Positions 1 through 64,000 of a stretch of DNA of 64,000 nt are shown in pieces. Position 1 is the first letter of the stretch. Every line of letters begins with the position of its first letter. The position numbers and the translations under genes were made by a program. Below the pieces are notes generated by a model. The model was not told the origin of the DNA, searched no databases, and saw only the letters and a list, made by a program, of their open reading frames with translations. The DNA lies in contig CP151667.1 of NCBI GenBank assembly GCA_038400315.1, positions 186,001-250,000 of the forward strand. Reading direction: 5' to 3'. This stretch comes from Isosphaeraceae bacterium EP7 (GTDB taxonomy: Bacteria > Planctomycetota > Planctomycetia > Isosphaerales > Isosphaeraceae).

Positions 1-79
1 AAAGTGTATGAAGCTGACCCACATCCGGTAATAAGACTTGTGGGCCAAGATTCGCCACCCGCCGTGAAGAGGCTGTCGC

Positions 80-1486
80 ATGGAGGCGAGGTTCCTGAAG
101 GCTCTACCAGTCAAGGAGTTGCAATCTCTCTTCGCCCATGGAGCGATGGGCAGCCGCTCGGACGCAGAGCTGCTGGGAATCTTCGTATCAAAGCCTGACG
201 AGGTCGTCTTCGAGGCGATAATCCGCCGCCACGGGCCGATGGTCTGGGGCGTCTGTCGCAGAGTCCTCCGGGACCATCACGACGCCGAGGACGCATTCCA
301 GGCCACGTTCCTCGTCCTGGCCCGCAAGGCAGCTTCCATCACACCTCGGGAGAAGCTCGGCAACTGGCTCTACGGCGTGGCATACCAGACAGCCAGGAAG
401 GCGAGAGCGACGACGTCAAATCGCAAGGCTATGGAGAAGCAGGTGCCGGACATGCCGGAGCCCGTAGCGGACCGAGAGGGCCGCCGGGACGACTTGCTCC
501 CGCTACTGGACCAGGAGTTGAGCCGCCTGCCCAAGAAATACCGCCTGCCCATCGTGCTCTGCGACCTGGAGGGCAAGACCCACAAGCAGGCGGCCGAGCA
601 GCTCGGCTGGCCCATCGGGACGGTCTCTGGGCGACTGTCAAGGGGCAGGACGATGCTGGGCGAGCGGTTGACTCGGCGTGGGTTCACGCTCGCTGGTGGC
701 TCGTTGGCGATGGCATTGTTGCAGGGTTCGGCATCGGCCGGCATCGGCATGCCGACCCGATTGTTCGGTTCCACGGCTCGGGCCGCAAGCCTGTTCGCAG
801 CGGGAGCGGAGCCGGCGGGGATGGTCTCTGCCGGGGTCGCTGCCCTGACGAGGGAGGTGTTGAAGATGATGCTCCTGTCTAAGCTGAAGGTCGCCACGCT
901 GCTGTTCCTGGTCCTCACCGGCACCGGCCTTATCTGGAACGGCTCCAGAGCAGCCGGGGCGGGACCTTCCCCGGCCCCCACTAGGCCGGATACGCCTACA
1001 GATGTAGGTCCTAATCGAGCCGTCGAAGCGGCGAAGTCGCCCGTAACCGAGTTGGAAGGGACGTGGGTCCTCGTGTCCATCGAGAGGGAAGGCAAAACGG
1101 AGGGGTTTGAACAGGGCGGTCCCATGTCCATGACGTTGACGTTCAGGGGGGACCATTACGAGGTGCGAGAACAGAAGGTGACCCCAGGAAATCGGGAGGT
1201 CCATACCGAGACGGGCCGTTTCATTGTGGATGAATTCGACGGCCTCAAGGCGGTCACAATGGTCCCCCCGGACGGCAAGCGGGCTGGCGTCGTGCTCGCC
1301 CTCTACAGGATGGGGGACGGCATGCTCAAGCTTTGCGGCCCCCCCAGCGGCAGCGGGGACCGACCTCAGTCATTCGACTCCGACGAGAAACGCTACATCG
1401 AAACCTTTAAGCGTGGCGAGGGTGGCGAGACAAGTCCTCTCGGTCCGCAAGGCTCTAGCGAGACTTCCGTCCGGTCGGGCAAGTAA
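80..1486 (+). CDS. ECF sigma factor fused to a membrane-anchored TIGR03067-like domain
   Basis: A 468-residue protein. The N-terminal half (about residues 25-200) is an ECF-type RNA polymerase sigma factor: region 2 contains DAEDAFQATFLVLARKA and region 4 contains LPIVLCDLEGKTHKQAAEQL followed by GWPIGTVSGRLSRGR, a DNA-binding helix-turn-helix. A hydrophobic segment LKVATLLFLVLTGTGLIW (about 270-290) would span the membrane. The C-terminal part begins ELEGTWVLVSIEREG and resembles the planctomycete TIGR03067 domain. Known for the family: planctomycete ECF factors often carry such C-terminal extensions and lack a separate anti-sigma factor. Inference: the extension tethers or senses and so controls the sigma domain. 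The ATG at 80 follows a purine-rich gaagagg. No anti-sigma gene is adjacent. Confidence 0.9.
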   Translation: MEARFLKALPVKELQSLFAHGAMGSRSDAELLGIFVSKPDEVVFEAIIRRHGPMVWGVCRRVLRDHHDAEDAFQATFLVLARKAASITPREKLGNWLYGVAYQTARKARATTSNRKAMEKQVPDMPEPVADREGRRDDLLPLLDQELSRLPKKYRLPIVLCDLEGKTHKQAAEQLGWPIGTVSGRLSRGRTMLGERLTRRGFTLAGGSLAMALLQGSASAGIGMPTRLFGSTARAASLFAAGAEPAGMVSAGVAALTREVLKMMLLSKLKVATLLFLVLTGTGLIWNGSRAAGAGPSPAPTRPDTPTDVGPNRAVEAAKSPVTELEGTWVLVSIEREGKTEGFEQGGPMSMTLTFRGDHYEVREQKVTPGNREVHTETGRFIVDEFDGLKAVTMVPPDGKRAGVVLALYRMGDGMLKLCGPPSGSGDRPQSFDSDEKRYIETFKRGEGGETSPLGPQGSSETSVRSGK

Positions 1487-1526
1487 CCCGCAAAGTGATG
1501 CGGGGGCTTAGACCACGTTGGTTAGC

Positions 1527-1560
1527 AGGCCCCTAGGCCGTCACCGACGGCTCGGGGGCT
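1527..1560. terminator. Hairpin downstream of the sigma-factor gene
   Basis: Inverted arms around 1527-1542 and 1546-1560 form a GC-rich stem (inner part GCCGTC-acc-GACGGC). There is no clear T-run, so it may be a transcript-end stabiliser rather than a classical intrinsic terminator. Confidence 0.4.
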
Positions 1561-2046
1561 TCGTCGTCGACAATTTATGCCCAAATAATGGAACGGAACG
1601 TAAAGGGCATTATGGGCTCGTTGCCTTTCCAGATCGCCAAAACTCATCTCGGATGGCGGGTCTTGACACTCTGCTTTCGGAATCCGATCGGGAGAAGGCA
1701 TTCAGGACGTTTCTGTCCATGTTGCCCGGTCATGTGGGAACATCCCGAAACCGACCGGATTCTGTTGGCGAATTTGGCCGGTTCGTCAGTGATCGCGGGC
1801 TTTCAAGGTCCCCTCTTTCCAAGACTCAGGTCGATACGTTTCGTTGGGAATTCGCCGACAGAGTCGTGCAGTCATCGGGCCCGACCGAAGAAAGTTTGGA
1901 AAATTCCCAAGAAAGTAGGGAGGGAACGGCCGTTTTTTCAGATTGTTCTTGATAGGGGCCTCGATTGCGCGACGTCGCGCACGGGGGCCAACGCCACGCC
2001 GGCGACATCTTGAACCGACCGACTTTGAAAGGCGCGACGACGCACC
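1561..2046. other. Intergenic, no convincing gene
   Basis: Open frames here lack family resemblance and consistent codon bias. The last 15 bases (gcgacgacgcacc before the ATG) resemble the same position upstream of the paralogous gene starting at 25523, so the leader of this gene family is conserved. Confidence 0.5.
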
Positions 2047-3195
2047 ATGGATACTCCCACGACGAGCCAGAAGCGGATTGACGCCAACCGACGCAATGCG
2101 ATGCGCAGCACCGGGCCTCGGACCGTCGAGGGGAAAGAGAAATCGCGGCGGAATCGCCTGGTTCATGGGTTGTCGGGCGCGGGTGTCGTGTTGCCGCAGG
2201 ATCAAGAGCAGGCGGCGCGGGAGCGGGCCGAGCAGTGGAATTCGTCGCTGCGGCCGATCAATGCGTTCGAGATGAGCCTGGTCGAGACGATCGCCGTGGA
2301 GAGCCTTCGCATCGAGCGTTGCCGGGTTGAGGAGCGGCTCGCCCGCGACAACCGAGGCCGTCGCGCCGTCAGTTGCTGGGGCGACGAGCGGAAGGCCGAG
2401 ACGGCACGGATCGCCCGCGGTCTGGCGAACAGGCCCGCGGAAGTTGCGGCCAGGCTCAGCATCAATGCTCCTGGATGCGACTGGATGATCGATCGCTGGC
2501 GTGCGCTGGGCGTGGCGCTGGACAAAAATGGGACGTGGACTGATGAGCAAGTGACGCTCGCCCTGGACCTGCTCGGCATTGATAGCACACTGCGCGAACT
2601 GCACACGCCGCTCGATCCCGCCGATGGTTCCAGCACGCTCGACCATCGCCAGGAGCTGATCGACGACCAGCTCGAGACGTTGCTCGGGCGCAAGGATTCA
2701 GGCCTCGACGACATCGAGGAGGACGAGCGCGAGGCCGCGATCCTGGGATTCTCGACGGGCGACGACCGCGTCCTGGTCCTGCTGCGTCGCTACGAGACCG
2801 CCAGCTTCCGCCGCATGAAGTGGGCCCTCGACCTGATGCACAAGGGTCGATCCCGGCCCAACAACCCGGTCCCCGACCCCAAGTGGGACGATGACGCCCC
2901 CGCCTCGCGGAGCCCGTACACGACCGGCGAGGAGGTCGAGCGGAACCGGCTCGCCAAGGAGAAGTTCGATGCCGAGCGCAGCCTGCCCGCCCACGCATCG
3001 ACCGACGCGAGGCTGATCCCCGTGCAACCGCGACTGGTCAACTTGCTACGGAACGAACCCAACGCGAAGCTTGCCAGCCCGCCGCCCGCGACCTCGTCTC
3101 GCCCCCGTATCGAGGCCCGCCAGGCCGCCAGACACAACGCCCGCCTCCTCCGCGAACTCCCCGGGCGACGCCGCCCCGCCCGCATCGCCGCCTGA
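2047..3195 (+). CDS. STGPRT-motif basic protein of unknown function (copy 1)
   Basis: A 382-residue protein with no domain I can name. The N-terminus is a basic block: RIDANRRNAMRSTGPRT, then GKEKSRRNRLVHGL. It is followed by the phrase WNSSLRPINAFEMSLVETIA and a long helical, charged body that ends in a basic tail rich in Arg and Ala. A paralog lies at 24300-25523 on the opposite strand and shares the N-terminal block, the WNSSLRP phrase, LALDLLGI and the VLLRRYETAS segment. Similar N-terminal blocks occur in many planctomycete and acidobacterial hypothetical proteins (recalled, not searched). Basic character suggests nucleic-acid binding, but this is inference. The ATG is preceded by aaagg. 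Confidence 0.75.
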   Translation: MDTPTTSQKRIDANRRNAMRSTGPRTVEGKEKSRRNRLVHGLSGAGVVLPQDQEQAARERAEQWNSSLRPINAFEMSLVETIAVESLRIERCRVEERLARDNRGRRAVSCWGDERKAETARIARGLANRPAEVAARLSINAPGCDWMIDRWRALGVALDKNGTWTDEQVTLALDLLGIDSTLRELHTPLDPADGSSTLDHRQELIDDQLETLLGRKDSGLDDIEEDEREAAILGFSTGDDRVLVLLRRYETASFRRMKWALDLMHKGRSRPNNPVPDPKWDDDAPASRSPYTTGEEVERNRLAKEKFDAERSLPAHASTDARLIPVQPRLVNLLRNEPNAKLASPPPATSSRPRIEARQAARHNARLLRELPGRRRPARIAA

Positions 3196-3431
3196 TTCTG
3201 ACGATCCGCCCGTTCATCGAGCGGTTCTCGGTTGACCGTATCACGCCGGAAAAGGGGACGGGCCCCTGCGCTTTGCCGCGGAGCCGGCCCCGTATCCTCG
3301 GCCGCGCCCAACAAGCGGAAACCGCTCCGAGGGGCATTGACGGTCCCCAACGGGTCGCTGATTTGTTATTTTGAACGGCCCGGGGCGCCCGATGGTGGGC
3401 GCCGTCGACGCACCATCGCGGGAGCCGATTC

Positions 3432-5153
3432 GTGACCTGGAACGCACTCTTACGCCCCGGCCACGGCCTCCTGGCCGCGCTGCTGGCCTCCGTCATGCTG
3501 GGCGGCCCGGCCCTGGCCGACGACCCGATCAAGCAGATGCAGGCCGACTATTCCAAGAACAAGGCGCAGAAGGCCAAGCGGGCCTATCACTTCGGCTCGC
3601 AAGGGGCCGGCGACGTCTTCTCCAACCACGGCAGCCACAGCAACCGCCTGATCCCCGTCTACACGTTCGGCTCGAAAGTCGACCTCGCCGCCGTCACCGG
3701 CAAGAACAGCGTCTATCGCGACGAGGCCAGGCTTCGCAAGCTCTACGGCTTCTTGCCGGTCAATACCCTGAACCCCGACGCCGAGTACGCCGACCAGGCC
3801 GACCTCTACAAGGTGCAGATGGACGCCGCCGACGCGGGGGTCAAGCACCTGTTCGTCGTCTGGTTCGACGGCATGGACTGGCCCGCCACCCAGGCCGCCG
3901 CCGTGGCCAAGAGCGGCGAGGTCTATCACGAAGGCAAGGGCAAAGGCCTCGTCTTCCAGGATTTCGACGCCAAGGGGACGGCCAAGTATGGCTATTACGT
4001 CACCAGCCCGACGCACGACAAGAACGCGACGGACGTCGACGCCCAGACCCTGACCATCCCCGAGGGGAGCTTGCTCGGCGGCTATGACTGGATGATCGCC
4101 GGCCCCAACCCCTGGACCCTCGGGCCGCTCGACGCCCCCGGCTACCTGAAGGGACAGGGCGCCACGGCCCAAGACCTGGCCGGCGTCGCCAAGGTGGGCC
4201 GCGTGATCCACGCCTACACCGACAGCTCGACCAGCGCCGCCGAGTTCGCCACGGGCGTCAAGTCTTACAACAACGGCGTGAACGTGGCCGAAGATGGCCG
4301 CTTCCTCGAGACCGCCTTCCAGAAGCTCCAGAGCAAGGGCTGGAAGGTCGGGACCGTCACCAGCGTCCCGTTCCCCCACGCCAGCCCCGCGGCTATGTAC
4401 GCCCACAATGTCGACCGCGACGACTACCAGGACCTGGCCCGCGACATGCTGGGCCTGCCCGGAATTGCCCAGGAGACGGGCAAGGAGCCGCTGCTGCCGG
4501 GCCTCGACGTGGTCATCGGCACCGGCTTCAACCAGCCGGTCACCGAGAAGACCGCCGCCAGCCAGGGCAAGAATACCCTGCCGGGCAATCTGTTCATCGC
4601 CGACGCCGACCTGAAGGCGATCGATGCCCGGAACGGCGGCAACTACGTCGTCACCACCACCGAGTCGGGTGCCAACGGCGCGAAGGCCCTGATGGACGCG
4701 GCGACCAAGGCCGCCGCCGACAAGAAGCGTCTCTTCGGCCTTTACGGCAACAAGGGATTCGGCCACCTGCCCTACCGCACGGCCGACGGCGGCTTCGACC
4801 CCTCGCCGGGCGTCGGCGGCAAGGCCGAGGTTTACACCCCCGCCGACCTGGACGAGAACCCGACCCTCGCCGACATGACCCGCGCCGCCCTCGTCCCCCT
4901 GACCGCCGAGCCGGGCAAGCCCTTCGCCCTGTTCGTCGAGGCCGGTGACGTCGACTGGGGCCTGCACGATAATAACCTCGACACCGCCATCGGCGCCGTC
5001 ATCAGCGGCGACCACGCCATCCGCGCGATCATCGACTGGGTCGAGAAGAACAGTAACTGGGACGACTCCGCCATGATCATCTCCTCCGACCACGGCCACT
5101 ACCTCGTCATCGACGACCTGAAAGCCATCGCCGGGACCGCCAAGGGCGACTGA
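3432..5153 (+). CDS. Exported alkaline phosphatase family protein (PhoA-like)
   Basis: A 573-residue protein with a signal peptide (hydrophobic stretch LLAALLASVMLGGPALA, cleavage near residue 30). It carries the PhoA-type active-site phrase TDSSTSAAEFATGVKSYNNG, in which Ser265 after Asp264 corresponds to the phosphoserine nucleophile. Later come VEAGDVDWGLHDNN and the C-terminal metal-binding SSDHGHY. Family knowledge: these enzymes hydrolyse phosphate monoesters in the periplasm using two zinc ions and a magnesium ion. The start is GTG with gggag seven bases upstream; no better ATG precedes the signal peptide. No Pho-regulon neighbour is visible, so phosphate control is untested. Substrate could be something other than a simple monoester. 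Confidence 0.85.
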   Translation: MTWNALLRPGHGLLAALLASVMLGGPALADDPIKQMQADYSKNKAQKAKRAYHFGSQGAGDVFSNHGSHSNRLIPVYTFGSKVDLAAVTGKNSVYRDEARLRKLYGFLPVNTLNPDAEYADQADLYKVQMDAADAGVKHLFVVWFDGMDWPATQAAAVAKSGEVYHEGKGKGLVFQDFDAKGTAKYGYYVTSPTHDKNATDVDAQTLTIPEGSLLGGYDWMIAGPNPWTLGPLDAPGYLKGQGATAQDLAGVAKVGRVIHAYTDSSTSAAEFATGVKSYNNGVNVAEDGRFLETAFQKLQSKGWKVGTVTSVPFPHASPAAMYAHNVDRDDYQDLARDMLGLPGIAQETGKEPLLPGLDVVIGTGFNQPVTEKTAASQGKNTLPGNLFIADADLKAIDARNGGNYVVTTTESGANGAKALMDAATKAAADKKRLFGLYGNKGFGHLPYRTADGGFDPSPGVGGKAEVYTPADLDENPTLADMTRAALVPLTAEPGKPFALFVEAGDVDWGLHDNNLDTAIGAVISGDHAIRAIIDWVEKNSNWDDSAMIISSDHGHYLVIDDLKAIAGTAKGD

Positions 5154-5246
5154 CCCACGCCCCGCGGCGGAGGCCCCCAATCCCGGCGCCTCCGCCGCGA
5201 ATTCCCGTCGACCACGTCAACCGAAGGACTGGACTGGAGGCCGCAC

Positions 5247-5453
5247 ATGGACGAGACGACGAACGAGCTGGCCGACCTGATCGGCGAATTCATGGCGCTC
5301 GCCCTCCAGGGGGAGTCGCGCAAGGAGCTCGAAGCCCAGGCCCTGGAGCTGGGCCTTCCCTACGACCAGCTCATCACCATGAGCCTCACCCAGCTCATCG
5401 TCGGCCGCTTCCAGGTGTTGCCCGCCGCGCCCGAAGGTGCGGACGAGCCCTGA
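5247..5453 (+). CDS. Small acidic hypothetical protein
   Basis: A 68-residue protein, acidic and predicted helical, containing ETTNELADLIGEFMALAL and ending in a Pro/Ala-rich tail. I do not recognise a family. A strong ribosome site GGAGG sits six bases before the ATG, and it lies 93 bases after the phosphatase gene on the same strand, so co-transcription is possible. Confidence 0.65.
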   Translation: MDETTNELADLIGEFMALALQGESRKELEAQALELGLPYDQLITMSLTQLIVGRFQVLPAAPEGADEP

Positions 5454-5728
5454 GCCGCCCCCGTCGCCCGTCCGGCTCGCCCGGTCTGGCCTTCACGAAA
5501 CCTTCCGGGATGCCTCGGCGCCCGGTCCCCCGGTGTTCCAGGGCTTTGTTGGTGACGCGTCGGAGGAGCATCGTCCGTAGAATATCTAGCCGGTGCGCGT
5601 CGATGGCCGCCCGGCCGCCGCGTTGTTCCGGCGGATCTCCGGCCCAAAGCTAGAGTTCCGTCCATTGTTTGGCCCGCTTGTGGCCTCCGACCAACCCTTT
5701 CCCCCCCGAAAGGCAGCGAGAGATTTCC

Positions 5729-7999
5729 ATGACTACGACGACGAGGAATGCTCACTCACCCCCCACGGCGCCCCGAGATTTCATGGCCGGCCTGGTCGTG
5801 TTTCTCGTGGCGCTCCCGCTCTGCCTGGGCATGGCCCTGGCGTCCAATGCCCCCTTGTTCTCGGGCGTCGTCGCCGGCGTGATCGGCGGCGTGCTGGTCG
5901 GCCTGCTCAGCGGGTCGCATTCCAGCGTCAGCGGGCCCGGCAACACGATGATGGCCATCGTGGCGGCCCAGATCCTGGCCCTCGGGTCGTTCCGCGCGTT
6001 CCTGCTGGCGGTGCTCATCGCGGGGCTCATCCAGATCGCCCTGGGCGTGGTCCGCGCGGGGTTCATCGCGGCGTTCGTCCCTTCCAGCGTGATCAAGGGG
6101 CTGCTGGCGGCCGTCGGCATCATCCTGACCCTGAAGCAGATCCCGCACGTGCTGGGGCACGACCCCGACCCCGAAGGCGACATGTCCTTCTTCCAGACGG
6201 ACAAGGCCAACACCTTCACCGAGATCGTCCGCACGCTCTGGGATATCCAGCCGGGCGCCGCGGCGGTCGGCCTCTCGTCGCTGCTGTTGCTGGTGCTCTG
6301 GGACGTCTGGAAGCCCCTGAAGCGGTCGGGCCTGCCCGCGGCGCTCGCCGTGGTGCTGATGGGCGTCGGCATGAGCCTGCTGTTCAAGTGGATCGGCGGC
6401 GGCTGGGCCATCTCGTCCAGCCACCTGGTCCAGGTGCCGGTGCCCGAGGACTTCAAGGGCTTCCTGGCTCTGCTACAGAGCCCGGACTTCTCGCAGTGGA
6501 GCAACCCCGGGGTTTACACCGCGGCGCTGACAATCGCGGCCGTGGCCTCGCTGGAGACGCTCCTGAACCTGGAAGCGGCCGACAAGATCGACCCGCAGCA
6601 GCGGACCTCGCCCCCCAGCCGAGAGCTGGTCGCGCAGGGCGTGGGCAACGTGGTCGCCGGGCTCATCGGCGGCATCCCGATCTCGTCGGCCATCGTGCGC
6701 AGCTCGGTGAACCTCAACGCGGGCGCCGCGACGAAGCTGTCGACGATCGTCCACGGCACTTTGCTGCTGGTCAGCGTGATGTTCCTGCCGGCTTATCTGA
6801 ACATGATCCCGCTGGCTTGCCTGGCGGCGATCCTGCTGGTCACCGGCCTGAAGCTGGTCAGCCCCGCCCTGATCCGCCAGATGTGGGACGTCGGCCGCCA
6901 GCAGTTCATCCCGTTCGCGTTGACGGTCGTCTCGATCGTGCTGACCGACCTGCTCACCGGCATCCTGATCGGCCTGGGCGCCAGCATCGCGTTCATCCTG
7001 GACAGCAACGTCAGGAGGCCGCTGAGACGCGTCGTGGAGAAGCACCTCGGCGGCGATGTCGTCCATATCGAACTGGCCAACCAGGTCAGCTTCCTGAATC
7101 GGGCCGTGCTCGATAAGACCCTCGACGAGATCCCCCGCGGCGGTCAGGTGCTGCTCGATGCCCGGACGACCGACTACATCGACCCGGACGTCCTGGCCCT
7201 GATCCGCGACTTCAAGGACAAGAAGGCGCCCGCGCGTGGGATCGAGGTCAGCCTGCTGGGCTTCCGCAGGCGGTACCTGCTCGAGGACCAGACGCAATAC
7301 GTCGACTACTCGACCCGCGAGATCCAGAGCGCCGTGACCCCCGCCCAGGTGCTCGAGATCCTCAGGGAAGGGCACGACCGGTTCCGCAGCGGCCACCGGC
7401 TGACCCGCGACTTCAACAGGGTCGTCACCGCGACGGCGCGAGGGCAGCACCCGCTGGCCGTCGTCCTCGGCTGCATCGACTCCAGGACCCCCGCCGAGCT
7501 GATCTTCGACCTGGGCATGGGCGACATCTTCACCGTCCGCGTCGCCGGCAACATCTCCAGCCGGAAGGTCCTGGGCAGCGTCGAGTACGGCACGGGCGTC
7601 GCCGGCGCCAAGCTCGTCCTGGTCCTGGGGCACACCCGCTGCGGGGCCGTCACCGCGGCCGTCGACCTGATGAACTCGACCCGATCGCCCGCCGAGGTCA
7701 CCGGCTGCCAGCACATCGGCCAGATCGTCGGCGACATTCAGAAGGCGATCGACCCGGACGACACCCGCGACATCGCCAGGCTCTCGCCCCAGGAGAAGGT
7801 GGAGTACACCAACGACGTCGCCCGCCGCAACGTCGCGAGGGTGGTGGAGGAGCTGCCCAACCAGAGCGAGACCCTTCGCGCCCTGGTCAACGAGGGCAAG
7901 ATTGCCATCGTCGGGGCCATGTACGACGTCGCCTCCGGCGACATGGAGTTCCTGCCCGGCTCCGTCGGCGCCCCCTGCGAGGTCGCCGCGAGCGTCTGA
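5729..7999 (+). CDS. SulP-family anion transporter fused to STAS-like and beta-carbonic anhydrase domains
   Basis: A 756-residue fusion. Residues about 12-430 form a SulP permease with repeated hydrophobic segments and phrases such as LPLCLGMALASNAPLFSG and GSHSSVSGPGNTMM. A STAS-like segment follows (about 440-545: VHIELANQVSFLNRAVLDK). Residues about 560-750 are a beta-carbonic anhydrase: Cys582 with Asp584 and Arg586 in GCIDSRTPAE, and His635 and Cys638 in LGHTRCGAV, as expected for zinc ligation and the Asp-Arg dyad. Family knowledge: SulP-CA fusions are thought to move bicarbonate and interconvert it with CO2. The upstream ATG of the open frame (5669) adds a segment unlike SulP proteins; ATG 5729 follows gcgagag and gives a normal SulP N-terminus. 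Confidence 0.93.
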   Translation: MTTTTRNAHSPPTAPRDFMAGLVVFLVALPLCLGMALASNAPLFSGVVAGVIGGVLVGLLSGSHSSVSGPGNTMMAIVAAQILALGSFRAFLLAVLIAGLIQIALGVVRAGFIAAFVPSSVIKGLLAAVGIILTLKQIPHVLGHDPDPEGDMSFFQTDKANTFTEIVRTLWDIQPGAAAVGLSSLLLLVLWDVWKPLKRSGLPAALAVVLMGVGMSLLFKWIGGGWAISSSHLVQVPVPEDFKGFLALLQSPDFSQWSNPGVYTAALTIAAVASLETLLNLEAADKIDPQQRTSPPSRELVAQGVGNVVAGLIGGIPISSAIVRSSVNLNAGAATKLSTIVHGTLLLVSVMFLPAYLNMIPLACLAAILLVTGLKLVSPALIRQMWDVGRQQFIPFALTVVSIVLTDLLTGILIGLGASIAFILDSNVRRPLRRVVEKHLGGDVVHIELANQVSFLNRAVLDKTLDEIPRGGQVLLDARTTDYIDPDVLALIRDFKDKKAPARGIEVSLLGFRRRYLLEDQTQYVDYSTREIQSAVTPAQVLEILREGHDRFRSGHRLTRDFNRVVTATARGQHPLAVVLGCIDSRTPAELIFDLGMGDIFTVRVAGNISSRKVLGSVEYGTGVAGAKLVLVLGHTRCGAVTAAVDLMNSTRSPAEVTGCQHIGQIVGDIQKAIDPDDTRDIARLSPQEKVEYTNDVARRNVARVVEELPNQSETLRALVNEGKIAIVGAMYDVASGDMEFLPGSVGAPCEVAASV

Positions 8000-8007
8000 G
8001 TCTTCGG

Positions 8008-8047
8008 CCGACGCGATCCCCCCGCCACACGCGGGGGATCGCGTCGG
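8008..8047 (+). terminator. Strong hairpin after the SulP-CA gene
   Basis: CCGACGCGATCCCCC and its reverse complement form a 15-bp perfect stem with a loop of about 10 bases, starting 9 bases after the stop codon. No T-run follows. Confidence 0.6.
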
Positions 8048-8097
8048 ACAATTCAGGGGACGACCCGTACTCGCGGGACCGGAGTTCCGGCATCATC
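8033..8097 (-). repeat. Relic duplicate of the asnB 3' end (left copy)
   Basis: Matches 8670-8735. The core 8065-8097 agrees with 8703-8735 at 30 of 33 bases. Read on the minus strand it still encodes a degenerate AsnB C-terminus (MMPELRSREYGS against MMLELWFREYGS). Confidence 0.8.
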
Positions 8098-8331
8098 GCC
8101 GAGATCGAATTCGGAAGGGCTTCGCAGCCGAAATCGAGGCTCGTTCACGCTTCCGCCGGCCCCGGACACTTCCCCTGCGAATTTGTGAGGTCGCTTCTTT
8201 TCGTCGGGACCATAGGCTTCGTCAAAAGCAAGGCATACTCTCCGATAAAACAAAAATATTTGAATCGTCGAAAATAAAACGATGGAGATGATTGCCACGA
8301 AAATCATCTGGCATTTCAGGCTGAATTTCAA
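8053..8331 (-). CDS. Possible small membrane protein in AT-rich islet
   Basis: A 92-residue open frame with one clear hydrophobic helix near the N-terminus (MIFVAIISIVLFSTIQIFLF), then a charged segment. The C-terminus runs out of frame into the asnB relic, which suggests the present stop is accidental. Start is TTG (8331) or the ATG eight codons later; a gaaggg lies about 12 bases before the TTG. No recognised family. Confidence 0.4.
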   Translation of the reverse strand: MKFSLKCQMIFVAIISIVLFSTIQIFLFYRRVCLAFDEAYGPDEKKRPHKFAGEVSGAGGSVNEPRFRLRSPSEFDLGDDAGTPVPRVRVVP

Positions 8332-8385
8332 CGTTGTCGCGCCCTTCTCATTTCAAATCAGGAATTGCCTCGTTAGGAAGTAGAA

Positions 8386-8598
8386 ATGGCGATCCTGCTT
8401 GGGAATCTCGTGTCGTTGATCGGAATCATATTCTATGTGCTGGGTTGCATTTACTGGATCATTTTCTTCACTTGTCGTCATAGGGCATTCATGCTGCGTA
8501 GGCGTAAGTTCTGGGATCTTTTCGGCAATCTGATCTTTGTGGGGATGGTTGTGTTCGCCGTCGGGAGAGTCATTGCGACGATGAAAGGCCCCCGTTGA
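8386..8598 (+). CDS. Small two-helix membrane protein
   Basis: A 70-residue protein with two hydrophobic stretches (about residues 3-28 and 48-65) joined by a basic loop CRHRAFMLRRRKF. A ribosome site aggaag lies 6 bases before the ATG. It sits in an AT-rich islet between the two copies of the asnB 3' end. Not assigned to any family I know. Confidence 0.6.
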   Translation: MAILLGNLVSLIGIIFYVLGCIYWIIFFTCRHRAFMLRRRKFWDLFGNLIFVGMVVFAVGRVIATMKGPR

Positions 8599-8669
8599 GG
8601 AGATTGGCGACGAGATACCATCGGGGCGAACCCGTGTCGCCGCAACGCCTGTCCGGGCAGGTCGGACCG

Positions 8670-8735
8670 GGGGGATCGCTTCGGGTTCCTCAGCGGGCTG
8701 AGCCGTACTCGCGGAACCAGAGTTCCAGCATCATC
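8670..8735 (-). repeat. asnB 3' end and flank, duplicated at 8033-8097 (right copy)
   Basis: Contains the last codons and stop of the intact asnB. It is a direct repeat of the left copy; outside the 33-bp core the match falls to roughly two thirds, with one indel. Confidence 0.8.
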
Positions 8736-10603
8736 AGCGCCCAGAGCTTGTAGGCGTTGTCGCGACGGCCCGACTGGTGGTCGTCGATCAAGGCGGCCAC
8801 GGCCTCGGGGCGGAACATGCCGCGGCCCAGGGCGACGGGGTCGAGCAGGACGGCTCGCAGCTCCTCGGCGAGCGGGCCGCGGAACCAGCGGTCGATGGGG
8901 ACTCCGAAGCCCATCTTGGGCCGATTGGCCAGGCCCGGCGGCATCAGGTCGGCGAAGGCCTGCTTGAGCACCACCTTGGACCGGCCCCCTCGCAGCCTCA
9001 GCTTGCGGTCGAGGGGCATCGCCAGGGCCAGCTCGACGACCCGGTGGTCGAGGAATGGGCCGCGGCATTCGAGGCTGTGGGCCATGCTGGCCAGGTCGAC
9101 CTTCACCAGCAAATCGCCGGGCAAGTAGGTGAGCATGTCGGCGATCATGGCGCGGGTCGCGGGGTCCCGGCCGGGCGCGGTGTCGAAGGCGCCGGCCAGG
9201 ATGGCGGCGGGGTCGGAGTCGCCATCCCCCTCGGCCAGCGAGGCGACGAAGGCATCGGTGTACAGGCTGGCGCGTGCCGGCTCGTCGAAGCTGGTGATCC
9301 AGCGCAGGTAGCGCCGCAGCGGCGGCTCGCCCAGGGCTTCCAGCAGCCGCTTGATGCGCCGCATCGGGGTTTTGGCCCGAGTGGAGACGGGCAAGGCCCG
9401 GGCGAGCGGCCCGGCGAGCAGGCCGCGGGCCCCGGCCGGCATGCGGTCGAGCATCGCGGCGAAGGCGACCGCGCGGTAGCGGTCGTAGCCGCCGAACAGC
9501 TCGTCGCCGGCGTCGCCGGTCAGGGCCACGGTGACCTCGCGGCGGGTCTCGCGGGCGACGTGCCAGGTGGGCAGCGCCGAGCTGTCGGCGAACGGTTCGT
9601 CGAACTGCACGGCCAGCGCGGGGATGGTCTCCCAGGCCTTCGGCTCAATGACGAAGCGGTGGTGCTCGGTGCCCAGGAACCGCGCGGCGGCCTCGGCGTG
9701 GGCCGTCTCGTCGAAGGCAGGGTCGTCGAAGCCGATGCTGAAGGTCTTCACCGGCCGGCTGGAAGCCCGCTGCATCAGGGCCACGATAATGGCCGAGTCG
9801 ACTCCGCCGGAGAGGAACGCGCCCAGCGGGACGTCGGCCACCATCTGCTCGCGGACGGCGTGGTCCAGCGTGGCCCTCAGCTCCTCGACGTCCTCGCCGT
9901 AGGGGCGTTCGCGCACCCGTGACCAGTCGGGGTTCCAGTATCGGGTGAGCGTGAGCTGGCCGTCTCGCCAGACCGCGTAGTGCGCCGGCGGCAGCTTGTG
10001 AACGCCTTCGAGGATCGTGCAGGGGTGCGGCACATATCCATAGGTGAGATACTGGTCGATAGCCCGATGGCTGGGCGTGCGGGGGACGTCGGCCTCGGGC
10101 AGCGCCAGCAGCGCCTTGAGCTCGCTGGCGAAGACGATCCGCCCGCCGTGGTTGCGGTAGTAGAGCGGCTTCTGGCCCAGGCGGTCTCGGCCCAGCACCA
10201 GGGTCTTGCGCGGGGCGTCCCAGATGGCCAGGGCGAACATCCCCCGGAGCATCGCGAACAGGCCGGTGCCGACGTCCTCGTAAAGGTGGACGAGCACCTC
10301 GGTGTCGCCGGTCGACCGCAGCCGGTGGCCGACCGCTTCGAGGCGGTGGCGGAGGTCCTGGAAGTTGTAGATCTCGCCGTTGAAGACGGTCCAGACGGTG
10401 CCGTCCTCGTTGGAGAGCGGCTGGTGGCCACCGGCCAGGTCGACGATCGAGAGCCTGCGGAAGCCGAGCGTGACGTTCGCGTCGAGGTGCTCGCCCGAGT
10501 CGTCGGGGCCCCTGTGGGCGATCCGCCGCGTCATCGCCAGGAGTTGTTCCGAGGTCAGCGGGCGAGCCCCGTCCACCCAGGCCGCGCCGCCAATCCCGCA
10601 CAT
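8690..10603 (-). CDS. asnB: Asparagine synthase (glutamine-hydrolysing)
   Basis: A 637-residue, two-domain enzyme that makes asparagine from aspartate, ATP and glutamine-derived ammonia. Cys2 after the initiator Met is the class II glutaminase nucleophile, and RRIAHRGPDDSGEH and FNGEIYNF are glutaminase-domain signatures. The synthetase domain has the PP-loop SGGVDS at 265-270 and GDAGDELFGGYDRY. The open frame extends 14 codons further upstream, but cleavage-free exposure of Cys2 requires the start at 10603. In planctomycetes such enzymes also occur in polysaccharide or peptide modification clusters; no such partner is adjacent here, so an alternative amidotransferase role cannot be excluded. 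Confidence 0.95.
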   Translation of the reverse strand: MCGIGGAAWVDGARPLTSEQLLAMTRRIAHRGPDDSGEHLDANVTLGFRRLSIVDLAGGHQPLSNEDGTVWTVFNGEIYNFQDLRHRLEAVGHRLRSTGDTEVLVHLYEDVGTGLFAMLRGMFALAIWDAPRKTLVLGRDRLGQKPLYYRNHGGRIVFASELKALLALPEADVPRTPSHRAIDQYLTYGYVPHPCTILEGVHKLPPAHYAVWRDGQLTLTRYWNPDWSRVRERPYGEDVEELRATLDHAVREQMVADVPLGAFLSGGVDSAIIVALMQRASSRPVKTFSIGFDDPAFDETAHAEAAARFLGTEHHRFVIEPKAWETIPALAVQFDEPFADSSALPTWHVARETRREVTVALTGDAGDELFGGYDRYRAVAFAAMLDRMPAGARGLLAGPLARALPVSTRAKTPMRRIKRLLEALGEPPLRRYLRWITSFDEPARASLYTDAFVASLAEGDGDSDPAAILAGAFDTAPGRDPATRAMIADMLTYLPGDLLVKVDLASMAHSLECRGPFLDHRVVELALAMPLDRKLRLRGGRSKVVLKQAFADLMPPGLANRPKMGFGVPIDRWFRGPLAEELRAVLLDPVALGRGMFRPEAVAALIDDHQSGRRDNAYKLWALMMLELWFREYGSAR

Positions 10604-10727
10604 CGTCCCGACCCTCTCTGCCCTGCCCTCGTCCGATCGATCCAACCTACCAGGACCGGCCCGCCCCCGCCATCGGGGCCGGGCCGATCGCCTCGTTCCT
10701 TGTTAAATGTCGATTTGCCGATTCGTC

Positions 10728-13700
10728 TCAGGCCGGGGCCAGGACCGCCCCGCCCATCGACCGCTTCAGGCCGGAGACGGTCGCCGGGGCCTCGGCTGGC
10801 GCGGAGGTGCGACGGGGCGCAGCACCGAGGAGGTGGGCCCGGGGCGTCGGATTGGGGACGGCGGCCCTGGATGTGGCCTTCGCGGCCGGCGGAGGCGCGA
10901 TCGACTGCGAGGCGAGGGCGCCGGCCGGGGCCGATCCCGACTCCTGCTTGCCCGCGGCGGCGTACGCCACCGTGAACCGAAATCCTTGAATCAACGGATT
11001 GTCATACGATCCGGCGCGTCCCCAGACGACGGCGGTCGTTGACAGGTCCGACGAGTTCCGGATGAACCACTGGGCCCTCGAGGGCCGATAGACCGCGAGG
11101 TCGGCCTGGCCGTCGCCGTCGTAGTCTCCCGTCAGGGGGATGTCGGTGTAGGCCAGCCCCCAGACCGCGAATCGGTCGGCCCCGCCGGCCGAGGGGCGGA
11201 TGGCCCAGAGGGCCGTCTGGGCCATGTAGACCGCGAAATCGGCCCTGCCGTCGCCGTCGTAGTCGGCCGCCATGGGGGCGTCGACCCGCTGGGACGAGCC
11301 CCAGACGAACACCGTCGCGGAGAGGTCCGCCGAGTTGCGGACGATCCACTGACCGGACCTGGGCTGGAAGACCCCGAGGTCGGCAAGCCCGTCGCCGTCG
11401 AAGTCGGCCGCCACCGGGATATCCTCGCTGCCCGCGCCCCCCCAGACGATCACCTGAGGCGCCGCGCCCGAGGTGTACCGGATGAACCACTGGGCCGTGT
11501 CGGGGTTATAAACCGCGAGATCGGCCCTGCCATCGCCGTCGAAGTCGGCCACGACGGGAAGATCATTGCTGCCCGCCCTGCCCCAGACCGCCGCGATCGG
11601 CGGTGCGCCCGACGACTGCTTGACGTACCACGTCGCCGAGCCGCGATCATACGCCGCGAGGTCGGCCACGCCGTCATTGTCGAAGTCGCCCGAGAGCACG
11701 TTCGTCAGTCCGGCGGCGTTCCCCCAGACGGTCGCCGTTGCCGCCGCCCCCGACGAATTCCGGATGACCCACCGGGCCGAGTCGGGCATATACACGCCGA
11801 GGTCGGCCTTGCCGTCGCCGTCGAAGTCATTCGGCGTTCGGGGCGCCGGCAGCGTGTCGCCCACGACCCAGGGTTCGTTGCCGTGAATACCGTCGTATGC
11901 CGAGACGAGTACCCGCGAGCCGATCGCCGCCAGGGGAGAGGCATACGAGCTGAGCTTGCCCGCGATGATGTCCGCGGCCAGCACGGTCCCGCCAGGAGTG
12001 CCGTCGGTGCTCCACAACTCGCGTCCGTGCACGCCGTCGTCGGCGGAGAAGTAGAGCCGACCGCCGGCGAGCGCGAACTCTCCGAAGATGCCGACGCTGA
12101 AGGTCTTGAGGAGGGTCGTCCCGGCCACGGTCCCGTCGCTCACGTAGAGGGCGTTGCCCGCGGAAACGAAGGCAATCCCACCGTTAAAAGCGGTCAGAGA
12201 TGTGATCTTGTTGATTGACGGATCCAGGCCGACGGGGACCGTGCCGGCCTCGGTGCCGTCGGACTGCCAGAGGAGCCCCTGGGTGTCGCTCGGCAGCGGG
12301 TAGTAAGGGCGTGCGATCGACGAGGTGAGATAGAGCAAGCCGTTCAGGTTGACCGCCGCTCTCAGGTCCATGAAGCGGCCATCGAGGTTAACGCCCGTCT
12401 TGCCGTCCATGATGACGTAAGTGCCCGCCGCCGTCCCGTCGGTCCGCCAGAGCAGCGAGCCATTCCCGGGGAAGTCGAGCGCGGTGAAGATGACGAGATC
12501 GCCGGCGGCCCGGAAGTTGGACGGCGATGAGCCGACGAACCCCGGCTGGAGGTCGACGATCATGACGGTGCCCGCCGCGGTGCCGTCGGTCTTCCAGGGC
12601 TCGGCGCCATGCACACCGTCGTCGGCGGTGAAGTAGAGGAGCCCATTCAGGAAGGCGAGCTTGGAGATGGACGAGCCTTCGGGGCGCAGCGAACGGATCA
12701 CCTTGACCACGGACGTCCCTTGAGCCGTGCCGTCGGTCTTGTAGAGTTGCTGGCCGACATCGGGGTCCGTGATGGTGAAGTAAAGCAGCGTGCCGCCGAC
12801 GGTCAGGTTTCCCGGCGTCGAGTAGTTCACTCCCGGGAAGATGTCCCGGATGATGGATGTCCCCGCGTCGGTGCCGTCGGTGCTCCAGATCTCGGTCCCA
12901 TGCTCCAAATCGCCCCCGGCGAAGTAGGCCCTTCCTTTGAAGGCGATGAGGGGACCGATAGGGGTGACTCGCGAGGTGACTTGTTTCGTGCCTAGGGGCG
13001 TCCCGTCGGTCCGCCAGAGCCCGCCGATGGGTGAGAGGAAAAGGGTGTATTGCCCCAAGGCGACCGCGTTGACCGGATTGGATGAGCCCGTTCCGGTCTG
13101 AGTCTGATACACCAGCTCGGTGCCCTCGGCCGTCCCGTCGGTCTTGAACAGCGTGATGCCGTGTGTGCCGTCATTCGCATCGAAGTAGACGGACCGCCCG
13201 ACGACGGCGAATGAGGGGTCGAACTGGATCGGATCATTGGGGCCGAATTTCAGGGAGAAGGCGTCCCCGGTCGGGTTGATCTCCTTGACGATCGAGGTAC
13301 CCGCCGCGGTTCCGTCGGTCTTCCAGAGCTCGGCATTGGAGTCGTGATAATAGCTAATGGAAGACGAGGCCACGAAGTAGATCGACGATCCGACCTGCGT
13401 CAGCGAGCGAGGGTATGCCGGGCTGCCGTCGCCGATGCTCACCGGCACGGTGCCGGCCTCGGTGCCGTCGGTCTTCCAGAGGTGGGTGATGTCGAAATCG
13501 GTCGCGGGGAAGAAGAGCGAGTCGCCCAGGGCGACGAACTCCGGGGGCGCCGCCCACCCCGTTGCACCGCTGACCGGCATGATCGCACTGAGCCGCGCGG
13601 TGCCGGCCTCGGTGCCGTCACTCTTCCAGAGCCCGTTTACGGAGCGGTCGCCGCCGGCGACGAAGTAGACCGAGCCTTTGAAGGTCGCCAGGTGCGAGAA

Positions 13701-14618
13701 AGAAAGGACGTTGCCCGAGAGATCGGTAGGCGGGCTGAACGTCTTGACCCGGACGGTGCCGGCCTCGGTGCCATCGCTCTTGTAAAGGCCGAAGCTGTAC
13801 CGAGGGGGGCCGATGTTGGGGTCGTAGGACGTGAAGTACAGCGTGTCACCGATCGACGTCCAGGTTTCCGCGGCCGGGATCATCGTTCCGGGTGGGGGAG
13901 CATTGTTATAGAGGGTCGCGACCCGGAGAGTCCCTGCGTTGGTCCCGTCAGTCTTCCAAAGACTTCGAGAGGTCGGTTCGGATGCCGAGAAGAACAGGGA
14001 ATTTCCGACCGGGGTGAGGTTCGTCGCATACGCATCACCCGGGCCGGCCATGACGTCCTTGAGCACGAATGTCCCGGCGTCAGTCCCGTCGGTCCTGAAG
14101 ACCTCATATCCGCCCGAGGGGCCCTTCGCGACGAAGTAGAGCAGGCCGCCGGCCACTGTGAGCTGGGGCGCGAGGAAGGGGGAGGTGCTGAGCGCGACCC
14201 CAGCAACTCTCACCGGATCGGCCGAGCCCGTCACCTTCCAGAGCGAGGGGCTTACCTCGTTCCGCGTCGAAGCCGCGAAGTAGAGCGACCCGCCTACCAC
14301 CGCTGAGGTCTTGGTCGTTGTGTAGGGATTGTTCGGCAGGTCCATGCGAGGGACGAAGACCTTGAACTCGCCGACGACCGTCGTCCCTGCCTCGGTGCCG
14401 TCGGTCTTGTAGAGGATCGGAAACGGGTCGGATTCGCGGGCAGCATTGAAGTAATTGAAGCCGTTGTAGGCGATGTTCGTCGACACCACGCCGTTGGGTA
14501 CGTTGAGATTGATGTCCTGGAGCAACGCCGAGGCGAGGAGCTGGCGGGGCTCCAGGGGCTCGAAGTTGGGGGCGAGGGTGGGGCGCAGGGCCTTGCTGGC
14601 TCGTCGGGGCGTGCTCAT
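10728..14618 (-). CDS. LEPR-XLL surface protein with ELWxxDGT and FG-GAP-like repeats (copy 1)
   Basis: A 1296-residue exported-type protein. The N-terminus carries the planctomycete LEPR-XLL motif (NFEPLEPRQLLASALL). About sixteen WKTDGTEAGT-type repeats (ELWxxDGT family) follow, each beginning with a short beta-rich stretch such as LYFTADDGVHG. The C-terminal third has six units with DFDGDGKADLGVY calcium-binding-like cores plus WVIRNSSG and VWG phrases (FG-GAP/VCBS-like). A Ser/Ala/Pro-rich tail ends the protein. The start at 14618 puts the LEPR motif near residue 20; an upstream in-frame Met adds 25 basic residues and is less likely. A paralog lies directly upstream. The function is unknown; surface adhesion or a structural role is inference. 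Confidence 0.88.
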   Translation of the reverse strand: MSTPRRASKALRPTLAPNFEPLEPRQLLASALLQDINLNVPNGVVSTNIAYNGFNYFNAARESDPFPILYKTDGTEAGTTVVGEFKVFVPRMDLPNNPYTTTKTSAVVGGSLYFAASTRNEVSPSLWKVTGSADPVRVAGVALSTSPFLAPQLTVAGGLLYFVAKGPSGGYEVFRTDGTDAGTFVLKDVMAGPGDAYATNLTPVGNSLFFSASEPTSRSLWKTDGTNAGTLRVATLYNNAPPPGTMIPAAETWTSIGDTLYFTSYDPNIGPPRYSFGLYKSDGTEAGTVRVKTFSPPTDLSGNVLSFSHLATFKGSVYFVAGGDRSVNGLWKSDGTEAGTARLSAIMPVSGATGWAAPPEFVALGDSLFFPATDFDITHLWKTDGTEAGTVPVSIGDGSPAYPRSLTQVGSSIYFVASSSISYYHDSNAELWKTDGTAAGTSIVKEINPTGDAFSLKFGPNDPIQFDPSFAVVGRSVYFDANDGTHGITLFKTDGTAEGTELVYQTQTGTGSSNPVNAVALGQYTLFLSPIGGLWRTDGTPLGTKQVTSRVTPIGPLIAFKGRAYFAGGDLEHGTEIWSTDGTDAGTSIIRDIFPGVNYSTPGNLTVGGTLLYFTITDPDVGQQLYKTDGTAQGTSVVKVIRSLRPEGSSISKLAFLNGLLYFTADDGVHGAEPWKTDGTAAGTVMIVDLQPGFVGSSPSNFRAAGDLVIFTALDFPGNGSLLWRTDGTAAGTYVIMDGKTGVNLDGRFMDLRAAVNLNGLLYLTSSIARPYYPLPSDTQGLLWQSDGTEAGTVPVGLDPSINKITSLTAFNGGIAFVSAGNALYVSDGTVAGTTLLKTFSVGIFGEFALAGGRLYFSADDGVHGRELWSTDGTPGGTVLAADIIAGKLSSYASPLAAIGSRVLVSAYDGIHGNEPWVVGDTLPAPRTPNDFDGDGKADLGVYMPDSARWVIRNSSGAAATATVWGNAAGLTNVLSGDFDNDGVADLAAYDRGSATWYVKQSSGAPPIAAVWGRAGSNDLPVVADFDGDGRADLAVYNPDTAQWFIRYTSGAAPQVIVWGGAGSEDIPVAADFDGDGLADLGVFQPRSGQWIVRNSADLSATVFVWGSSQRVDAPMAADYDGDGRADFAVYMAQTALWAIRPSAGGADRFAVWGLAYTDIPLTGDYDGDGQADLAVYRPSRAQWFIRNSSDLSTTAVVWGRAGSYDNPLIQGFRFTVAYAAAGKQESGSAPAGALASQSIAPPPAAKATSRAAVPNPTPRAHLLGAAPRRTSAPAEAPATVSGLKRSMGGAVLAPA
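14521..14577 (-). repeat. 57-bp block encoding the LEPR-XLL signal, identical in both paralogs
   Basis: All 57 bases are identical to 18550-18606, including synonymous positions, although the two genes differ widely elsewhere. Confidence 0.85.
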
Positions 14619-14720
14619 GATGGGGATGTCTCGGTGGCGCCGGACGGGCTGGCGGCGGGTAAGGCCCCGCGGTCGGTGTTTCGTGTTCGGCATGAATTGT
14701 TTCGGGGAGCTTGGTTCATG

Positions 14721-17700
14721 TCAATGGTGATGATTCCATGCATTGAATCGTCGTGCCTTGCCTGGCGGGGCTGAGTCGGGAGCGGCCATGGTTAGCGGGG
14801 CCTCGGCCGGCGGTGGGGTGCGCCGGGGCGTTGCGCCGAGGAGGCGGGCGCGGGACGCGGCGCTGTTGGGGACGGCCCTGGCCGTGATGATCGGGGGCGA
14901 AGCCGATGCCGCGGGGACCGTCAACGCTGGGGGCGCGACGGACTGCGCCGCGGGCGATGCCTGGCGGGCCGAGGCGGCGGGGCGGGATGTGATGGCGTCG
15001 TTGCCGTCGGCGGTCCTGCGGATCAGGGGGATGTCGCCCGATCCGGCGCGACCCCAGACGACGACGGTCGCCGACAGGTCCGACGAGTTCCGGATGAACC
15101 ACTGCGCCGTCGAGGGCCGATAGACCGCGAAGTCGGCCTTGCCGTCGCCGTCGTAGTCGCCCGTCAGGGGGATGTCGGTGCTGGTCTGGCCCCAGACGAC
15201 GACCGGGAGGTTGGCCCCGGCCGATTCGGCGATGATCCACTGGGCCGTGGCCGGGATGTAGACGGCGGGGTCGGCCTTGCCGTCGCCGTCGTAGTCGGCC
15301 ATGACGGGGATCTCGTCCGGTCGGAAGAAGCCGCAGTTGATCACCGAGGCCTGGGCGCCGCCGGAGTTGCGGATGGTCCAGAGTCCGGTCGCGTGCTCGA
15401 AGACGGCGAGGTCGGCCTTGCCGTCGCCGTCGTAGTCGGCCGCCACCGGCTGCTGGTCGGGGTTGCCGGCTAGGCCCCAGACGATTACATAAGAAGATGC
15501 TCCGGATGCGGACCGGATCGACCATTGTGCGGTGTCCGGGCTGTACACCGCGAGATCGTCCTTGCCGTCGCCGTCGAAGTCGGCCACGACGGGCACATCG
15601 CCGCTGCCCGCCCTGCCCCAGACCACCGAGAAGGGCGAGACGCCCGAGGATGGCCTGATCGACCAGATGGCCGACGTCAGGTCGTAGGTCACCAGGTCGG
15701 CCTTGCCGTCGCCGTCGAAGTCGCCGGAGAGGATCGTCGTCGAGCCGGCCGTGTTACCCCAGACGGTTGCCGATGCGTCGATTCCCGACGAGTTGCGGAC
15801 AACCCACTGCGCCGAGTCGGGCATGTAGACGCCGATGTCGGACTTGCCGTCGCCGTCGAAGTCATTCGGAGCGCGCGGAGCCGGCGACGTGTCGCCCACG
15901 ACCCAGGGCTCGTTGCCGTGGATACCGTCGGATGCGGCGACGAGCAGCCGTGAGCCGATGGCCGCCAGGGGGATGGCGGATGAGCTGAGCTTCCCGGGGA
16001 TGATGTCCTCGGCCAGCATGGTCCCCTCGGGGGTGCCGTCGGTCCGCCAGAGTTCCAGGCCGTGCGCGTCATCGCCCGCGGAGAAATAAAGGAAGTGGCC
16101 CGCGATCACGAAGGGGACTGCCGAGGTATTGTTGACTTGGGACTTCGGAATGACGGACGTGAGACGGCCCGTGCCGGCCTCGGTTCCGTCGCTCTTGAAG
16201 AGTCCGACGTTCGAGATCGCGACGTAGATGGCCCCTCTGAAGGCGATGATGGTTTTGCCTCTGTCCGTGTCTGTCTCAGTCAGGTTGGCGACCCGGCCGG
16301 TGCCAGCCGCGGTGCCGTCGGTCTTCCAGAGTTGAACCCCGCTGCTGCCCTCAGGAGTGACGAAGTAATAGAGCGTGCCGCCGAGCATCGCCGTCTGATT
16401 CCTGAAACTGCTAAAGGCGGGAATTGGACGGGGGCTGATCCTCAAAGTTCCCGCCGAGGTGCCGTCGGTCGACCAGTGCTGCGGCACTTCGTCGAGGCCC
16501 GATGCGTTGAAGACGACCGAGTTGCCGGACGCTTGGAACTCGGATGGATTCGAGGAGCCGGGCCCCGGGTTGACGTCGGCGACCATCACCGTACCCGCCT
16601 CGGTGCCGTCGGTCTTCCAGGGCTCGGCGCCGTGGGTGCCGTCGTTGGCCGAGAAGTAGAGGGTGCCGTTCACGTAGGAGAGATTGGAGACGGACGAACC
16701 CGAACTGTCGCTGAAGTAGGATTTCTCGGATCGGATCAATTTGACCACGGTCGTTCCCGCGGTCGTGCCGTCGGTCTTGTAGAGCTGCTTGCCGACGTTG
16801 GGGTCATACGCGACGAAGTAGAGCCAGTCGCCGCCGGCCTCCAACTGGTCCGCCTGCGCCGAGTTGGGGCCGGGAACGATATCCTGGACGATGTGCGTGC
16901 CGGCCTCGGTGCCGTCGGTGACCCAGAGTTCGGTGCCATGGGTGGCCTCGTTCGCGGCGAAGTAGATTTTCCCCTTGAAGGCCGTGAGGCGTGGGTACGG
17001 GGAGACCTGCGACGTGACCCTGGTCGTCCCGGGGGCGGTGCCGTCCGTGCGATATAGGACCGTGTTGGGGCCGGCCGGGTCATCATAAACTTTGACGACG
17101 AAGTAGGTGTATCCCCCCAACTCGACCGCGCTGTCGTCCCAAATTTCCAGGGACGTTGAGTTCGTGCCACCTTTCAAGCTCTTGACCAGCACGGTCCCGG
17201 GGTCGGTGCCATCGGACTTGTAGAGCGAGGCGCCATGGACTCCATCGTTGGCGACGAAATAGAGGGTGTTGCCCGACGACGTGAAGAGGGGGCCGCTCGC
17301 GCCTTGGTAGCCTGGATACAGGAGGTTGAATGCGTCGTGCAGCCCGGGATTAACGTCCTTGAGGACGACCGTGCCGGCCGCGGTGCCGTCGGTCTTCCAG
17401 ACCTCGTTGCCGGCGGTGATCGAGTTGGCCGCGAAGTAGAGCGTTGTGCCGACCACGGTCAGGAAGCGAGGATGTTGGGGGACATCGTCGCCGGTCGTGA
17501 CCGGCACGGTTCCTGCCGCGGTGCCGTCGGTCTTCCAGAGCTGGACACCGTAGGGGGTGTCGGCGTTGAAGAAGAGTTCACCGTTGAATTCAACGAATTC
17601 CGAGGTCGGAGGCCTCTGGGAATCGCTGTCGGCTGGGAGGACACTCTTGAGCCGGACGGTGCCAGCCGCGGTGCCGTCGGACTTCCAGAGCCCGTAGGTG

Positions 17701-18647
17701 TCGTTGCCGCCATCGGCGAAGTAGATCGAGCCCTGGAAAGCCACGATCGGCGAGTAAGAGGTCGACCAGGTGAGGTCGGGGCGACCGGGCGGGGTGTAAC
17801 TCTTGACGAGGACGGTTCCTGCTGCGGTCCCGTCGCTCTTGAACAGCCCGAAGCCGGGCACCTCGGTCGGGCCATTGTCGATGCGATCGGTGAAATAGAG
17901 GGTGTCGCCGATCGACGTCCAGGTCCTCGCAAATGCGGAGTAGGAATCGAACAAGATCGGGCCGCCGGGCATGTCGGCGACGTGAACGGTTCCCTCTGGC
18001 GTCCCGTCGGTCTTCCAGAGTCCTCGGGAGGAGGTCTCGAAGTCGTTGGTGGCGAAATAAAGGGAGTTTCCGACGGCCGTGAGATTCGTCACGTACGAGG
18101 AACTGCCGGGGACAGGGACCTTGAGGACCTTGGTGCCCGCGTCGGTCCCGTCCGTCCGGTAGATCTGAATTCCCCCAGAAGCGTCGTTGGCGACGAAGTA
18201 GAGCAGATCACCGGCCACGGTGAGCTGGGGTGGTATGTACCTGTAGATATGTGGCGAAAAGGGTGAGAAGTCGGTGATCCGGACCGGATCGGCCGTGCCG
18301 GTGATCTTCCAGAGTCGGCGCGGATCCAGGAATCGATCCTGCGACACGAAATAGAGCGACCCGTCGAACTCCACCGAGTTGGAGGGCAGCCCGAACTCAC
18401 CGACCATCGTGGTGACGCCCGTCGTGCCATCGGTCCGGTAAAGGACGGGTAAGGGACCGGTGTTGTCGGAGGCGGTGAAGTAGATCGAGCCCTGATAGGC
18501 GAAGGTTGATGCAAATTCGCCGGCGGTCGGGATCTGGCTGATATCCCGAAGCAACGCCGAGGCGAGGAGCTGGCGGGGCTCCAGGGGCTCGAAGTTGGGG
18601 GCGAGGCTTGGGCGCAGGGCCCGGCTGGGTCGTCGGAGGGTGCTCAT
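14721..18647 (-). CDS. LEPR-XLL surface protein with ELWxxDGT and FG-GAP-like repeats (copy 2)
   Basis: A 1308-residue paralog of the next gene downstream, with the same architecture: LEPR-XLL at the N-terminus, about sixteen TDGT repeats, six DYDGDGKAD units and a Pro/Ala-rich tail ending in three histidines. The start is the ATG at 18647 (MSTLRRPSRALRP), matching MSTPRRASKALRP in the paralog. The same frame stays open for thousands of bases upstream, but that is absence of stops in GC-rich DNA, since it overlaps convincing genes in other frames. The 102-base gap to copy 1 suggests tandem duplication, and they could be co-transcribed. Confidence 0.88.
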   Translation of the reverse strand: MSTLRRPSRALRPSLAPNFEPLEPRQLLASALLRDISQIPTAGEFASTFAYQGSIYFTASDNTGPLPVLYRTDGTTGVTTMVGEFGLPSNSVEFDGSLYFVSQDRFLDPRRLWKITGTADPVRITDFSPFSPHIYRYIPPQLTVAGDLLYFVANDASGGIQIYRTDGTDAGTKVLKVPVPGSSSYVTNLTAVGNSLYFATNDFETSSRGLWKTDGTPEGTVHVADMPGGPILFDSYSAFARTWTSIGDTLYFTDRIDNGPTEVPGFGLFKSDGTAAGTVLVKSYTPPGRPDLTWSTSYSPIVAFQGSIYFADGGNDTYGLWKSDGTAAGTVRLKSVLPADSDSQRPPTSEFVEFNGELFFNADTPYGVQLWKTDGTAAGTVPVTTGDDVPQHPRFLTVVGTTLYFAANSITAGNEVWKTDGTAAGTVVLKDVNPGLHDAFNLLYPGYQGASGPLFTSSGNTLYFVANDGVHGASLYKSDGTDPGTVLVKSLKGGTNSTSLEIWDDSAVELGGYTYFVVKVYDDPAGPNTVLYRTDGTAPGTTRVTSQVSPYPRLTAFKGKIYFAANEATHGTELWVTDGTEAGTHIVQDIVPGPNSAQADQLEAGGDWLYFVAYDPNVGKQLYKTDGTTAGTTVVKLIRSEKSYFSDSSGSSVSNLSYVNGTLYFSANDGTHGAEPWKTDGTEAGTVMVADVNPGPGSSNPSEFQASGNSVVFNASGLDEVPQHWSTDGTSAGTLRISPRPIPAFSSFRNQTAMLGGTLYYFVTPEGSSGVQLWKTDGTAAGTGRVANLTETDTDRGKTIIAFRGAIYVAISNVGLFKSDGTEAGTGRLTSVIPKSQVNNTSAVPFVIAGHFLYFSAGDDAHGLELWRTDGTPEGTMLAEDIIPGKLSSSAIPLAAIGSRLLVAASDGIHGNEPWVVGDTSPAPRAPNDFDGDGKSDIGVYMPDSAQWVVRNSSGIDASATVWGNTAGSTTILSGDFDGDGKADLVTYDLTSAIWSIRPSSGVSPFSVVWGRAGSGDVPVVADFDGDGKDDLAVYSPDTAQWSIRSASGASSYVIVWGLAGNPDQQPVAADYDGDGKADLAVFEHATGLWTIRNSGGAQASVINCGFFRPDEIPVMADYDGDGKADPAVYIPATAQWIIAESAGANLPVVVWGQTSTDIPLTGDYDGDGKADFAVYRPSTAQWFIRNSSDLSATVVVWGRAGSGDIPLIRRTADGNDAITSRPAASARQASPAAQSVAPPALTVPAASASPPIITARAVPNSAASRARLLGATPRRTPPPAEAPLTMAAPDSAPPGKARRFNAWNHHH
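18550..18606 (-). repeat. 57-bp LEPR-XLL coding block, second copy
   Basis: Identical to 14521-14577; encodes the LAPNFEPLEPRQLLASALL segment. Confidence 0.85.
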
Positions 18648-18781
18648 GGGGTGCAATCTCGTTGAAGCCGGACGGGCGAACTGGGTGCATCCCTGCGGTC
18701 GCTCCGCCGGCTTGGAGGGCCGATTGTTTCGGCGGCCTGGACTCCTGTCAAGGTTGATTCCATGCATGAACGAATGACGCA

Positions 18782-19633
18782 TTATTCGGCGTCGGGCTTG
18801 AAGCCCCAGATGACGTGGTCGATGCAAGTCAGGCTGAGGTCGGGGCTTTCGGCCATGCAGTGGGGGGAACCGGGGGTGGTCAGGGCGTCGAAGGTGGTTT
18901 GCATGGCGGGGGTCAGGCGGGGGCGGGCTCGGTTGGCGAGGTCTCGGAAGTATTCGAGGAGGAAGGTGCGCTCGTCGGGGCCTAGCGGGGCCTGGCGGAC
19001 GGTGGCACGGCTCTGCTCGGCGGGGCGGACGAGGCCGGCGTCTCGGAAGACCTGCACCAGGCGGCGGCCGACGTAGAACTTCTCGGGCTCGTCGGATTCG
19101 CGCTTGTAGGCGTCGTGCTCGGCCTGGCGCACGGCCAGCTCGACGTCGACCGGCCAGGGGAGCAGGACGTGATGCAGGGTGTCGTTCTCCAGGATGGCCA
19201 CGACGCCGCCCGGCCGGACGACCCGGGCCATTTGCTTCAGGGCCTCGACGGGCTCGGGCAGGCTGTAGAGGCTCTGGGCGCACCAGACGACGTCGAAGGC
19301 GCCGTCGGCGAAGGGCAAGTCCTCGAGCCTGGCGGCCGTCGGGCTGACGCGGGGGTCTCCTCCGGCCTGGTCGCGGGTCAGCCTGAGGTATGCGGGGAGG
19401 AGGTCGACGGAGGCGACGAGGCCGGTCTCGCCGACCCGCCGGGCCAGCCAGGCGGAGTAGACGCCGTCGCCGCAGGCCAGGTCGAGGACGCGATCGCCCT
19501 GGGCGATGGGCAGGGAGTCGACCATGGCCTGGAGCTCGGCGGCGAAGGCGCGGTGGTAGGCGCCCAGGAGCCCCTGGTAGTCGGGCAGGCGGTCGTCGGA
19601 GTCGGGCTTGGTCTCGGCGGATTGGGAGGACAT
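18782..19633 (-). CDS. Class I SAM-dependent methyltransferase
   Basis: A 283-residue protein with the Rossmann SAM-binding motif VLDLACGDGVYSAW (DLACGDG at 51-57), then SVDLLPAYL (motif II acidic residue), LPFADGAFDVVWCAQSLY (motif IV) and QMARVVRPGGVVAI (motif V-VI). This is the UbiE/Methyltransf_11 pattern. The C-terminal region (VELAVRQAEHDAYKR onward) is less typical and may set substrate choice. Substrate is unknown. It is transcribed towards the ELWxxDGT genes with a 134-base gap and divergent from 19863. Confidence 0.85.
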   Translation of the reverse strand: MSSQSAETKPDSDDRLPDYQGLLGAYHRAFAAELQAMVDSLPIAQGDRVLDLACGDGVYSAWLARRVGETGLVASVDLLPAYLRLTRDQAGGDPRVSPTAARLEDLPFADGAFDVVWCAQSLYSLPEPVEALKQMARVVRPGGVVAILENDTLHHVLLPWPVDVELAVRQAEHDAYKRESDEPEKFYVGRRLVQVFRDAGLVRPAEQSRATVRQAPLGPDERTFLLEYFRDLANRARPRLTPAMQTTFDALTTPGSPHCMAESPDLSLTCIDHVIWGFKPDAE

Positions 19634-19862
19634 GGGGGCTCGCGGGTGCTAGGGTGAGGTTGGGTGAGGGGGCCGGGGCCGAGCGGAGCAACCGCCGTGC
19701 CCGCCGGGCTGGCCCTCCAAGTTGAGGTCCCCGGGCGATCCCGCGAATCTTGGCGTGGCCGGCCGGGGTATCGGTAGAGTGACGAACGTGGCGGCGGCGG
19801 CAATCGCCGGGGTGACCTTCGCCCCGGGCCCCGGCGGTCCGAGAGCCCAAGGAGCTTTGAGG

Positions 19863-21605
19863 ATGATGCGGATGCGGCGGTTCCCCCGGTTGGTTTTGGT
19901 GGCGTCGCTGGCGCTGACGGCCTTCGCGGCCTGGTCGCGGCCGGCGCGGGCCCAGGTGGTGGTCGTGACGGCGCGGTCGCTGGATGCCCTGATCGGCGAG
20001 TTCCGGTACCTGGCGGAGAATGTCGGGTCCGAGGAAGACGCCAAGAAGGTGACCGACGGCCTGGACAAGTTGAAGGGGACCGAGCTGCTGAAGGGGGTGG
20101 ACACGACCCGCCCCTTCGGCCTCTTCGGGTCGATTGCCAAGGAGGCCGGGGCGCCGCCGACGGGCACCCTGTTCATCCCGGTGACGGACGGCCAGGCGGT
20201 GCTGGCCACGCTGGAGCAGGCCGGATTCGTGGTGCAGGAAGACCCGGGCGTGGCCGGGTTCACGCATAGGATCACCCCCCCCGGTGGCGCGGCGGGCGTG
20301 CCCTTGCTGGCCGTCTTGACCAAGGACTACCTGCTGGCTACGACCGGCACCGGCGGGGCCGATGAGCTGAAGGCCCTGCGGCCCGAGACCCTGCTGCCCA
20401 AGACGCCCGGGGCCGGCACCCTGTCGGTCCGGCTGCGGCTCGACCAGATCCCCGAGGAGTACAAGGCCCTGGTGCTCGGGCAGATCGAGCAGCGGCTGGC
20501 CGCCGAGCGCGACCGCAAGCCGGGCGAGAGCGACGCCGAGTACCAGGGTCGGCTGGCCGGCATGGCGTTCACCCAGGAGGCGTTCGATACCTTGCTGAAG
20601 GAGGCCGCCGAGCTGGGCCTGGACCTGAGGGTGGACACCGAGGCGGGGACCGCCGCCTTCGAGCTGTCGATGGGCGCGACGCCCGGCTCCAAGCTTGCCG
20701 AGACTGTGCGATCCTTCGGGGCGGCCCGCAGCCTGTTCCGCAACATCGGCAAGGACGCCGCGTTCGACGGCTGGGCCAACCTGCCGCTGTCCGGGCCGCT
20801 GCGCAAGGCCATCGACACGACGATCCAGCAGGGCCGGATCCAGGCCGCCAAGGCCGCCGAGGAGAAGGACCGCGTCCTGAGCACCAAGCTCATCGACGCC
20901 CTGGAACCGACCCTGAAGGGGGAAACCTTCGACCTGGGTGCCGCCCTGTACGGCCCCTACCCCGAGGACGCGGGCAAGACCCCGGTCTATGCCGCCCTGG
21001 TCGGCCTGAAGGTCAAGGACGGGGCCAAGATCGAGGCCTTCTTCCGCGAGGCCGTCTCGAACCAGGACGACGAGGACAAGAAGAAGGCCAAGGTCAGCCT
21101 CGACTTCGTCAAGGCCTCGCCCGAGGGGCCGGCCGTCCACAAGGTCGAGCTGCTGGAGAAGAACGAAGGGGACGAGCTGTTCGGCAAGGCCGACCTTTAT
21201 CTGTCGGTCCGCGACGACGTGATCCTGCTGTCCCTCGGCTCGCACGGGCAGGACGTGCTGAAGGACGCCCTGGCCCGGACCGCCGACAAGGCGCCGGCCG
21301 GCACCACCCAGCTGGAGCTGGCCGCCTTCCTGAAGCGGGTCGCGCCGATGACCGGCGACGATGACGAGGAACGCGCCGCGGCCAAGGAGGTCGCCGCCGA
21401 GACCTTCGTCGGCGAGGACGCGGACAAGGACGCCGTCCGGCTCAGGGTCGGTACCGAGGGGGACTACCTCCGGATCAGCCTGACCGCCGACGTCCCGGCC
21501 CTCAGCTTCCTGGCCGCGATCGGCGACGACGACGATGACGACGACGACAAGGCCGACAAGAAGGACGACGACAAGACGGAGAAGGACGACAAGGACGACA
21601 ACTGA
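19863..21605 (+). CDS. Exported protein of unknown function with acidic Asp/Lys tail
   Basis: A 580-residue protein. Residues about 5-30 form a signal peptide (LVLVASLALTAFAAW, then RPARA|Q). The body is an alternating helical/beta protein of a planctomycete type I cannot name; it includes VNFG-free, charged helices such as KVTDGLDKLKGTELLKGVD. The last 25 residues are almost only Asp, Lys and Glu. The start was chosen at 19863 because aaggag lies 8 bases upstream and the signal peptide begins there; the open frame starts 47 codons earlier with no signal sequence. Divergent from the methyltransferase gene. Confidence 0.75.
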   Translation: MMRMRRFPRLVLVASLALTAFAAWSRPARAQVVVVTARSLDALIGEFRYLAENVGSEEDAKKVTDGLDKLKGTELLKGVDTTRPFGLFGSIAKEAGAPPTGTLFIPVTDGQAVLATLEQAGFVVQEDPGVAGFTHRITPPGGAAGVPLLAVLTKDYLLATTGTGGADELKALRPETLLPKTPGAGTLSVRLRLDQIPEEYKALVLGQIEQRLAAERDRKPGESDAEYQGRLAGMAFTQEAFDTLLKEAAELGLDLRVDTEAGTAAFELSMGATPGSKLAETVRSFGAARSLFRNIGKDAAFDGWANLPLSGPLRKAIDTTIQQGRIQAAKAAEEKDRVLSTKLIDALEPTLKGETFDLGAALYGPYPEDAGKTPVYAALVGLKVKDGAKIEAFFREAVSNQDDEDKKKAKVSLDFVKASPEGPAVHKVELLEKNEGDELFGKADLYLSVRDDVILLSLGSHGQDVLKDALARTADKAPAGTTQLELAAFLKRVAPMTGDDDEERAAAKEVAAETFVGEDADKDAVRLRVGTEGDYLRISLTADVPALSFLAAIGDDDDDDDDKADKKDDDKTEKDDKDDN

Positions 21606-21670
21606 GCCGGGCCGCGACGCGGTCCCCCTCGCCGGCCTGGCGCCGGCGGGGGGGCCGGCTTCGGGCCGGT

Positions 21671-22678
21671 TCAGTTGGGCGGGGCGAGGTCCGGCAGGGG
21701 GATGTCGTCGGGGTTGGACCGGCCGGCGGCCGGCTTGGCCCTGGCCTTCGGCTTCGCGGGGGTGGCGGTGGAGTCGGGGTCGGTGGCCTTGAAGCTGGCC
21801 CCCGGGGTGGTAGCCGGCTCGTCGGCGACGGTCGACTCGATGATAGTCGGGGGCTCGTCCGCCGGCTTGATCACGGTGCCCGGGGGCACGATGACCTCGG
21901 CGGGCCCGTCGACGATCACCTCCTCGACCTTCAGCGGCGGGGCGTGCAGGTCGAGCAGGGCCTTGAGCTTGGTGCCCGACGGCGGGACCGAGATCTCGGC
22001 GCCGCCGACGATCTCGGCGGGCCTGACGCCGGGCAGATTGTAATAGACGTTGTTGGCGGCCCAGTCGACGGCCAGCACCGAGCCGTCGACGGAGGCGCCG
22101 GCGAAGAGCCCTCGGCTGCGCGCGTAGGAGAGGATCTCGGCGCGGAACCTCGGGTCGGTCCCGGCCCCCAGCTGCTTGCCCACCGGGCCGGCGGCCACGC
22201 CCACGTTGCCGCCCAGGGTCAGCTTGTCTCGGCCGCTGAGGACGCGCTGGACGGCCGCCCTGTTGCGGAAGACCAGCAGCAGCTCGCTGCTCTGGGCCCC
22301 GATCTGGAGCCCGACGCTGCCGCCGGAGAGGGTGACGAAGACGGGGTTGCTCCAGGTCCCCTTGGCGGTGCGCACCAGCAGCACGCCGCGGCCGTGCTTG
22401 CCGCCGATGACGAAGCCGGCCTTGATCATGTTGGGGATGATGAGGATCCCCTCGGCCTGCTGGAGCAGGACCTGGGGGACGGCCTGCTCGGAGTTGAAGT
22501 TGGTGGCGACGTCCTGGAAGGCGCCGTTGGCCATCTCGACGATGGCCATCTCGTTGCGGCCATTGCGCCCCGGGCGCTGGGCCCTGGCGTCGGCGGCCGC
22601 GGTGGCCAGGGCCAGCAGGGCGAGTGCGATGGTGGCCGCCGGGATCGTCCGGGGCCGGGGCGCTGCGTGCGTCGTCAT
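21671..22678 (-). CDS. Exported Ysc84/SYLF-domain protein
   Basis: A 335-residue protein with a signal peptide (IALALLALATAAADARAQ). Residues about 50-230 match the SYLF (Ysc84, DUF500) pattern: LLQQAEGILIIPNMIKAGFVIGG, GRGVLLVR, SVGLQIGAQSSELLLVF and KLTLGGNVGVAAGPVG. Family knowledge: SYLF domains bind phosphoinositides or other lipids in eukaryotes; bacterial members are periplasmic or outer-membrane associated with unclear roles. The C-terminal 90 residues are a Pro/Ala/Thr-rich low-complexity tail. GGAGG sits upstream of the ATG. Convergent with 19863 (65-base gap) and divergent from glgC. Confidence 0.88.
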   Translation of the reverse strand: MTTHAAPRPRTIPAATIALALLALATAAADARAQRPGRNGRNEMAIVEMANGAFQDVATNFNSEQAVPQVLLQQAEGILIIPNMIKAGFVIGGKHGRGVLLVRTAKGTWSNPVFVTLSGGSVGLQIGAQSSELLLVFRNRAAVQRVLSGRDKLTLGGNVGVAAGPVGKQLGAGTDPRFRAEILSYARSRGLFAGASVDGSVLAVDWAANNVYYNLPGVRPAEIVGGAEISVPPSGTKLKALLDLHAPPLKVEEVIVDGPAEVIVPPGTVIKPADEPPTIIESTVADEPATTPGASFKATDPDSTATPAKPKARAKPAAGRSNPDDIPLPDLAPPN

Positions 22679-22936
22679 GGGTGCTCAGCCTCCGTGCGAA
22701 CGGCCCTCGGCGGGCCGGCGGGATCTCCCCGGCCGCCGCGCGCGGGCCTCTATGCGAGAGGTCGTAACCGTAGTCCGCCGGGGCGTCAAGGCGAAGGCTC
22801 GGGGCATCGGATCGGGGCACTTGGGGCCTCCCGGTTGGTTTGCGGCCAATTTGGGCGCACAATGGGGGCGGGCCGGGTCACTGCATCCCATGTGCGGGGC
22901 CTCGGGCGGCCCGAAGCTGGAATCGGAGAAGCTCTG

Positions 22937-24178
22937 GTGCATCGCGACGTGATGGCGATCGTCCTGGCGGGGGGAAAAGGGACCCGGCTCGAGCCCCTGA
23001 CGCGCGACCGGGCCAAGCCCGCCGTGCCGTTCGGCGGCATCTACCGGATCATCGACTTCGCCCTGTCCAACTGCATCAACGCCGACATCCGCAAGATCCT
23101 GGTCCTCACCCAGTACAAGGCCGTCAGCCTCAGCCGGCACATCGACCAGGGCTGGCGGTTCCTCACCCGCGAGCTTGACGAGTACATCGAAGTCATCCCC
23201 CCCCAGCAACGCATCGCCGAGCACTGGTATCAGGGGACCGCCGACGCCATCTACCAGAACGTCTACACCATCGAGAAGGCCGCTCCGCGCGACACCCTGA
23301 TCCTCGGCGGCGACCACATCTACAAGATGAACTACGCCGAGATGATCGCGTTCCACCGCGAGAACAGGGCCGACCTCACCATCGCCTGCCTGCCCGTGCC
23401 CGTGTCCCAGGCCAGGGAGTTCGGCGTCATGAGCGTCGACGCCTCGGGGCGCGTCACCGGGTTCCTGGAGAAGCCCGAGAACCCCAGGCCCATGCCCGGC
23501 ACCACCGACCAGGTGCTCGCATCGATGGGTATTTATGTCTTTGCCACCGACGTGATGTACGAGCAGCTCTTCCAGGACGCCGCCAAGAAGGAGAGCAGCC
23601 AGCACGACTTCGGCAAGGACATCATCCCCGGCATGCTCGAGAACAGCCGCGTCTTCGCCTACCCGTTCCGCGACGCCAACCGCAAGGTCGCCGCCTACTG
23701 GCGCGACGTCGGCACCCTGGACGCCTACTTCCAGGCCAACATGGACCTCATCTCCGTCGACCCGATCCTGAACCTCTACGACCGCGTCTGGCCCATCCAC
23801 ACCCATCAGCCGGCCTATCCGCCGCCCAAGTTCGTGCACACCGAGGGCGACCGCCGGGGCGCCGCGTACAACTCGATCGTCTGCCAGGGGGCCATCGTCT
23901 CCGGCGGCCAGGTCTTCCGCAGCATCCTCTCGCCGGGCGTCCGGGTGAACAGCTTCGCCCTGATCGAGGACTCGATCCTCTTCGACGGCGTCGAGGTCGG
24001 CCGCCACGCCAGGGTCAGGCGCGCCATCCTCGACAAGGACGTCCGCGTCCCACCCGGCTTCGACATCGGCTGGAACCGCGAGCTCGACCTGGCACGCGGC
24101 CTGACCGTCACCGAAGAGGGGATCACCGTCGTGGCCAAGAGCGAGGACCTCGAACGCTTCACCCCCCAGGGAGACTGA
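22937..24178 (+). CDS. glgC: Glucose-1-phosphate adenylyltransferase (ADP-glucose pyrophosphorylase)
   Basis: A 413-residue enzyme, close to the usual 420-430, that makes ADP-glucose for glycogen synthesis. Motifs: VLAGGKGTRLEPLTRDRAKPA (nucleotide binding), PFGGIYRIIDFALSNC, EHWYQGTADA, GGDHIYKM (catalytic Asp) and GFLEKP. The C-terminal half is the left-handed beta-helix with SGGQVFRSILSPGVRVNSFA. The start is taken as GTG 22937 (reading VHRDVMAIVLAGG) because ggag lies 8 bases upstream; ATG 22952 is the alternative. The frame extends about 330 codons upstream over the Ysc84 gene, which is chance. No other glycogen gene is in the window. Confidence 0.93.
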   Translation: MHRDVMAIVLAGGKGTRLEPLTRDRAKPAVPFGGIYRIIDFALSNCINADIRKILVLTQYKAVSLSRHIDQGWRFLTRELDEYIEVIPPQQRIAEHWYQGTADAIYQNVYTIEKAAPRDTLILGGDHIYKMNYAEMIAFHRENRADLTIACLPVPVSQAREFGVMSVDASGRVTGFLEKPENPRPMPGTTDQVLASMGIYVFATDVMYEQLFQDAAKKESSQHDFGKDIIPGMLENSRVFAYPFRDANRKVAAYWRDVGTLDAYFQANMDLISVDPILNLYDRVWPIHTHQPAYPPPKFVHTEGDRRGAAYNSIVCQGAIVSGGQVFRSILSPGVRVNSFALIEDSILFDGVEVGRHARVRRAILDKDVRVPPGFDIGWNRELDLARGLTVTEEGITVVAKSEDLERFTPQGD

Positions 24179-24299
24179 AACAACCCCCCTCGGGGAGAGG
24201 CCAATCGGGCGCCCGGCCACGCGGCGGGCGCGCGGGAGTGCCCCATTTTGCTCCGAATTGTCAAAGACCGAGCCTATTCGACAGGCTCCGGGCCGATTT

Positions 24300-25523
24300 T
24301 CAGGCGATTCGCAAGCTCAAGGCCCCCGCGCGGGCGCCGGACGGGGCGACTGACGGGCGGGCCAGGCGGCGGGACGGCCGGGCGAGGAGCCCGGAGGCCT
24401 GGATCGAGGGGCGGCGGGCCGCGTTTCGGGCCGCGAGCGACCGGGCCAGCAGGAGCAAGCGGCCGGCCAGGTGGCTTCGTTCGGCGAAGTTCCCGGGCCT
24501 GTCCGCGAGGTGATTGGGGCTGATGGGGCGGGACTGGGCGGCGCGATTGTCGCCGGCGGGGCGGCCGGTGCGGTCGGAACCGGGATCGGTCGAGCCGGGG
24601 TCGGGCGTGGGCGTGGGGTCGCCGGGGAATTCCCGGGCGGGCGGGCGGGCGTAGGAAAGGTCGCGGGGCCGCTCGCGGTAGTCGTCGGTCATCACCTGCG
24701 GCGCGGGCTCGCGCCTCTGGCGGCCGCGTTGCAGCAGTTCCAGGGCCCAGCGCTGGCGGCGCAGGCTGGCCGTCTCGTAGCGGCGCAGCAGCACCAGCGT
24801 CGGGTCGTCGGCCGCGACCAGCCCCATCGACGTCGCCTCGCGCAGGTCGTCGTCGATCGCGTCGAGCGCCTCTTCCTGTCGCGCGACCAGCCCATCGAGC
24901 TCGGCCTCGACCAGCTCCCGGCGATGCTCGACGAGGTCCACGCCCATGCCCGCCTCGATCGGGCTGTCCTCATCGCGCAAGTCGGCGGCGATGCCCAGCA
25001 GGTCGAGCGCCAGGGTCGCTTGCTCGTCGGTCCAGGTCCCCTTGCGGTTGAGGGCCTTGCCCAGCATGGTCCAGCGGGCGATGAGCCAGTCGCAGCCGGC
25101 CGCGGTCATGGCCAGCCGGGGCGCGACCTCCTCGGGGCAATCGGCCAGGGTCCGCCCGAGCTTCGCCGCCTCGGCCCGGCGCTCGTCGGCCCAGCAGGCG
25201 CTCGCGCGACGCGCCCGGACGTCGCGGGCGATCCGCTCCTCGATCCGGCAGCGGTCGACGCGCACGCTCTCGATGGCGATGGTCTCGACGAGCCCCATCT
25301 CGAACGCGTTCATCGGCCGCAGCGACGAGTTCCACTGCTCGGCCCGCTCGCGGGCGGCCTGCGCCTCGTGCTCGGGGACGACGATCCCATCCCCGGCCAG
25401 CCCGTGAATCAGGCTATTCCTGCGAGACTGGGCCTTGCCCGCCTCGGTCCGGGGCCCGGTGCTACGGGTCGCGTTGCGTCGGTTGGCGTCAATCCGCCGC
25501 TGGCTGACTTCGAGCTTGCCCAT
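24300..25523 (-). CDS. STGPRT-motif basic protein of unknown function (copy 2)
   Basis: A 407-residue paralog of 2047-3195. The N-terminal block reads RIDANRRNATRSTGPRT then GKAQSRRNSLIHGL; WNSSLRPMNAFEMGLVETIA, LALDLLGIAADLRDED and LVLLRRYETASLRRQRWAL are also shared. The C-terminal 120 residues are Arg/Pro/Ala-rich and diverged. The start was set at 25523 by homology to copy 1 and by the leader gcgacgcagcacc, very like gcgacgacgcacc before copy 1; the longer frame (to 25643) has no counterpart. Convergent with glgC. Function unknown. Confidence 0.75.
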   Translation of the reverse strand: MGKLEVSQRRIDANRRNATRSTGPRTEAGKAQSRRNSLIHGLAGDGIVVPEHEAQAARERAEQWNSSLRPMNAFEMGLVETIAIESVRVDRCRIEERIARDVRARRASACWADERRAEAAKLGRTLADCPEEVAPRLAMTAAGCDWLIARWTMLGKALNRKGTWTDEQATLALDLLGIAADLRDEDSPIEAGMGVDLVEHRRELVEAELDGLVARQEEALDAIDDDLREATSMGLVAADDPTLVLLRRYETASLRRQRWALELLQRGRQRREPAPQVMTDDYRERPRDLSYARPPAREFPGDPTPTPDPGSTDPGSDRTGRPAGDNRAAQSRPISPNHLADRPGNFAERSHLAGRLLLLARSLAARNAARRPSIQASGLLARPSRRLARPSVAPSGARAGALSLRIA

Positions 25524-25894
25524 GGTGCTGCGTCGCTTCCTTGGGGTGGTGCGTTTCCGGGGGAAATGTCTCCCATGGATACTATCCCGAAAGAGGGACA
25601 ACTTCCAATGCCTAATTTGGAAAAAACCGGGCTCCATGCTCATGGCGACAAACTCGGCCCGGGGCCGCCGTCGAATTCGGGATGCATCCGCCGACCATCG
25701 AATCCCCTTCGATCGATCGATCGCGATGCGTCAATTCCGAGTCGCCCTATTCACACCGATGCTTCGAAGGGGCATACCAATCGAGGATGGCTAGCTCGCG
25801 GATTGCGGTGGAATTCTTGCACGGCGATGCCGTTGATCTCTTATCTTCGGTACGGATCTCCTGGACTCAGACAACCCGACGATTTGAGGTGCCG
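25524..25894. other. Divergent intergenic region with dispersed repeat
   Basis: Separates the STGPRT gene from the TPR gene and should hold both promoters; no convincing -35/-10 pair was picked out. It contains a 30-bp repeat (25657-25686) also seen near 29070. Confidence 0.5.
25657..25686 (+). repeat. Dispersed 30-bp intergenic repeat, copy A
   Basis: Agrees with 29070-29099 at 28 of 30 bases (core ending tcgggatgca). Both copies are in intergenic DNA upstream of plus-strand genes. Confidence 0.6.
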
Positions 25895-28267
25895 ATGAAG
25901 GCTCCTATGAAGTGGCTCCTCGTCGCCTTTCTGACGCTGTCCGGCGTGTCGTCCTCCCGGGCGCAAGAGGCCGGGGTCGGCAAGCGAGTCTTCCTCCAAC
26001 TCGGGACCGTCCTCAGGGAGAGCAGCAAGGTCGTCGATGACGAGGGGCGTGACGTCGGCGTGGTCGAGTCGAGAGACGGCCAGGATGCCTCTCTCGTCTA
26101 TCGGGTTGAAAAGACGGACGGCGAGTGGCTCTGGCTCCAGGATGAAAAAAGCGAGGTCCGCGGCTGGGTACAAAGCCGGTTCGCGATCCCCTACGACCAC
26201 GCCATCGACTTCTACACCAACCAGATCGGGGTTGCCCCGAGTGCCGCCCTCTATCATTCCAGAGGCATGATCTGGGCCGAGAAGGGAGACCACGACAAGG
26301 CGATCTCCGACTTCGGCGAGACAATCCGCCTTGCCCCGAAGTATCCGCAGGCCTATCTCGACCGGGGTCTCGCCTGGGTCGCGAAGCGGGACTACGACAA
26401 GGCGATCTCCGACTACGGCGAGGCGATCCGCCTCGACCCGAAGGATGCGTGGGGTCACTACAACCGGGGATTGGCCTGGTCCGAGAAAGAAGGGTACGAC
26501 AAGGCGATCTCCGACTTCGGCGAGGCAATCCGCCTCGACCCGAGGCATGCGTGGGCCCATCTCGACCGGGGTAACGCTTGGTACACCAAACAGGACTACG
26601 AGAAGGCGATCTCCGATTTCGACGAGGTGATCCGCCTCGTCCCGAAGAAGGCGCTGGGTTACTACAACCGTGGCTTGGTCTGGCATAGCAAGCAGGATTA
26701 CGAGAAGGCGATTTCAGACTACAACGAGGCGATCCGCCTCGACCCGAAGGATGCGCGGGGTTACTACAGCCGAGGCTTGGCCTGGTCCGCCAAGCGGGAC
26801 TTCGACAAGGCGATCTCCGATTACGGCGAGGCAATCCGCCTCGACCCGAAGGATGCGCGGGGTTACTACACCCGGGGATTAGCCTGGTCCGAGAAGGAGG
26901 AGTACGACAAGGCGATCTCCGACTTCGACGAGTCGATGCGCCTCGACCCGAAGGATGCGCGGGGTTACTACAGCCGAGGCTTGGCCTGGCATAGCAAGCA
27001 GGATTACGAGAAGGCGATCTCCGACTACAGCGAGTCGATCCGCCTCGACCCGAAGTTGGCGCTGGGTTACCACAACCGTGGCTTGGTCTGGCATGAACAG
27101 CGGGACCTTGACAAGGCGCTCTCCGACTTCGACGAGTCGATCCGCCTCGACCCGAAGGATGCGCGGGCTTATGCCGACCGCGGTAGCGCCTGGTCAGAGA
27201 AGGGGGACCTTGACAAGGCGATCTCCGACTTCGACGAATCGATCAGGCTCGATCCGAAGGATGCGCGGGCCTATCTCGAGCGTGGCTTGGCCTGGTCCGC
27301 CAAGAAGGACATCGACCGGGCGATCTCCGACTACGGGGAATCGATCAGGCTCGACCCGAAGGATGCCTGGGGCTACCGCAATCGTGGATACTGCTGGCAC
27401 CTCAAGGAGGACTACGAGAAGGCGATTGCCGATTATGACGAGTCGATTCACCTCGAGCCGAAGAGTGTCTCGACCTATCTCAACCGGGGAGGCGCCTGGC
27501 ACGCCAAACAGGACCTTGACAAGGCGATCTCCGACTTCGGCGAGGCAATCCGCCTCGACCCGAAGGATGCGCGGGGTTACTTCAGCCGTGGCTTGACCTG
27601 GCATAGCAAGCAGGATTACGACAAGGCCATCTCCGACTACGACGATTCGATCCGCCTTGAGCCGAAGGATGCGCGGGTTTACCACAACCGTGGCTTGGCC
27701 TGGCATAACAAGCTGGACTACGAGAAGGCGATCTCCGACTACGACGAGTCGATCCGCCTCGACCCGAAGGATGCGCGGTTTTACTACGACCGTGGGTTGG
27801 CCTGGCATAGCAAGCAGGATTACGACAAGGCCATCTCCGACTACGACGATTCGATCCGGCTTGAGCCGAAGGATATGCGGTGTTATTACAACCGGGGATT
27901 GGCCTGGATCGCCAAGCGGGATTACGAGAAGGCGATCTCCGACTTCGGCGAGGCGATCCGCATCGACCCGAAAAATTCGTTGGCCTACAATCGCCGGGCA
28001 TGGATATGGGCGACATGCCCAGATGCCAGGTTCCGAGACGGGAAGCGGGCCGTCGAGTCGGCCACCCGTGCTTGTGAGATCGGCGAATGGAAGGTTGCGG
28101 ATGAGCTCGATACTCTGGCCGCGGCCCATGCCGAAGTGGGCGAGTTCGACAAGGCCGTGGAGATTCAGCAGAAGGCGATCTTGCTCCTGGACGGAACTGA
28201 TCCGACGCAATGGATGGAACGAATTGAGCTCTATCGGGAGAAGAAGCCTTATCGGTCCGACGATTAG
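25895..28267 (+). CDS. Exported TPR-repeat protein with SH3-like N-terminal domain (17 TPRs)
   Basis: A 790-residue protein. A signal peptide (LLVAFLTLSGVSSSRAQ) is followed by an SH3-like segment (GKRVFLQLGTVLR to RGWVQSRFAIPYD). Then come 17 consecutive 34-residue TPR units of the type AYLERGLAWSAKKDIDRAIS, ending near residue 696, and a C-terminal helical cap (RAVESATRACEIGEWKVAD). TPR stacks mediate protein-protein contacts; the partner is unknown. The start at 25895 places gagg five bases upstream. A shorter paralog (8 TPRs) is at 33870 with the same leader sequence gatttgagg before the ATG. Confidence 0.85.
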   Translation: MKAPMKWLLVAFLTLSGVSSSRAQEAGVGKRVFLQLGTVLRESSKVVDDEGRDVGVVESRDGQDASLVYRVEKTDGEWLWLQDEKSEVRGWVQSRFAIPYDHAIDFYTNQIGVAPSAALYHSRGMIWAEKGDHDKAISDFGETIRLAPKYPQAYLDRGLAWVAKRDYDKAISDYGEAIRLDPKDAWGHYNRGLAWSEKEGYDKAISDFGEAIRLDPRHAWAHLDRGNAWYTKQDYEKAISDFDEVIRLVPKKALGYYNRGLVWHSKQDYEKAISDYNEAIRLDPKDARGYYSRGLAWSAKRDFDKAISDYGEAIRLDPKDARGYYTRGLAWSEKEEYDKAISDFDESMRLDPKDARGYYSRGLAWHSKQDYEKAISDYSESIRLDPKLALGYHNRGLVWHEQRDLDKALSDFDESIRLDPKDARAYADRGSAWSEKGDLDKAISDFDESIRLDPKDARAYLERGLAWSAKKDIDRAISDYGESIRLDPKDAWGYRNRGYCWHLKEDYEKAIADYDESIHLEPKSVSTYLNRGGAWHAKQDLDKAISDFGEAIRLDPKDARGYFSRGLTWHSKQDYDKAISDYDDSIRLEPKDARVYHNRGLAWHNKLDYEKAISDYDESIRLDPKDARFYYDRGLAWHSKQDYDKAISDYDDSIRLEPKDMRCYYNRGLAWIAKRDYEKAISDFGEAIRIDPKNSLAYNRRAWIWATCPDARFRDGKRAVESATRACEIGEWKVADELDTLAAAHAEVGEFDKAVEIQQKAILLLDGTDPTQWMERIELYREKKPYRSDD
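26249..27982 (+). repeat. Seventeen tandem 102-bp units encoding TPRs
   Basis: The span of 1734 bases is exactly 17 x 102. Neighbouring units share long stretches of identical DNA (for example aaggcgatctccgacta), so this is a coding minisatellite that could change copy number. Confidence 0.85.
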
Positions 28268-28308
28268 CCCCGCGGAGCCGGTTCCGGGCGGGGATCGGGC
28301 GGGACGTC

Positions 28309-28725
28309 CTATTGGACTTCGGCAGTCAGCCGGTCGAGGTTCTGCTCGTTCGCGGGTTCGATGATGTGGCGGATCGCATTCGCCACGGAATCGTCGTCGA
28401 ATGCCTGCTCCCACGCCACGAGCGTGCCGGCGGGGTCGTCATGCAGGGTGACCGTGAGTTGAAACTGGGGCAGCGAGACGTGGCGGATGACGATTTCGCC
28501 GTCCGGGACGATCGAGACGAACAGGGATTCATTGGGATAGGTCTTCCCATCGGGCCCGTGCATGGAGAAGACCCACCGGCCGCCCGGCCTGAACTCGAAG
28601 GTCTCGAATGTGTTTGTGAAACCATCGGGGCCCCACCATCGGGCGAGTCGATCGGGGTCCTGGAACGCGGCAAAGACGGCGCTCGGGGTGGCGTGTAACG
28701 CTCGCTTTGTCGAGAACGTTGTCAT
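28309..28725 (-). CDS. AHSA1/SRPBCC-domain protein
   Basis: A 138-residue single-domain protein of the START-like AHSA1 type: STKRALHATPSAVFAAFQDP, RLARWWGPDGFTNTFETFEF, GRWVFSMHGPDG and a C-terminal helix. These domains have a hydrophobic pocket and bind small ligands; many are uncharacterised. The start at 28725 is set by aaggag nine bases upstream and by the family's normal N-terminus; the open frame runs far further upstream without homology. Convergent with the TPR gene (41-base gap). Confidence 0.88.
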   Translation of the reverse strand: MTTFSTKRALHATPSAVFAAFQDPDRLARWWGPDGFTNTFETFEFRPGGRWVFSMHGPDGKTYPNESLFVSIVPDGEIVIRHVSLPQFQLTVTLHDDPAGTLVAWEQAFDDDSVANAIRHIIEPANEQNLDRLTAEVQ

Positions 28726-29507
28726 CCGTGGCTCCTTGAGGGCGGCATCTGGCCGAGCAATTCTGCAGCCCGGCGGTCGGATTGCAACGTCCCCGCACTT
28801 CCGAGTCGCGGGAGACGTCGCCGTTTTCTGCATCGGACGTCGTAGACGGGAACCGGGGGCGAATCCTCCAGAGGCCGAGTGCGGCCTCGGGTTGCGAACG
28901 CCCGGCCCGCAAGGCCTTTTCTTCTTCGGAACGGCCCGCGGAGCGACATGACCGAAACCGGTGAGGATGACGCGAAATTCGGCCTCCACGGGCCGCATTT
29001 CGCCCACGAAGGGCTTTGCCGGGTGCCATGCTCTCGCACCGCCTGAGCGAGAAATGGGCGTCAATCGTAGCCCGGGGCCGCCATCGTATTCGGGATGCAA
29101 TCGTTGGCCGTCGGGCATCTCTCCACCGACCGAGACGCGGCTTCTCCGGATCGGCCGCATTCATGCTTATGATTCGCGAGGGCATGGAGACTGGGGGATA
29201 TCCGGTCGAGTTGGTTGTCTCTGAAGGAATTCGGAAATCGTCCGGAATTCTGTGTTGAACCTGATTGAAAAGTGCTATTGATGGCAGGATCGAGGAGACG
29301 GGCGTTGATGTCCGGACTCGGTTCATTTCTCGCGGCGGTGGAAGATTAGGGGTCGGGTCGGGCGTTGGTCGCCTCTGGCGGTCGAGTGCCTCGCTGCGCA
29401 TCGGGGTCGTGGATGTTCGGAAGTCGCGAGAACGATGGGCGGCGCGCGAGGCATTCGTGATCGAGGCCGGGGGCGGGCAAGCCCGAGGTTTTCGGAGAGA
29501 CACGCCG
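28726..29507. other. 782-base intergenic region
   Basis: Holds the promoters of the AHSA1 gene (minus) and the DUF1559 gene (plus), and repeat copy B at 29070-29099. A weak sigma70-like TTGAAC lies at 29255-29260. No gene-like frame was found. Confidence 0.5.
29070..29099 (+). repeat. Dispersed 30-bp intergenic repeat, copy B
   Basis: Matches 25657-25686 at 28 of 30 bases. Confidence 0.6.
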
Positions 29508-30521
29508 ATGCAAATCTTGAAGTTGCGGTCGCCCGGGCGTCGGGTCCGCGGATTCACGCTGATCGAGCTGCTGGTCGTCATCTCCATCATCGCGGTGCTG
29601 ATCGCGCTCTTATTGCCCGCGGTGCAGAGCGCCCGCGAGGCGGCCCGGCGGATGCAGTGCACCAACAATCTGAAGCAAATCGGGCTGGCGATGCACAACT
29701 ATCACAGCTCGCAGGACGCGTTCCCGATCGGCCGGACCGGGCTCGGATTCTCCTATCCCAACTGCCCGAACGCGAACAGGCGCACCTGGGCCTTCTCGAT
29801 CCTGCCGTACCTGGAGCAGGCGAATGTCTTCCAGACGATCAACTTCACCCTCAACTTCTACGAGTGGGAGAACGCCACCGTGATGAGGGTGAGGATCGGC
29901 GCCTTCAACTGCCCGTCCGACCCGGGGGCCACGATCACGCTGTCGGCGAGCACCCCGCAGACGATCCGCTCCAACGGCAACTACATGGTCAACTGGGGCA
30001 ACACCAACTGGTATCAGGACATGGTCGTCTCGGGCGTCGCCACGAATCCGTTCTCGACCCCCGAGCAGCCCCTGCTCGTCCAGTATCAGGCCGCACCGTT
30101 CACCGCGAACAAGGCGAACGGGATCAGCTCGATGGTCGACGGCACGTCCAACACGGTGATGATGAGCGAGGTCATTTGCTGCCAGCCCAAGGGCGACCTG
30201 AACTCGGACACCGACCATCGCGGCGACATCTGGAACGACGACCAGAACTGCTCGGCCTTCAACACCTTCACCGCGCCCAACTCGTTGATTCCCGACTACG
30301 TGCCGGGCTATTGCGTGGGCAAGGACCTGAAGCCGAGCAACCCGCATTGCCTGAACAAGGACCCGGGCTACACCGCCGCCCGCAGCTATCACCCGGGCGG
30401 CGTGAGCACCCTGCTCTGCGACGGCAGCGTGCGGTTCATCAAGAGCACGATCTCCCTGCAAACCTGGCGTGCGATCGGCAGCATGTCGGGCGGCGAGACG
30501 GTCTCCTCCGATTCCTACTGA
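29508..30521 (+). CDS. DUF1559 pseudopilin-like protein
   Basis: A 337-residue protein with a type IV prepilin N-terminus: [19 protein letters not shown], cleavage after Gly15 and Glu at mature position 5. It then has the DUF1559 body ([33 protein letters not shown]) and the C-terminal H-x9-DG signature ([19 protein letters not shown]). This family is massively expanded in planctomycetes; the proteins are probably secreted or assembled by a type II secretion/type IV pilus-like machine. ggagaga precedes the ATG by 8 bases. A small lipoprotein gene follows on the same strand, a common pairing in this phylum. Confidence 0.95.
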
Positions 30522-30603
30522 GCGGGCGCGTTCGGTCCCGAAAGGCTCGGCATCGGAACCGAAAACGCCCGGTTCCGGCCATCATCCGCGGAGTTGATTC
30601 GAG

Positions 30604-30771
30604 ATGAGCAAGCGTCCCATGATCGTCCGCCTCGGTCTGCTCGCCCTCCTCGGCCTCGTCGGCTGCAACTCGGAGCCCCCCCCGCCTCCGGTCGAGCCGC
30701 CGACCGACGCCGGGCCGCCCACGAAGAAGTATCCCGAGGGGATGGAGCCGGCGTCGAAGAGGATCAGGTGA
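30604..30771 (+). CDS. Small lipoprotein downstream of the DUF1559 gene
   Basis: A 55-residue protein with a lipoprotein signal peptide and lipobox (LLALLGLVG|C, Cys21), then a Pro-rich segment and a basic end (KKYPEGMEPASKRIR). It begins 82 bases after the DUF1559 stop codon, so the two are probably one transcript. Role unknown; likely envelope-anchored. Confidence 0.8.
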   Translation: MSKRPMIVRLGLLALLGLVGCNSEPPPPPVEPPTDAGPPTKKYPEGMEPASKRIR

Positions 30772-30780
30772 GATAAGGAC

Positions 30781-30850
30781 GCGTGAATGCGGGGGACGTG
30801 GGCGGCCCGCCTCGTCGAGGCGTCGGTCCCCGCTTCCCTCGCATTCACGC
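30781..30850. terminator. Bidirectional hairpin between convergent genes
   Basis: GCGTGAATGCG (30781-30791) pairs with CGCATTCACGC (30840-30850); GGGGAC and GTCCCC form an inner stem. Located exactly between the convergent lipoprotein and prenyltransferase-like genes. Confidence 0.7.
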
Positions 30851-30859
30851 GGTCGGGCG

Positions 30860-31912
30860 TCAGGGCGTCTTCGGCGCGATCTTCGAGAGGCCGAGGGCGG
30901 CCCATGAGCTGGCGCCGCAGGTGATCGGGGTCAGTAGCTTCGCCGATCCGCCGGTCTTGCCGTCGGGCGAGGATCGCGAGGTCATCGGCCAGCTCCCATC
31001 CGCCGCCTGGGTGGCGACCAGGAAGTCGACGGCGCGCCTGATCTCGGGGCGTTCGGCCGTGAGGCCGGCGAGCGCGAGGGCGTACAGGGTCTGGCCGGTG
31101 GCGAAGGCGTCGCTCTTCGACTGGGTGGTCTGGCTCCAGCCGCCGTCGGGGCGTTGCATGGCGAGCAGCCCGTCGATGGTGGGCTGCATCGCGTCGAGGG
31201 GCTTGCCGGCGCGGGCCTCCAGCAAGAGCCTCAGGACCTTCTCCTGATGGTTTTCGGGCAGCCCGGCGCCGGCCAGCCAGGCGGCCCCTTTCTCGAGTGC
31301 CAGGCGGCTCGACTCCGCCGCGTCTGGCCCCGTCTCGCCCTGCAAGGCCATCAGGATCCAGGCGGCGTCGGTGGCCTGGTTCTCGTTCATCGGCGGCCGG
31401 CTGAGGAAGAACTCCCAGGAGCCGTCGGCCTGCTGCTTCTCGACGATCACGGCCGCGATCCGCTTCAGGCTTTGTTTCTGCCCCTCTTCGAGCGAGGGCA
31501 AGGACCGCGCGGCGACGGCCAGGAAGACCGTGCCCATGTTCACGGCCCTGCCGAGCGGTCGCGGGTCGGGCGGTGTATCCGGGCCGCTCGCGAGCCCCGA
31601 GGCGATCATCTTCTCCGGGCTCCCCAGCGTCGCCTCGGTCATCTCGGTCAGGAATTTGTCGTCGATCGAATACCCCTGCCGCCTGGCCTCGCTGAGCGCC
31701 CAGAAGGCCATCCCCGCGTGATGGCAGGAGGCGCATTTGCGAGTGTTCATCCAGGCGGCGCTCTCGGTTTGCAGATAACCGATGGCGCGGTCGACCGCCT
31801 GCTCGACCTGCGGCGGGGTTGCCTGGGGAGCCGGGGCGGGGTCGTCGGCGAGGGCGAGCCTTGAGAGGCAAAGGGCCAGGGCGAAGGCCGCGAGCCTGGA
31901 TGTGCGAGTCAT
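30860..31912 (-). CDS. Squalene-cyclase-repeat protein with a CxxCH motif
   Basis: A 350-residue protein with a signal peptide (LAAFALALCLSRLALA). It has QW-like repeats of the prenyltransferase/squalene-hopene cyclase alpha-alpha barrel: KQQADGSWEFF, QRPDGGWSQT and QAADGSWPMT. No DxDD cyclase motif is visible, so it is not a hopene synthase. CASCH at 60-64 is a c-type haem-binding motif, which would fit a periplasmic location. The family is a planctomycete type of unknown function. The start at 31912 precedes the signal peptide; the longer open frame upstream runs into a kinase relic. Confidence 0.8.
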   Translation of the reverse strand: MTRTSRLAAFALALCLSRLALADDPAPAPQATPPQVEQAVDRAIGYLQTESAAWMNTRKCASCHHAGMAFWALSEARRQGYSIDDKFLTEMTEATLGSPEKMIASGLASGPDTPPDPRPLGRAVNMGTVFLAVAARSLPSLEEGQKQSLKRIAAVIVEKQQADGSWEFFLSRPPMNENQATDAAWILMALQGETGPDAAESSRLALEKGAAWLAGAGLPENHQEKVLRLLLEARAGKPLDAMQPTIDGLLAMQRPDGGWSQTTQSKSDAFATGQTLYALALAGLTAERPEIRRAVDFLVATQAADGSWPMTSRSSPDGKTGGSAKLLTPITCGASSWAALGLSKIAPKTP

Positions 31913-32010
31913 CGCTTGAGCTCCTTGGGAGAGAACAAGGGTCGGAGGCCGGACGCGGGTGGATCTGACGCCGCCGGTCGGGCGTGGGCGGGCCGTGTGG
32001 CCGCCGGTGC

Positions 32011-32190
32011 AGTCGAGGCGGGCGGCGGTCTGGTCGATGCGGTGTTTTCGGTGGGGGGGGGCTGGTGTCTCGTGGGATTTCAGGCCTTCGTGGCCGGACT
32101 GGAGCAAGGGTCCAGTCTTGGAGGGTCGGTCGTTATTCGCCGGGGAGGCGTCTGGATCGCGGGAACTCTGGATTTCGCGTGCCTACTCGC
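32011..32190 (-). pseudogene. Relic of a Ser/Thr kinase-TPR gene C-terminus
   Basis: The minus-strand translation LQSGHEGLKSHETPAPPHRK matches LQSGHEGLKARESRLPAHRK at the end of the intact kinase at 37333-40122. At DNA level 32079-32110 is identical to 37412-37443 (32 of 32 bases). Matching fades on both sides and the frame is broken, so only the C-terminal fragment remains. End points are approximate. Confidence 0.8.
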
Positions 32191-32585
32191 TGAGGGTAGG
32201 AATGTGGGAGCATCCCTTCTGACGCAACACCGAGGATAACACAGCCGGTTCTTGTGTGTGAGCCGTCCGGGAGGCGTCAGCGACCGGAGGGTCAGTTGGC
32301 GACGGTGATTCAGCCGCTTCGGGCGCGAGAGAGGACGACGAGGGACACCGACTCAAATCCAATCCGATCTGTTTAGGGTGCCAATCAATCCGCACCTGTT
32401 ATATCCTCCATCCTGTCGAGTTGTTTGCGGTGATTCTCTCTTTTCCCGGACTTCATCGACGGGATGCGGCCAGGCCGAGCAGCGGATCAGCATCGGCCTG
32501 AATTCGTGATTGGTTCACCCCGTTCAAAAGCCGGGTGAGGGCCAGGGATGCGAGCCAGACGCCCATTTGGGGAGGCCCCGCCGCC
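32191..32585. other. Intergenic, no gene seen
   Basis: Low-quality open frames only. Contains the leader of the DUF5946 gene with GGGAGG near 32570. Confidence 0.5.
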
Positions 32586-33002
32586 ATGTCATCCGAGGAG
32601 AGTGCCTACCACGAGTTGTGCTGCTACACCCTCGCCCACGGCGCCTTGACGTTCATCCACCAGCATGTCGTCGATGCGTTCGCCGCGCAGGTCGCCGATG
32701 GGCACGATAAGCCGATCCGATTAACCTTCGCGCTCGTCGGCCTCTACCTCCACGTGGAGCGGGGCTACTCTGGCAGGCAGGTCCAACTCGCGCACATGGC
32801 ACTCGCGCGCCGGAAGCGGGCCTGGCCGGTCTTCCCGCTGCCCCCCGATCGCGGTCGGATCACCGCCGCCGATGTGCTCGCCGTGCCCGAGGGGCCGAGC
32901 CGGGACGAGATGATCCACGAGTGGTGCGCCTGCGTCTGGGGGGAGTTCCGCGCGAGCCGGCAGGCCGTGGAGGATCTCCTCAAGGAAAGCAAAGTCTTAT
33001 GA
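32586..33002 (+). CDS. DUF5946 family protein
   Basis: A 138-residue cytosolic protein. YHELCCYTLAHGALTFIHQH and VVDAFAAQVADG, then LVGLYLHVERGYSGRQVQ, are the features I associate with DUF5946; function unknown. The start at 32586 (MSSEESAYHEL) is supported by GGGAGG upstream. The open frame's earlier Met is rejected because its peptide has no family resemblance. Confidence 0.75.
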   Translation: MSSEESAYHELCCYTLAHGALTFIHQHVVDAFAAQVADGHDKPIRLTFALVGLYLHVERGYSGRQVQLAHMALARRKRAWPVFPLPPDRGRITAADVLAVPEGPSRDEMIHEWCACVWGEFRASRQAVEDLLKESKVL

Positions 33003-33119
33003 CGAAACTGGACTTTCCGTGACTTGGTGCATCCGGATTGGGTGCGCGGGCCTTGCAGCCCTGGATGCGAAACGGATGGCATGACGACGAGGTTTCCCTT
33101 CGACGTCTACGGCCCTCGA

Positions 33120-33521
33120 TCAGTCGTCGATCGTGGTGTTCGTCGCCGGGGGCTCATGCCAGGGTTCACCGTGCTCCTCAAGGATGCGTTGATCGAGTAA
33201 CGCCTCGATCCCATCAACGCCGATCATGGCACGCTCGGCCAGGAATTCCCGATGCAGTTCGGGAAGCGCCTCGATCGCCGCTTGGTCGCTCCCGTAGACG
33301 TGCAGGAGAATGCGCGTCCAGTGCCACGCGGGGTTCGAAATCAGGAAGCGCAACTCGACCCAGCGCATCCAGCCGTCGAGCGGCTTTTCGGCGTGACCGA
33401 GGTCCCTCAACGCGTCGCAGTATCCGTCGAGGTAGTGGCTCACTGCGCGGATGGAGCAATTGCCGACATAGATCGCCGGGCGCTCCGCGATGGAGTGGAG
33501 CAAGGCCTGGAAGTCGGGCAT
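33120..33521 (-). CDS. Hypothetical protein of unknown family
   Basis: A 133-residue soluble protein, starting MPDFQALLHSIAERPAIYVG and containing SHYLDGYCDALRDLGHAEKP and WVELRFLISNPAWHWTRILL. The phrase RPAxYVG with a following dxYxDAL recalls small immunity-like or nucleotide-system accessory proteins, but I cannot name the family. Convergent with DUF5946 (117-base gap). The composition matches its neighbours. Confidence 0.65.
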   Translation of the reverse strand: MPDFQALLHSIAERPAIYVGNCSIRAVSHYLDGYCDALRDLGHAEKPLDGWMRWVELRFLISNPAWHWTRILLHVYGSDQAAIEALPELHREFLAERAMIGVDGIEALLDQRILEEHGEPWHEPPATNTTIDD

Positions 33522-33869
33522 GGCACGCCGGCTCCGAACGAGTCTTGATTGGATGGGGCCGGCCCGACCGGGGCGATGGCGGTTACCAACCGCACATTAT
33601 GCGATTTTCCTCCTCGCCGCTCGCAAGGTACGACGGGAAAATTGGGACGTCGGCGAGTTGATGCCCTGCCCCGCGGGCTACTCGGGTTTACAGGACCCCA
33701 CCGTTCCCTCGAAAACCTGGGCAGTACCCTGAAAGCGTGGGCGCGGCGGAGGCGGCGGGGTCGTAGCCGTTGAGCGGGCATTCGCGGGGGTGGGACGTTT
33801 GACTCATCGCTCAGGGGTCGAATATCTTTGGGGGACGGATTGAGCCATCCTCGAGGATTTGAGGCGACG
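33522..33869. other. Intergenic upstream of the second TPR gene
   Basis: Divergent promoter region. The 55 bases before the TPR start resemble the leader of the first TPR gene (tatctt...acgga...gatttgagg). Confidence 0.5.
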
Positions 33870-35333
33870 ATGAAGACCACGATGAGGTCGCTCCCGGCCG
33901 CCTTTCTGGCGATGGCCAAAGCCGGAATGGCGTACGCCCTGGCGACCGATCCCTTGATCGGCAAGCGAGTCTTCACGCAATTCGACGCGGACCTCATGAA
34001 GGGCCCCAGGGCCTTGGACGACGAGGGCCGCGCGAACACCTTGATCATCCCCGCCAAGGATCAGCGAGGGGCTCGCGTCTATCGGGTCAAGAAAGCCAAG
34101 TCCGACTGGTTCTTGCTGCAGGATGAGAGCAGCGGGATCAGCGGCTGGGTGCAGCGCGTGTCCATCCTGCCCTATGACCAGGCCATCGATTTCTACACCG
34201 AACAAATTCGGATCAGTAAAATCTCTTGCCATTACGGATGGAGAGCGCTGGTTAGGATAGAAATGGGCGAGTTCGACGAGGCAATCACCGACCTTAACGA
34301 GGCGATCCGGCTCGATCCCGAGGATGTTACGGCCTATCACATCCGGGGCCTCGCATGGTCCGAGACGCAGGACTACGACAAGGCGATTGTCGACTTGAAC
34401 GAGGCGATCCGGCTCAGTCCGGAGGATGCCTCGGTCTACATCGCTCGGGGTTCCGCCTGGGTTGACAAGACGGATTACGAGAAGGCGATCGCCGACTACA
34501 ATGAGGCGATCCGGCTCGACCCCGAGCATGTTTCGGCTTACCAAAACCGGGGCCTCGCATGGTCCGAGACGCAGGACTACGACAAGGCGATTGTCGACTT
34601 TAACCAGGCGATCCGGCTCGACCCGAAGAGTGCCTCGACCTATCTAAACCGGGGCCTCGCCTATGTCGGCAAGCTGGATTACGACAAGGCGATCGCTGAC
34701 TACGGCCAGGCCATCCGGCTCGACCCGAAAATGGCCTTGGCCTATAGCGCTCGGGGTTTCGCCCGCGACGCGAAGCGGGAATGGGACGAGTCGATCGCCG
34801 ACTACAGCGTGGCGATCCGGCTCGATCCGACGAGTGTTTTGGCCTACCACAACCGGGGCCTCGTCTGGGCCGAGACGCAGGACTACGACAAGGCGATCGC
34901 CGACTTCGGTGAGGCAATCCGGCTCGATCCGGAGGATGCCGCAGCCTATTGCGCCCGGGGTTCCGCCTGGGCTGACACGATGGATTACGAGAAGGCGATC
35001 GCCGATTACGACGAGGCGATCCGGCTCGATCCCGGGAGGGCCTGGCATCACAGCGCTCGGGCCGGGTTGTGGGCCGCTTGCCCCGATGAGAAATTGCGGG
35101 ACGGGACGCGGGCTGTCGAGTCGGCGACACGTGGCTGCGAGTTGAGCGATTGGAACGACGCGAATCCGCTCAGTATCCTAGCCGCGTCTTACGCCGAGGC
35201 CGGGGGATTCGACAAGGCGGTCGAGTGGCAGGAGAGGGCGATCGCGCTCAATGGGGATCGGGACAACAAGGACATATGGGTGGAACATCTCGGACTCTAC
35301 CGGGAGGAGAAGCCGCTTCGGTTTGGCGAGTGA
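33870..35333 (+). CDS. Exported TPR-repeat protein with SH3-like domain (8 TPRs), paralog of 25895
   Basis: A 487-residue protein. A short signal-like N-terminus (MRSLPAAFLAMAKAGMAYA) is followed by the SH3-like segment (GKRVFTQFDADL to SGWVQRVSILPYDQAIDFYT), eight TPR units (for example AYHNRGLVWAETQDYDKAIA), and the same C-terminal cap (RAVESATRGCELSDWND). Start at 33870 with gagg five bases upstream, exactly as in the paralog. Compared with 25895 it has lost or never gained nine repeats. Confidence 0.85.
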   Translation: MKTTMRSLPAAFLAMAKAGMAYALATDPLIGKRVFTQFDADLMKGPRALDDEGRANTLIIPAKDQRGARVYRVKKAKSDWFLLQDESSGISGWVQRVSILPYDQAIDFYTEQIRISKISCHYGWRALVRIEMGEFDEAITDLNEAIRLDPEDVTAYHIRGLAWSETQDYDKAIVDLNEAIRLSPEDASVYIARGSAWVDKTDYEKAIADYNEAIRLDPEHVSAYQNRGLAWSETQDYDKAIVDFNQAIRLDPKSASTYLNRGLAYVGKLDYDKAIADYGQAIRLDPKMALAYSARGFARDAKREWDESIADYSVAIRLDPTSVLAYHNRGLVWAETQDYDKAIADFGEAIRLDPEDAAAYCARGSAWADTMDYEKAIADYDEAIRLDPGRAWHHSARAGLWAACPDEKLRDGTRAVESATRGCELSDWNDANPLSILAASYAEAGGFDKAVEWQERAIALNGDRDNKDIWVEHLGLYREEKPLRFGE

Positions 35334-35349
35334 TCGGTCGGGGGCCCCA

Positions 35350-35399
35350 CTGATCGTCGCAGCGGAGACGGCCCCCGTTTCGGCTCGGGTGACGATCAG
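35350..35399. terminator. Bidirectional hairpin between convergent genes
   Basis: CTGATCGTC pairs with GACGATCAG (9-bp outer stem), with a further inner stem. It overlaps the stop codon of the small gene at 35396. Confidence 0.65.
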
Positions 35400-35614
35400 A
35401 GTTCGAGGTTCGAGCCCCCCTTTGATGCTCGCTGTTTCAGTACGAGGTACAGGCCCCCGAGGGCGAGCACCGAGATCAAGAAGGATTTCGACGTCTCCCC
35501 CTGCTGGAACTGATTCTCGAATGTCGTGTGTGTGATTGAAAAGCCGATCAGAAGTCCCGCGATCGCAGCCAACAAGATGAAGGACAACCGCAGAGCAAAC
35601 CGATCGATTGCCAT
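35396..35614 (-). CDS. Small membrane protein, ORF 6 of the minus-strand array
   Basis: 72 residues with two hydrophobic helices (LSFILLAAIAGLLIGFSI and FLISVLALGGLYLVL) around a polar loop. No family recognised. ATG at 35614 without an obvious ribosome site. Last member of a run of six short minus-strand ORFs (35396-37173). Confidence 0.6.
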   Translation of the reverse strand: MAIDRFALRLSFILLAAIAGLLIGFSITHTTFENQFQQGETSKSFLISVLALGGLYLVLKQRASKGGSNLEL

Positions 35615-35663
35615 GATGAACGCTCGTTATTTATGGGAAATTGGTGCTGGTCTCGGATCAAAG

Positions 35664-35674
35664 GACCAAAACGT
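35664..35674 (-). repeat. Partial copy of the array's intergenic element
   Basis: ACGTTTTGGTC matches ACGTTGTGGTC of the full elements at 10 of 11 bases, and it sits between ORFs 5 and 6 as expected, but the downstream ATNACACC part is not conserved. Confidence 0.35.
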
Positions 35675-35717
35675 TTGGACAACTGACCCGCCTGGACGGG
35701 GCATGATCTTTGATCGC

Positions 35718-36050
35718 TTACCAGTCGGCAGGATAGCTCGCGATCACCGAGTACACCATGTTGGCAAGGGCCAGAAAAGTGAAGATGCACAACACGGTCT
35801 CCCGGATTCGAGTCCTGCTTCGCTCCGGATCTAATAAGTTTTGAATGATGCGAAATGGTAACGATACGGCGATAAGGGTTAAGATTCCTCCGACAATGAG
35901 TGCGGCGGCGATCATCATAATGAGATCAGGGTGGGATGCCCCCCACAGTCGCCACGCTCGCACGAATTGTAGAGCGGAAATCAGACCCCAAGCAAGTAAG
36001 CTGACGATCAGCCATCGTCGGTTCATCCGTTTATCTTCGCTGATTTCCAT
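35718..36050 (-). CDS. Small membrane protein, ORF 5 of the array
   Basis: 110 residues with three likely transmembrane helices (WLIVSLLAWGLISALQFV, IMMIAAALIVGGILTLIAVS, ETVLCIFTFLALANMVYSVI). Basic DPERSRTRIRET loop. Start ATG 36050, or the MNRRW codon at 36026; agaagcg precedes 36050. No family recognised. Confidence 0.65.
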   Translation of the reverse strand: MEISEDKRMNRRWLIVSLLAWGLISALQFVRAWRLWGASHPDLIMMIAAALIVGGILTLIAVSLPFRIIQNLLDPERSRTRIRETVLCIFTFLALANMVYSVIASYPADW

Positions 36051-36112
36051 GTTCGCTTCTTATGATTTCGATAAGTTCGATGGCCTGATTCTTTTGCGCA
36101 GTTGCGACAAGA

Positions 36113-36138
36113 GGTGTGATTGACCTCGGCGTCAGCAC
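36113..36138 (-). repeat. Array intergenic element 4
   Basis: Gene-strand reading GTGCTGACGCCGAGGTCAAT then CACACC. Lies between ORF 4 and ORF 5, 62 bases before the ORF 5 start. Confidence 0.65.
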
Positions 36139-36205
36139 AATTGCCCCGCAACTGATTGCATGGCATCGCCCACGCATCAAGTTTTGGCGAAATCTGACTG
36201 ACGGT

Positions 36206-36403
36206 TTAGTGCTTCAGGACTGGGCGTGGCCCAGCGACAAGGTAATCCGTCGGGATTGTCATCACTTCGGGGTTTCCGTCGTCGAGAGTCCCAAACCAGA
36301 CCCCGGTGTGATCTTCCATACCATCAGGTTCGAGATCCTTGCCGGTGAGAATGACAACCCCGACTCGAAGATTTACTAAGACAAAATCGCCCCTTTGGAA
36401 CAT
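36206..36403 (-). CDS. Small soluble hypothetical protein, ORF 4 of the array
   Basis: 65 residues, beta-rich (GDFVLVNLRVGVVILTGKDL, then HTGVWFGTLDDG), perhaps an SH3-like barrel. It is the only non-membrane member of the array. aaggga lies upstream of the ATG at 36403. No family recognised. Confidence 0.55.
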   Translation of the reverse strand: MFQRGDFVLVNLRVGVVILTGKDLEPDGMEDHTGVWFGTLDDGNPEVMTIPTDYLVAGPRPVLKH

Positions 36404-36426
36404 GGCACTCGATCCCTTCGAAGACG

Positions 36427-36452
36427 GGTGTAATCGACCCGATCATGAGCAC
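36427..36452 (-). repeat. Array intergenic element 3
   Basis: Gene-strand reading GTGCTCATGATCGGGTCGAT then TACACC. 23 bases before the ORF 4 start. Confidence 0.65.
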
Positions 36453-36479
36453 TCTTGACCCTCCGCATCTTGCGTGCAG

Positions 36480-36689
36480 TCATCTACGCAAAATCGATCT
36501 CTTTTCAATATACCTAAGGGTTACCCATCCAGTGAAATAGAAGAGGAGCAGAGCCAAGGAGAAGCTAAACGGACTGAAGTCGGTTCCCTGATGCCTGCCC
36601 GACATTGTTTGACGGACTTGGAAAGAAAGCACTGCAACCGCACAGGCTAGCGGAAATATGAAGAGCCAGCCGAACATCAACAATCGCAA
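36480..36689 (-). CDS. Small membrane protein, ORF 3 of the array
   Basis: 69 residues with two hydrophobic helices (FGWLFIFPLACAVAVLSF and FSLALLLFYFTGWVTL). The TTG start at 36689 is decided by a near-perfect Shine-Dalgarno sequence GGGAGGTGATC whose GGAGG is 6 bases away; the ATG four codons in would be too far. No family recognised. Confidence 0.7.
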   Translation of the reverse strand: MRLLMFGWLFIFPLACAVAVLSFQVRQTMSGRHQGTDFSPFSFSLALLLFYFTGWVTLRYIEKRSILRR

Positions 36690-36707
36690 GGATCACCTCC
36701 CGGTCTG

Positions 36708-36727
36708 CGTGTAATCGACCATTACAG
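36708..36727 (-). repeat. Array intergenic element 2
   Basis: Gene-strand reading CTGTAATGGTCGATTACACG; also a small hairpin TGTAAT-ggtcg-ATTACA. 18 bases before the ORF 3 start; the shortest copy. Confidence 0.6.
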
Positions 36728-36734
36728 AAGCGAG

Positions 36735-36911
36735 TTAGGAACTCCTGTATAGCACCCTCTCAATGATGGTGCCGATCATCGCACCCATCAAAGGGACGAA
36801 CACCAGCCGTGCTCCCAAACCCTGTTCGGGTACCATGTGGTTACTCTGGGCGAGATAGACGATTAGCACACCTGCGAATGTTCCATTCAAGCCGTAGTTC
36901 GGTCGTTTCAT
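36735..36911 (-). CDS. Small membrane protein, ORF 2 of the array
   Basis: 58 residues (begins MKRPNYGLNGTFAGVLIVYL, ends TIIERVLYRSS), with two hydrophobic stretches suited to membrane insertion. ATG at 36911, TAA at 36735. No clear ribosome site. Same strand and spacing as its neighbours supports it as a gene. No family recognised. Confidence 0.6.
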   Translation of the reverse strand: MKRPNYGLNGTFAGVLIVYLAQSNHMVPEQGLGARLVFVPLMGAMIGTIIERVLYRSS

Positions 36912-36938
36912 GAATTGCGTTCAGAGGCGAGGTCTTGG

Positions 36939-36964
36939 GGTGTCATTGACCACAACGTCAGCAG
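36939..36964 (-). repeat. Array intergenic element 1
   Basis: Gene-strand reading CTGCTGACGTTGTGGTCAAT then GACACC. 27 bases before the ORF 2 start. Confidence 0.7.
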
Positions 36965-37020
36965 ATCGGATCGGCCTCCAAATGCATGGCTGCGTGCGAT
37001 GAAAAGCCCCTGCCGTTTTG

Positions 37021-37173
37021 TCACTTCGCATTTATCTTGATAAAAGAATAGGTGTTGTGGATGTGGGTATCGGGGTAATTGGCACGGAATGCGATCGGGA
37101 TCAAGGCGAGGGTGACCGCTGCAACCACGACCAAGATCATCAACGTGCGGACACGGAATCGAGTCGGGCCCAT
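37021..37173 (-). CDS. Small membrane protein, ORF 1 of the array
   Basis: 50 residues. RFRVRTLMILVVVAAVTLAL is the FRxRTLMxxVxVxA-type leader and helix seen in many planctomycete small membrane proteins (recalled), followed by a short polar tail (YPDTHIHNTYSFIKINAK). ATG 37173, TGA 37021. The ribosome site is weak. Confidence 0.65.
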   Translation of the reverse strand: MGPTRFRVRTLMILVVVAAVTLALIPIAFRANYPDTHIHNTYSFIKINAK

Positions 37174-37262
37174 GGGTTGGATCTCTGCATTGTTTAAGTT
37201 AAAATAAGTAAAAGAATGATATTTTCTGGAAATATCGCATGGGCACTGGCTCCGAAGTGCTG

Positions 37263-37287
37263 GAGGTCATTGACCACAACGTCGGAC
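37263..37287 (-). repeat. Array intergenic element 0
   Basis: Gene-strand reading GTCCGACGTTGTGGTCAATG then ACCTC; 18 bases identical to element 1 (GACGTTGTGGTCAATGAC). It is 89 bases upstream of ORF 1 and just after the kinase stop codon. Confidence 0.65.
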
Positions 37288-37332
37288 GCGAGGGATCGCC
37301 GGCTCAACGGTCTCGGTCGACGAAGAAACGCA

Positions 37333-40122
37333 CTAATCGAGGCGTTTGAGGCGTGCGGCGGCCTCGGTGATGCGTTGCTTGCGGTGGGCGGGGAGCCTGG
37401 ATTCGCGGGCCTTCAGGCCTTCGTGGCCGGACTGGAGCAAGGGGCGGGTGGCGGGTCGGTCGTTGCGGGAGAGGAGGCATTCGCCGAGGAGGCTCTGGTT
37501 GTCGAAGCGGTTCCAGTCATCGGGACGCTTGGTTTCCCAGATGGCGAGGGCTTCGCGGAGGAGGGGCTCGGCCTCGGCGGGTTTGCCTTCTTGCATCAGG
37601 GTTCGTGCCAGGGCGGAGAGGGTCAGGGCGACGTCGGGGTGGCCGGCTCCCAGGGCGGTTTTGCGCGCTTCGAGGACCTCGCGGAGCAAGGGCTCGGCCC
37701 GTGCGGCCTCGGCGCGTTCCAGGTAGGCGACCGCCAGGTCGAAGCGGGTGGTGAGGGTGCTGGGATGGGCGGCGCCCAGCTTGGCGACTCGGGCTTGCTG
37801 GGTCCGCTCGAAGAGTTCGATGGCGCGGTCGAGCTGGCCGACGGCCTGGTAGGCCAGGGCGAGGTTGTTGCGGCTGGTGAGTGTGCTGGGATGGTCGTCG
37901 CCGAGCTTCGAGGCGCGGGCGGCCTGGGTCTGCTCCAGCAGGGTGATGGCGCGGTCGACCTGGCCGACGGCGAGGTAGGCGGGCCCGAGGTTGTTGCGGG
38001 TGAGGAGGGTGAACGGGTGGTCGACCCCGATGCTGGCCGTCTGCGCGGCCAGGGTGCTCTCGAAGAGGGGGATGGCGCGGTCCCAGTGGCCCGACTCGCG
38101 GTAGGCCATGGCGAGGTTGTTGCAGGTGAGCAGGGTGTCGGCGTGGTCGGCCCCGAGCGAGGCGGTGCGGCCGGCCAGGGCGCGTTCGAAGAGGGGGATG
38201 GCGCGGTCCCACTGGCCGTCGTCGCGGTAGGTGAGGGCCAGGTTGTTCAGGATCAGGAGGGTGTCGGGGTGGTCGCTTCCGAGCCTGGCCGACTCGACGG
38301 CGAGGGTTCGCTCGAGGAGGGGGATGGCGCGGTCCCAGCGGCCGGCGTCGCGGTAGGCGAGGGCGAGCTTGATGCGGGCGGCGACGGTGTCCGGGTGGTC
38401 GTCTCCCATCCTGGAGATGCGCAGGTCGAGAGCCCGCTCGTGCTGCTTGACGGCCAGGGCGGGCTCTCCCAGGTCGTGGTAGGTGGTGCCGAGCACGCCG
38501 CGGATGGAGGCCTCGACGTTGGGCTGCTGGCGGAAGGCTTCGGCGATCTTGGGGGTGGCGGCGTCGACGGCCCTGCGGAGGGTGACGTCCTTGCCGAGGC
38601 CGCCCCCCTGCCCTTCCGGGCGCGCGGCGGCGAGGATCTGGTCCTGGAAGAAGCTGAGGACGGCGAGCGCCTCGGCCTCGGAGCGCCTGGCCTTCTCGCG
38701 CTCGACGAGCGCCCGGCCCTCGGCGCGGGTGGCGGCGATCGCCTGCCAGGTGCTGAAGACGGCGCCGAGGACGAGCAGCGCGAAGAAGGCCGACGCGGTG
38801 GCCAGCGCCCAGCGGTACTTGCTGGTGAACTTGCGGATCCGGTAGCGGGCCGACGGCGGGCAGGCCTCGACGGGCTCGTCGTCGAGGAAGTTCTGGATGT
38901 CCCTGGCCAGGCTGTTGGGGGTCTCGTACCGACGCGAGCGGTCCTTCTCCAGGGCCTTCATCACGATCCAGTCGAGCTCGCCGCGGACGGCCTGCGCGAG
39001 CCTGGCCGGCTCGGAGTTGCGGCGCTCGGAGATGGGGCCGAGCGCCTCCGCGGACTCGGTCAGCCGGGTGCTCGGCCTGGGCGGCTCCTCTTCCTTGATG
39101 CGCCTGAGAATCTCGATGTAGCCGGAGTCTCCGCGGCCCAGCGGGGTGCCGCCGGTGAGGAGCTCGTAGAGCAGGACGCCCAGCGAGTAGATGTCGCTGC
39201 GGGTGTCGACGCCCTGCGGGCTCATCTCGGCCTGCTCGGGGCTCATGTATTCGAGCGTGCCGACGATCGACCCGTACTCGGTGACATCGGCCTGGTCATC
39301 GGCCCGCGTGTCGGTGGCCTTGGCGATGCCGAAGTCGATGACCTTGGGGACCGGCTCGCCGTCGTAGAGGGTGACCATCACGTTGGACGGCTTGATGTCG
39401 CGGTGGATCAGGCCCTTCTGGTGGGCGTGCTGGATGGCGTGGCAGACGGGGGCGAAGAGGGCGAGGCGTTCCCTGAGGCCGAGCCTGGCGTCGTCGGCGT
39501 AGTCAGTGATGGGGACGCCGTGGACCAGCTCCATGACGAAGAAGGGGCGTCCGCTGTCGGTGGTCCCGGCGTCGAGCACGCGGGCGATGTTCGGGTGGTC
39601 CATCAGCGCCACGGCCTGGCGCTCGGCCTCGAACCGGGCGATGACCGCGTCGCTGTCCATGCCCGGCTTGATGATCTTGAGGGCGACCCGCCGGCGCACG
39701 GGCTCCTCCTGGTCGGCCATGTACACGGCCCCCATGCCCCCCTCGCCGAGCTTCTGCACGAGCGTGTAGGGGCCGATCCGGGAGCCCGGCCCTTCGGAGC
39801 CCCCGGGCCGCCGGTCCGGGCGGGTGGCCGCCGCGGCCGGGGGGTCGCCCGGCCCGTCCCGGACGGTGGGGCGATAGTCGAGGGTGCCGTCGGCCTCGAT
39901 CGCCCGGGGCGATCCGGCCGGGCCCTCGATGATCGTCTCGGCGACCTGACCGGGGGTGGCCGCCGGGGCGGCTTCCGTGGCCCGCAGGAGCAGCTCGACC
40001 CGGTGCCTCAGCGCGGGATCGGCGGCGCACTCGCGGTCGAGGGCGGCCGAGCGCTGCTTCGGGTCGCGGTGCGTGGCCGCCATCAGGAACAACGCGTGGG
40101 CGCGGTCCGGTTCGCCCGTCAT
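37333..40122 (-). CDS. Membrane Ser/Thr protein kinase with TPR sensor domain
   Basis: A 929-residue Hanks-type kinase. Kinase domain about 117-400: GEGGMGAVY, Lys149 in VALKIIK, HRDIKPSN at 240-247, DFG at 263-265, and GTLEYMSPEQA. One transmembrane helix (WALATASAFFALLVLGAVFS) near 440-465 follows. The C-terminal half is a run of kinesin-light-chain-like TPRs (for example HPDTLLILNNLALTYRDDGQ). The kinase would be cytosolic and the TPRs periplasmic, or the reverse; orientation is inferred. gagagga precedes the ATG. A decayed duplicate of its C-terminus sits at 32011-32190. Confidence 0.93.
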   Translation of the reverse strand: MTGEPDRAHALFLMAATHRDPKQRSAALDRECAADPALRHRVELLLRATEAAPAATPGQVAETIIEGPAGSPRAIEADGTLDYRPTVRDGPGDPPAAAATRPDRRPGGSEGPGSRIGPYTLVQKLGEGGMGAVYMADQEEPVRRRVALKIIKPGMDSDAVIARFEAERQAVALMDHPNIARVLDAGTTDSGRPFFVMELVHGVPITDYADDARLGLRERLALFAPVCHAIQHAHQKGLIHRDIKPSNVMVTLYDGEPVPKVIDFGIAKATDTRADDQADVTEYGSIVGTLEYMSPEQAEMSPQGVDTRSDIYSLGVLLYELLTGGTPLGRGDSGYIEILRRIKEEEPPRPSTRLTESAEALGPISERRNSEPARLAQAVRGELDWIVMKALEKDRSRRYETPNSLARDIQNFLDDEPVEACPPSARYRIRKFTSKYRWALATASAFFALLVLGAVFSTWQAIAATRAEGRALVEREKARRSEAEALAVLSFFQDQILAAARPEGQGGGLGKDVTLRRAVDAATPKIAEAFRQQPNVEASIRGVLGTTYHDLGEPALAVKQHERALDLRISRMGDDHPDTVAARIKLALAYRDAGRWDRAIPLLERTLAVESARLGSDHPDTLLILNNLALTYRDDGQWDRAIPLFERALAGRTASLGADHADTLLTCNNLAMAYRESGHWDRAIPLFESTLAAQTASIGVDHPFTLLTRNNLGPAYLAVGQVDRAITLLEQTQAARASKLGDDHPSTLTSRNNLALAYQAVGQLDRAIELFERTQQARVAKLGAAHPSTLTTRFDLAVAYLERAEAARAEPLLREVLEARKTALGAGHPDVALTLSALARTLMQEGKPAEAEPLLREALAIWETKRPDDWNRFDNQSLLGECLLSRNDRPATRPLLQSGHEGLKARESRLPAHRKQRITEAAARLKRLD

Positions 40123-40267
40123 CGGCGCGATCCTCTCGGCGAGCGGCAGTCAGGCGAGGCGTGACCGGCTCCGGTCACCTCGGGCGGATCAGAGTCTCCT
40201 CATAGGATAGCCCCCCCGGGGACGCCTGTCCATTGGGCTTCGGGACGTGGGCACGCACGTCCCGGCC

Positions 40268-41626
40268 TCAGAGTTCGGAGCTCGCGTGCTCCAGGACCTC
40301 GAGCGGCCGCGGCAGCGAGTTCGCGTAGGCCCTGCTGCCCGCGAAGCGGATGACTTCGTCCTGCGCCGTGGCGGGCTCGGAGCGGATGAGGTCGCTGCGG
40401 TGGCGGAAGACCTCGGTGTCGGAGAAGTGCGAGCCCAGGTCGTCGCACCGGCCCATGATCCGGGCGAGGCGTGGGCGGTCGGCGTCGAGGCCCGCGACGG
40501 TCGAGGCCAGGGCGTCGACGTCGTCGAGCGGGACGAGGAGCTGGCCGGCCTGCTCCTCGAGGAGGTCGGCCGCGTAGTGGCTCGTGTAGCCGACGATGGG
40601 GGTGCCGGCGACGAGTGCCTCGATGAGGCAGCGGGGCGACTCGGGGGTCTTGTGGCAGAAGAGAAAGAGGTCCGAGGCGCGCAGGGCCTTGAGGATCTCC
40701 TCGCGGTCGGAGACGAAGCCGCGGAACTCGACGAGGTCGGCCAGGCCGAGGGCGTCGACTTGCTGCTTCATGTCGGGCAGCATCGGCCCGTCGCCCAGCC
40801 AGGTGGCCTTGTAGGCGACGCCGCGGTCGCGGAGGTTCGCCAGGGTGCGGACCCAGTCTAAGGGCCCTTTCATCGCGGTGGCCCGGCCCGCGTAGGTGAT
40901 TCGCAGGGGCAGGCCCATCCGGGCGCGGGCGAGCTTCTCGGCGAGCTCGGCGCCGGGGATCCTGTCCTCGGCCCCGAGGTGGATGTCGTGCACCAGGTGG
41001 GGCGACCGGCAGTGCGGGGCGTACGCCTCGTAGCAGTCCCGGCCGTGGAAGAGCCCGAGCGCGGACCTGGAGATGACGTGATGCTCCAGCGCCTTCATCA
41101 GCGGCGAGATGACCAGCCGATTCTTCAAGCCCCGATAGATCCGCTTCAGCCCGCGGCTGTCGAGGTGCTGGCCCAGGGTGACCTTGTGCTCGACGCGGTC
41201 GGTCCAAACGGAGAAGCCGCGGCCCTGGCGGTCGGCCTCGAGCGCGGCGACCGCGGCCCAGTCGCCGAAGAGGCCGCCGATAGCGAAGCTGAGGTAGCCC
41301 GACCGGCGGATCAGGCCGGCCAGCTGCGTGCGGGTCTGCCGATACTGGGACGCGAACGACCTGAGCGTGTAGGCCCCGGGCAACTCGACCGCGTCGATGT
41401 GCCCCGGATTCACGACCGAGTCGAGCGGCAAGTAACGCTCGCTGGCGGAATCGCCGACGGGCATCGGCGCGACCGGGCAGGCCGCGACGACCCGACCGAA
41501 GTGGTCGGCCCATCGCCTCAGCCCGTTGCAGGCCTGCGCCTCCAGGAACAGACGGCCCTGGAGGTCGCGGCGGAATGGGATGGGCAGGACCAGCAGAATC
41601 GAATCGCCGGGATCGGGGGACGACAT
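40268..41626 (-). CDS. Glycosyltransferase (GT4-like)
   Basis: A 452-residue GT-B fold glycosyltransferase. C-terminal signatures: RITYAGRATAMKGPLDWV, ATWLGDGPMLPDMK, VEFRGFVSDREEILKAL, and the acceptor/donor segment HKTPESPRCLIEALVAGTPI with the Glu of the E-x7-E region. The N-terminal half (LPIPFRRDLQGRLFLEAQA) is less conserved. Sugar donor and acceptor are unknown. GGAGG precedes the ATG at 41626. Lies 145 bases upstream of the kinase gene on the same strand. Confidence 0.88.
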   Translation of the reverse strand: MSSPDPGDSILLVLPIPFRRDLQGRLFLEAQACNGLRRWADHFGRVVAACPVAPMPVGDSASERYLPLDSVVNPGHIDAVELPGAYTLRSFASQYRQTRTQLAGLIRRSGYLSFAIGGLFGDWAAVAALEADRQGRGFSVWTDRVEHKVTLGQHLDSRGLKRIYRGLKNRLVISPLMKALEHHVISRSALGLFHGRDCYEAYAPHCRSPHLVHDIHLGAEDRIPGAELAEKLARARMGLPLRITYAGRATAMKGPLDWVRTLANLRDRGVAYKATWLGDGPMLPDMKQQVDALGLADLVEFRGFVSDREEILKALRASDLFLFCHKTPESPRCLIEALVAGTPIVGYTSHYAADLLEEQAGQLLVPLDDVDALASTVAGLDADRPRLARIMGRCDDLGSHFSDTEVFRHRSDLIRSEPATAQDEVIRFAGSRAYANSLPRPLEVLEHASSEL

Positions 41627-42157
41627 CGCTGCCTCCGAGCAATCGGGCCCGACATCGGGACCATTGATTGATACTTATGTTCAAAGGGGGCATATCATCG
41701 CCCGCTCGAATCAAACCTAGTACCCGTCCTCGGAGCTGACCGGCGCCTGCGTGGATTTGCGCCCCGATGATGCGGTTTTGCACCATGAAGAGATTCGGTC
41801 TCTCGGCGAGCCTCTCGCGCACCCCGGACTGAGGATTCGTGTGCTATCTAAAGCGGCTTTGGCCCGCCTGGAGCCTGTCGCCCGACATCAAGTTGTGCCG
41901 CGCAATCTCGACACGACGTGCAGACCGGTCGACGCATCTGCTGGCCGCGGATCGCTGACGAGCGCAGGGGCGCGGTCCTCTCGAGGCTTGCCGTCGCAGA
42001 CGGTCGGGGGCGCCTCGGCCCAGTTATTGCGAGCCATGCCGCAGGAAGGTATCCCACAGATCGGTGCAGGATTATCCTAAGCCGATGACCACCTGTCCGG
42101 AGCGGGCGGAGCCCGACCCTGTCGGCTCCTGGCTCGGACGAAACCGTGGTGAGTCCG
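41627..42157. other. Divergent intergenic region, no gene seen
   Basis: About 530 bases between divergent genes. Open frames on both strands lack bias and homology. An AT-rich part near 41665-41700 (gatacttatgttcaaaggg) may contain promoter elements. Confidence 0.5.
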
Positions 42158-45100
42158 ATGCGCCCTTTCTGCCCCCACTGCCAGGGCCCCATCGAGACGG
42201 CCGAGCCGGCGACATCCGGAGCGGTCCGTTGTCCCTCGTGCGGCCGGGAGCTTTCGCTGGAGGGAGGATTGACGGAGGACTTCCAGCAGGCGGGGGGCCC
42301 CAGGCCGGCCGCCGGCGCCGAGGTCCCTCGGAGATTGGCCCACTACGAGGTCCTCAGGCCGCTGGGTCGCGGCGGCATGAGTGAGGTCTTCCTCGCCCGC
42401 GACACGCGACTTGGGCGTGAGGTGGCCATCAAGATGCTGCCCGAAGCCTTCGCGGGCGATCAGCGGGCCCTGGAGCGACTCCGCCGCGAGGCCCGCACGG
42501 CCTCGGCATTGAACCACCCCCACATCGGCACGATCCACGAACTCGGCGAGGACGGCGGCCGACCGTTCGTCGTGATGGAGCGGGTCGAAGGGCGGACCTT
42601 CGACGAGGTCATCGCGGAGGGCCCCAACCCCGACGCGGCCGCCCGGCTCGGGCGGCAAGTCGCCGAGGCGCTGGCCGCGGCGCACGCGGCAGGGCTGGTC
42701 CATCGCGACATCAAGCCCTCAAACCTGATGGTCCGCGGCGACGGCTACGCCAAGGTCCTCGACTTCGGATTGGCCCGGTCGGCCGGCCCGGCGGTCGAAG
42801 ACAGCTTCGCCGACGACGCGGGCCCGACGGCGAAGGGGAGGCTCGTGGGCACGCCCCGCTACATGGCCCCCGAGCAGGCGCTGGGCGAACCGACCACGAC
42901 CGCGGCGGACGTCTTCTCCTTGGGGCTGGTCCTCTACGAGTTGGCGGCCGGGCGGCCCCCGTTCCCGGTCGACTCGATCGCGGCCTCCCTGAGGGCGGTG
43001 ATCTCCGAGCCGATCCCCCCCCCCTCGCGGTTCAACCCGGCGATCCCCGCGCCGCTGGAAGCGCTGATCCTGCGAATGCTCTGGCGCGACCACCGCCTGA
43101 GGCCTTCGGCCGCCGAGGTCGCAGGGGCCCTGGGGGCGGTGACGCCCCACCGGTTCGATCGCCGCCTGATCGGACGTGAGGAGGAACTCGACGAATTGCT
43201 CGGTACGCGTCGTCTGATCGGCCGTGAGCAGGAACTGGGCGAACTGCTCGGCGCGCTGAGGGGGGCCGAGTCGGGCCGCGGCAGGATCATCGGTGTCGCC
43301 GGCGAGGCGGGCATCGGCAAGACCGCGCTCGTCGAATCCTTCCTGGCCAGGGTCCTGGCCGGCCCCGGCGCGCCGCTCGTCGCCCGGGGCGGCTGCTCCG
43401 AGCGCCTGGCCGGGGCCGAGGCGTACCTGCCGATCCAGGAAGCCCTGGGGAGCCTGCTCCGCGAGCCCGACCGCGGGCGGACCATCGACATCCTGCGCCG
43501 CGTCGCGACGACCTGGTCGATCCAGGTCGTGCCCCTGTCGGTCGACGACTCCGGGTACGCGCGGCTCGCCAACGAAGCCCACGCCTCGTCCCAGGAGAGG
43601 CTGAAGCGCGAGTTCGTCGCCCTCGTGCGGGAGCTGTCGCGTGCCCGGCCCTTGGTCCTGTTCCTCGACGACGTCCACTGGGCCGACGTCTCGACGGTCG
43701 ATTTGCTGTTCTACCTCGGTGGCCGGATCGGCTCGCTGCCGTTGCTGGTGCTGGCGACCTATCGCCCCTCGGACCTGGCGTTGGCCGGTCACCCGTTCGT
43801 CTCCGTCAAGCAAGAGCTCCAGAGCAAGGGGGACTTCCACGAGCTCGGCCTGCCCTTCCTCGGCCGCGCGGCGATCGAGCTCTACCTGGCGGAGGCGTTC
43901 CCCGAGCATCGCCTCCCGGCCGATTTCGTCGACCTGATCCACGCCAAGACCGAGGGCAACCCGCTGTTCCTGGTCGGTCTGGTGCGCGACCTGCGGGAGC
44001 GGGGCGTGATCGCCCAGGACGGGGGCCGCTGGTCGCTCGTCGGATCGGTCACCGAGCTGGCCCGCGTCCTGCCCGAGTCGCTCACCGGGCTGATCCGGCG
44101 GAAGGTCGATCGGCTCGACGAGCCCGAGCGTCGCCTCCTCGTGGCGGCCAGCGTCCAGGGGGCCGAGTTCGACGCGGCCGTCGTGGCGCGGGCCCTGGGG
44201 CTCGACGCCATCGACGTCGAGGAGCGGCTGGAGGCCCTGGAGCACGCCCATGGCCTGGTCCGCGAGCTGGCGGAGCGCGAGTTCCCCGACCGGACGCTGA
44301 CGCTCCATTACGGCTTCGTGCACGTGCTCTACCAGAACGCCCTGTACGCCACGCTCAAGCCCACCCGGCGGGTCGCGTTGAGCCGGGCCGTGGCCGAGGC
44401 GCTGCTGGGTTTCCACGGGGAGCGATCGCAGGACGTGGCCGCCGAGCTGGCCTTGCTCCTGGAGGCGGCGCGGGATTTCGCGCGGGCCGCCGACTACTTC
44501 CTGCTCGCGGCCCAGAACGCCGTCCGCGTCTCCGCCAATCAGGAGGCCGTCGTGCTCGCACGCAGGGGGCTGGAGATGCTCCCGATGTCGCCGGATTCTC
44601 CCAGGCGTGCCCACCAGGAACTCTCCCTTCAAATCACCCTCGGCACTCCCCTGAAGGCCATCAAAGGCTGGATGGCCCCCGAGGTCGAGAGGGCCTATCG
44701 GCGTGCCCTTAAGCTGTGCGGCCAGGTGGGAGAAACGCCGGATCTCGGCCCGGCACTCTGGGGACTCTGGCACTTCCATATCGGACGTGGGGAGATACCG
44801 ATCGCGCGGAACCTGGGGGAGCAGCTCCTCAGCTTGGGCCGACGCGTGCACGACCCGTCGCTGATCCTGCAGGCTCATCACGCCCTGGGACCCACCGATC
44901 TGGTCGCCGGTGATTGGGCGTCAGCCATGACACACCTCGACCTGAGCGTCTCCCTCTACGACCCTCAGCGGCACCGCGCGCACGCCTTCCTCTACGGCGG
45001 CCATGACCCGTGCGTGTGCTGCCAGAGCCTTGCGGCCTGGTGCTTGTGGATGCTCGGCTACCCCGATCAGGCCTTGCGGAGTAGCCGCGAGGCCCTGGCG

Positions 45101-45772
45101 CTGGCACAGACGTTATCCCACCCCACGAGCCTGGCTCATGCGCGGCAACAGGTCGGCATTTTTCATCAGTTTTGCCGGGATCTGCCCGAGACCTGGGAGC
45201 AGGCCGAGGCATGCCAACGACTCGCCGCCGAGCAGGGGATTCCCTTCTACGCGGCGACAGCGTCGGTCCTGCGGGGCTGGGCGCTGGCCGAACGAGGGCA
45301 AGTTGAGGAAGGGCTTGCATTGATCCGCCAGGGGCTGGCGGGTTCGGCCATGAGCCCGCTCTTCTGGCGCGTCTATTTCCGTGCCCTGCTGGCCGAGGTG
45401 TGTGGCAAAGCTGGCAAGGTCGAGGAGGGGATGGCCACGCTGGATGAGGCGCAGCGGGCGGCCGATGACAAGGGGATCGGATTCTACGAGCCGGAGCTGC
45501 ACCGGCTCAGGGGAGTGCTGCTGCTGGATCGCGGCCCGGAGAGTTCGTCGGACGCCGAAGCCTGTTTCCGTCAGGCCACCGCGATCGCACGCCGTCAGGG
45601 GGCGAAATCCCTGGAGCTGCGCGCCGTCATGAGCCTGAGCCGCCTGCTCCGGGATCAAGGCAAGCAAGACGAAGCCCGCCCGATGCTCGCGGAGATCTTC
45701 GGCTGGTTCACGGAGGGGTTCGACACGGCGGACCTGCGAGAAGCGAAGGACCTCTTGCAAGCGGTCTCGTGA
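42158..45772 (+). CDS. Ser/Thr protein kinase fused to AAA-type ATPase and TPR domains
   Basis: A 1204-residue signalling protein. A zinc-ribbon-like start (C5PHC8 and C25PSC28) leads into a kinase domain (about 62-330: GRGGMSEVFLARD, HRDIKPSN 182-189, DFGLARS, GTPRYMAPEQA). Next is a P-loop ATPase of the AfsR/STAND-like type: IGREQELGELL, Walker A GEAGIGKT at 382-389, then LVLFLDDVHWAD as Walker B. The remaining 600 residues are helical TPR-like repeats. The junction contains a 48-bp in-frame duplication (43160-43255). ATG 42158 was chosen; two GTG codons just upstream (42146, 42149) are alternatives. Known relatives are predicted to integrate signals through ATP-driven assembly. Confidence 0.92.
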   Translation: MRPFCPHCQGPIETAEPATSGAVRCPSCGRELSLEGGLTEDFQQAGGPRPAAGAEVPRRLAHYEVLRPLGRGGMSEVFLARDTRLGREVAIKMLPEAFAGDQRALERLRREARTASALNHPHIGTIHELGEDGGRPFVVMERVEGRTFDEVIAEGPNPDAAARLGRQVAEALAAAHAAGLVHRDIKPSNLMVRGDGYAKVLDFGLARSAGPAVEDSFADDAGPTAKGRLVGTPRYMAPEQALGEPTTTAADVFSLGLVLYELAAGRPPFPVDSIAASLRAVISEPIPPPSRFNPAIPAPLEALILRMLWRDHRLRPSAAEVAGALGAVTPHRFDRRLIGREEELDELLGTRRLIGREQELGELLGALRGAESGRGRIIGVAGEAGIGKTALVESFLARVLAGPGAPLVARGGCSERLAGAEAYLPIQEALGSLLREPDRGRTIDILRRVATTWSIQVVPLSVDDSGYARLANEAHASSQERLKREFVALVRELSRARPLVLFLDDVHWADVSTVDLLFYLGGRIGSLPLLVLATYRPSDLALAGHPFVSVKQELQSKGDFHELGLPFLGRAAIELYLAEAFPEHRLPADFVDLIHAKTEGNPLFLVGLVRDLRERGVIAQDGGRWSLVGSVTELARVLPESLTGLIRRKVDRLDEPERRLLVAASVQGAEFDAAVVARALGLDAIDVEERLEALEHAHGLVRELAEREFPDRTLTLHYGFVHVLYQNALYATLKPTRRVALSRAVAEALLGFHGERSQDVAAELALLLEAARDFARAADYFLLAAQNAVRVSANQEAVVLARRGLEMLPMSPDSPRRAHQELSLQITLGTPLKAIKGWMAPEVERAYRRALKLCGQVGETPDLGPALWGLWHFHIGRGEIPIARNLGEQLLSLGRRVHDPSLILQAHHALGPTDLVAGDWASAMTHLDLSVSLYDPQRHRAHAFLYGGHDPCVCCQSLAAWCLWMLGYPDQALRSSREALALAQTLSHPTSLAHARQQVGIFHQFCRDLPETWEQAEACQRLAAEQGIPFYAATASVLRGWALAERGQVEEGLALIRQGLAGSAMSPLFWRVYFRALLAEVCGKAGKVEEGMATLDEAQRAADDKGIGFYEPELHRLRGVLLLDRGPESSSDAEACFRQATAIARRQGAKSLELRAVMSLSRLLRDQGKQDEARPMLAEIFGWFTEGFDTADLREAKDLLQAVS
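43160..43255 (+). repeat. 48-bp in-frame tandem duplication at the kinase-ATPase junction
   Basis: Two units (43160-43207, 43208-43255) agree at 39 of 48 bases and encode RRLIGREEELDELLGT and RRLIGREQELGELLGA. Confidence 0.8.
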
Positions 45773-45813
45773 GCGTTGGTCTCGAGTCTTCAAGGGCCGG
45801 CGGCCGGAGCCAG

Positions 45814-45843
45814 GTCGCGAAGTCGCCGCGGCGACTTCGCGAC
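45814..45843. repeat. Perfect 30-bp palindrome between convergent genes
   Basis: Each half is GTCGCGAAGTCGCCG read from its own strand, with no mismatch and no loop. Could act as a bidirectional terminator or a dimeric protein site. Confidence 0.75.
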
Positions 45844-45934
45844 GCCAGAAGATCCCCGGCCTCTCCGTCCCGTGCTCGGCCAGAGACTGCACGCGGCACA
45901 ACCTCATGTCGGGCGACATGACCATCCCGCCCGA

Positions 45935-46309
45935 TCACGCGGGATGCTGGGCCGTCTCGCCCTGTTCGGCACCGGCGAAGGCCTTGACGGACTCGATGCG
46001 GCTCATGTGGAGGGACCCCCACTCGCAGAGGGGCCTGAGGGCCAGCGAGAGGGAGACGCCGAACGGAGTCAGGGCGTACTCCACGCGGGGTGGGATCTGC
46101 TTGAAGTCGGTCCTGGAGACGATCCCGTCGGCCTCCATCTCGCGCAGCTGCTGGATCAGCATCTTCTCGCTGATGCCGACGACGAGCCTGCGCAGCTCGC
46201 CGAACCGACGGGTGGCGGGGGCCAGGTGGTAGAGCACGAGGACCTTCCACTTGCCGCCGATGATGTCCAGGGCGGCCTCGAGGCCGCAGTTGTAGTGGGC
46301 CTTGCTCAT
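45935..46309 (-). CDS. HxlR-family transcriptional regulator
   Basis: A 124-residue winged-helix regulator: CGLEAALDIIGGKWKVLVLY (helix 1-2), RRFGELRRLVVGISEKMLIQ (recognition region), QLREMEADGIVSR and PPRVEYALTPFG (wing). Cys8 occupies the conserved HxlR N-terminal cysteine position, which in several members senses aldehydes or quinones. Start 46309 gives a family-typical length. Divergent from an SDR oxidoreductase, which it probably controls. Confidence 0.93.
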   Translation of the reverse strand: MSKAHYNCGLEAALDIIGGKWKVLVLYHLAPATRRFGELRRLVVGISEKMLIQQLREMEADGIVSRTDFKQIPPRVEYALTPFGVSLSLALRPLCEWGSLHMSRIESVKAFAGAEQGETAQHPA

Positions 46310-46341
46310 CGAATGGGGCCTCGGGTGGGGCGAGCGGGCGA

Positions 46342-46361
46342 TACTTACTTTAAGGTTAGTA
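46342..46361. promoter_or_regulatory. Probable HxlR operator
   Basis: TACTTAC-N6-GTTAGTA, an inverted repeat (6 of 7 bases match) centred 42 bases from the regulator start in the divergent gap. Confidence 0.6.
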
Positions 46362-46477
46362 CTTGTTGGAAGGAAAGCAAGCCCTAGTATTCCCGAGTCT
46401 GGCCTCCGGCGTGGCGGGGGCCGAGCCCGGTCGCGGGTTGATCTGTTCGTGGTCGCGTCAAGGAAACGGGGGCAATC

Positions 46478-47230
46478 ATGGGTAAGCTCGACGGCAAGGT
46501 GGCGGTGATCACGGGCGGGAGCAGCGGAATTGGCCTGGCGACGGCCGTGCGGTTCGTCGCGGAGGGGGCCTCGGTCTTCATCACGGGGCGAAGGCAGGAG
46601 GAGCTGGACGCGGCCGTGAAGGTGGTGGGCGGCGGGGCCGTGGGCGTGCAGGGGGACGTCTCGAACCTGGCCGACCTGGACCGGCTTTATGAGGAAGTTG
46701 CCCGGCGTGCGGGACGTGTCGACATCGTGTTCGCCAACGCGGGGCTGGGCGAGTTCTCGCCGCTGGGGTCGATCACCGAGGCCCATTTCGACAAGGCGTT
46801 CGGCATCAACGTGCGCGGGCTCCTGTTCACGGTGCAGAAGGCCTTGCCTCTGATGACGGCGGGCGGGTCGATCATCCTGAACGCCTCGATCGTGTCGTCC
46901 AAGGGGTTCGAGGCGTTCAGCGTCTACAGCGCGACCAAGGCGGCGGTCCGTTCGTTCGCCCGGACTTGGTCGGTGGACCTGAAGGGGCGGAACATCCGCG
47001 TGAACGTGGTGAGCCCCGGCATGGTCCCGACACCGGGCTACGAGAATTCGCTGGGGATGTCCAAAGATCAGGTCGACGAGTTCACCGCCGCCTCGCTCCC
47101 GAACATCCCGCTGGGGCGCGTCGGCTTGCCCGACGAGATCGCCAGGGCGGTCTCGTTCCTGGCATCGGAGGAGAGCAGCTTCATCACGGGGATCGAGCTG
47201 TTCGTGGACGGCGGGATGGCGCAAATCTGA
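46478..47230 (+). CDS. Short-chain dehydrogenase/reductase
   Basis: A 250-residue classical SDR: cofactor motif TGGSSGIG (13-20), NAG in FANAGLGEF, and the catalytic Ser, Tyr and Lys in NASIVSS and YSATK. TGRRQEEL after beta-2, with Arg residues there, favours NADP(H). Close to ketoreductase/quinone-reductase-type SDRs often paired with HxlR. The substrate is unknown. Convergent with the DUF4832 gene (15-base gap). Confidence 0.93.
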   Translation: MGKLDGKVAVITGGSSGIGLATAVRFVAEGASVFITGRRQEELDAAVKVVGGGAVGVQGDVSNLADLDRLYEEVARRAGRVDIVFANAGLGEFSPLGSITEAHFDKAFGINVRGLLFTVQKALPLMTAGGSIILNASIVSSKGFEAFSVYSATKAAVRSFARTWSVDLKGRNIRVNVVSPGMVPTPGYENSLGMSKDQVDEFTAASLPNIPLGRVGLPDEIARAVSFLASEESSFITGIELFVDGGMAQI

Positions 47231-47245
47231 GCCATCGAGGATATG

Positions 47246-48559
47246 TCAGGGGGCTGGGCTCACCTCGATCGTCGAGAGCACGGCCCGGCCCCCTTCGACG
47301 GGCAGGTCGTTGGCGAACCGGACGTCGGGCTTGCCGGCGAGGGGGCTGATGATCCCCAGCGCGAGCCTGTAGCGACCGGGCGGGACGTCGACGATTGTGG
47401 ATTCTTCGATCTTGAATGCGCCTGGGAGCCAGGTGCGGATGTCGGCCTTCAGCGGCAGTGTGGCGACGACCTTGCCCGCGTCGTCGAGCAGGGCCACGTC
47501 GACCGGCCAGGGGTAATAGAAGGGGGCGACCCCTTCGTTCTCGCCCTCGATCGCGAGCGGGAGCTTGCCGCCGCGCTCGACCCGGCCGGGGTGGCGGATC
47601 TCGGTCAGGCGGAACTGGTAGCCGAGCTTGCGGACGAGGGCCTCAGAGTTCTTGCGGAATTCGGGCGCCTGCGTCCGGTCCTGCGCGGGGGAGTAGGGGC
47701 CGACCCAGGAGAAGTGGGCCCGCTCGGCCATCGTCATGGACTGGTCGAACCCCTTGCCGAGCCAGTCCCGCGCGTGGCCCGGGACCATCTCGCCGCCGAC
47801 GGGGGCCACCTTCCAGTTGTCCGACCGGCCTGCGCGGCGGATCTTGGCGAGGAAGGAATAGTCGTGGCCGTCGTCGGTGTCCTCGGGGAACATGTCATCA
47901 TGGAACCCGAGCCAGGGCTGCGTGCCCGCGGGCTCGTCGGCGGTGCGTGCCATGAGGAGCTTGTTGGGGAAGGCCTCGCGGTACGCCTGGATCACCTTCC
48001 GGCGGGTTTCCGGCTTGGGGAAGAGTTCGTCGTGGGGCCAGGTGTGCCACTCGCCCCAGAAGCCGATCAGGCCGAGCTGAAGGAACCCGACGCGCGGGTC
48101 GGAGTCGTAGCGGCGGCCCATGGCGGCGATGAGCCTGAGCATGGCGTCGACCATCCGGGGGTCGTCGTAGTCGGGCGAGAGGCCGCCGCCGTGTTCGGTG
48201 TACGGGGTGAGCTTCACCCCCTTGTCCTTGAGCCAGCCTGGCAGGCCCGAGGGCCGTCTCGGATAGTCGGCATGAATGCGCAAGACGACGTGCTTGCCGA
48301 CGACGGCCGGCGATTGCCATGACTTACGCTCCCACTCCTCGAACGCGTATCGCCCCTCCTCGGGCTCCAGGTCCTTCCAGGAGGCGTCGAGGTAGACCAT
48401 CGTATAAGGCTGGCGCACGGCGCCTCGGGCGTAGGGGCACCACCCTTTCAGGGGGTTGTCGAGCGGGCCCGGAGCCGCCGCGGGCCGGACGACGATGTCT
48501 TCGGCGTGGGCCGCTGGGCTTAGCAAGGCGACGAGCAAGGCGATCCATCGGGCCCGCAT
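47246..48559 (-). CDS. Exported DUF4832 protein (glycoside-hydrolase-like barrel)
   Basis: A 437-residue protein with a signal peptide (IALLVALLSPAAHAE). The phrases LDNPLKGWCPYA, YLDASWKDLEPEEGRYAFEE, LQLGLIGFWGEWHTWPH and the C-terminal beta-sandwich (NEGVAPFYYPWPVDVALLD) fit the DUF4874/DUF4832 pair, a TIM-barrel resembling glycoside hydrolases. The Glu in GFWGEWH is a candidate catalytic residue by inference. aggaga precedes the ATG. Confidence 0.85.
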   Translation of the reverse strand: MRARWIALLVALLSPAAHAEDIVVRPAAAPGPLDNPLKGWCPYARGAVRQPYTMVYLDASWKDLEPEEGRYAFEEWERKSWQSPAVVGKHVVLRIHADYPRRPSGLPGWLKDKGVKLTPYTEHGGGLSPDYDDPRMVDAMLRLIAAMGRRYDSDPRVGFLQLGLIGFWGEWHTWPHDELFPKPETRRKVIQAYREAFPNKLLMARTADEPAGTQPWLGFHDDMFPEDTDDGHDYSFLAKIRRAGRSDNWKVAPVGGEMVPGHARDWLGKGFDQSMTMAERAHFSWVGPYSPAQDRTQAPEFRKNSEALVRKLGYQFRLTEIRHPGRVERGGKLPLAIEGENEGVAPFYYPWPVDVALLDDAGKVVATLPLKADIRTWLPGAFKIEESTIVDVPPGRYRLALGIISPLAGKPDVRFANDLPVEGGRAVLSTIEVSPAP

Positions 48560-48780
48560 GGGGAAGGTCTCCTGTACCTAGATGTTGTGAGGACGTGGCC
48601 GATGGCGGGGGAGCGCGGGCGGCCCTCGATCATGGCGGTTCTCCGCCTGGAATTCCAGCGAGCGTCCCGGCCGCTGCGCATTCCGTGCCGGTCCCGAGAA
48701 ACTTGAAAGCGCCGGCGTACCTCCGGGCACTCTTCCCTGTCACCATGGGGTGAGTGACGTGACGCAAGGAGGGGCCTGGG

Positions 48781-51624
48781 ATGGTCGGCAGATCGCGTGA
48801 TGGATACGTCAGGTCGATGGCGACCTTGCTGGATTCGGGGGCCCTGGGTGCCCTGTCGGACGCTCAGTTGCTGGGCCGGTTCCTGGATCGAGGTGGGGCC
48901 TCGGCCGAGCCCGCGTTCGAGGCCCTGGTCGAGCGGCACGGGCCGATGGTGCACCGGGTTTGCCGCGGGATCGTGGGCCAGGGCGCCGACGCCGATGACG
49001 CATTCCAGGCGACATTCCTGATCCTCGCCTGTCGCGCCGCGACGGTTCGCCATCGCGATTCGCTGGATGGCTGGCTCTTCGGCGTGGCCCGCAGGGTCTC
49101 GCGCCGTGCCCGCTCCGACGCCGCTCGTAGGAGAGCCCGCGAGAATGAGGCCGCCGCGCGTTCGGCCGGCGACACTGCCCCGGGAGGCACCGAGCGTGAC
49201 TTCGGCTGGCTGATCGACGAGGTGCACAGGCTGCCGTCGAAGTATCGCGAGGTGGTCCTCCTCTGCGACCTGCAAGGCCTGACCTACGAGGCCGCCGCCG
49301 CTCGATTGGGTTGCCCGCTGGGCACCGTCAGCATCCGCCTGAAGCGGGCCCGCGAGCGGCTGCGTGCCCGGCTCGAACGCCGTGGAATTCTGGACCCCGC
49401 CGGCCTGCTCGTCGCGGCGGGAGGCCCGCCGGCGGCTCTGATGGCGGGCGCGGTCAAGTCCTCCGTCCGGTTCGCGGCCGCCGGGATGCTGGCCGCGCGT
49501 TTCGCCCCGAGTTCCGCGGCCCTGCTGGCTCGTGAGGTCCTCATTCTTATGAACATGGCTCGACTCAAGATCGCCCTCGTCTGGCTGATCCCCCTGGCGA
49601 TCGGGGCGGGAGTGTTGGCCTGGCAAAACGCCGACGCAAAGCCCGCCAGACCCGAGGCGCGACAAACCGCCGTGCGAGTCGTCAAGCGGAGGCAAGCCCC
49701 TCCCGCACCGACGAAGCAGGTGGAAGCCGCCTACAAGATGGTCGGCTCGGTGCGGGTCGAGGGGACGGGCGAGCCTGTCGCGGGGGCGAAGGTGAGCGTG
49801 AAGATGGGAGGTCTGTACCGGGAGAATCTGGTCTCCGGCCAAAGCGGTGCCGATGGCCAGTTCGCCGTCGATCTGCCGCGTGGCAACATCATGCCCTTAT
49901 CGCTGCGACCGCCGCCCGGGTACTGGTTGCCCTCGCCGCAGAAGAATTCGGAGCTCATCGCAGTTTCATCTACCAATCCCGTGTTTATTGCACTTTCGCC
50001 CACCAAGCCCTTGCATCGGAAGGACTACGTGGTGCGGCGTGGGACCGTCTGGGAATTCCATATGGCAGCGCGACCCGTCCCAGGGCCGATTGCGGGGGGC
50101 TCCGCCGCCAATGTCGAGGGCTCCGAGTTCTGGCCAATTGTGGGTGAAGTCGATGCGAAGGGGCGCGTGCTCCAGACGTTGCCCACCGAGGGGGGAAAGG
50201 CCATGGTGACGCTCGCCCTGTCGTGGTCCGTTCCCGAGTCCGCCCACATCGAGATTGAATGGGCGACGGGCTTCTGCCCCGATGCGGTCAGGGCGGTTGC
50301 CGAGGTTGGCGACAAGCCGGGCCACTTCCGCTTGACCGACGCGTCCGGGAAGGAGGCAACCGTGTCGGCGGCCGGGTTGGCCAGGCCCACCCTCGAAGGG
50401 GGCAGGCTGAGTGTTCAGGTCAATCTCCCCACCACCGAGCACGTCGCGATGGGTGAACTCGCCGGCCGGGTCGTGGACACCTCGGGCAAACCCATCGAGG
50501 GGGCTCGCGTCGATCTGGTCCTCGTCAAAAAGACCGGGGAAAGTTGGATGTCGGACAACGCCGCTCACACCGCGAAGACCGACCGGGACGGGGGTTACGT
50601 GATCGGCTCGATCCCGAAGAAGCATTTCTTGACGAACGAACTCACCTCGGCCTCCATCGTCGTGACGAAAGAAGGGTTTGCCGGTGTCGATTTTCCGACG
50701 TTCCCCTTCGATCCGCCGGCGGGCCGCCGCTTATCGGTCGAGTCGATCCTGCTGGAGCCCGAGGCCACGGTGCGCGGGAGGGTGGTCGGTTCCGATGGCA
50801 GCCCACTGGTCGGGGCCTGGATCGAGGGGTGGGAATCGTATGCGGATCGCCTCCAATTCACGAGGACGGACGACTCGGGTCGGTTCACGGCCCGAGGCCT
50901 CAAGAAAGGGATGGTGGATCTTCGTGTCACCTATGGCGATTTCGATTCCACAGGCAAGTACCTGGCCGAGCCTGATGGAGTGGGCGAGGAGGTTGTGATC
51001 ACGATGAAGCCTTTGCCCGAGACTCCCTTCACGCTTACGGGAGTCATAAACGTCGGCAAGGCGACTCCGCCGCTGGCGGTCGGAACGCCGGCGCCGGAAT
51101 GGGCGGCGGAGGGCTGGTCCGACGGCAAGGCTCGGACGCTGGCCGATTACCGTGGCAAGGTGGTCGTGCTCGACTTCTGGGGTCGCTGGTGCAGGGGCTG
51201 CATCGAGCAGTTGAAGGCGATGGAGACGCTGCGCCAGAAATATGAGCCCAAGGGCGTCGTGTTCATCACGCTGCACACGCCGGGCGACACGGAGTCGATG
51301 GTCCGCCAGGTGCTTGAGCATTGCGGCGCATCGCTCGTCTTCGGGTTCGACGCCGGCCGCAAGGAGAACGAACCGGGGCTCGACAAGAGCGGCGTGACGG
51401 CCGAGCGTTACGGGGTTCGCGGCTACCCGACGGTGGTGGTCATCGACCGCGACGGGAAAATTGCGATGAATGGATCCGACGTGAGCGAGATGCCGAAGCT
51501 TGAGGCGTTGACGGTGGAGATGGGGCTCGACCCCAAGACCATCGAGGAGGCCGACGCCTGGCGCGTGCTCACGCGATTCTTCGACGAGGCCATCGCCCGC
51601 GTGGTGGACCAGGCCCGCCCCTGA
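48781..51624 (+). CDS. ECF sigma factor fused to Ig-like and thioredoxin (TlpA-like) domains
   Basis: A 947-residue fusion. Residues about 20-200 are an ECF sigma factor (DADDAFQATFLILACRA for region 2; YEAAAARLGCPLGTVSIRLK for region 4). A membrane helix (ALVWLIPLAIGAGVLAW) lies near 260-280. Two or three carboxypeptidase-regulatory-like beta domains follow (VRVEGTGEPVAGAKVSVKMG, GRVVDTSGKPIEGARVDLVL, GRVVGSDGSPLVGAWIEGWE). The C-terminus (about 765-915) is a TlpA-like thioredoxin with FWGRWC804RGC807 and YPTVVVIDRDG (cis-Pro). aaggagg precedes the ATG. Inference: an extracytoplasmic redox or binding module tied to a sigma domain. No separate anti-sigma is adjacent. Confidence 0.9.
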   Translation: MVGRSRDGYVRSMATLLDSGALGALSDAQLLGRFLDRGGASAEPAFEALVERHGPMVHRVCRGIVGQGADADDAFQATFLILACRAATVRHRDSLDGWLFGVARRVSRRARSDAARRRARENEAAARSAGDTAPGGTERDFGWLIDEVHRLPSKYREVVLLCDLQGLTYEAAAARLGCPLGTVSIRLKRARERLRARLERRGILDPAGLLVAAGGPPAALMAGAVKSSVRFAAAGMLAARFAPSSAALLAREVLILMNMARLKIALVWLIPLAIGAGVLAWQNADAKPARPEARQTAVRVVKRRQAPPAPTKQVEAAYKMVGSVRVEGTGEPVAGAKVSVKMGGLYRENLVSGQSGADGQFAVDLPRGNIMPLSLRPPPGYWLPSPQKNSELIAVSSTNPVFIALSPTKPLHRKDYVVRRGTVWEFHMAARPVPGPIAGGSAANVEGSEFWPIVGEVDAKGRVLQTLPTEGGKAMVTLALSWSVPESAHIEIEWATGFCPDAVRAVAEVGDKPGHFRLTDASGKEATVSAAGLARPTLEGGRLSVQVNLPTTEHVAMGELAGRVVDTSGKPIEGARVDLVLVKKTGESWMSDNAAHTAKTDRDGGYVIGSIPKKHFLTNELTSASIVVTKEGFAGVDFPTFPFDPPAGRRLSVESILLEPEATVRGRVVGSDGSPLVGAWIEGWESYADRLQFTRTDDSGRFTARGLKKGMVDLRVTYGDFDSTGKYLAEPDGVGEEVVITMKPLPETPFTLTGVINVGKATPPLAVGTPAPEWAAEGWSDGKARTLADYRGKVVVLDFWGRWCRGCIEQLKAMETLRQKYEPKGVVFITLHTPGDTESMVRQVLEHCGASLVFGFDAGRKENEPGLDKSGVTAERYGVRGYPTVVVIDRDGKIAMNGSDVSEMPKLEALTVEMGLDPKTIEEADAWRVLTRFFDEAIARVVDQARP

Positions 51625-51859
51625 GATGGATCGATGGCAGGCGCACTGCGCAGACCCGATGCCCGGTCATTTTCAAGGGAATTGGCGGCCCTTGATTTGC
51701 CCCATGGTCTGACGCAACCCGGGGCGAGGGTGGCCCCGGGTTGCGAGGTTGGTCGCCGTCAACTTGACGCATTCGAATACGCATCGATCAAGGAATGCGT
51801 CTTATTCCTGCGCGGACGGCCAGCGGGCCGGGCAAGGCGGAGGGATGTCGGGGCGGTGC

Positions 51860-53599
51860 TCAGGCGGGGGCGGTTTCGGCCTGGGTCTCGGGCAGGTGGT
51901 GGGGGTGGGCGATGGGGGGGCCCTGGTCTTGCCACCAGAGATCGGCGCGGTCGAGGGACCAATCGGCGGCGCAGGTGCAGGCGGCGAGGGCGGCTCCCAG
52001 GGCCTTGACGTTGGGGTAGCGGTCGCCCCGGTCCTTGGCCAGGCAGGTGAGGATGACTTGCTCCAGGTCAGCGGGAATTCCCGCGACGTAGCGGCTGGGG
52101 GGGACGACGGGGTCCCTGGCGTGGGCGATCATGATCGCCATGGCGTTCGAGCCCGTGAACGGGGGTCGGCCGGTCAGGGCGAAGTAGGCGACGGCACCGA
52201 GGGCGTAGATATCCAGGCGCGAGTCGAGGTCGTGGCGGCCCAGGGCCTGCTCGGGGGCCATGTAGGTGGGGGTGCCGCTGACGGACTGATCGGCGGTCAA
52301 CTCGGGGTCTTCGCCGTTCTCGCGGGTGCGCTTGACGAGGCCGAAGTCGAGGATCTTGGCGACGTCGGACTCGCCGCCGCGCAGGGCGACGAAGAGGTTG
52401 CCCGGCTTGAGGTCGCGGTGGATCAGGCCCAGGGCGTGGGCCTCGGCCAGCCCGGCGCAGGCCTGGCGCAGCAGGTAGACGACGCGGCCGGGGGGGAGCG
52501 GGCCGTGGGCCTCGACGAGTTCGCCCAGGCTCATCCCGGGGAGGTATTCCATCACATAATAGAAGGTGCCGTCGTCGGCCCTGCCGTAGTCGTACACTTC
52601 GATGGAATTCGGATGCGAGAGGCGTGCGGCCGAGCGGACCTCGCGCTCGAAGCGGGCGCGGGCCAGCGGCGTGACACCGGCGCCCTCGCGGATGAGCTTC
52701 AATGCGCAGGGGCGCTTCAGCAACTGATGCTCGGCCAGGTAGACCTCGCCCATGCCGCCGGAGCCCAGCTTGCTCATGAGCTGATACTGGCCGAAGCGGC
52801 GTGCCTGGTGCAATTCCTTGCGTAGCCCGTTCAGGACGTGGGCGCCGTAGATGGACAGCGCGGCCCCGACGACGAGGAACATGACGTTGGAGCCCGCGTG
52901 CGAGGCGGTCTTGAGCTGGTGGACCATCTCGGCGGCCTCGGGATGCTCCAGAAGTGCGACCACCGCGAACATCGGCACGATGGCCATCGTCAGGATGACC
53001 TTGGCGGCCCCCTTGGCGTCGTTCGGCAGGAACATCCCGTAGATGACCATCAGGTAGACGAGCTGGAAGAGTCCATTCTTGTCATACGTGATGGCGCCCG
53101 AGGGATCATGGGCGCGGATATATTCGAGTCCGACGAAGTACTCGGCGAGGGCGAGGACCAGGGTGATCCCGCCGAAGAGGACCAGCTCGGCGCCCCGGAC
53201 CTGGGTGTGGGTCAGCGGACCCTTGCCCATCAGGTACGCGGCGACGCCGGCGGCGATGAGGAAGCGGGCCAGCATGGAAACCGGCCTGAGCCAGACGTCG
53301 ACGGTGATCGAGGGGATGGACCAGAGCAGGAGCGAGGCGAAGAGGATGGCCAGGAAGACGGCGGCCGAGGCGAGCCTCGACCTGCGGAGGTCGTCGGTCT
53401 CGGTGGTGAGGCTGGCGGCGCCCCCGCGGACCAGCTCGACGGCGGCCCCGCTCGGCTGCGAGGGAAGGATGTCGTCGGCGCCGACGGCGGGGCCGGCGCT
53501 CACGGTCGGCTCCAGGTCGATGACATCGACCCGGGGGTCCAGGTGCAGGTCGACGGTTTCGGACGGGTCGCTCGCTGCGTCCGTTTGTCTGGCGTCCAT
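51860..53599 (-). CDS. Ser/Thr protein kinase with N-terminal multi-helix membrane domain
   Basis: A 579-residue kinase with an unusual order: an N-terminal acidic segment, five or six transmembrane helices (about 75-255, for example AVFLAILFASLLLWSIP and ELVLFGGITLVLALAEYF), then the kinase domain (about 272-540): GSGGMGEVYLAEH, Lys301, HRDLKPGN 394-401, DFG 418-420 and GTPTYMAPEQALG. All catalytic residues are present. The membrane part is a candidate sensor. Convergent with the sigma-thioredoxin gene. Confidence 0.92.
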   Translation of the reverse strand: MDARQTDAASDPSETVDLHLDPRVDVIDLEPTVSAGPAVGADDILPSQPSGAAVELVRGGAASLTTETDDLRRSRLASAAVFLAILFASLLLWSIPSITVDVWLRPVSMLARFLIAAGVAAYLMGKGPLTHTQVRGAELVLFGGITLVLALAEYFVGLEYIRAHDPSGAITYDKNGLFQLVYLMVIYGMFLPNDAKGAAKVILTMAIVPMFAVVALLEHPEAAEMVHQLKTASHAGSNVMFLVVGAALSIYGAHVLNGLRKELHQARRFGQYQLMSKLGSGGMGEVYLAEHQLLKRPCALKLIREGAGVTPLARARFEREVRSAARLSHPNSIEVYDYGRADDGTFYYVMEYLPGMSLGELVEAHGPLPPGRVVYLLRQACAGLAEAHALGLIHRDLKPGNLFVALRGGESDVAKILDFGLVKRTRENGEDPELTADQSVSGTPTYMAPEQALGRHDLDSRLDIYALGAVAYFALTGRPPFTGSNAMAIMIAHARDPVVPPSRYVAGIPADLEQVILTCLAKDRGDRYPNVKALGAALAACTCAADWSLDRADLWWQDQGPPIAHPHHLPETQAETAPA

Positions 53600-53662
53600 G
53601 GGGGCCTTGCTCCGGACGTCTGGGAGAGCCGGTTCAGTGTTCGAGGGATCTCAAGGGGCGGG

Positions 53663-54679
53663 TCAAGGTTGGCCGGCCCCGGCGGGGTCTGGCGCGGGGG
53701 CGCTCCGTCGGCTGTTGCGGCTGAGTTCTCCGAGGGCTTCCTTGCCGACGGCCTTGAGGCCCTCGGAGCGGACGCGGGAGACCTCGTCCACCATGTCCCG
53801 CTTGAGCGCCGCGGCGCCGGCCTTCATGCGGCCCGCAATCCCCGCGTCGGCCGGTGCGCCGGCCCGGCCCAGGCCCGGGATGAGTGCGAAGGCGAGGAAG
53901 ACGAGGCCGACGGTGAGCAGGGGCTCGGCCACGCGCTTGATGGGCTTGTGCAGGCGATGGTAGTTGCGGGCCAGGTAATAGAGGCCGAAGGGCGGGAACA
54001 GGAAGGCGACCCCCTGGGGGATCCCATCCTTGAACGGGATGAGCATTAGGTTGGCCAGGCCGCTTGCCAGCCGGCCCGCGTTGAGCAGGACGACGGCGGT
54101 GGCACCCAGCAGCGCCAGCGGACGGCTGTGGATGATTGCGCCCAGCAAGATCATCATCAGGAACGGGATGGAGAGGAAATACGTGGTGTCGTTGATGAAT
54201 CGCAGCGGCTTCTGGCCCGTGCGAACCAGCGATCGCCAGGCCCGCGTGAGGCGCCCCACGGGCTTGCCGGCGAGTCGGGGCGGCGCCTTGCCCGCCTTGC
54301 GCCCGGGCGAGGCGAGCTCGTAGTGGTCGGGGCCGTCGTCGTCGTTGAAGTTGTCCAGTGGGCCGGCCGCCTTCATCCTGACCGGCTTGAGGTTCTCGGC
54401 GGTGATGGGGGCGAGCCCCACGCTGACGCTGACCTCGTCGAGCCAGGTCGGGCCGGTGCCCCCGGCGACGGCCATCGCGGGCCTGGGCGTCTGCATCGGC
54501 CTGGGCGAACCGGCCTCGCGGGGCGGGCGCGGGGTGAGTATGGCGGCGGCGGCGTGCGGATTGGCCGGGGGGACGGCGGCGACATGGCCACACTTCTTGC
54601 AGCGTGCCTTGCGGCCGGCCAGGTCGTCCGAGACGTCGAACCGGGCACCGCAGCCCTGGCAAAAAAAGACGATGGCCAT
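53663..54679 (-). CDS. Zinc-ribbon membrane protein
   Basis: A 338-residue protein. The N-terminal zinc ribbon is FFCQGCGARF then RCKKCGHV, four Cys in two CxxC pairs. A Pro-rich linker leads to about four transmembrane helices (FLSIPFLMMILLGAIIHS, VVLLNAGRLASGLANLMLI, FLFPPFGLYYLA, GLVFLAFALIPGLG) and a charged C-terminus. Start 54679 is supported by gaagggg upstream and the zinc ribbon at once; the longer frame adds 26 residues. Family not named. It lies upstream of the kinase on the same strand (63-base gap) and is probably in its operon. Confidence 0.8.
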   Translation of the reverse strand: MAIVFFCQGCGARFDVSDDLAGRKARCKKCGHVAAVPPANPHAAAAILTPRPPREAGSPRPMQTPRPAMAVAGGTGPTWLDEVSVSVGLAPITAENLKPVRMKAAGPLDNFNDDDGPDHYELASPGRKAGKAPPRLAGKPVGRLTRAWRSLVRTGQKPLRFINDTTYFLSIPFLMMILLGAIIHSRPLALLGATAVVLLNAGRLASGLANLMLIPFKDGIPQGVAFLFPPFGLYYLARNYHRLHKPIKRVAEPLLTVGLVFLAFALIPGLGRAGAPADAGIAGRMKAGAAALKRDMVDEVSRVRSEGLKAVGKEALGELSRNSRRSAPAPDPAGAGQP

Positions 54680-54795
54680 CGGGTCGTCCCCTTCCCTCCA
54701 TTCGGAACCGGACGGGCCCGAATCCGGATCCACGCCCCCTGCTCTGCCCGAATCCACATGACCTTGCGCCGACTCACGTCGTCGGCGTCATGGCC

Positions 54796-55167
54796 TCAGT
54801 AATATACGACGCCGAGGCCGACGAACAGGAGAAGAAAGAAGACCGTCAGATTCTCAGAGAACCGCGACATGAGCCAGAAATAGACCGTCGCGATCAGGAA
54901 CGTCTTGCCCAGCCAGGTCTGCCAGAGCGTCCAGTCGGGCGTGGGCTGCGGCATCATGATGAAGACGCCGCTGAGGAAGGCGATTCCCGCGACATAGAGG
55001 ATGCCGAGCATGAAATAGCGGTCCGACAGGAAGTCGAACTTGGCCTGCGCCCGCACCAGGCTGAAGAAGAAGATCAACTTCATGAAGTAAAAAGAGACGA
55101 GGAACATCGGGTCGGCCCGCACCTGGTCGCCGGGAATGCCCGGGTTCATTCGACGATGGGGCGTCAT
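54796..55167 (-). CDS. Small multi-helix membrane protein
   Basis: A 123-residue protein with three or four hydrophobic helices (FLVSFYFMKLIFFFSLV, MLGILYVAGIAFLSGVFIMM, FFLLLFVGLGVVYY). The longer open frame adds a polar segment without support. ATG 55167 was chosen; 55149 is an alternative. Upstream of the zinc-ribbon gene on the same strand (116-base gap). No family recognised. Confidence 0.65.
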   Translation of the reverse strand: MTPHRRMNPGIPGDQVRADPMFLVSFYFMKLIFFFSLVRAQAKFDFLSDRYFMLGILYVAGIAFLSGVFIMMPQPTPDWTLWQTWLGKTFLIATVYFWLMSRFSENLTVFFLLLFVGLGVVYY

Positions 55168-55465
55168 CGCCCCGCTCTCGTTTGAGACTAGCACGCGGGC
55201 CGTGCGAGTCTCAACAAACCGAGCGCGATTTGTGCGGATTTGGGGCGAGTGAACGGAGTGGGCGGCGGCCCTCCGCGGGATCGATCTTGACAGATTCGGG
55301 CGTTTCGATGATTCCTGGCCCCCCACGTCGATCGCCGAGGGTCGTCGGCGAAGCGTCCTCCCCGGGCCTTTGATTGGCCGTGAGTAGGGCGTCGACCCCG
55401 AGCCGGATGGCCCCGCTGGCCAGGTCCGACTCCCTCATTTCGCCCCGAAAGGAAGGAGTCCAAGG

Positions 55466-58400
55466 ATGGACGCCAACCGCATCAATCCGTCGTCGTCGCC
55501 CGCGTCCGATCCCGCCGCCAAGGCCGAACAGGCGTCCAAGGCCGAACAGACGCCCTCGGCCGGGCGAGCCAGGCAGGCCCCGCCGCGCGGCGGCCCTTCG
55601 CGTTCGAGGCGGGTGACGCCGACGCTGGAGACGGTCGAGGCCCGGACGCTGCTGTCGATCGGCCTGGTGAGCCAGAACGCCGCGGGGACGGCCTCGGGCA
55701 ATGGCGCCTCGTTCTTCAGCGAGGGCACCGCCGGATTGGCCACCTCGCACGTGAGCGCCGACGGCAAGGCGCTCGTCTTCGAGAGCCGCGCGACCGACCT
55801 GGTCACCGGCCTGGCCGACTCGAACGGAGACTTCGACGTCTTCGTCCGCGACCTGGTCTCGGGCTCGACCCGCGGGGTTAGCGTGACCCCCGATGGCAAG
55901 GCGACTGGCTCCGGCGGCTCGTCAGGCTCGTCGATCAGCCGCGACGGCCGGTTCGTCGCGTTCCTGAGCCAGGCGGGCAACCTGAGCGGCGTCGCGGCGC
56001 CCGGGACGGCCGCCGGCGCGGCGGGCAACCTCCTCTACGTCCGCGACCTGTCCGCCAACACCTCGACCCTCCTTGATGCGACCCCCGACGGCAAGCCCGC
56101 CGACGGCGGCGCCACCGGCGAATACGCCTTCAGCGCCGACGGCCGCTACCTGGCCTGGGTCGACACCTCGACCAATCTCGACCCCGCCGTCATCGCGGCC
56201 AACGCCGCCAAGGCGGACGCGGCCGCCGCCGCCGCGGCCCTGGCGGCGTCGGCTGCGACCCCCAAGTCCGAAGATTCCGCCGCGGTCGATCCCGCCTCGG
56301 CCACGACCAGCAAGGATCCCGCCGCGGTCGCCTCGCAAACCTCGACCCCGGCGGCTCCCCCCGCGACGACCCTCGCCGGCCCTCGGCCCGCGTACGTCTA
56401 CGTGCGCGACCTGTTGGCCGGGACGACGAAAGCGGTCAGCCTGACGCAGGGCGGGACGCTCTCCGCGATCGACGGGCCGCTTGGCTACGCGCCAGCGGCG
56501 CAGCTTACGTTCAGTGCGGACGGGAAGTCGCTGGCATTTGCCAGCGCCTCGGTCGACCTGACCGCCGCCAAGCCCGCGGCGGGCGCGGCTGCCTCGACGG
56601 CGGCGGCCCCCGTGGTCAACCTGTTCGTCAGCGACCTGGCTTCGGGCAAGACGAGCCTGGCGAGCGCCTCGGCCGACGGCCATCTGGCCTCGGGCGGGGT
56701 CTCCAGCCCCGCGTTCAGCCCCGACGGCAAGACCCTGGCCTTCGTCCAGACCATCGGCGGAATCTCGTCGGTGGTGCTGCACGACGTGGCCACCGGGGCC
56801 AACCGGGGCGTGGGCCCGACGGCGGGCGTGGCCTCGATGACGGCCCTCTCGTTCAGCCCCGACGGCGCGAAGCTCGCGTTCCTGGGCTCGGCGACCCCCG
56901 GGAAGGGGGGCTCGCCCGCGGGCCAGATCACGACGATGCAGTACCCGGCGACGGTCGCCGTGGCCGCGGGCAACGCCTATGTGGTCGACCTGGCCACGGG
57001 CGCCGCCAGCCTGGCCAGCCCGAATCAGGCGGGCGCGGCGTCGACGGGCCGGGTGGGGGCCCTGATCTTCAGCCCCGACGGGTCCAAGCTCGCCTATGTC
57101 AGCACGGGAACCGACCTGACCGCCAACCCTGCCGAGATCCTGCCCGACACCGGCACCCCGACCCCGACCTTCGACGACGCGGGCGGCGTCTACGTCCGCG
57201 ACCTGGCCGCCGGCACGACCACGCTCATCAGCGCCACGCCCGACGGCGAGCGCGCCTACGGGTCGTTCGGCGACCTGGCGTTCAGCCCCGACGGCACCAA
57301 GCTGGCCTTCCGCGGCAGCACGCTCGACCTGACGGCCAATCCTCCCAACACGGCGGCGGCCGGCGCGGTGGCGTTCACCAATAACTTGTACGTGCGAGAC
57401 CTGACGGGCGGCACCACCGTGCTCGTCAGCCGGACGCCCGACGGCAAGGCCAGCGGCGGCTTCAACGGCTCTCCGCTATTCAGCCCCAACGGCCAGTGGC
57501 TCTTCTTCCTGAGCGGGGCCGGCGACCTGGGTCCGGCGGCGGCCTCGGGCGTGAACCTCTATGTCAGCGACGGGCCGTTCACCGCGGCCTCGCAGGTGGG
57601 CTTCTCCTCCTGGGCCTTCAGCGCCCGGCAGGGGACCGGCCAGGCGGTGGTGACCCTGACCCGCACCGGCCCGCTCACCCTGCCCGCGACCGTCCAGTTC
57701 AGTGTGCAGGACGGCACCGCCCGCGCCGGGGTCGACTTCAAGGCCACGGCCGGCACCGTGACCTTCGCGCCCGGCGTCTCGACCGCCACGGTGACCGTCC
57801 CGCTCATCAAGCGAGGCTCGTTCGCCGGCCTGAAGACGGCCAGGCTCTTGCTGACCAGCCCGCTGGGCGGCCTGTCGATCTCCTACCCGACGGCCACCCT
57901 GAACCTGCGAGGCGGGGCCAACGACGGCAACGCCGACGTCCCCGTCTCCACTCCGGTCGTCGTCCCGTCCAGGCCTTCGACGACGCCAGGATCGGGCACG
58001 CCGACCAGCACTCCGTCGAACCCGGGAACGGGCACGACCACGCCGAGCACCGGTTCCGGGACAGGGACCGGGTCCGGCGGCACGGCGACGGGGTCCACGC
58101 CCGGGAGCCCGGCGGCCGACCCGCGCGGCGAGGTGTCGAACCCAGTGGCACCCGGCATCACTCCCACCGCGACGGCCACGGCCGGCGCGACGGTCGTCTA
58201 CGGCACGCCGACCGCGGCGGGAAATACGACGGCCGCGGCGACCGGCACCCCGGCCACCACGGCGGCGGGCTCGGCGTCCTACACGGTGGCGACCCCCTAC
58301 ACGATCGCGGCCCCGCTGACGGCGACCAGCACGCGGTCGGGTCCGAGGGTCACGGGCGTGACGACCCTGGGCACGCGCCGGGGCAACGGGGCGATCCTGG

Positions 58401-58738
58401 TCTCGTTCGACCGGATGGTCGACTCGGCCTCGGCCTCGAATCCGGCCAATTACAGGGTGGCCATCCCCGGGCGAGTCGCCGTCGCACGCAAGGGGGGACG
58501 GGTGACCGGGACCGCCGACAAGGCCGTGCCCGTGGCGAGCGTGACTTACAACGCCGCGACCAACACGGCGCTCGTCACCTTGCGCACCCGGACCAAGTCC
58601 AATCAGGCGTTGCGACTCCAGGTGCTGGGCACCGACGGCCACCTCACCGACCTGACCGGCCAGGCCCTGAACAGCCCCGGGGCAGGCCAGCCCGGCACCG
58701 ACTTCCGCGTCGACCTGCTGCCCAACGTCCGCCGCTGA
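55466..58738 (+). CDS. LEPR-like surface protein with beta-propeller repeats and a Calx-beta domain
   Basis: A 1090-residue exported-type protein. The N-terminal signal TLETVEARTLLS is a variant of the LEPR-XLL motif. Residues about 80-690 hold WD40-like (PD40/TolB-type) propeller blades with SPDGTKLAFRGST-type phrases. A Calx-beta domain follows (about 700-800: FSVQDGTARAGVDFKATAGT). Next is a Thr/Pro/Gly-rich linker (about 810-930) and a C-terminal beta domain (FDRMVDSASASNPANYRVAI). aaggaaggag precedes the ATG. Likely envelope or extracellular; function unknown. Confidence 0.87.
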   Translation: MDANRINPSSSPASDPAAKAEQASKAEQTPSAGRARQAPPRGGPSRSRRVTPTLETVEARTLLSIGLVSQNAAGTASGNGASFFSEGTAGLATSHVSADGKALVFESRATDLVTGLADSNGDFDVFVRDLVSGSTRGVSVTPDGKATGSGGSSGSSISRDGRFVAFLSQAGNLSGVAAPGTAAGAAGNLLYVRDLSANTSTLLDATPDGKPADGGATGEYAFSADGRYLAWVDTSTNLDPAVIAANAAKADAAAAAAALAASAATPKSEDSAAVDPASATTSKDPAAVASQTSTPAAPPATTLAGPRPAYVYVRDLLAGTTKAVSLTQGGTLSAIDGPLGYAPAAQLTFSADGKSLAFASASVDLTAAKPAAGAAASTAAAPVVNLFVSDLASGKTSLASASADGHLASGGVSSPAFSPDGKTLAFVQTIGGISSVVLHDVATGANRGVGPTAGVASMTALSFSPDGAKLAFLGSATPGKGGSPAGQITTMQYPATVAVAAGNAYVVDLATGAASLASPNQAGAASTGRVGALIFSPDGSKLAYVSTGTDLTANPAEILPDTGTPTPTFDDAGGVYVRDLAAGTTTLISATPDGERAYGSFGDLAFSPDGTKLAFRGSTLDLTANPPNTAAAGAVAFTNNLYVRDLTGGTTVLVSRTPDGKASGGFNGSPLFSPNGQWLFFLSGAGDLGPAAASGVNLYVSDGPFTAASQVGFSSWAFSARQGTGQAVVTLTRTGPLTLPATVQFSVQDGTARAGVDFKATAGTVTFAPGVSTATVTVPLIKRGSFAGLKTARLLLTSPLGGLSISYPTATLNLRGGANDGNADVPVSTPVVVPSRPSTTPGSGTPTSTPSNPGTGTTTPSTGSGTGTGSGGTATGSTPGSPAADPRGEVSNPVAPGITPTATATAGATVVYGTPTAAGNTTAAATGTPATTAAGSASYTVATPYTIAAPLTATSTRSGPRVTGVTTLGTRRGNGAILVSFDRMVDSASASNPANYRVAIPGRVAVARKGGRVTGTADKAVPVASVTYNAATNTALVTLRTRTKSNQALRLQVLGTDGHLTDLTGQALNSPGAGQPGTDFRVDLLPNVRR

Positions 58739-58988
58739 CCCGTCCCCGCCGGCCGGCCCCACCGCTACATGGGGGCCGGTCGGTTAGGCGGATCCGATCC
58801 ACCGCTCCGCCGATCGGGTGATCCCCCCGGGGGTGCGGTTTGACGTCCGGCCAGGAGCGAGCGATTGAGGCCTCGGGAGCTTCGTGGACGCTCCACGCGC
58901 ACGAAGCATGCCTCAAGCAAGGATTCACACCGATGCCCTGCCCGACCAGGTTGCCTACTGACAGACCGGTCGTCGGCCCGTCTCCCGT

Positions 58989-59324
58989 TCAGGGGGAGTC
59001 GGACGGGGGCAGCGAGTTCTGGTCGTCGGCGAGCCGCAGGACGCAGGCGAGGAGGCCGGGGAAGACCCGGTCGAAGTCGGGATTGAGCGCGACGTAGCAG
59101 CGTGTCCCGTGCTTCCGGTGACGGATCAGGCCGGCCTGGCGCAGGGTTTTCAAGTGATGGCTCAGGGTCGAGGCCGCCAGGCCCACGTCCAGGTCGCCCC
59201 AGGGGTGCTCGCCCGGGGCAGCTTCGAGCGTCCGGACGATGGTCAGACGCACCGGATCGCTCAGGGCCGCGAGCACTCCGGCCAGGGTGATCTCGTCCGC
59301 CTTGGGGTGACGCAGTTGCTTCAT
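58989..59324 (-). CDS. ArsR-family transcriptional regulator
   Basis: A 111-residue winged-helix repressor: LAALSDPVRLTIVRTLEAAP, then STLSHHLKTLRQAGLIRHRK as the recognition helix and wing, and TRCYVALNPDF. No CxC metal-site cysteines are visible (one Cys in TRCYV), so a non-metal signal is likely. Divergent from an LLM-class oxidoreductase, with an inverted repeat between them. Confidence 0.92.
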   Translation of the reverse strand: MKQLRHPKADEITLAGVLAALSDPVRLTIVRTLEAAPGEHPWGDLDVGLAASTLSHHLKTLRQAGLIRHRKHGTRCYVALNPDFDRVFPGLLACVLRLADDQNSLPPSDSP

Positions 59325-59347
59325 GGGCGAACGGGCCTAGAATGAAG

Positions 59348-59363
59348 TTCGATGTTCATCGAA
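59348..59363. promoter_or_regulatory. Probable ArsR operator
   Basis: TTCGATG-TT-CATCGAA, a perfect 7-bp inverted repeat 24 bases upstream of the regulator start and 103 bases before the oxidoreductase start. Confidence 0.65.
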
Positions 59364-59466
59364 GATCGATCGACGCAAGGTCCCAACGGGTTCCGGCGTG
59401 TCGGCCGTTGCAATTCATTCTAGCATCCGGCCCGTCGGTTGGCACGGCAAGGCCGGAGGAGATCCC

Positions 59467-60513
59467 ATGAGCGACCTCGAGAAAACCCCGTTCTCGCTGC
59501 TTGACCTCGTGCCGATCCGTCAGGGTGGGACGGCCGGCGAGGCCCTGGGCAAGGCCCTGGACCTGGCGCAGCATGCTGAACGCTGGGGCTATCGACGTTA
59601 CTGGGTGGCCGAACATCATAACATCGCAGGGGTGGCCAGCGCGGCGACATCGGTGGTGATCGGTCACATCGCCGGCGGGACGTCGACCATCCGCGTGGGC
59701 GCCGGCGGGATCATGCTGCCCAACCATGCCCCCCTGCTGATTGCCGAGCAGTTCGGCACGCTCGAAGCCCTGTACCCGGGCCGCATCGACCTGGGCCTGG
59801 GCCGTGCCCCCGGCGGCGACCAGGTGACGGCGAAGGCGTTGCGCAGGACCTTGCGCGGGAGCACTGACACGTTCCCGCAGGACGTGGTCGAGCTGCGATC
59901 CTACTTCCAGCCGGCCAGGCCCGGCCAGCTCGTGCGGGCGATCCCCGGCGAGGGCCTGAACGTCCCCCTCTGGATCCTCGGTTCCAGCGATTTCGGCGCG
60001 GCCCTGGCCGCCGAGCTGGGCCTCCCCTACGCCTTCGCCTCGCACTTCGCGCCCGACTCCCTGTACCAGGCGCTCGACCTCTACCGAGCCAACTTCCGGC
60101 CCTCGGCTTCCCTGGCCAAGCCCCACGCAATGGTGGGCGTGAACGTCTTCGCCGCCGATACCGGCGACGAAGCCCGCCGCCAGTTCACGACCTTGCAGCA
60201 GCTCTTCCTGAACCTCGTGCGAGGAACCCCCAGGGAAGTTGCCGCCCCCGTCCCCACGATGGAAGGCCGCTGGAACGCCCCCGAGAAATCCCACGTCGAC
60301 CGCATGACCCGCGTCTCCGTCGTCGGCGACCCAGACGAGGTCCGAGACGGTCTGAAAGCCCTGATCGCCGCCACCGGGGCCGACGAGCTGATGATCACCG
60401 CCCAGATGTTCGACCACGAGGCACGGCTCAGGTCGTTCGAGATCGCCGCAAGCGCCTTTGGAAAGGGTGTGAAGGGCGAGGTCGGGGCGCTCGCCGGTGC
60501 GGCCGGACGGTAG
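59467..60513 (+). CDS. LLM-class flavin-dependent oxidoreductase
   Basis: A 348-residue luciferase-like TIM-barrel enzyme: [74 protein letters not shown]. This pattern fits the MsnO8-like subgroup of FMN-dependent monooxygenases. The substrate is unknown. GGAGGA just before ATG 59467 fixes the start; the earlier GTG (59398) is rejected. Divergent from the ArsR regulator, which probably represses it. Confidence 0.93.
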
Positions 60514-60519
60514 AAGCAA

Positions 60520-63500
60520 TCAGGGAAGGAGATCCAGCTTGAACCAACGGAGTGGCCATCTCTGCGGCCCGGAGGTATCGAGCCGGCGGAACTCCGGTTC
60601 GTCGTCGAGGGGGACCTGAAAGTCCTCCTCGGGGATCGGCTGGTTGGGCTGGATCTCCGTCACGGCGTACTCGCGCCAGCCGCCCTGGGCGTCGTAAAGG
60701 AGGTAGGCCTGAGGCAGAAAAGTCGCTCGATCGAGTTTGAGGACCGCCCTTGAGAACGTGAGCCGGCCTTTGTCGTTGCGCGGGGTGAAGCTGAGGATCC
60801 AGAACTCGGCCTCCTCCTTTATGAGTGTCACGTGATACTTGGATAACACTCCTTCGACGCTCAGATTCCAGAAGAACGGCAAGGCGAGTTCCGCCGGGAG
60901 ACGGCCCCGGTCTTTCAGCACGATTGGCCAGACATGGTGGATTTTTGCCTCGGTTCGGATCTGATGTAACTCGTCGTCGGTCCAGACGACTCGGTTCGTC
61001 ATGGGACCTCTGCCTCGCCGGGCGAGTTCCACGATCTCGAAGACCGTGCTTGCTCCCTTCTTGAGAATGGACCGTCCGGTGAAGGGCTCATCCTCGACCA
61101 GATTCGGGGGTCGGTGCTTTCCGGAAAACTGGACGTCCAGGCTCGTCACCGCAGACGACCGGCGTTGCCATTCGTCGAGGATCGGCCCGAGCCTGGCGTC
61201 GGGTTCGGTCGTCGCGTTCGGCCTGGGATCGGCGGCGGGCTGGCCGAGTGGGGCGAGGTCTTCCGCTTTCGCGGGCTTGATGCGTTCGAGCGGGATGTCG
61301 CGGGAAATCGCGGCCTCACCTTCTTTGGGATCGATGGCGATGAGCGTATTGGCGTTCAACGCCGCGAGGGTTTCCGGCTGACCGTCGATCCAGCGTTGTC
61401 TCGGGCCCGAGTCGTGCTTCGCCTCCGGGAGGGACTCGAAGCCCACGCCCATCCGCCAATCATCCTTCCAGGCCCGCGCGCCGACAACTCCTGGCCCGGG
61501 CATGACGACCAGGTTGAAGCGGCCGTCGTCGTCGGTCGTGAATTGGGGCCAGAGGCGGTAAATGTCGTAGCGCGGATAGGTTTTCAGGTGCGGATTACTG
61601 AGCGGGATGACGTAGCTCAGGCCGGCACTCACTCCCGCGCCGGTCGCCCTGTCGAAGACCTGGCCGGTGAGCCGGACCCCTCGCTTGAGCTGGAAGTCGA
61701 TGAAGACTGTGGAGACACCATCGGTCTTTCCCAGTCCTCTGGCTGACTGGAGATAGGGCAACCCGCCATCGAGGCTAGAGAGAAGAGTCTGGTTCTGGCC
61801 GAAGTTGTCTCTCGGGGCGATGCCCGCGAGGCGATATCGGCCCTGGGCATCGGCCGTGGTCGAGAGGTTGCGGAGCGGGTTGCCGAGGAACCCGGCGGTC
61901 TCGACTCGGGCACCCGGGATCAGCTTGCCGGTGTCGGCGTCGGTGACGATCCCCACGGCCTCGATGCCCGGGTCTGTGATCAGGTCGAAGGTGGATCCAT
62001 GGTAGACGTCGGCGGGAGCGGGAGGTCCGTTCGCAGGGTCTTGAGTCCGCAGCGGCACCATGGGTCGAGTCACGACGAAGATGGATTCGGTCGCGATCCC
62101 TGGGCCGCGGATCAGGAGCGTCGCGATCCGCTCTCGGCCGATTCCTCGAAGCGTGAATAGGCCCTTGCCATCGGCGACGGCCGGGGGATAGAGGGACGTG
62201 AAGTCGAATCCAGACCACCAGTTCATCAGCCCGTCCTGGGCGGTCAATGCCTCGCCGCCGGCTTGGATCGCGCGTAGCCAGTCGTCGAGATTGCCCTTCG
62301 GGGACCAGCGGATTCCGACGAGTTCGGCAGTGGCGCCGGCCACCGGTCGACCCTTGCTGTCGAGCACCCGGCCGACGATGGGGACGTCGTCCACGGCGAA
62401 TTTCAGGACGGCCTCGCCGGCCGAATCGGCGAAGGCGGGGCCAAAGCCCTCGGCCATGGCGGCGAGCATCCGCTTCTCGGGCTTATCTGAACCCGGCTTG
62501 TGGGCGGGCCCGGCGGGGGGCCGGAACGTGCCGTCGGGGCCGGTGGTCGCGACGAGAGTGAGAGCATAGGACCGGCCGATCTTCCTGTCCTCGTCGGGCT
62601 CTCCGTAGACCCTGGCGCCGGCGACGGGCCTGCCGTCGGGGTCGACCACCCTCCCGAGTTTGGAATCAACGCGAATGGATGCTTTTGGGGATTCGGCCGT
62701 CGCCGGTTGCTGGGGAGGCCCCGCATTGGCGGGGCTCAGGGTGAGCGAGGCGAGGCCCAGAATCAGGGCGGTGGCGGCGGTGTTGAGGGCGAGGTTCCAC
62801 CTGCGCGGGCAGGCGGATTCGACCTGGGCATCGAGGTCGAGGAGCATGACAATCCTCCGTTTGAGCTGCGACGGACGCTCGAACAGGGCGAGCGCGCCTC
62901 CGGCGGCACGCGGGTAGGCGGGAGAGTGCTGAGACCAGGCGAGGAGGGCCTCGGCGTAGGGGAGGCGGCCGTTGAGTTCGGCCGCGGCGGCGTCGGCGAG
63001 TGCTTCCTGGTCGTCCCGGATGCGGCGGCGGAGCCACCAGTAGGCGGGGTGCAGGTAGAGGATCGGCAGCAGGAGACGCAGCAGGGCGACCAACCAGAGG
63101 TCGCGGTTGCGGATGTGGGCCCACTCGTGGGCGAGCGCGGCGTCCAGGCGGGACTCGGGGGCTCCCTCGGCGAGGTTGGCCGGGAGGATGATGGTGGGGC
63201 GGGCAAGCCCCATGGCCAGCGGTTGATGCAACGATTCGCTGATGAGAAGGCGGGGCGCTGGGCCAAAGTCGCCAACGATCCTTGCGAGGGCCTCGCGGGC
63301 GTGCTCAGGGGCCGGTCTGGCCCGGCGCCTGAGCGTCGTGACGCGGCAGGCCCCGAGCGCGAGCCAGGCCAGCATCAGGACGAAACCGGCCAGGAGTGCG
63401 GCCCTGATGATTTGCGACCGGGACAATGTGGCGGGGGACATGGGGGCGGTCGAGGGGCGGCGAGAAGGCTCGGCCGTGGAGGGCTCGGGGCGTCGATCGG

Positions 63501-63807
63501 CCTTCGTGATGCGGCTAATCGTCGGTCGTTCGACCGGATGCATCTGATCTATGCCGGCATGAGCGATTGACAATGCTGTGGCGGTAGGCCCGGCCCGGGG
63601 TGGCAGGACGTTGGCCCTCGGCCACGACGGCAGCATGGCGAACGCCAGCAGGCCGAAGAGGCCGAGCAGGGCGGCGCGGGCAACGGCCAGGCGGCGGGCG
63701 GGCTGACGGATTGCGGCCGAGGCGAGGCAGGCGGCGAGGAGGACGACGGTCGCGGCGGCGTACCAGTCGAGCGCCGATGGCCAGGGGGTTTCGAAGGGGC
63801 CGATCAT
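60520..63807 (-). CDS. BlaR1-like M56 peptidase with large C-terminal extension
   Basis: A 1095-residue membrane protein. N-terminal helices (about 15-60 and 130-155) flank a linker; the M56 zinc-peptidase motif HEWAH is at 227-231, with a following helix (LWLVALLRLLLPILYLHPAY). After a fourth helix (about 355-385) come carboxypeptidase-regulatory-like domains (GRVVDPDGRPVAGARVYG, GRVLDSKGRPVAGATAELVG). The last 250 residues (LDVQFSGKHRPPNL onward) resemble a LolA-like or MucB-like half-barrel. Its start overlaps the stop of the BlaI-like gene (ATGA), so they are co-translated. Confidence 0.9.
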   Translation of the reverse strand: MIGPFETPWPSALDWYAAATVVLLAACLASAAIRQPARRLAVARAALLGLFGLLAFAMLPSWPRANVLPPRAGPTATALSIAHAGIDQMHPVERPTISRITKADRRPEPSTAEPSRRPSTAPMSPATLSRSQIIRAALLAGFVLMLAWLALGACRVTTLRRRARPAPEHAREALARIVGDFGPAPRLLISESLHQPLAMGLARPTIILPANLAEGAPESRLDAALAHEWAHIRNRDLWLVALLRLLLPILYLHPAYWWLRRRIRDDQEALADAAAAELNGRLPYAEALLAWSQHSPAYPRAAGGALALFERPSQLKRRIVMLLDLDAQVESACPRRWNLALNTAATALILGLASLTLSPANAGPPQQPATAESPKASIRVDSKLGRVVDPDGRPVAGARVYGEPDEDRKIGRSYALTLVATTGPDGTFRPPAGPAHKPGSDKPEKRMLAAMAEGFGPAFADSAGEAVLKFAVDDVPIVGRVLDSKGRPVAGATAELVGIRWSPKGNLDDWLRAIQAGGEALTAQDGLMNWWSGFDFTSLYPPAVADGKGLFTLRGIGRERIATLLIRGPGIATESIFVVTRPMVPLRTQDPANGPPAPADVYHGSTFDLITDPGIEAVGIVTDADTGKLIPGARVETAGFLGNPLRNLSTTADAQGRYRLAGIAPRDNFGQNQTLLSSLDGGLPYLQSARGLGKTDGVSTVFIDFQLKRGVRLTGQVFDRATGAGVSAGLSYVIPLSNPHLKTYPRYDIYRLWPQFTTDDDGRFNLVVMPGPGVVGARAWKDDWRMGVGFESLPEAKHDSGPRQRWIDGQPETLAALNANTLIAIDPKEGEAAISRDIPLERIKPAKAEDLAPLGQPAADPRPNATTEPDARLGPILDEWQRRSSAVTSLDVQFSGKHRPPNLVEDEPFTGRSILKKGASTVFEIVELARRGRGPMTNRVVWTDDELHQIRTEAKIHHVWPIVLKDRGRLPAELALPFFWNLSVEGVLSKYHVTLIKEEAEFWILSFTPRNDKGRLTFSRAVLKLDRATFLPQAYLLYDAQGGWREYAVTEIQPNQPIPEEDFQVPLDDEPEFRRLDTSGPQRWPLRWFKLDLLP

Positions 63808-64000
63808 CGAGATCCCCCCTTCTCTCCTCGCGCCTGGGCCTGTTTCTTGGCCTCGGCGATCAGGGCCTCGATCTCCTCGAGCTCGGCGAGCGAGGGCTTG
63901 CGCGACTGGAGGGCGCGGGCGACGTACTCGCCCATGGCGCCGTCGAAGACCTGGTCGAGGAACCCTCCGGCCAGGCTGCGGAAGACGCTGTCGCGGCGGA
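63804..64000 (-). CDS. BlaI/MecI-family repressor, C-terminal part (cut by window edge)
   Basis: The last 65 codons of a gene whose start lies beyond the window. RDSVFRSLAGGFLDQVFDGA then LAELEEIEALIAEAKKQAQA matches the dimerisation helices of BlaI-type repressors. The stop overlaps the next gene's start codon (ATGA). Family knowledge: BlaI is cleaved following activation of the M56 partner. Confidence 0.85.
   Translation of the reverse strand, partial: RRDSVFRSLAGGFLDQVFDGAMGEYVARALQSRKPSLAELEEIEALIAEAKKQAQARGEKGGSR

Follow-up and report, generated by a model that had tools for sequence, protein, structure and literature searches.

The window, by which we mean the whole 64,000-nucleotide stretch of DNA analyzed here, corresponds to positions 186001-250000 of a 7.0-Mb contig in a GC-rich genome (~67%) whose relatives are planctomycetes. 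Near its left end, the gene for a SulP-family permease fused to carbonic anhydrase (SulP-CA, plus strand) and asnB (minus strand) are convergent, and the space between them is occupied by two copies of the asnB 3' end with an AT-rich islet between the copies. The features of this locus, by window position, are as follows:

5669..7999, plus strand: SulP-CA (Pfam Sulfate_transp 3.6e-57, Pro_CA 2e-35)
8008..8047, both strands: bidirectional hairpin with a 15-bp perfect stem, identified as an inverted repeat; presumed ancestral terminator common to SulP-CA and asnB
8033..8097, minus strand: left copy of the repeat, a decayed and probably displaced asnB 3' end (~14 codons, the stop and 20 nt downstream, including the right arm of the hairpin)
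8053..8331, minus strand: 92-aa ORF with a TTG start, one hydrophobic stretch at the N-terminus and no family match; doubtful gene
8098..8669, no strand: probable inserted islet, 572 bp, 51.2% GC, unmatched by asnB, SulP, upstream DNA or the remainder of the genome
8386..8598, plus strand: orphan 70-aa ORF with two hydrophobic stretches and a Shine-Dalgarno-like AGGAAG shortly ahead of its ATG
8670..8735, minus strand: right copy of the repeat, the working asnB 3' end, with the stop codon at 8690-8692 and half a hairpin without its partner
8690..10645, minus strand: asnB, glutamine-hydrolysing asparagine synthetase, 651 aa, intact (Pfam Asn_synthase 1.1e-102, GATase_7 1e-44)

Beyond asnB, window positions 10728-22862 hold adjacent very long ORFs rich in an 'LWKTDGTxAGT' repeat and then in FG-GAP-like repeats; DNA repeats indicate that these are apparently tandem paralogues, the second of them probably called beyond its true start.

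The repeated end of asnB and the islet it encloses

The two copies of the asnB end are identical in 53 of 66 alignment columns, with one 1-nt gap, and their local alignment score of 65 compares with a mean of 20.4 (sd 2.5, maximum 32) over 2,000 dinucleotide shuffles, which bears out the direct repeat named in the original prediction. The core (8065-8097 and 8703-8735) matches at 30 of 33 positions, again as predicted, and with up to three mismatches allowed it is found genome-wide at these two sites only; further asnB-family genes are present in the genome, and these paralogues do not carry the core sequence.

The left copy had also been read as a decayed AsnB C-terminus, and closer comparison agrees. 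In the direction of asnB, the right copy runs ATG ATG CTG GAA CTC TGG TTC CGC GAG TAC GGC TCA GCC CGC TGA; the left copy remains in frame up to TAC GGG, and one base has been lost between there and the TGA. Its translation, MMPELRSREYGSS as against MMLELWFREYGSA in AsnB, thus has a frameshifted C-terminus, and it carries residue changes of L to P, W to R and F to S, which suggest that selection at the protein level is gone from this copy. Differences between the copies are distributed 1/4/1 over codon positions 1/2/3, and 6 of the 20 noncoding sites past the stop have changed, a pattern indicating decay after duplication and not the coexistence of two functional genes. Homology ends abruptly on either side, and the limit within the gene falls ~14 codons ahead of the stop despite 30/33 identity just inside it.

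The left copy abuts the terminator of SulP-CA. Directly to its left lies CCGACGCGATCCCCC, which is exactly complementary to GGGGGATCGCGTCGG at the end of the copy itself, and these form the two arms (8008-8022 and 8033-8047) of the hairpin, which adjoins the SulP-CA stop codon and has its right arm inside the left copy. The predicted RNA folds reach -37.7 kcal/mol on one strand and -38.8 kcal/mol on the other, with a z of -4.5, and the exact GCGATCCCCC..GGGGGATCGC hairpin has no second occurrence in the genome. In the right copy, one arm survives with a single change but lacks a partner, and predicted folding on this side does not exceed that of shuffles (z +0.6). On a simple reading, SulP-CA and asnB formerly used one common hairpin terminator. 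Because the hairpin is intact solely with the left copy, the left copy is probably the original asnB 3' end, displaced by ~637 bp, and this orders the events at the locus.

Between the copies, where about 600 bp of AT-rich DNA had been noted, lies an islet so low in GC that, over 1.67 Mb of sampled genome, just 0.26% of windows of equal length (572 bp) reach its level. Measured against shuffles, the islet shows no excess similarity to the asnB body, to SulP or to DNA upstream of asnB, which led us to reject duplication of neighboring DNA, or of the 3' end of SulP, as its origin; a 25-nt, 72% match met in this comparison was taken as chance. With tblastn, no AsnB trace is recovered within the islet, and the rest of the genome holds no second copy of it. 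There is no inverted repeat pair bounding the islet, and hence no transposon-type termini, and the islet holds no recombinase, only two small ORFs without a family match.

Both had been described as small membrane ORFs. The 70-aa ORF, with its two hydrophobic stretches, has no convincing E-value match in the 25 genomes compared (24 besides its own), Pfam, PHROGs or IMG/VR, and a viral origin was set aside when nothing was found in the latter two. The 92-aa ORF is the weaker gene candidate because the 3' portion of its reading frame extends through the left copy. The content of the islet is therefore at most one or two orphan membrane genes. An ORF at window positions 37021-37173 and the 92-aa ORF begin with similar-looking short membrane leaders (RFRVRTLMILVVVAA, KFSLKCQMIFVAIIS).

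Decayed copies of other gene ends

A scan for gene ends repeated nearby, covering 2.47 Mb (35% of the genome) and using a crude gene caller, recovered seven other genes, tandem paralogues aside, whose last ~50-250 bp recurs downstream in decayed form with unrelated DNA between. Gene names are those of Pfam, and lengths are given in alignment columns:

107604-108653: acyltransferase; 136 columns, insert ~2.2 kb
467727-468416: methyltransferase; 251 columns, insert 2.1 kb
1056617-1058341: TrpE; 92 columns, insert 3.2 kb
1063883-1065343: M14 peptidase; 211 columns, insert 4.3 kb
3052407-3052889: Tae4; 61 columns, insert 3.2 kb
3065634-3066224: BON protein; 147 columns, a third copy following
37333-40122, in the window: kinase(-TPR) gene; end recurs decayed at 32015-32134, 123 columns, 100 identical

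The last of these bears on a likeness drawn in the original prediction, between the asnB islet and an array of small membrane ORFs at 35-37 kb, and makes it closer than claimed: the array, too, lies between a gene 3' end, that of the kinase, and its decayed copy. The kinase end sequence occurs at two sites only in the genome, 5.2 kb apart, with the AT-rich small-ORF array (35.4-37.2 kb) and a TPR gene between them, so that the layout is that of the asnB islet on a larger scale. At the BON locus (contig 3066172-3069184), three successive copies of the gene end enclose two different stretches of cargo, one with RelB/YafQ and DUF6928 and the other with DUF3592; relative to the stop codon, the repeat spans -53..+94 in the first pair and, as judged from blast limits, ~-12..+165 in the second. 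The convergent TrpE and M14 genes (contig 1056617-1065343) have interleaved end copies: the TrpE end comes first, then the M14 copy, the TrpE copy and lastly the M14 end, an order that a tandem duplication of their junction with different spacers would produce.

Toxin-antitoxin pairs are among the cargo of the sister inserts, which includes, besides the contents of the BON locus, HicA with a HicB-like partner and a PEP-CTERM protein. A LuxR-type regulator lies in the insert at an M19 peptidase locus (672619), which was set aside as ambiguous because another M19-like-looking gene stands between the copies. No integrase or recombinase was seen in the sister inserts examined, no common core or termini were evident among the loci by inspection, and the limits of the repeat vary between them. 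Summed over seven loci (M14 and the methyltransferase left out, asnB and the ambiguous M19 locus counted in), differences fall 27/21/26 on the three codon positions, an even spread which indicates that the copies were near-identical at formation and decayed afterwards. Third-position differences are in excess for M14 and the methyltransferase, whose copies may already have diverged on joining or may both have been functional for some time.

The scanned part of the genome holds no fresh scar with near-identical copies, aside from one gene-end repeat near 1,241,600 whose copies are 100% identical and which proved to be a 993-bp IS pair. A counterpart at a gene 5' end was found in one clear case (10990-11886). 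Given small numbers and the crude gene caller, the preference for 3' ends is suggestive only, and it must partly reflect selection, since insertions at a 3' end spare the gene. Control scans of other bacteria and of relatives gave few or no scars, but from samples too small, and with a cruder gene caller, to prove this genome special or to indicate the frequency of such scars elsewhere. Separately, contig positions 257730-260873 are bounded, in noncoding DNA, by a direct repeat of 125 bp (74%) and contain a small helix-turn-helix-like ORF and a 370-aa ORF that appears reverse transcriptase-like by eye, possibly a retron-type or defense islet.

Within the family, the DNA 3' of asnB varies from genome to genome and the locus is not syntenic. 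An asnB-end repeat was found in 0 of 19 relatives' downstream regions, and the idea of a recurrent asnB hot spot across the family was abandoned on this count. SulP-CA is present in a minority of family genomes and adjoins asnB in none of the others, and no empty site was seen among these non-syntenic loci.

Probable insertion at the asnB end and its alternatives

We consider insertion at the asnB 3' end with displacement of the old end, by whatever enzyme, to be the best explanation of the locus, with a probability of about 0.8. The original prediction proposed integration at a gene 3' end with restoration of the target. Insertion leaving an intact gene end is strongly supported by the abrupt limits of homology and the unrelated islet, with the hairpin suggesting which copy came first; the site-specific part of that proposal fares less well, there being no recombinase, no inverted termini and no evident core among the sister loci. 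Before the event, asnB and SulP-CA would have converged on the single hairpin terminator between them. Long ago, foreign DNA would have entered at the asnB 3' end, setting fresh last codons, a stop and 20 nt of asnB beside the body of the gene as the right copy and moving the old end, its terminator still attached, to the far side as the left copy, where a frameshift and changes at all codon positions would subsequently have accumulated. The likeliest route would be a homologous single crossover in which the incoming molecule, circular or re-circularised, brought the asnB end together with cargo. Given insertion, such a capture comes close to an even chance, with a site-specific integrase a lesser prospect and other routes lesser still. 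Single crossover is preferred because recombinases are lacking and similar scars occur at unrelated genes with differing boundaries, and the locus has the arrangement such a crossover leaves, with gene-end homology duplicated around foreign DNA and no recombinase. It calls for neither the recombinase and fixed core of an integrase route nor the Ku of classical end joining. The genome encodes a ComEC homolog, which permits DNA uptake but does not demonstrate it. Two considerations weigh against these readings: a circle of ~640 bp is small for a single crossover, unless the islet has shrunk since, and the homologous part would have had to originate in the same species, as the copies were apparently near-identical when formed.

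Two narrower versions of insertion overlap with this estimate. In one, a small element or satellite used the asnB 3' end as its attB, and the 66-bp repeat is an attL/attR pair made by a tyrosine recombinase that either worked in trans or has disappeared since. The topology, the restored gene and the length of the repeat suit an att pair, 17 Phage_integrase-domain matches were found genome-wide, and the three successive BON end copies resemble tandem accretion; the nearest integrase match, however, is more than 350 kb away, neither the islet nor the sister inserts examined hold a recombinase, inspection reveals no core or termini in common, and repeat limits that shift by locus, and even between successive BON copies, are not those of a fixed att site. 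We regard this version as unlikely, though deserving of some weight. The other version, end-joining capture at a staggered double-strand break with the duplication as filled-in stagger, accommodates the variable limits, the varied cargo and the want of shared termini, but it does not predict a bias to gene 3' ends beyond what selection allows, and classical NHEJ is absent since the genome has no Ku homolog; it is accordingly quite improbable. Transposition was rejected, as the islet lacks inverted ends and the duplication is not short and of fixed length; at 66 bp, it is far longer than the usual transposon target-site duplication.

Explanations without insertion must contend with the hairpin and the islet itself. 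If the islet were native and only the 66-bp asnB end had been copied downstream by template switching, the end product would be identical, and the decayed end copies at other loci would be accounted for as well. The left copy, however, completes a 15-bp perfect hairpin with the DNA next to SulP, so that its later arrival would call for coincidence or a second event, and the islet is unusually AT-rich for a native spacer; we give such local copying little credence. The possibility that the left copy is all that remains of an old tandem asnB or asnB-like gene, which the original prediction named as grounds for refutation, draws on the state of this copy, a decayed end of AsnB in the same orientation, and on the other asnB-family genes in the genome. 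Yet neither DNA nor protein comparison finds further AsnB homology across the 572 bp that precede the left copy, the homology stops abruptly ~14 codons ahead of the stop with near-identity just inside, the asnB paralogues elsewhere lack the sequence, and the unrelated AT-rich DNA is left unexplained; this reading is very improbable and, to the extent that sequence permits, excluded.

Returning to insertion with displacement, gene-sparing events that leave a decayed spare end can be read without strain comparison: the scar marks the target, the limits of the cargo and a rough age. Gene ends may have served this bacterium more than once as sites of DNA gain. A broader reading, which we hold only tentatively and think somewhat unlikely, is that this planctomycete lineage has a general, integrase-free route by which ordinary protein-coding genes receive small cargo at their 3' ends. 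The cargo would comprise toxin-antitoxin pairs, orphan membrane genes and secreted proteins, the gene end being regenerated and the old end displaced each time, and the asnB islet would be one of perhaps twenty or so scars, extrapolating from 35% of the genome. Taken singly, the asnB islet is no more than a modest relic; its place in a series of displaced gene ends makes it more interesting, and testable. If the series holds, it could account for the establishment in genomes of small accessory genes that bring no integrase with them.

Relation to known displacement and integration systems

Genomic islands with an attB at a gene 3' end leave a direct repeat of the gene end and restore the gene. 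The asnB locus shares this direct repetition on either side and the intact gene, and differs in its very small size and in having neither an integrase nor a defined core. For planctomycetes, our literature search found nothing to the point on scars of gene-end displacement.

A mechanistic parallel may be found in E. coli, where re-circularised linear DNA integrates by one crossover, producing direct gene-end duplications of 109-950 bp with no integrase; in a test of illegitimate recombination, most clones proved to be such single-crossover insertions (PMC3240628). Gene-end duplication around foreign DNA is common to both cases, with repeats of ~50-250 bp here, although the E. coli events involved a laboratory construct, whereas the scars described above are natural and old.

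The C-terminal displacement of Rhs genes offers a natural analog: there, inserted DNA stands after the intact gene, the displaced original 3' end of that gene comes next, and serial events build arrays (Jackson et al., 2009; PMC2935791), as at the BON locus here. For displaced Rhs tips, the proposed model is single-crossover integration, by homology, of a circle that bears the end of the gene (PMC2935791). In Rhs, however, the new C-terminus differs as a variable tip, while at asnB the end sequence is essentially unchanged. In the Vibrio type VI secretion system (T6SS), likewise, a gene-anchored insertion moves the old 3' end and its neighbor downstream, and effector displacement via homology-facilitated illegitimate recombination has been proposed (PMC5361080); there, an effector-immunity module replaces the effector, whereas here the host gene is kept. 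One of the sister loci is itself a Tae4 family gene, but the affected genes otherwise include ordinary ones such as asnB and trpE, and if the series holds, gene-end displacement, known from toxin genes, would extend to ordinary genes.
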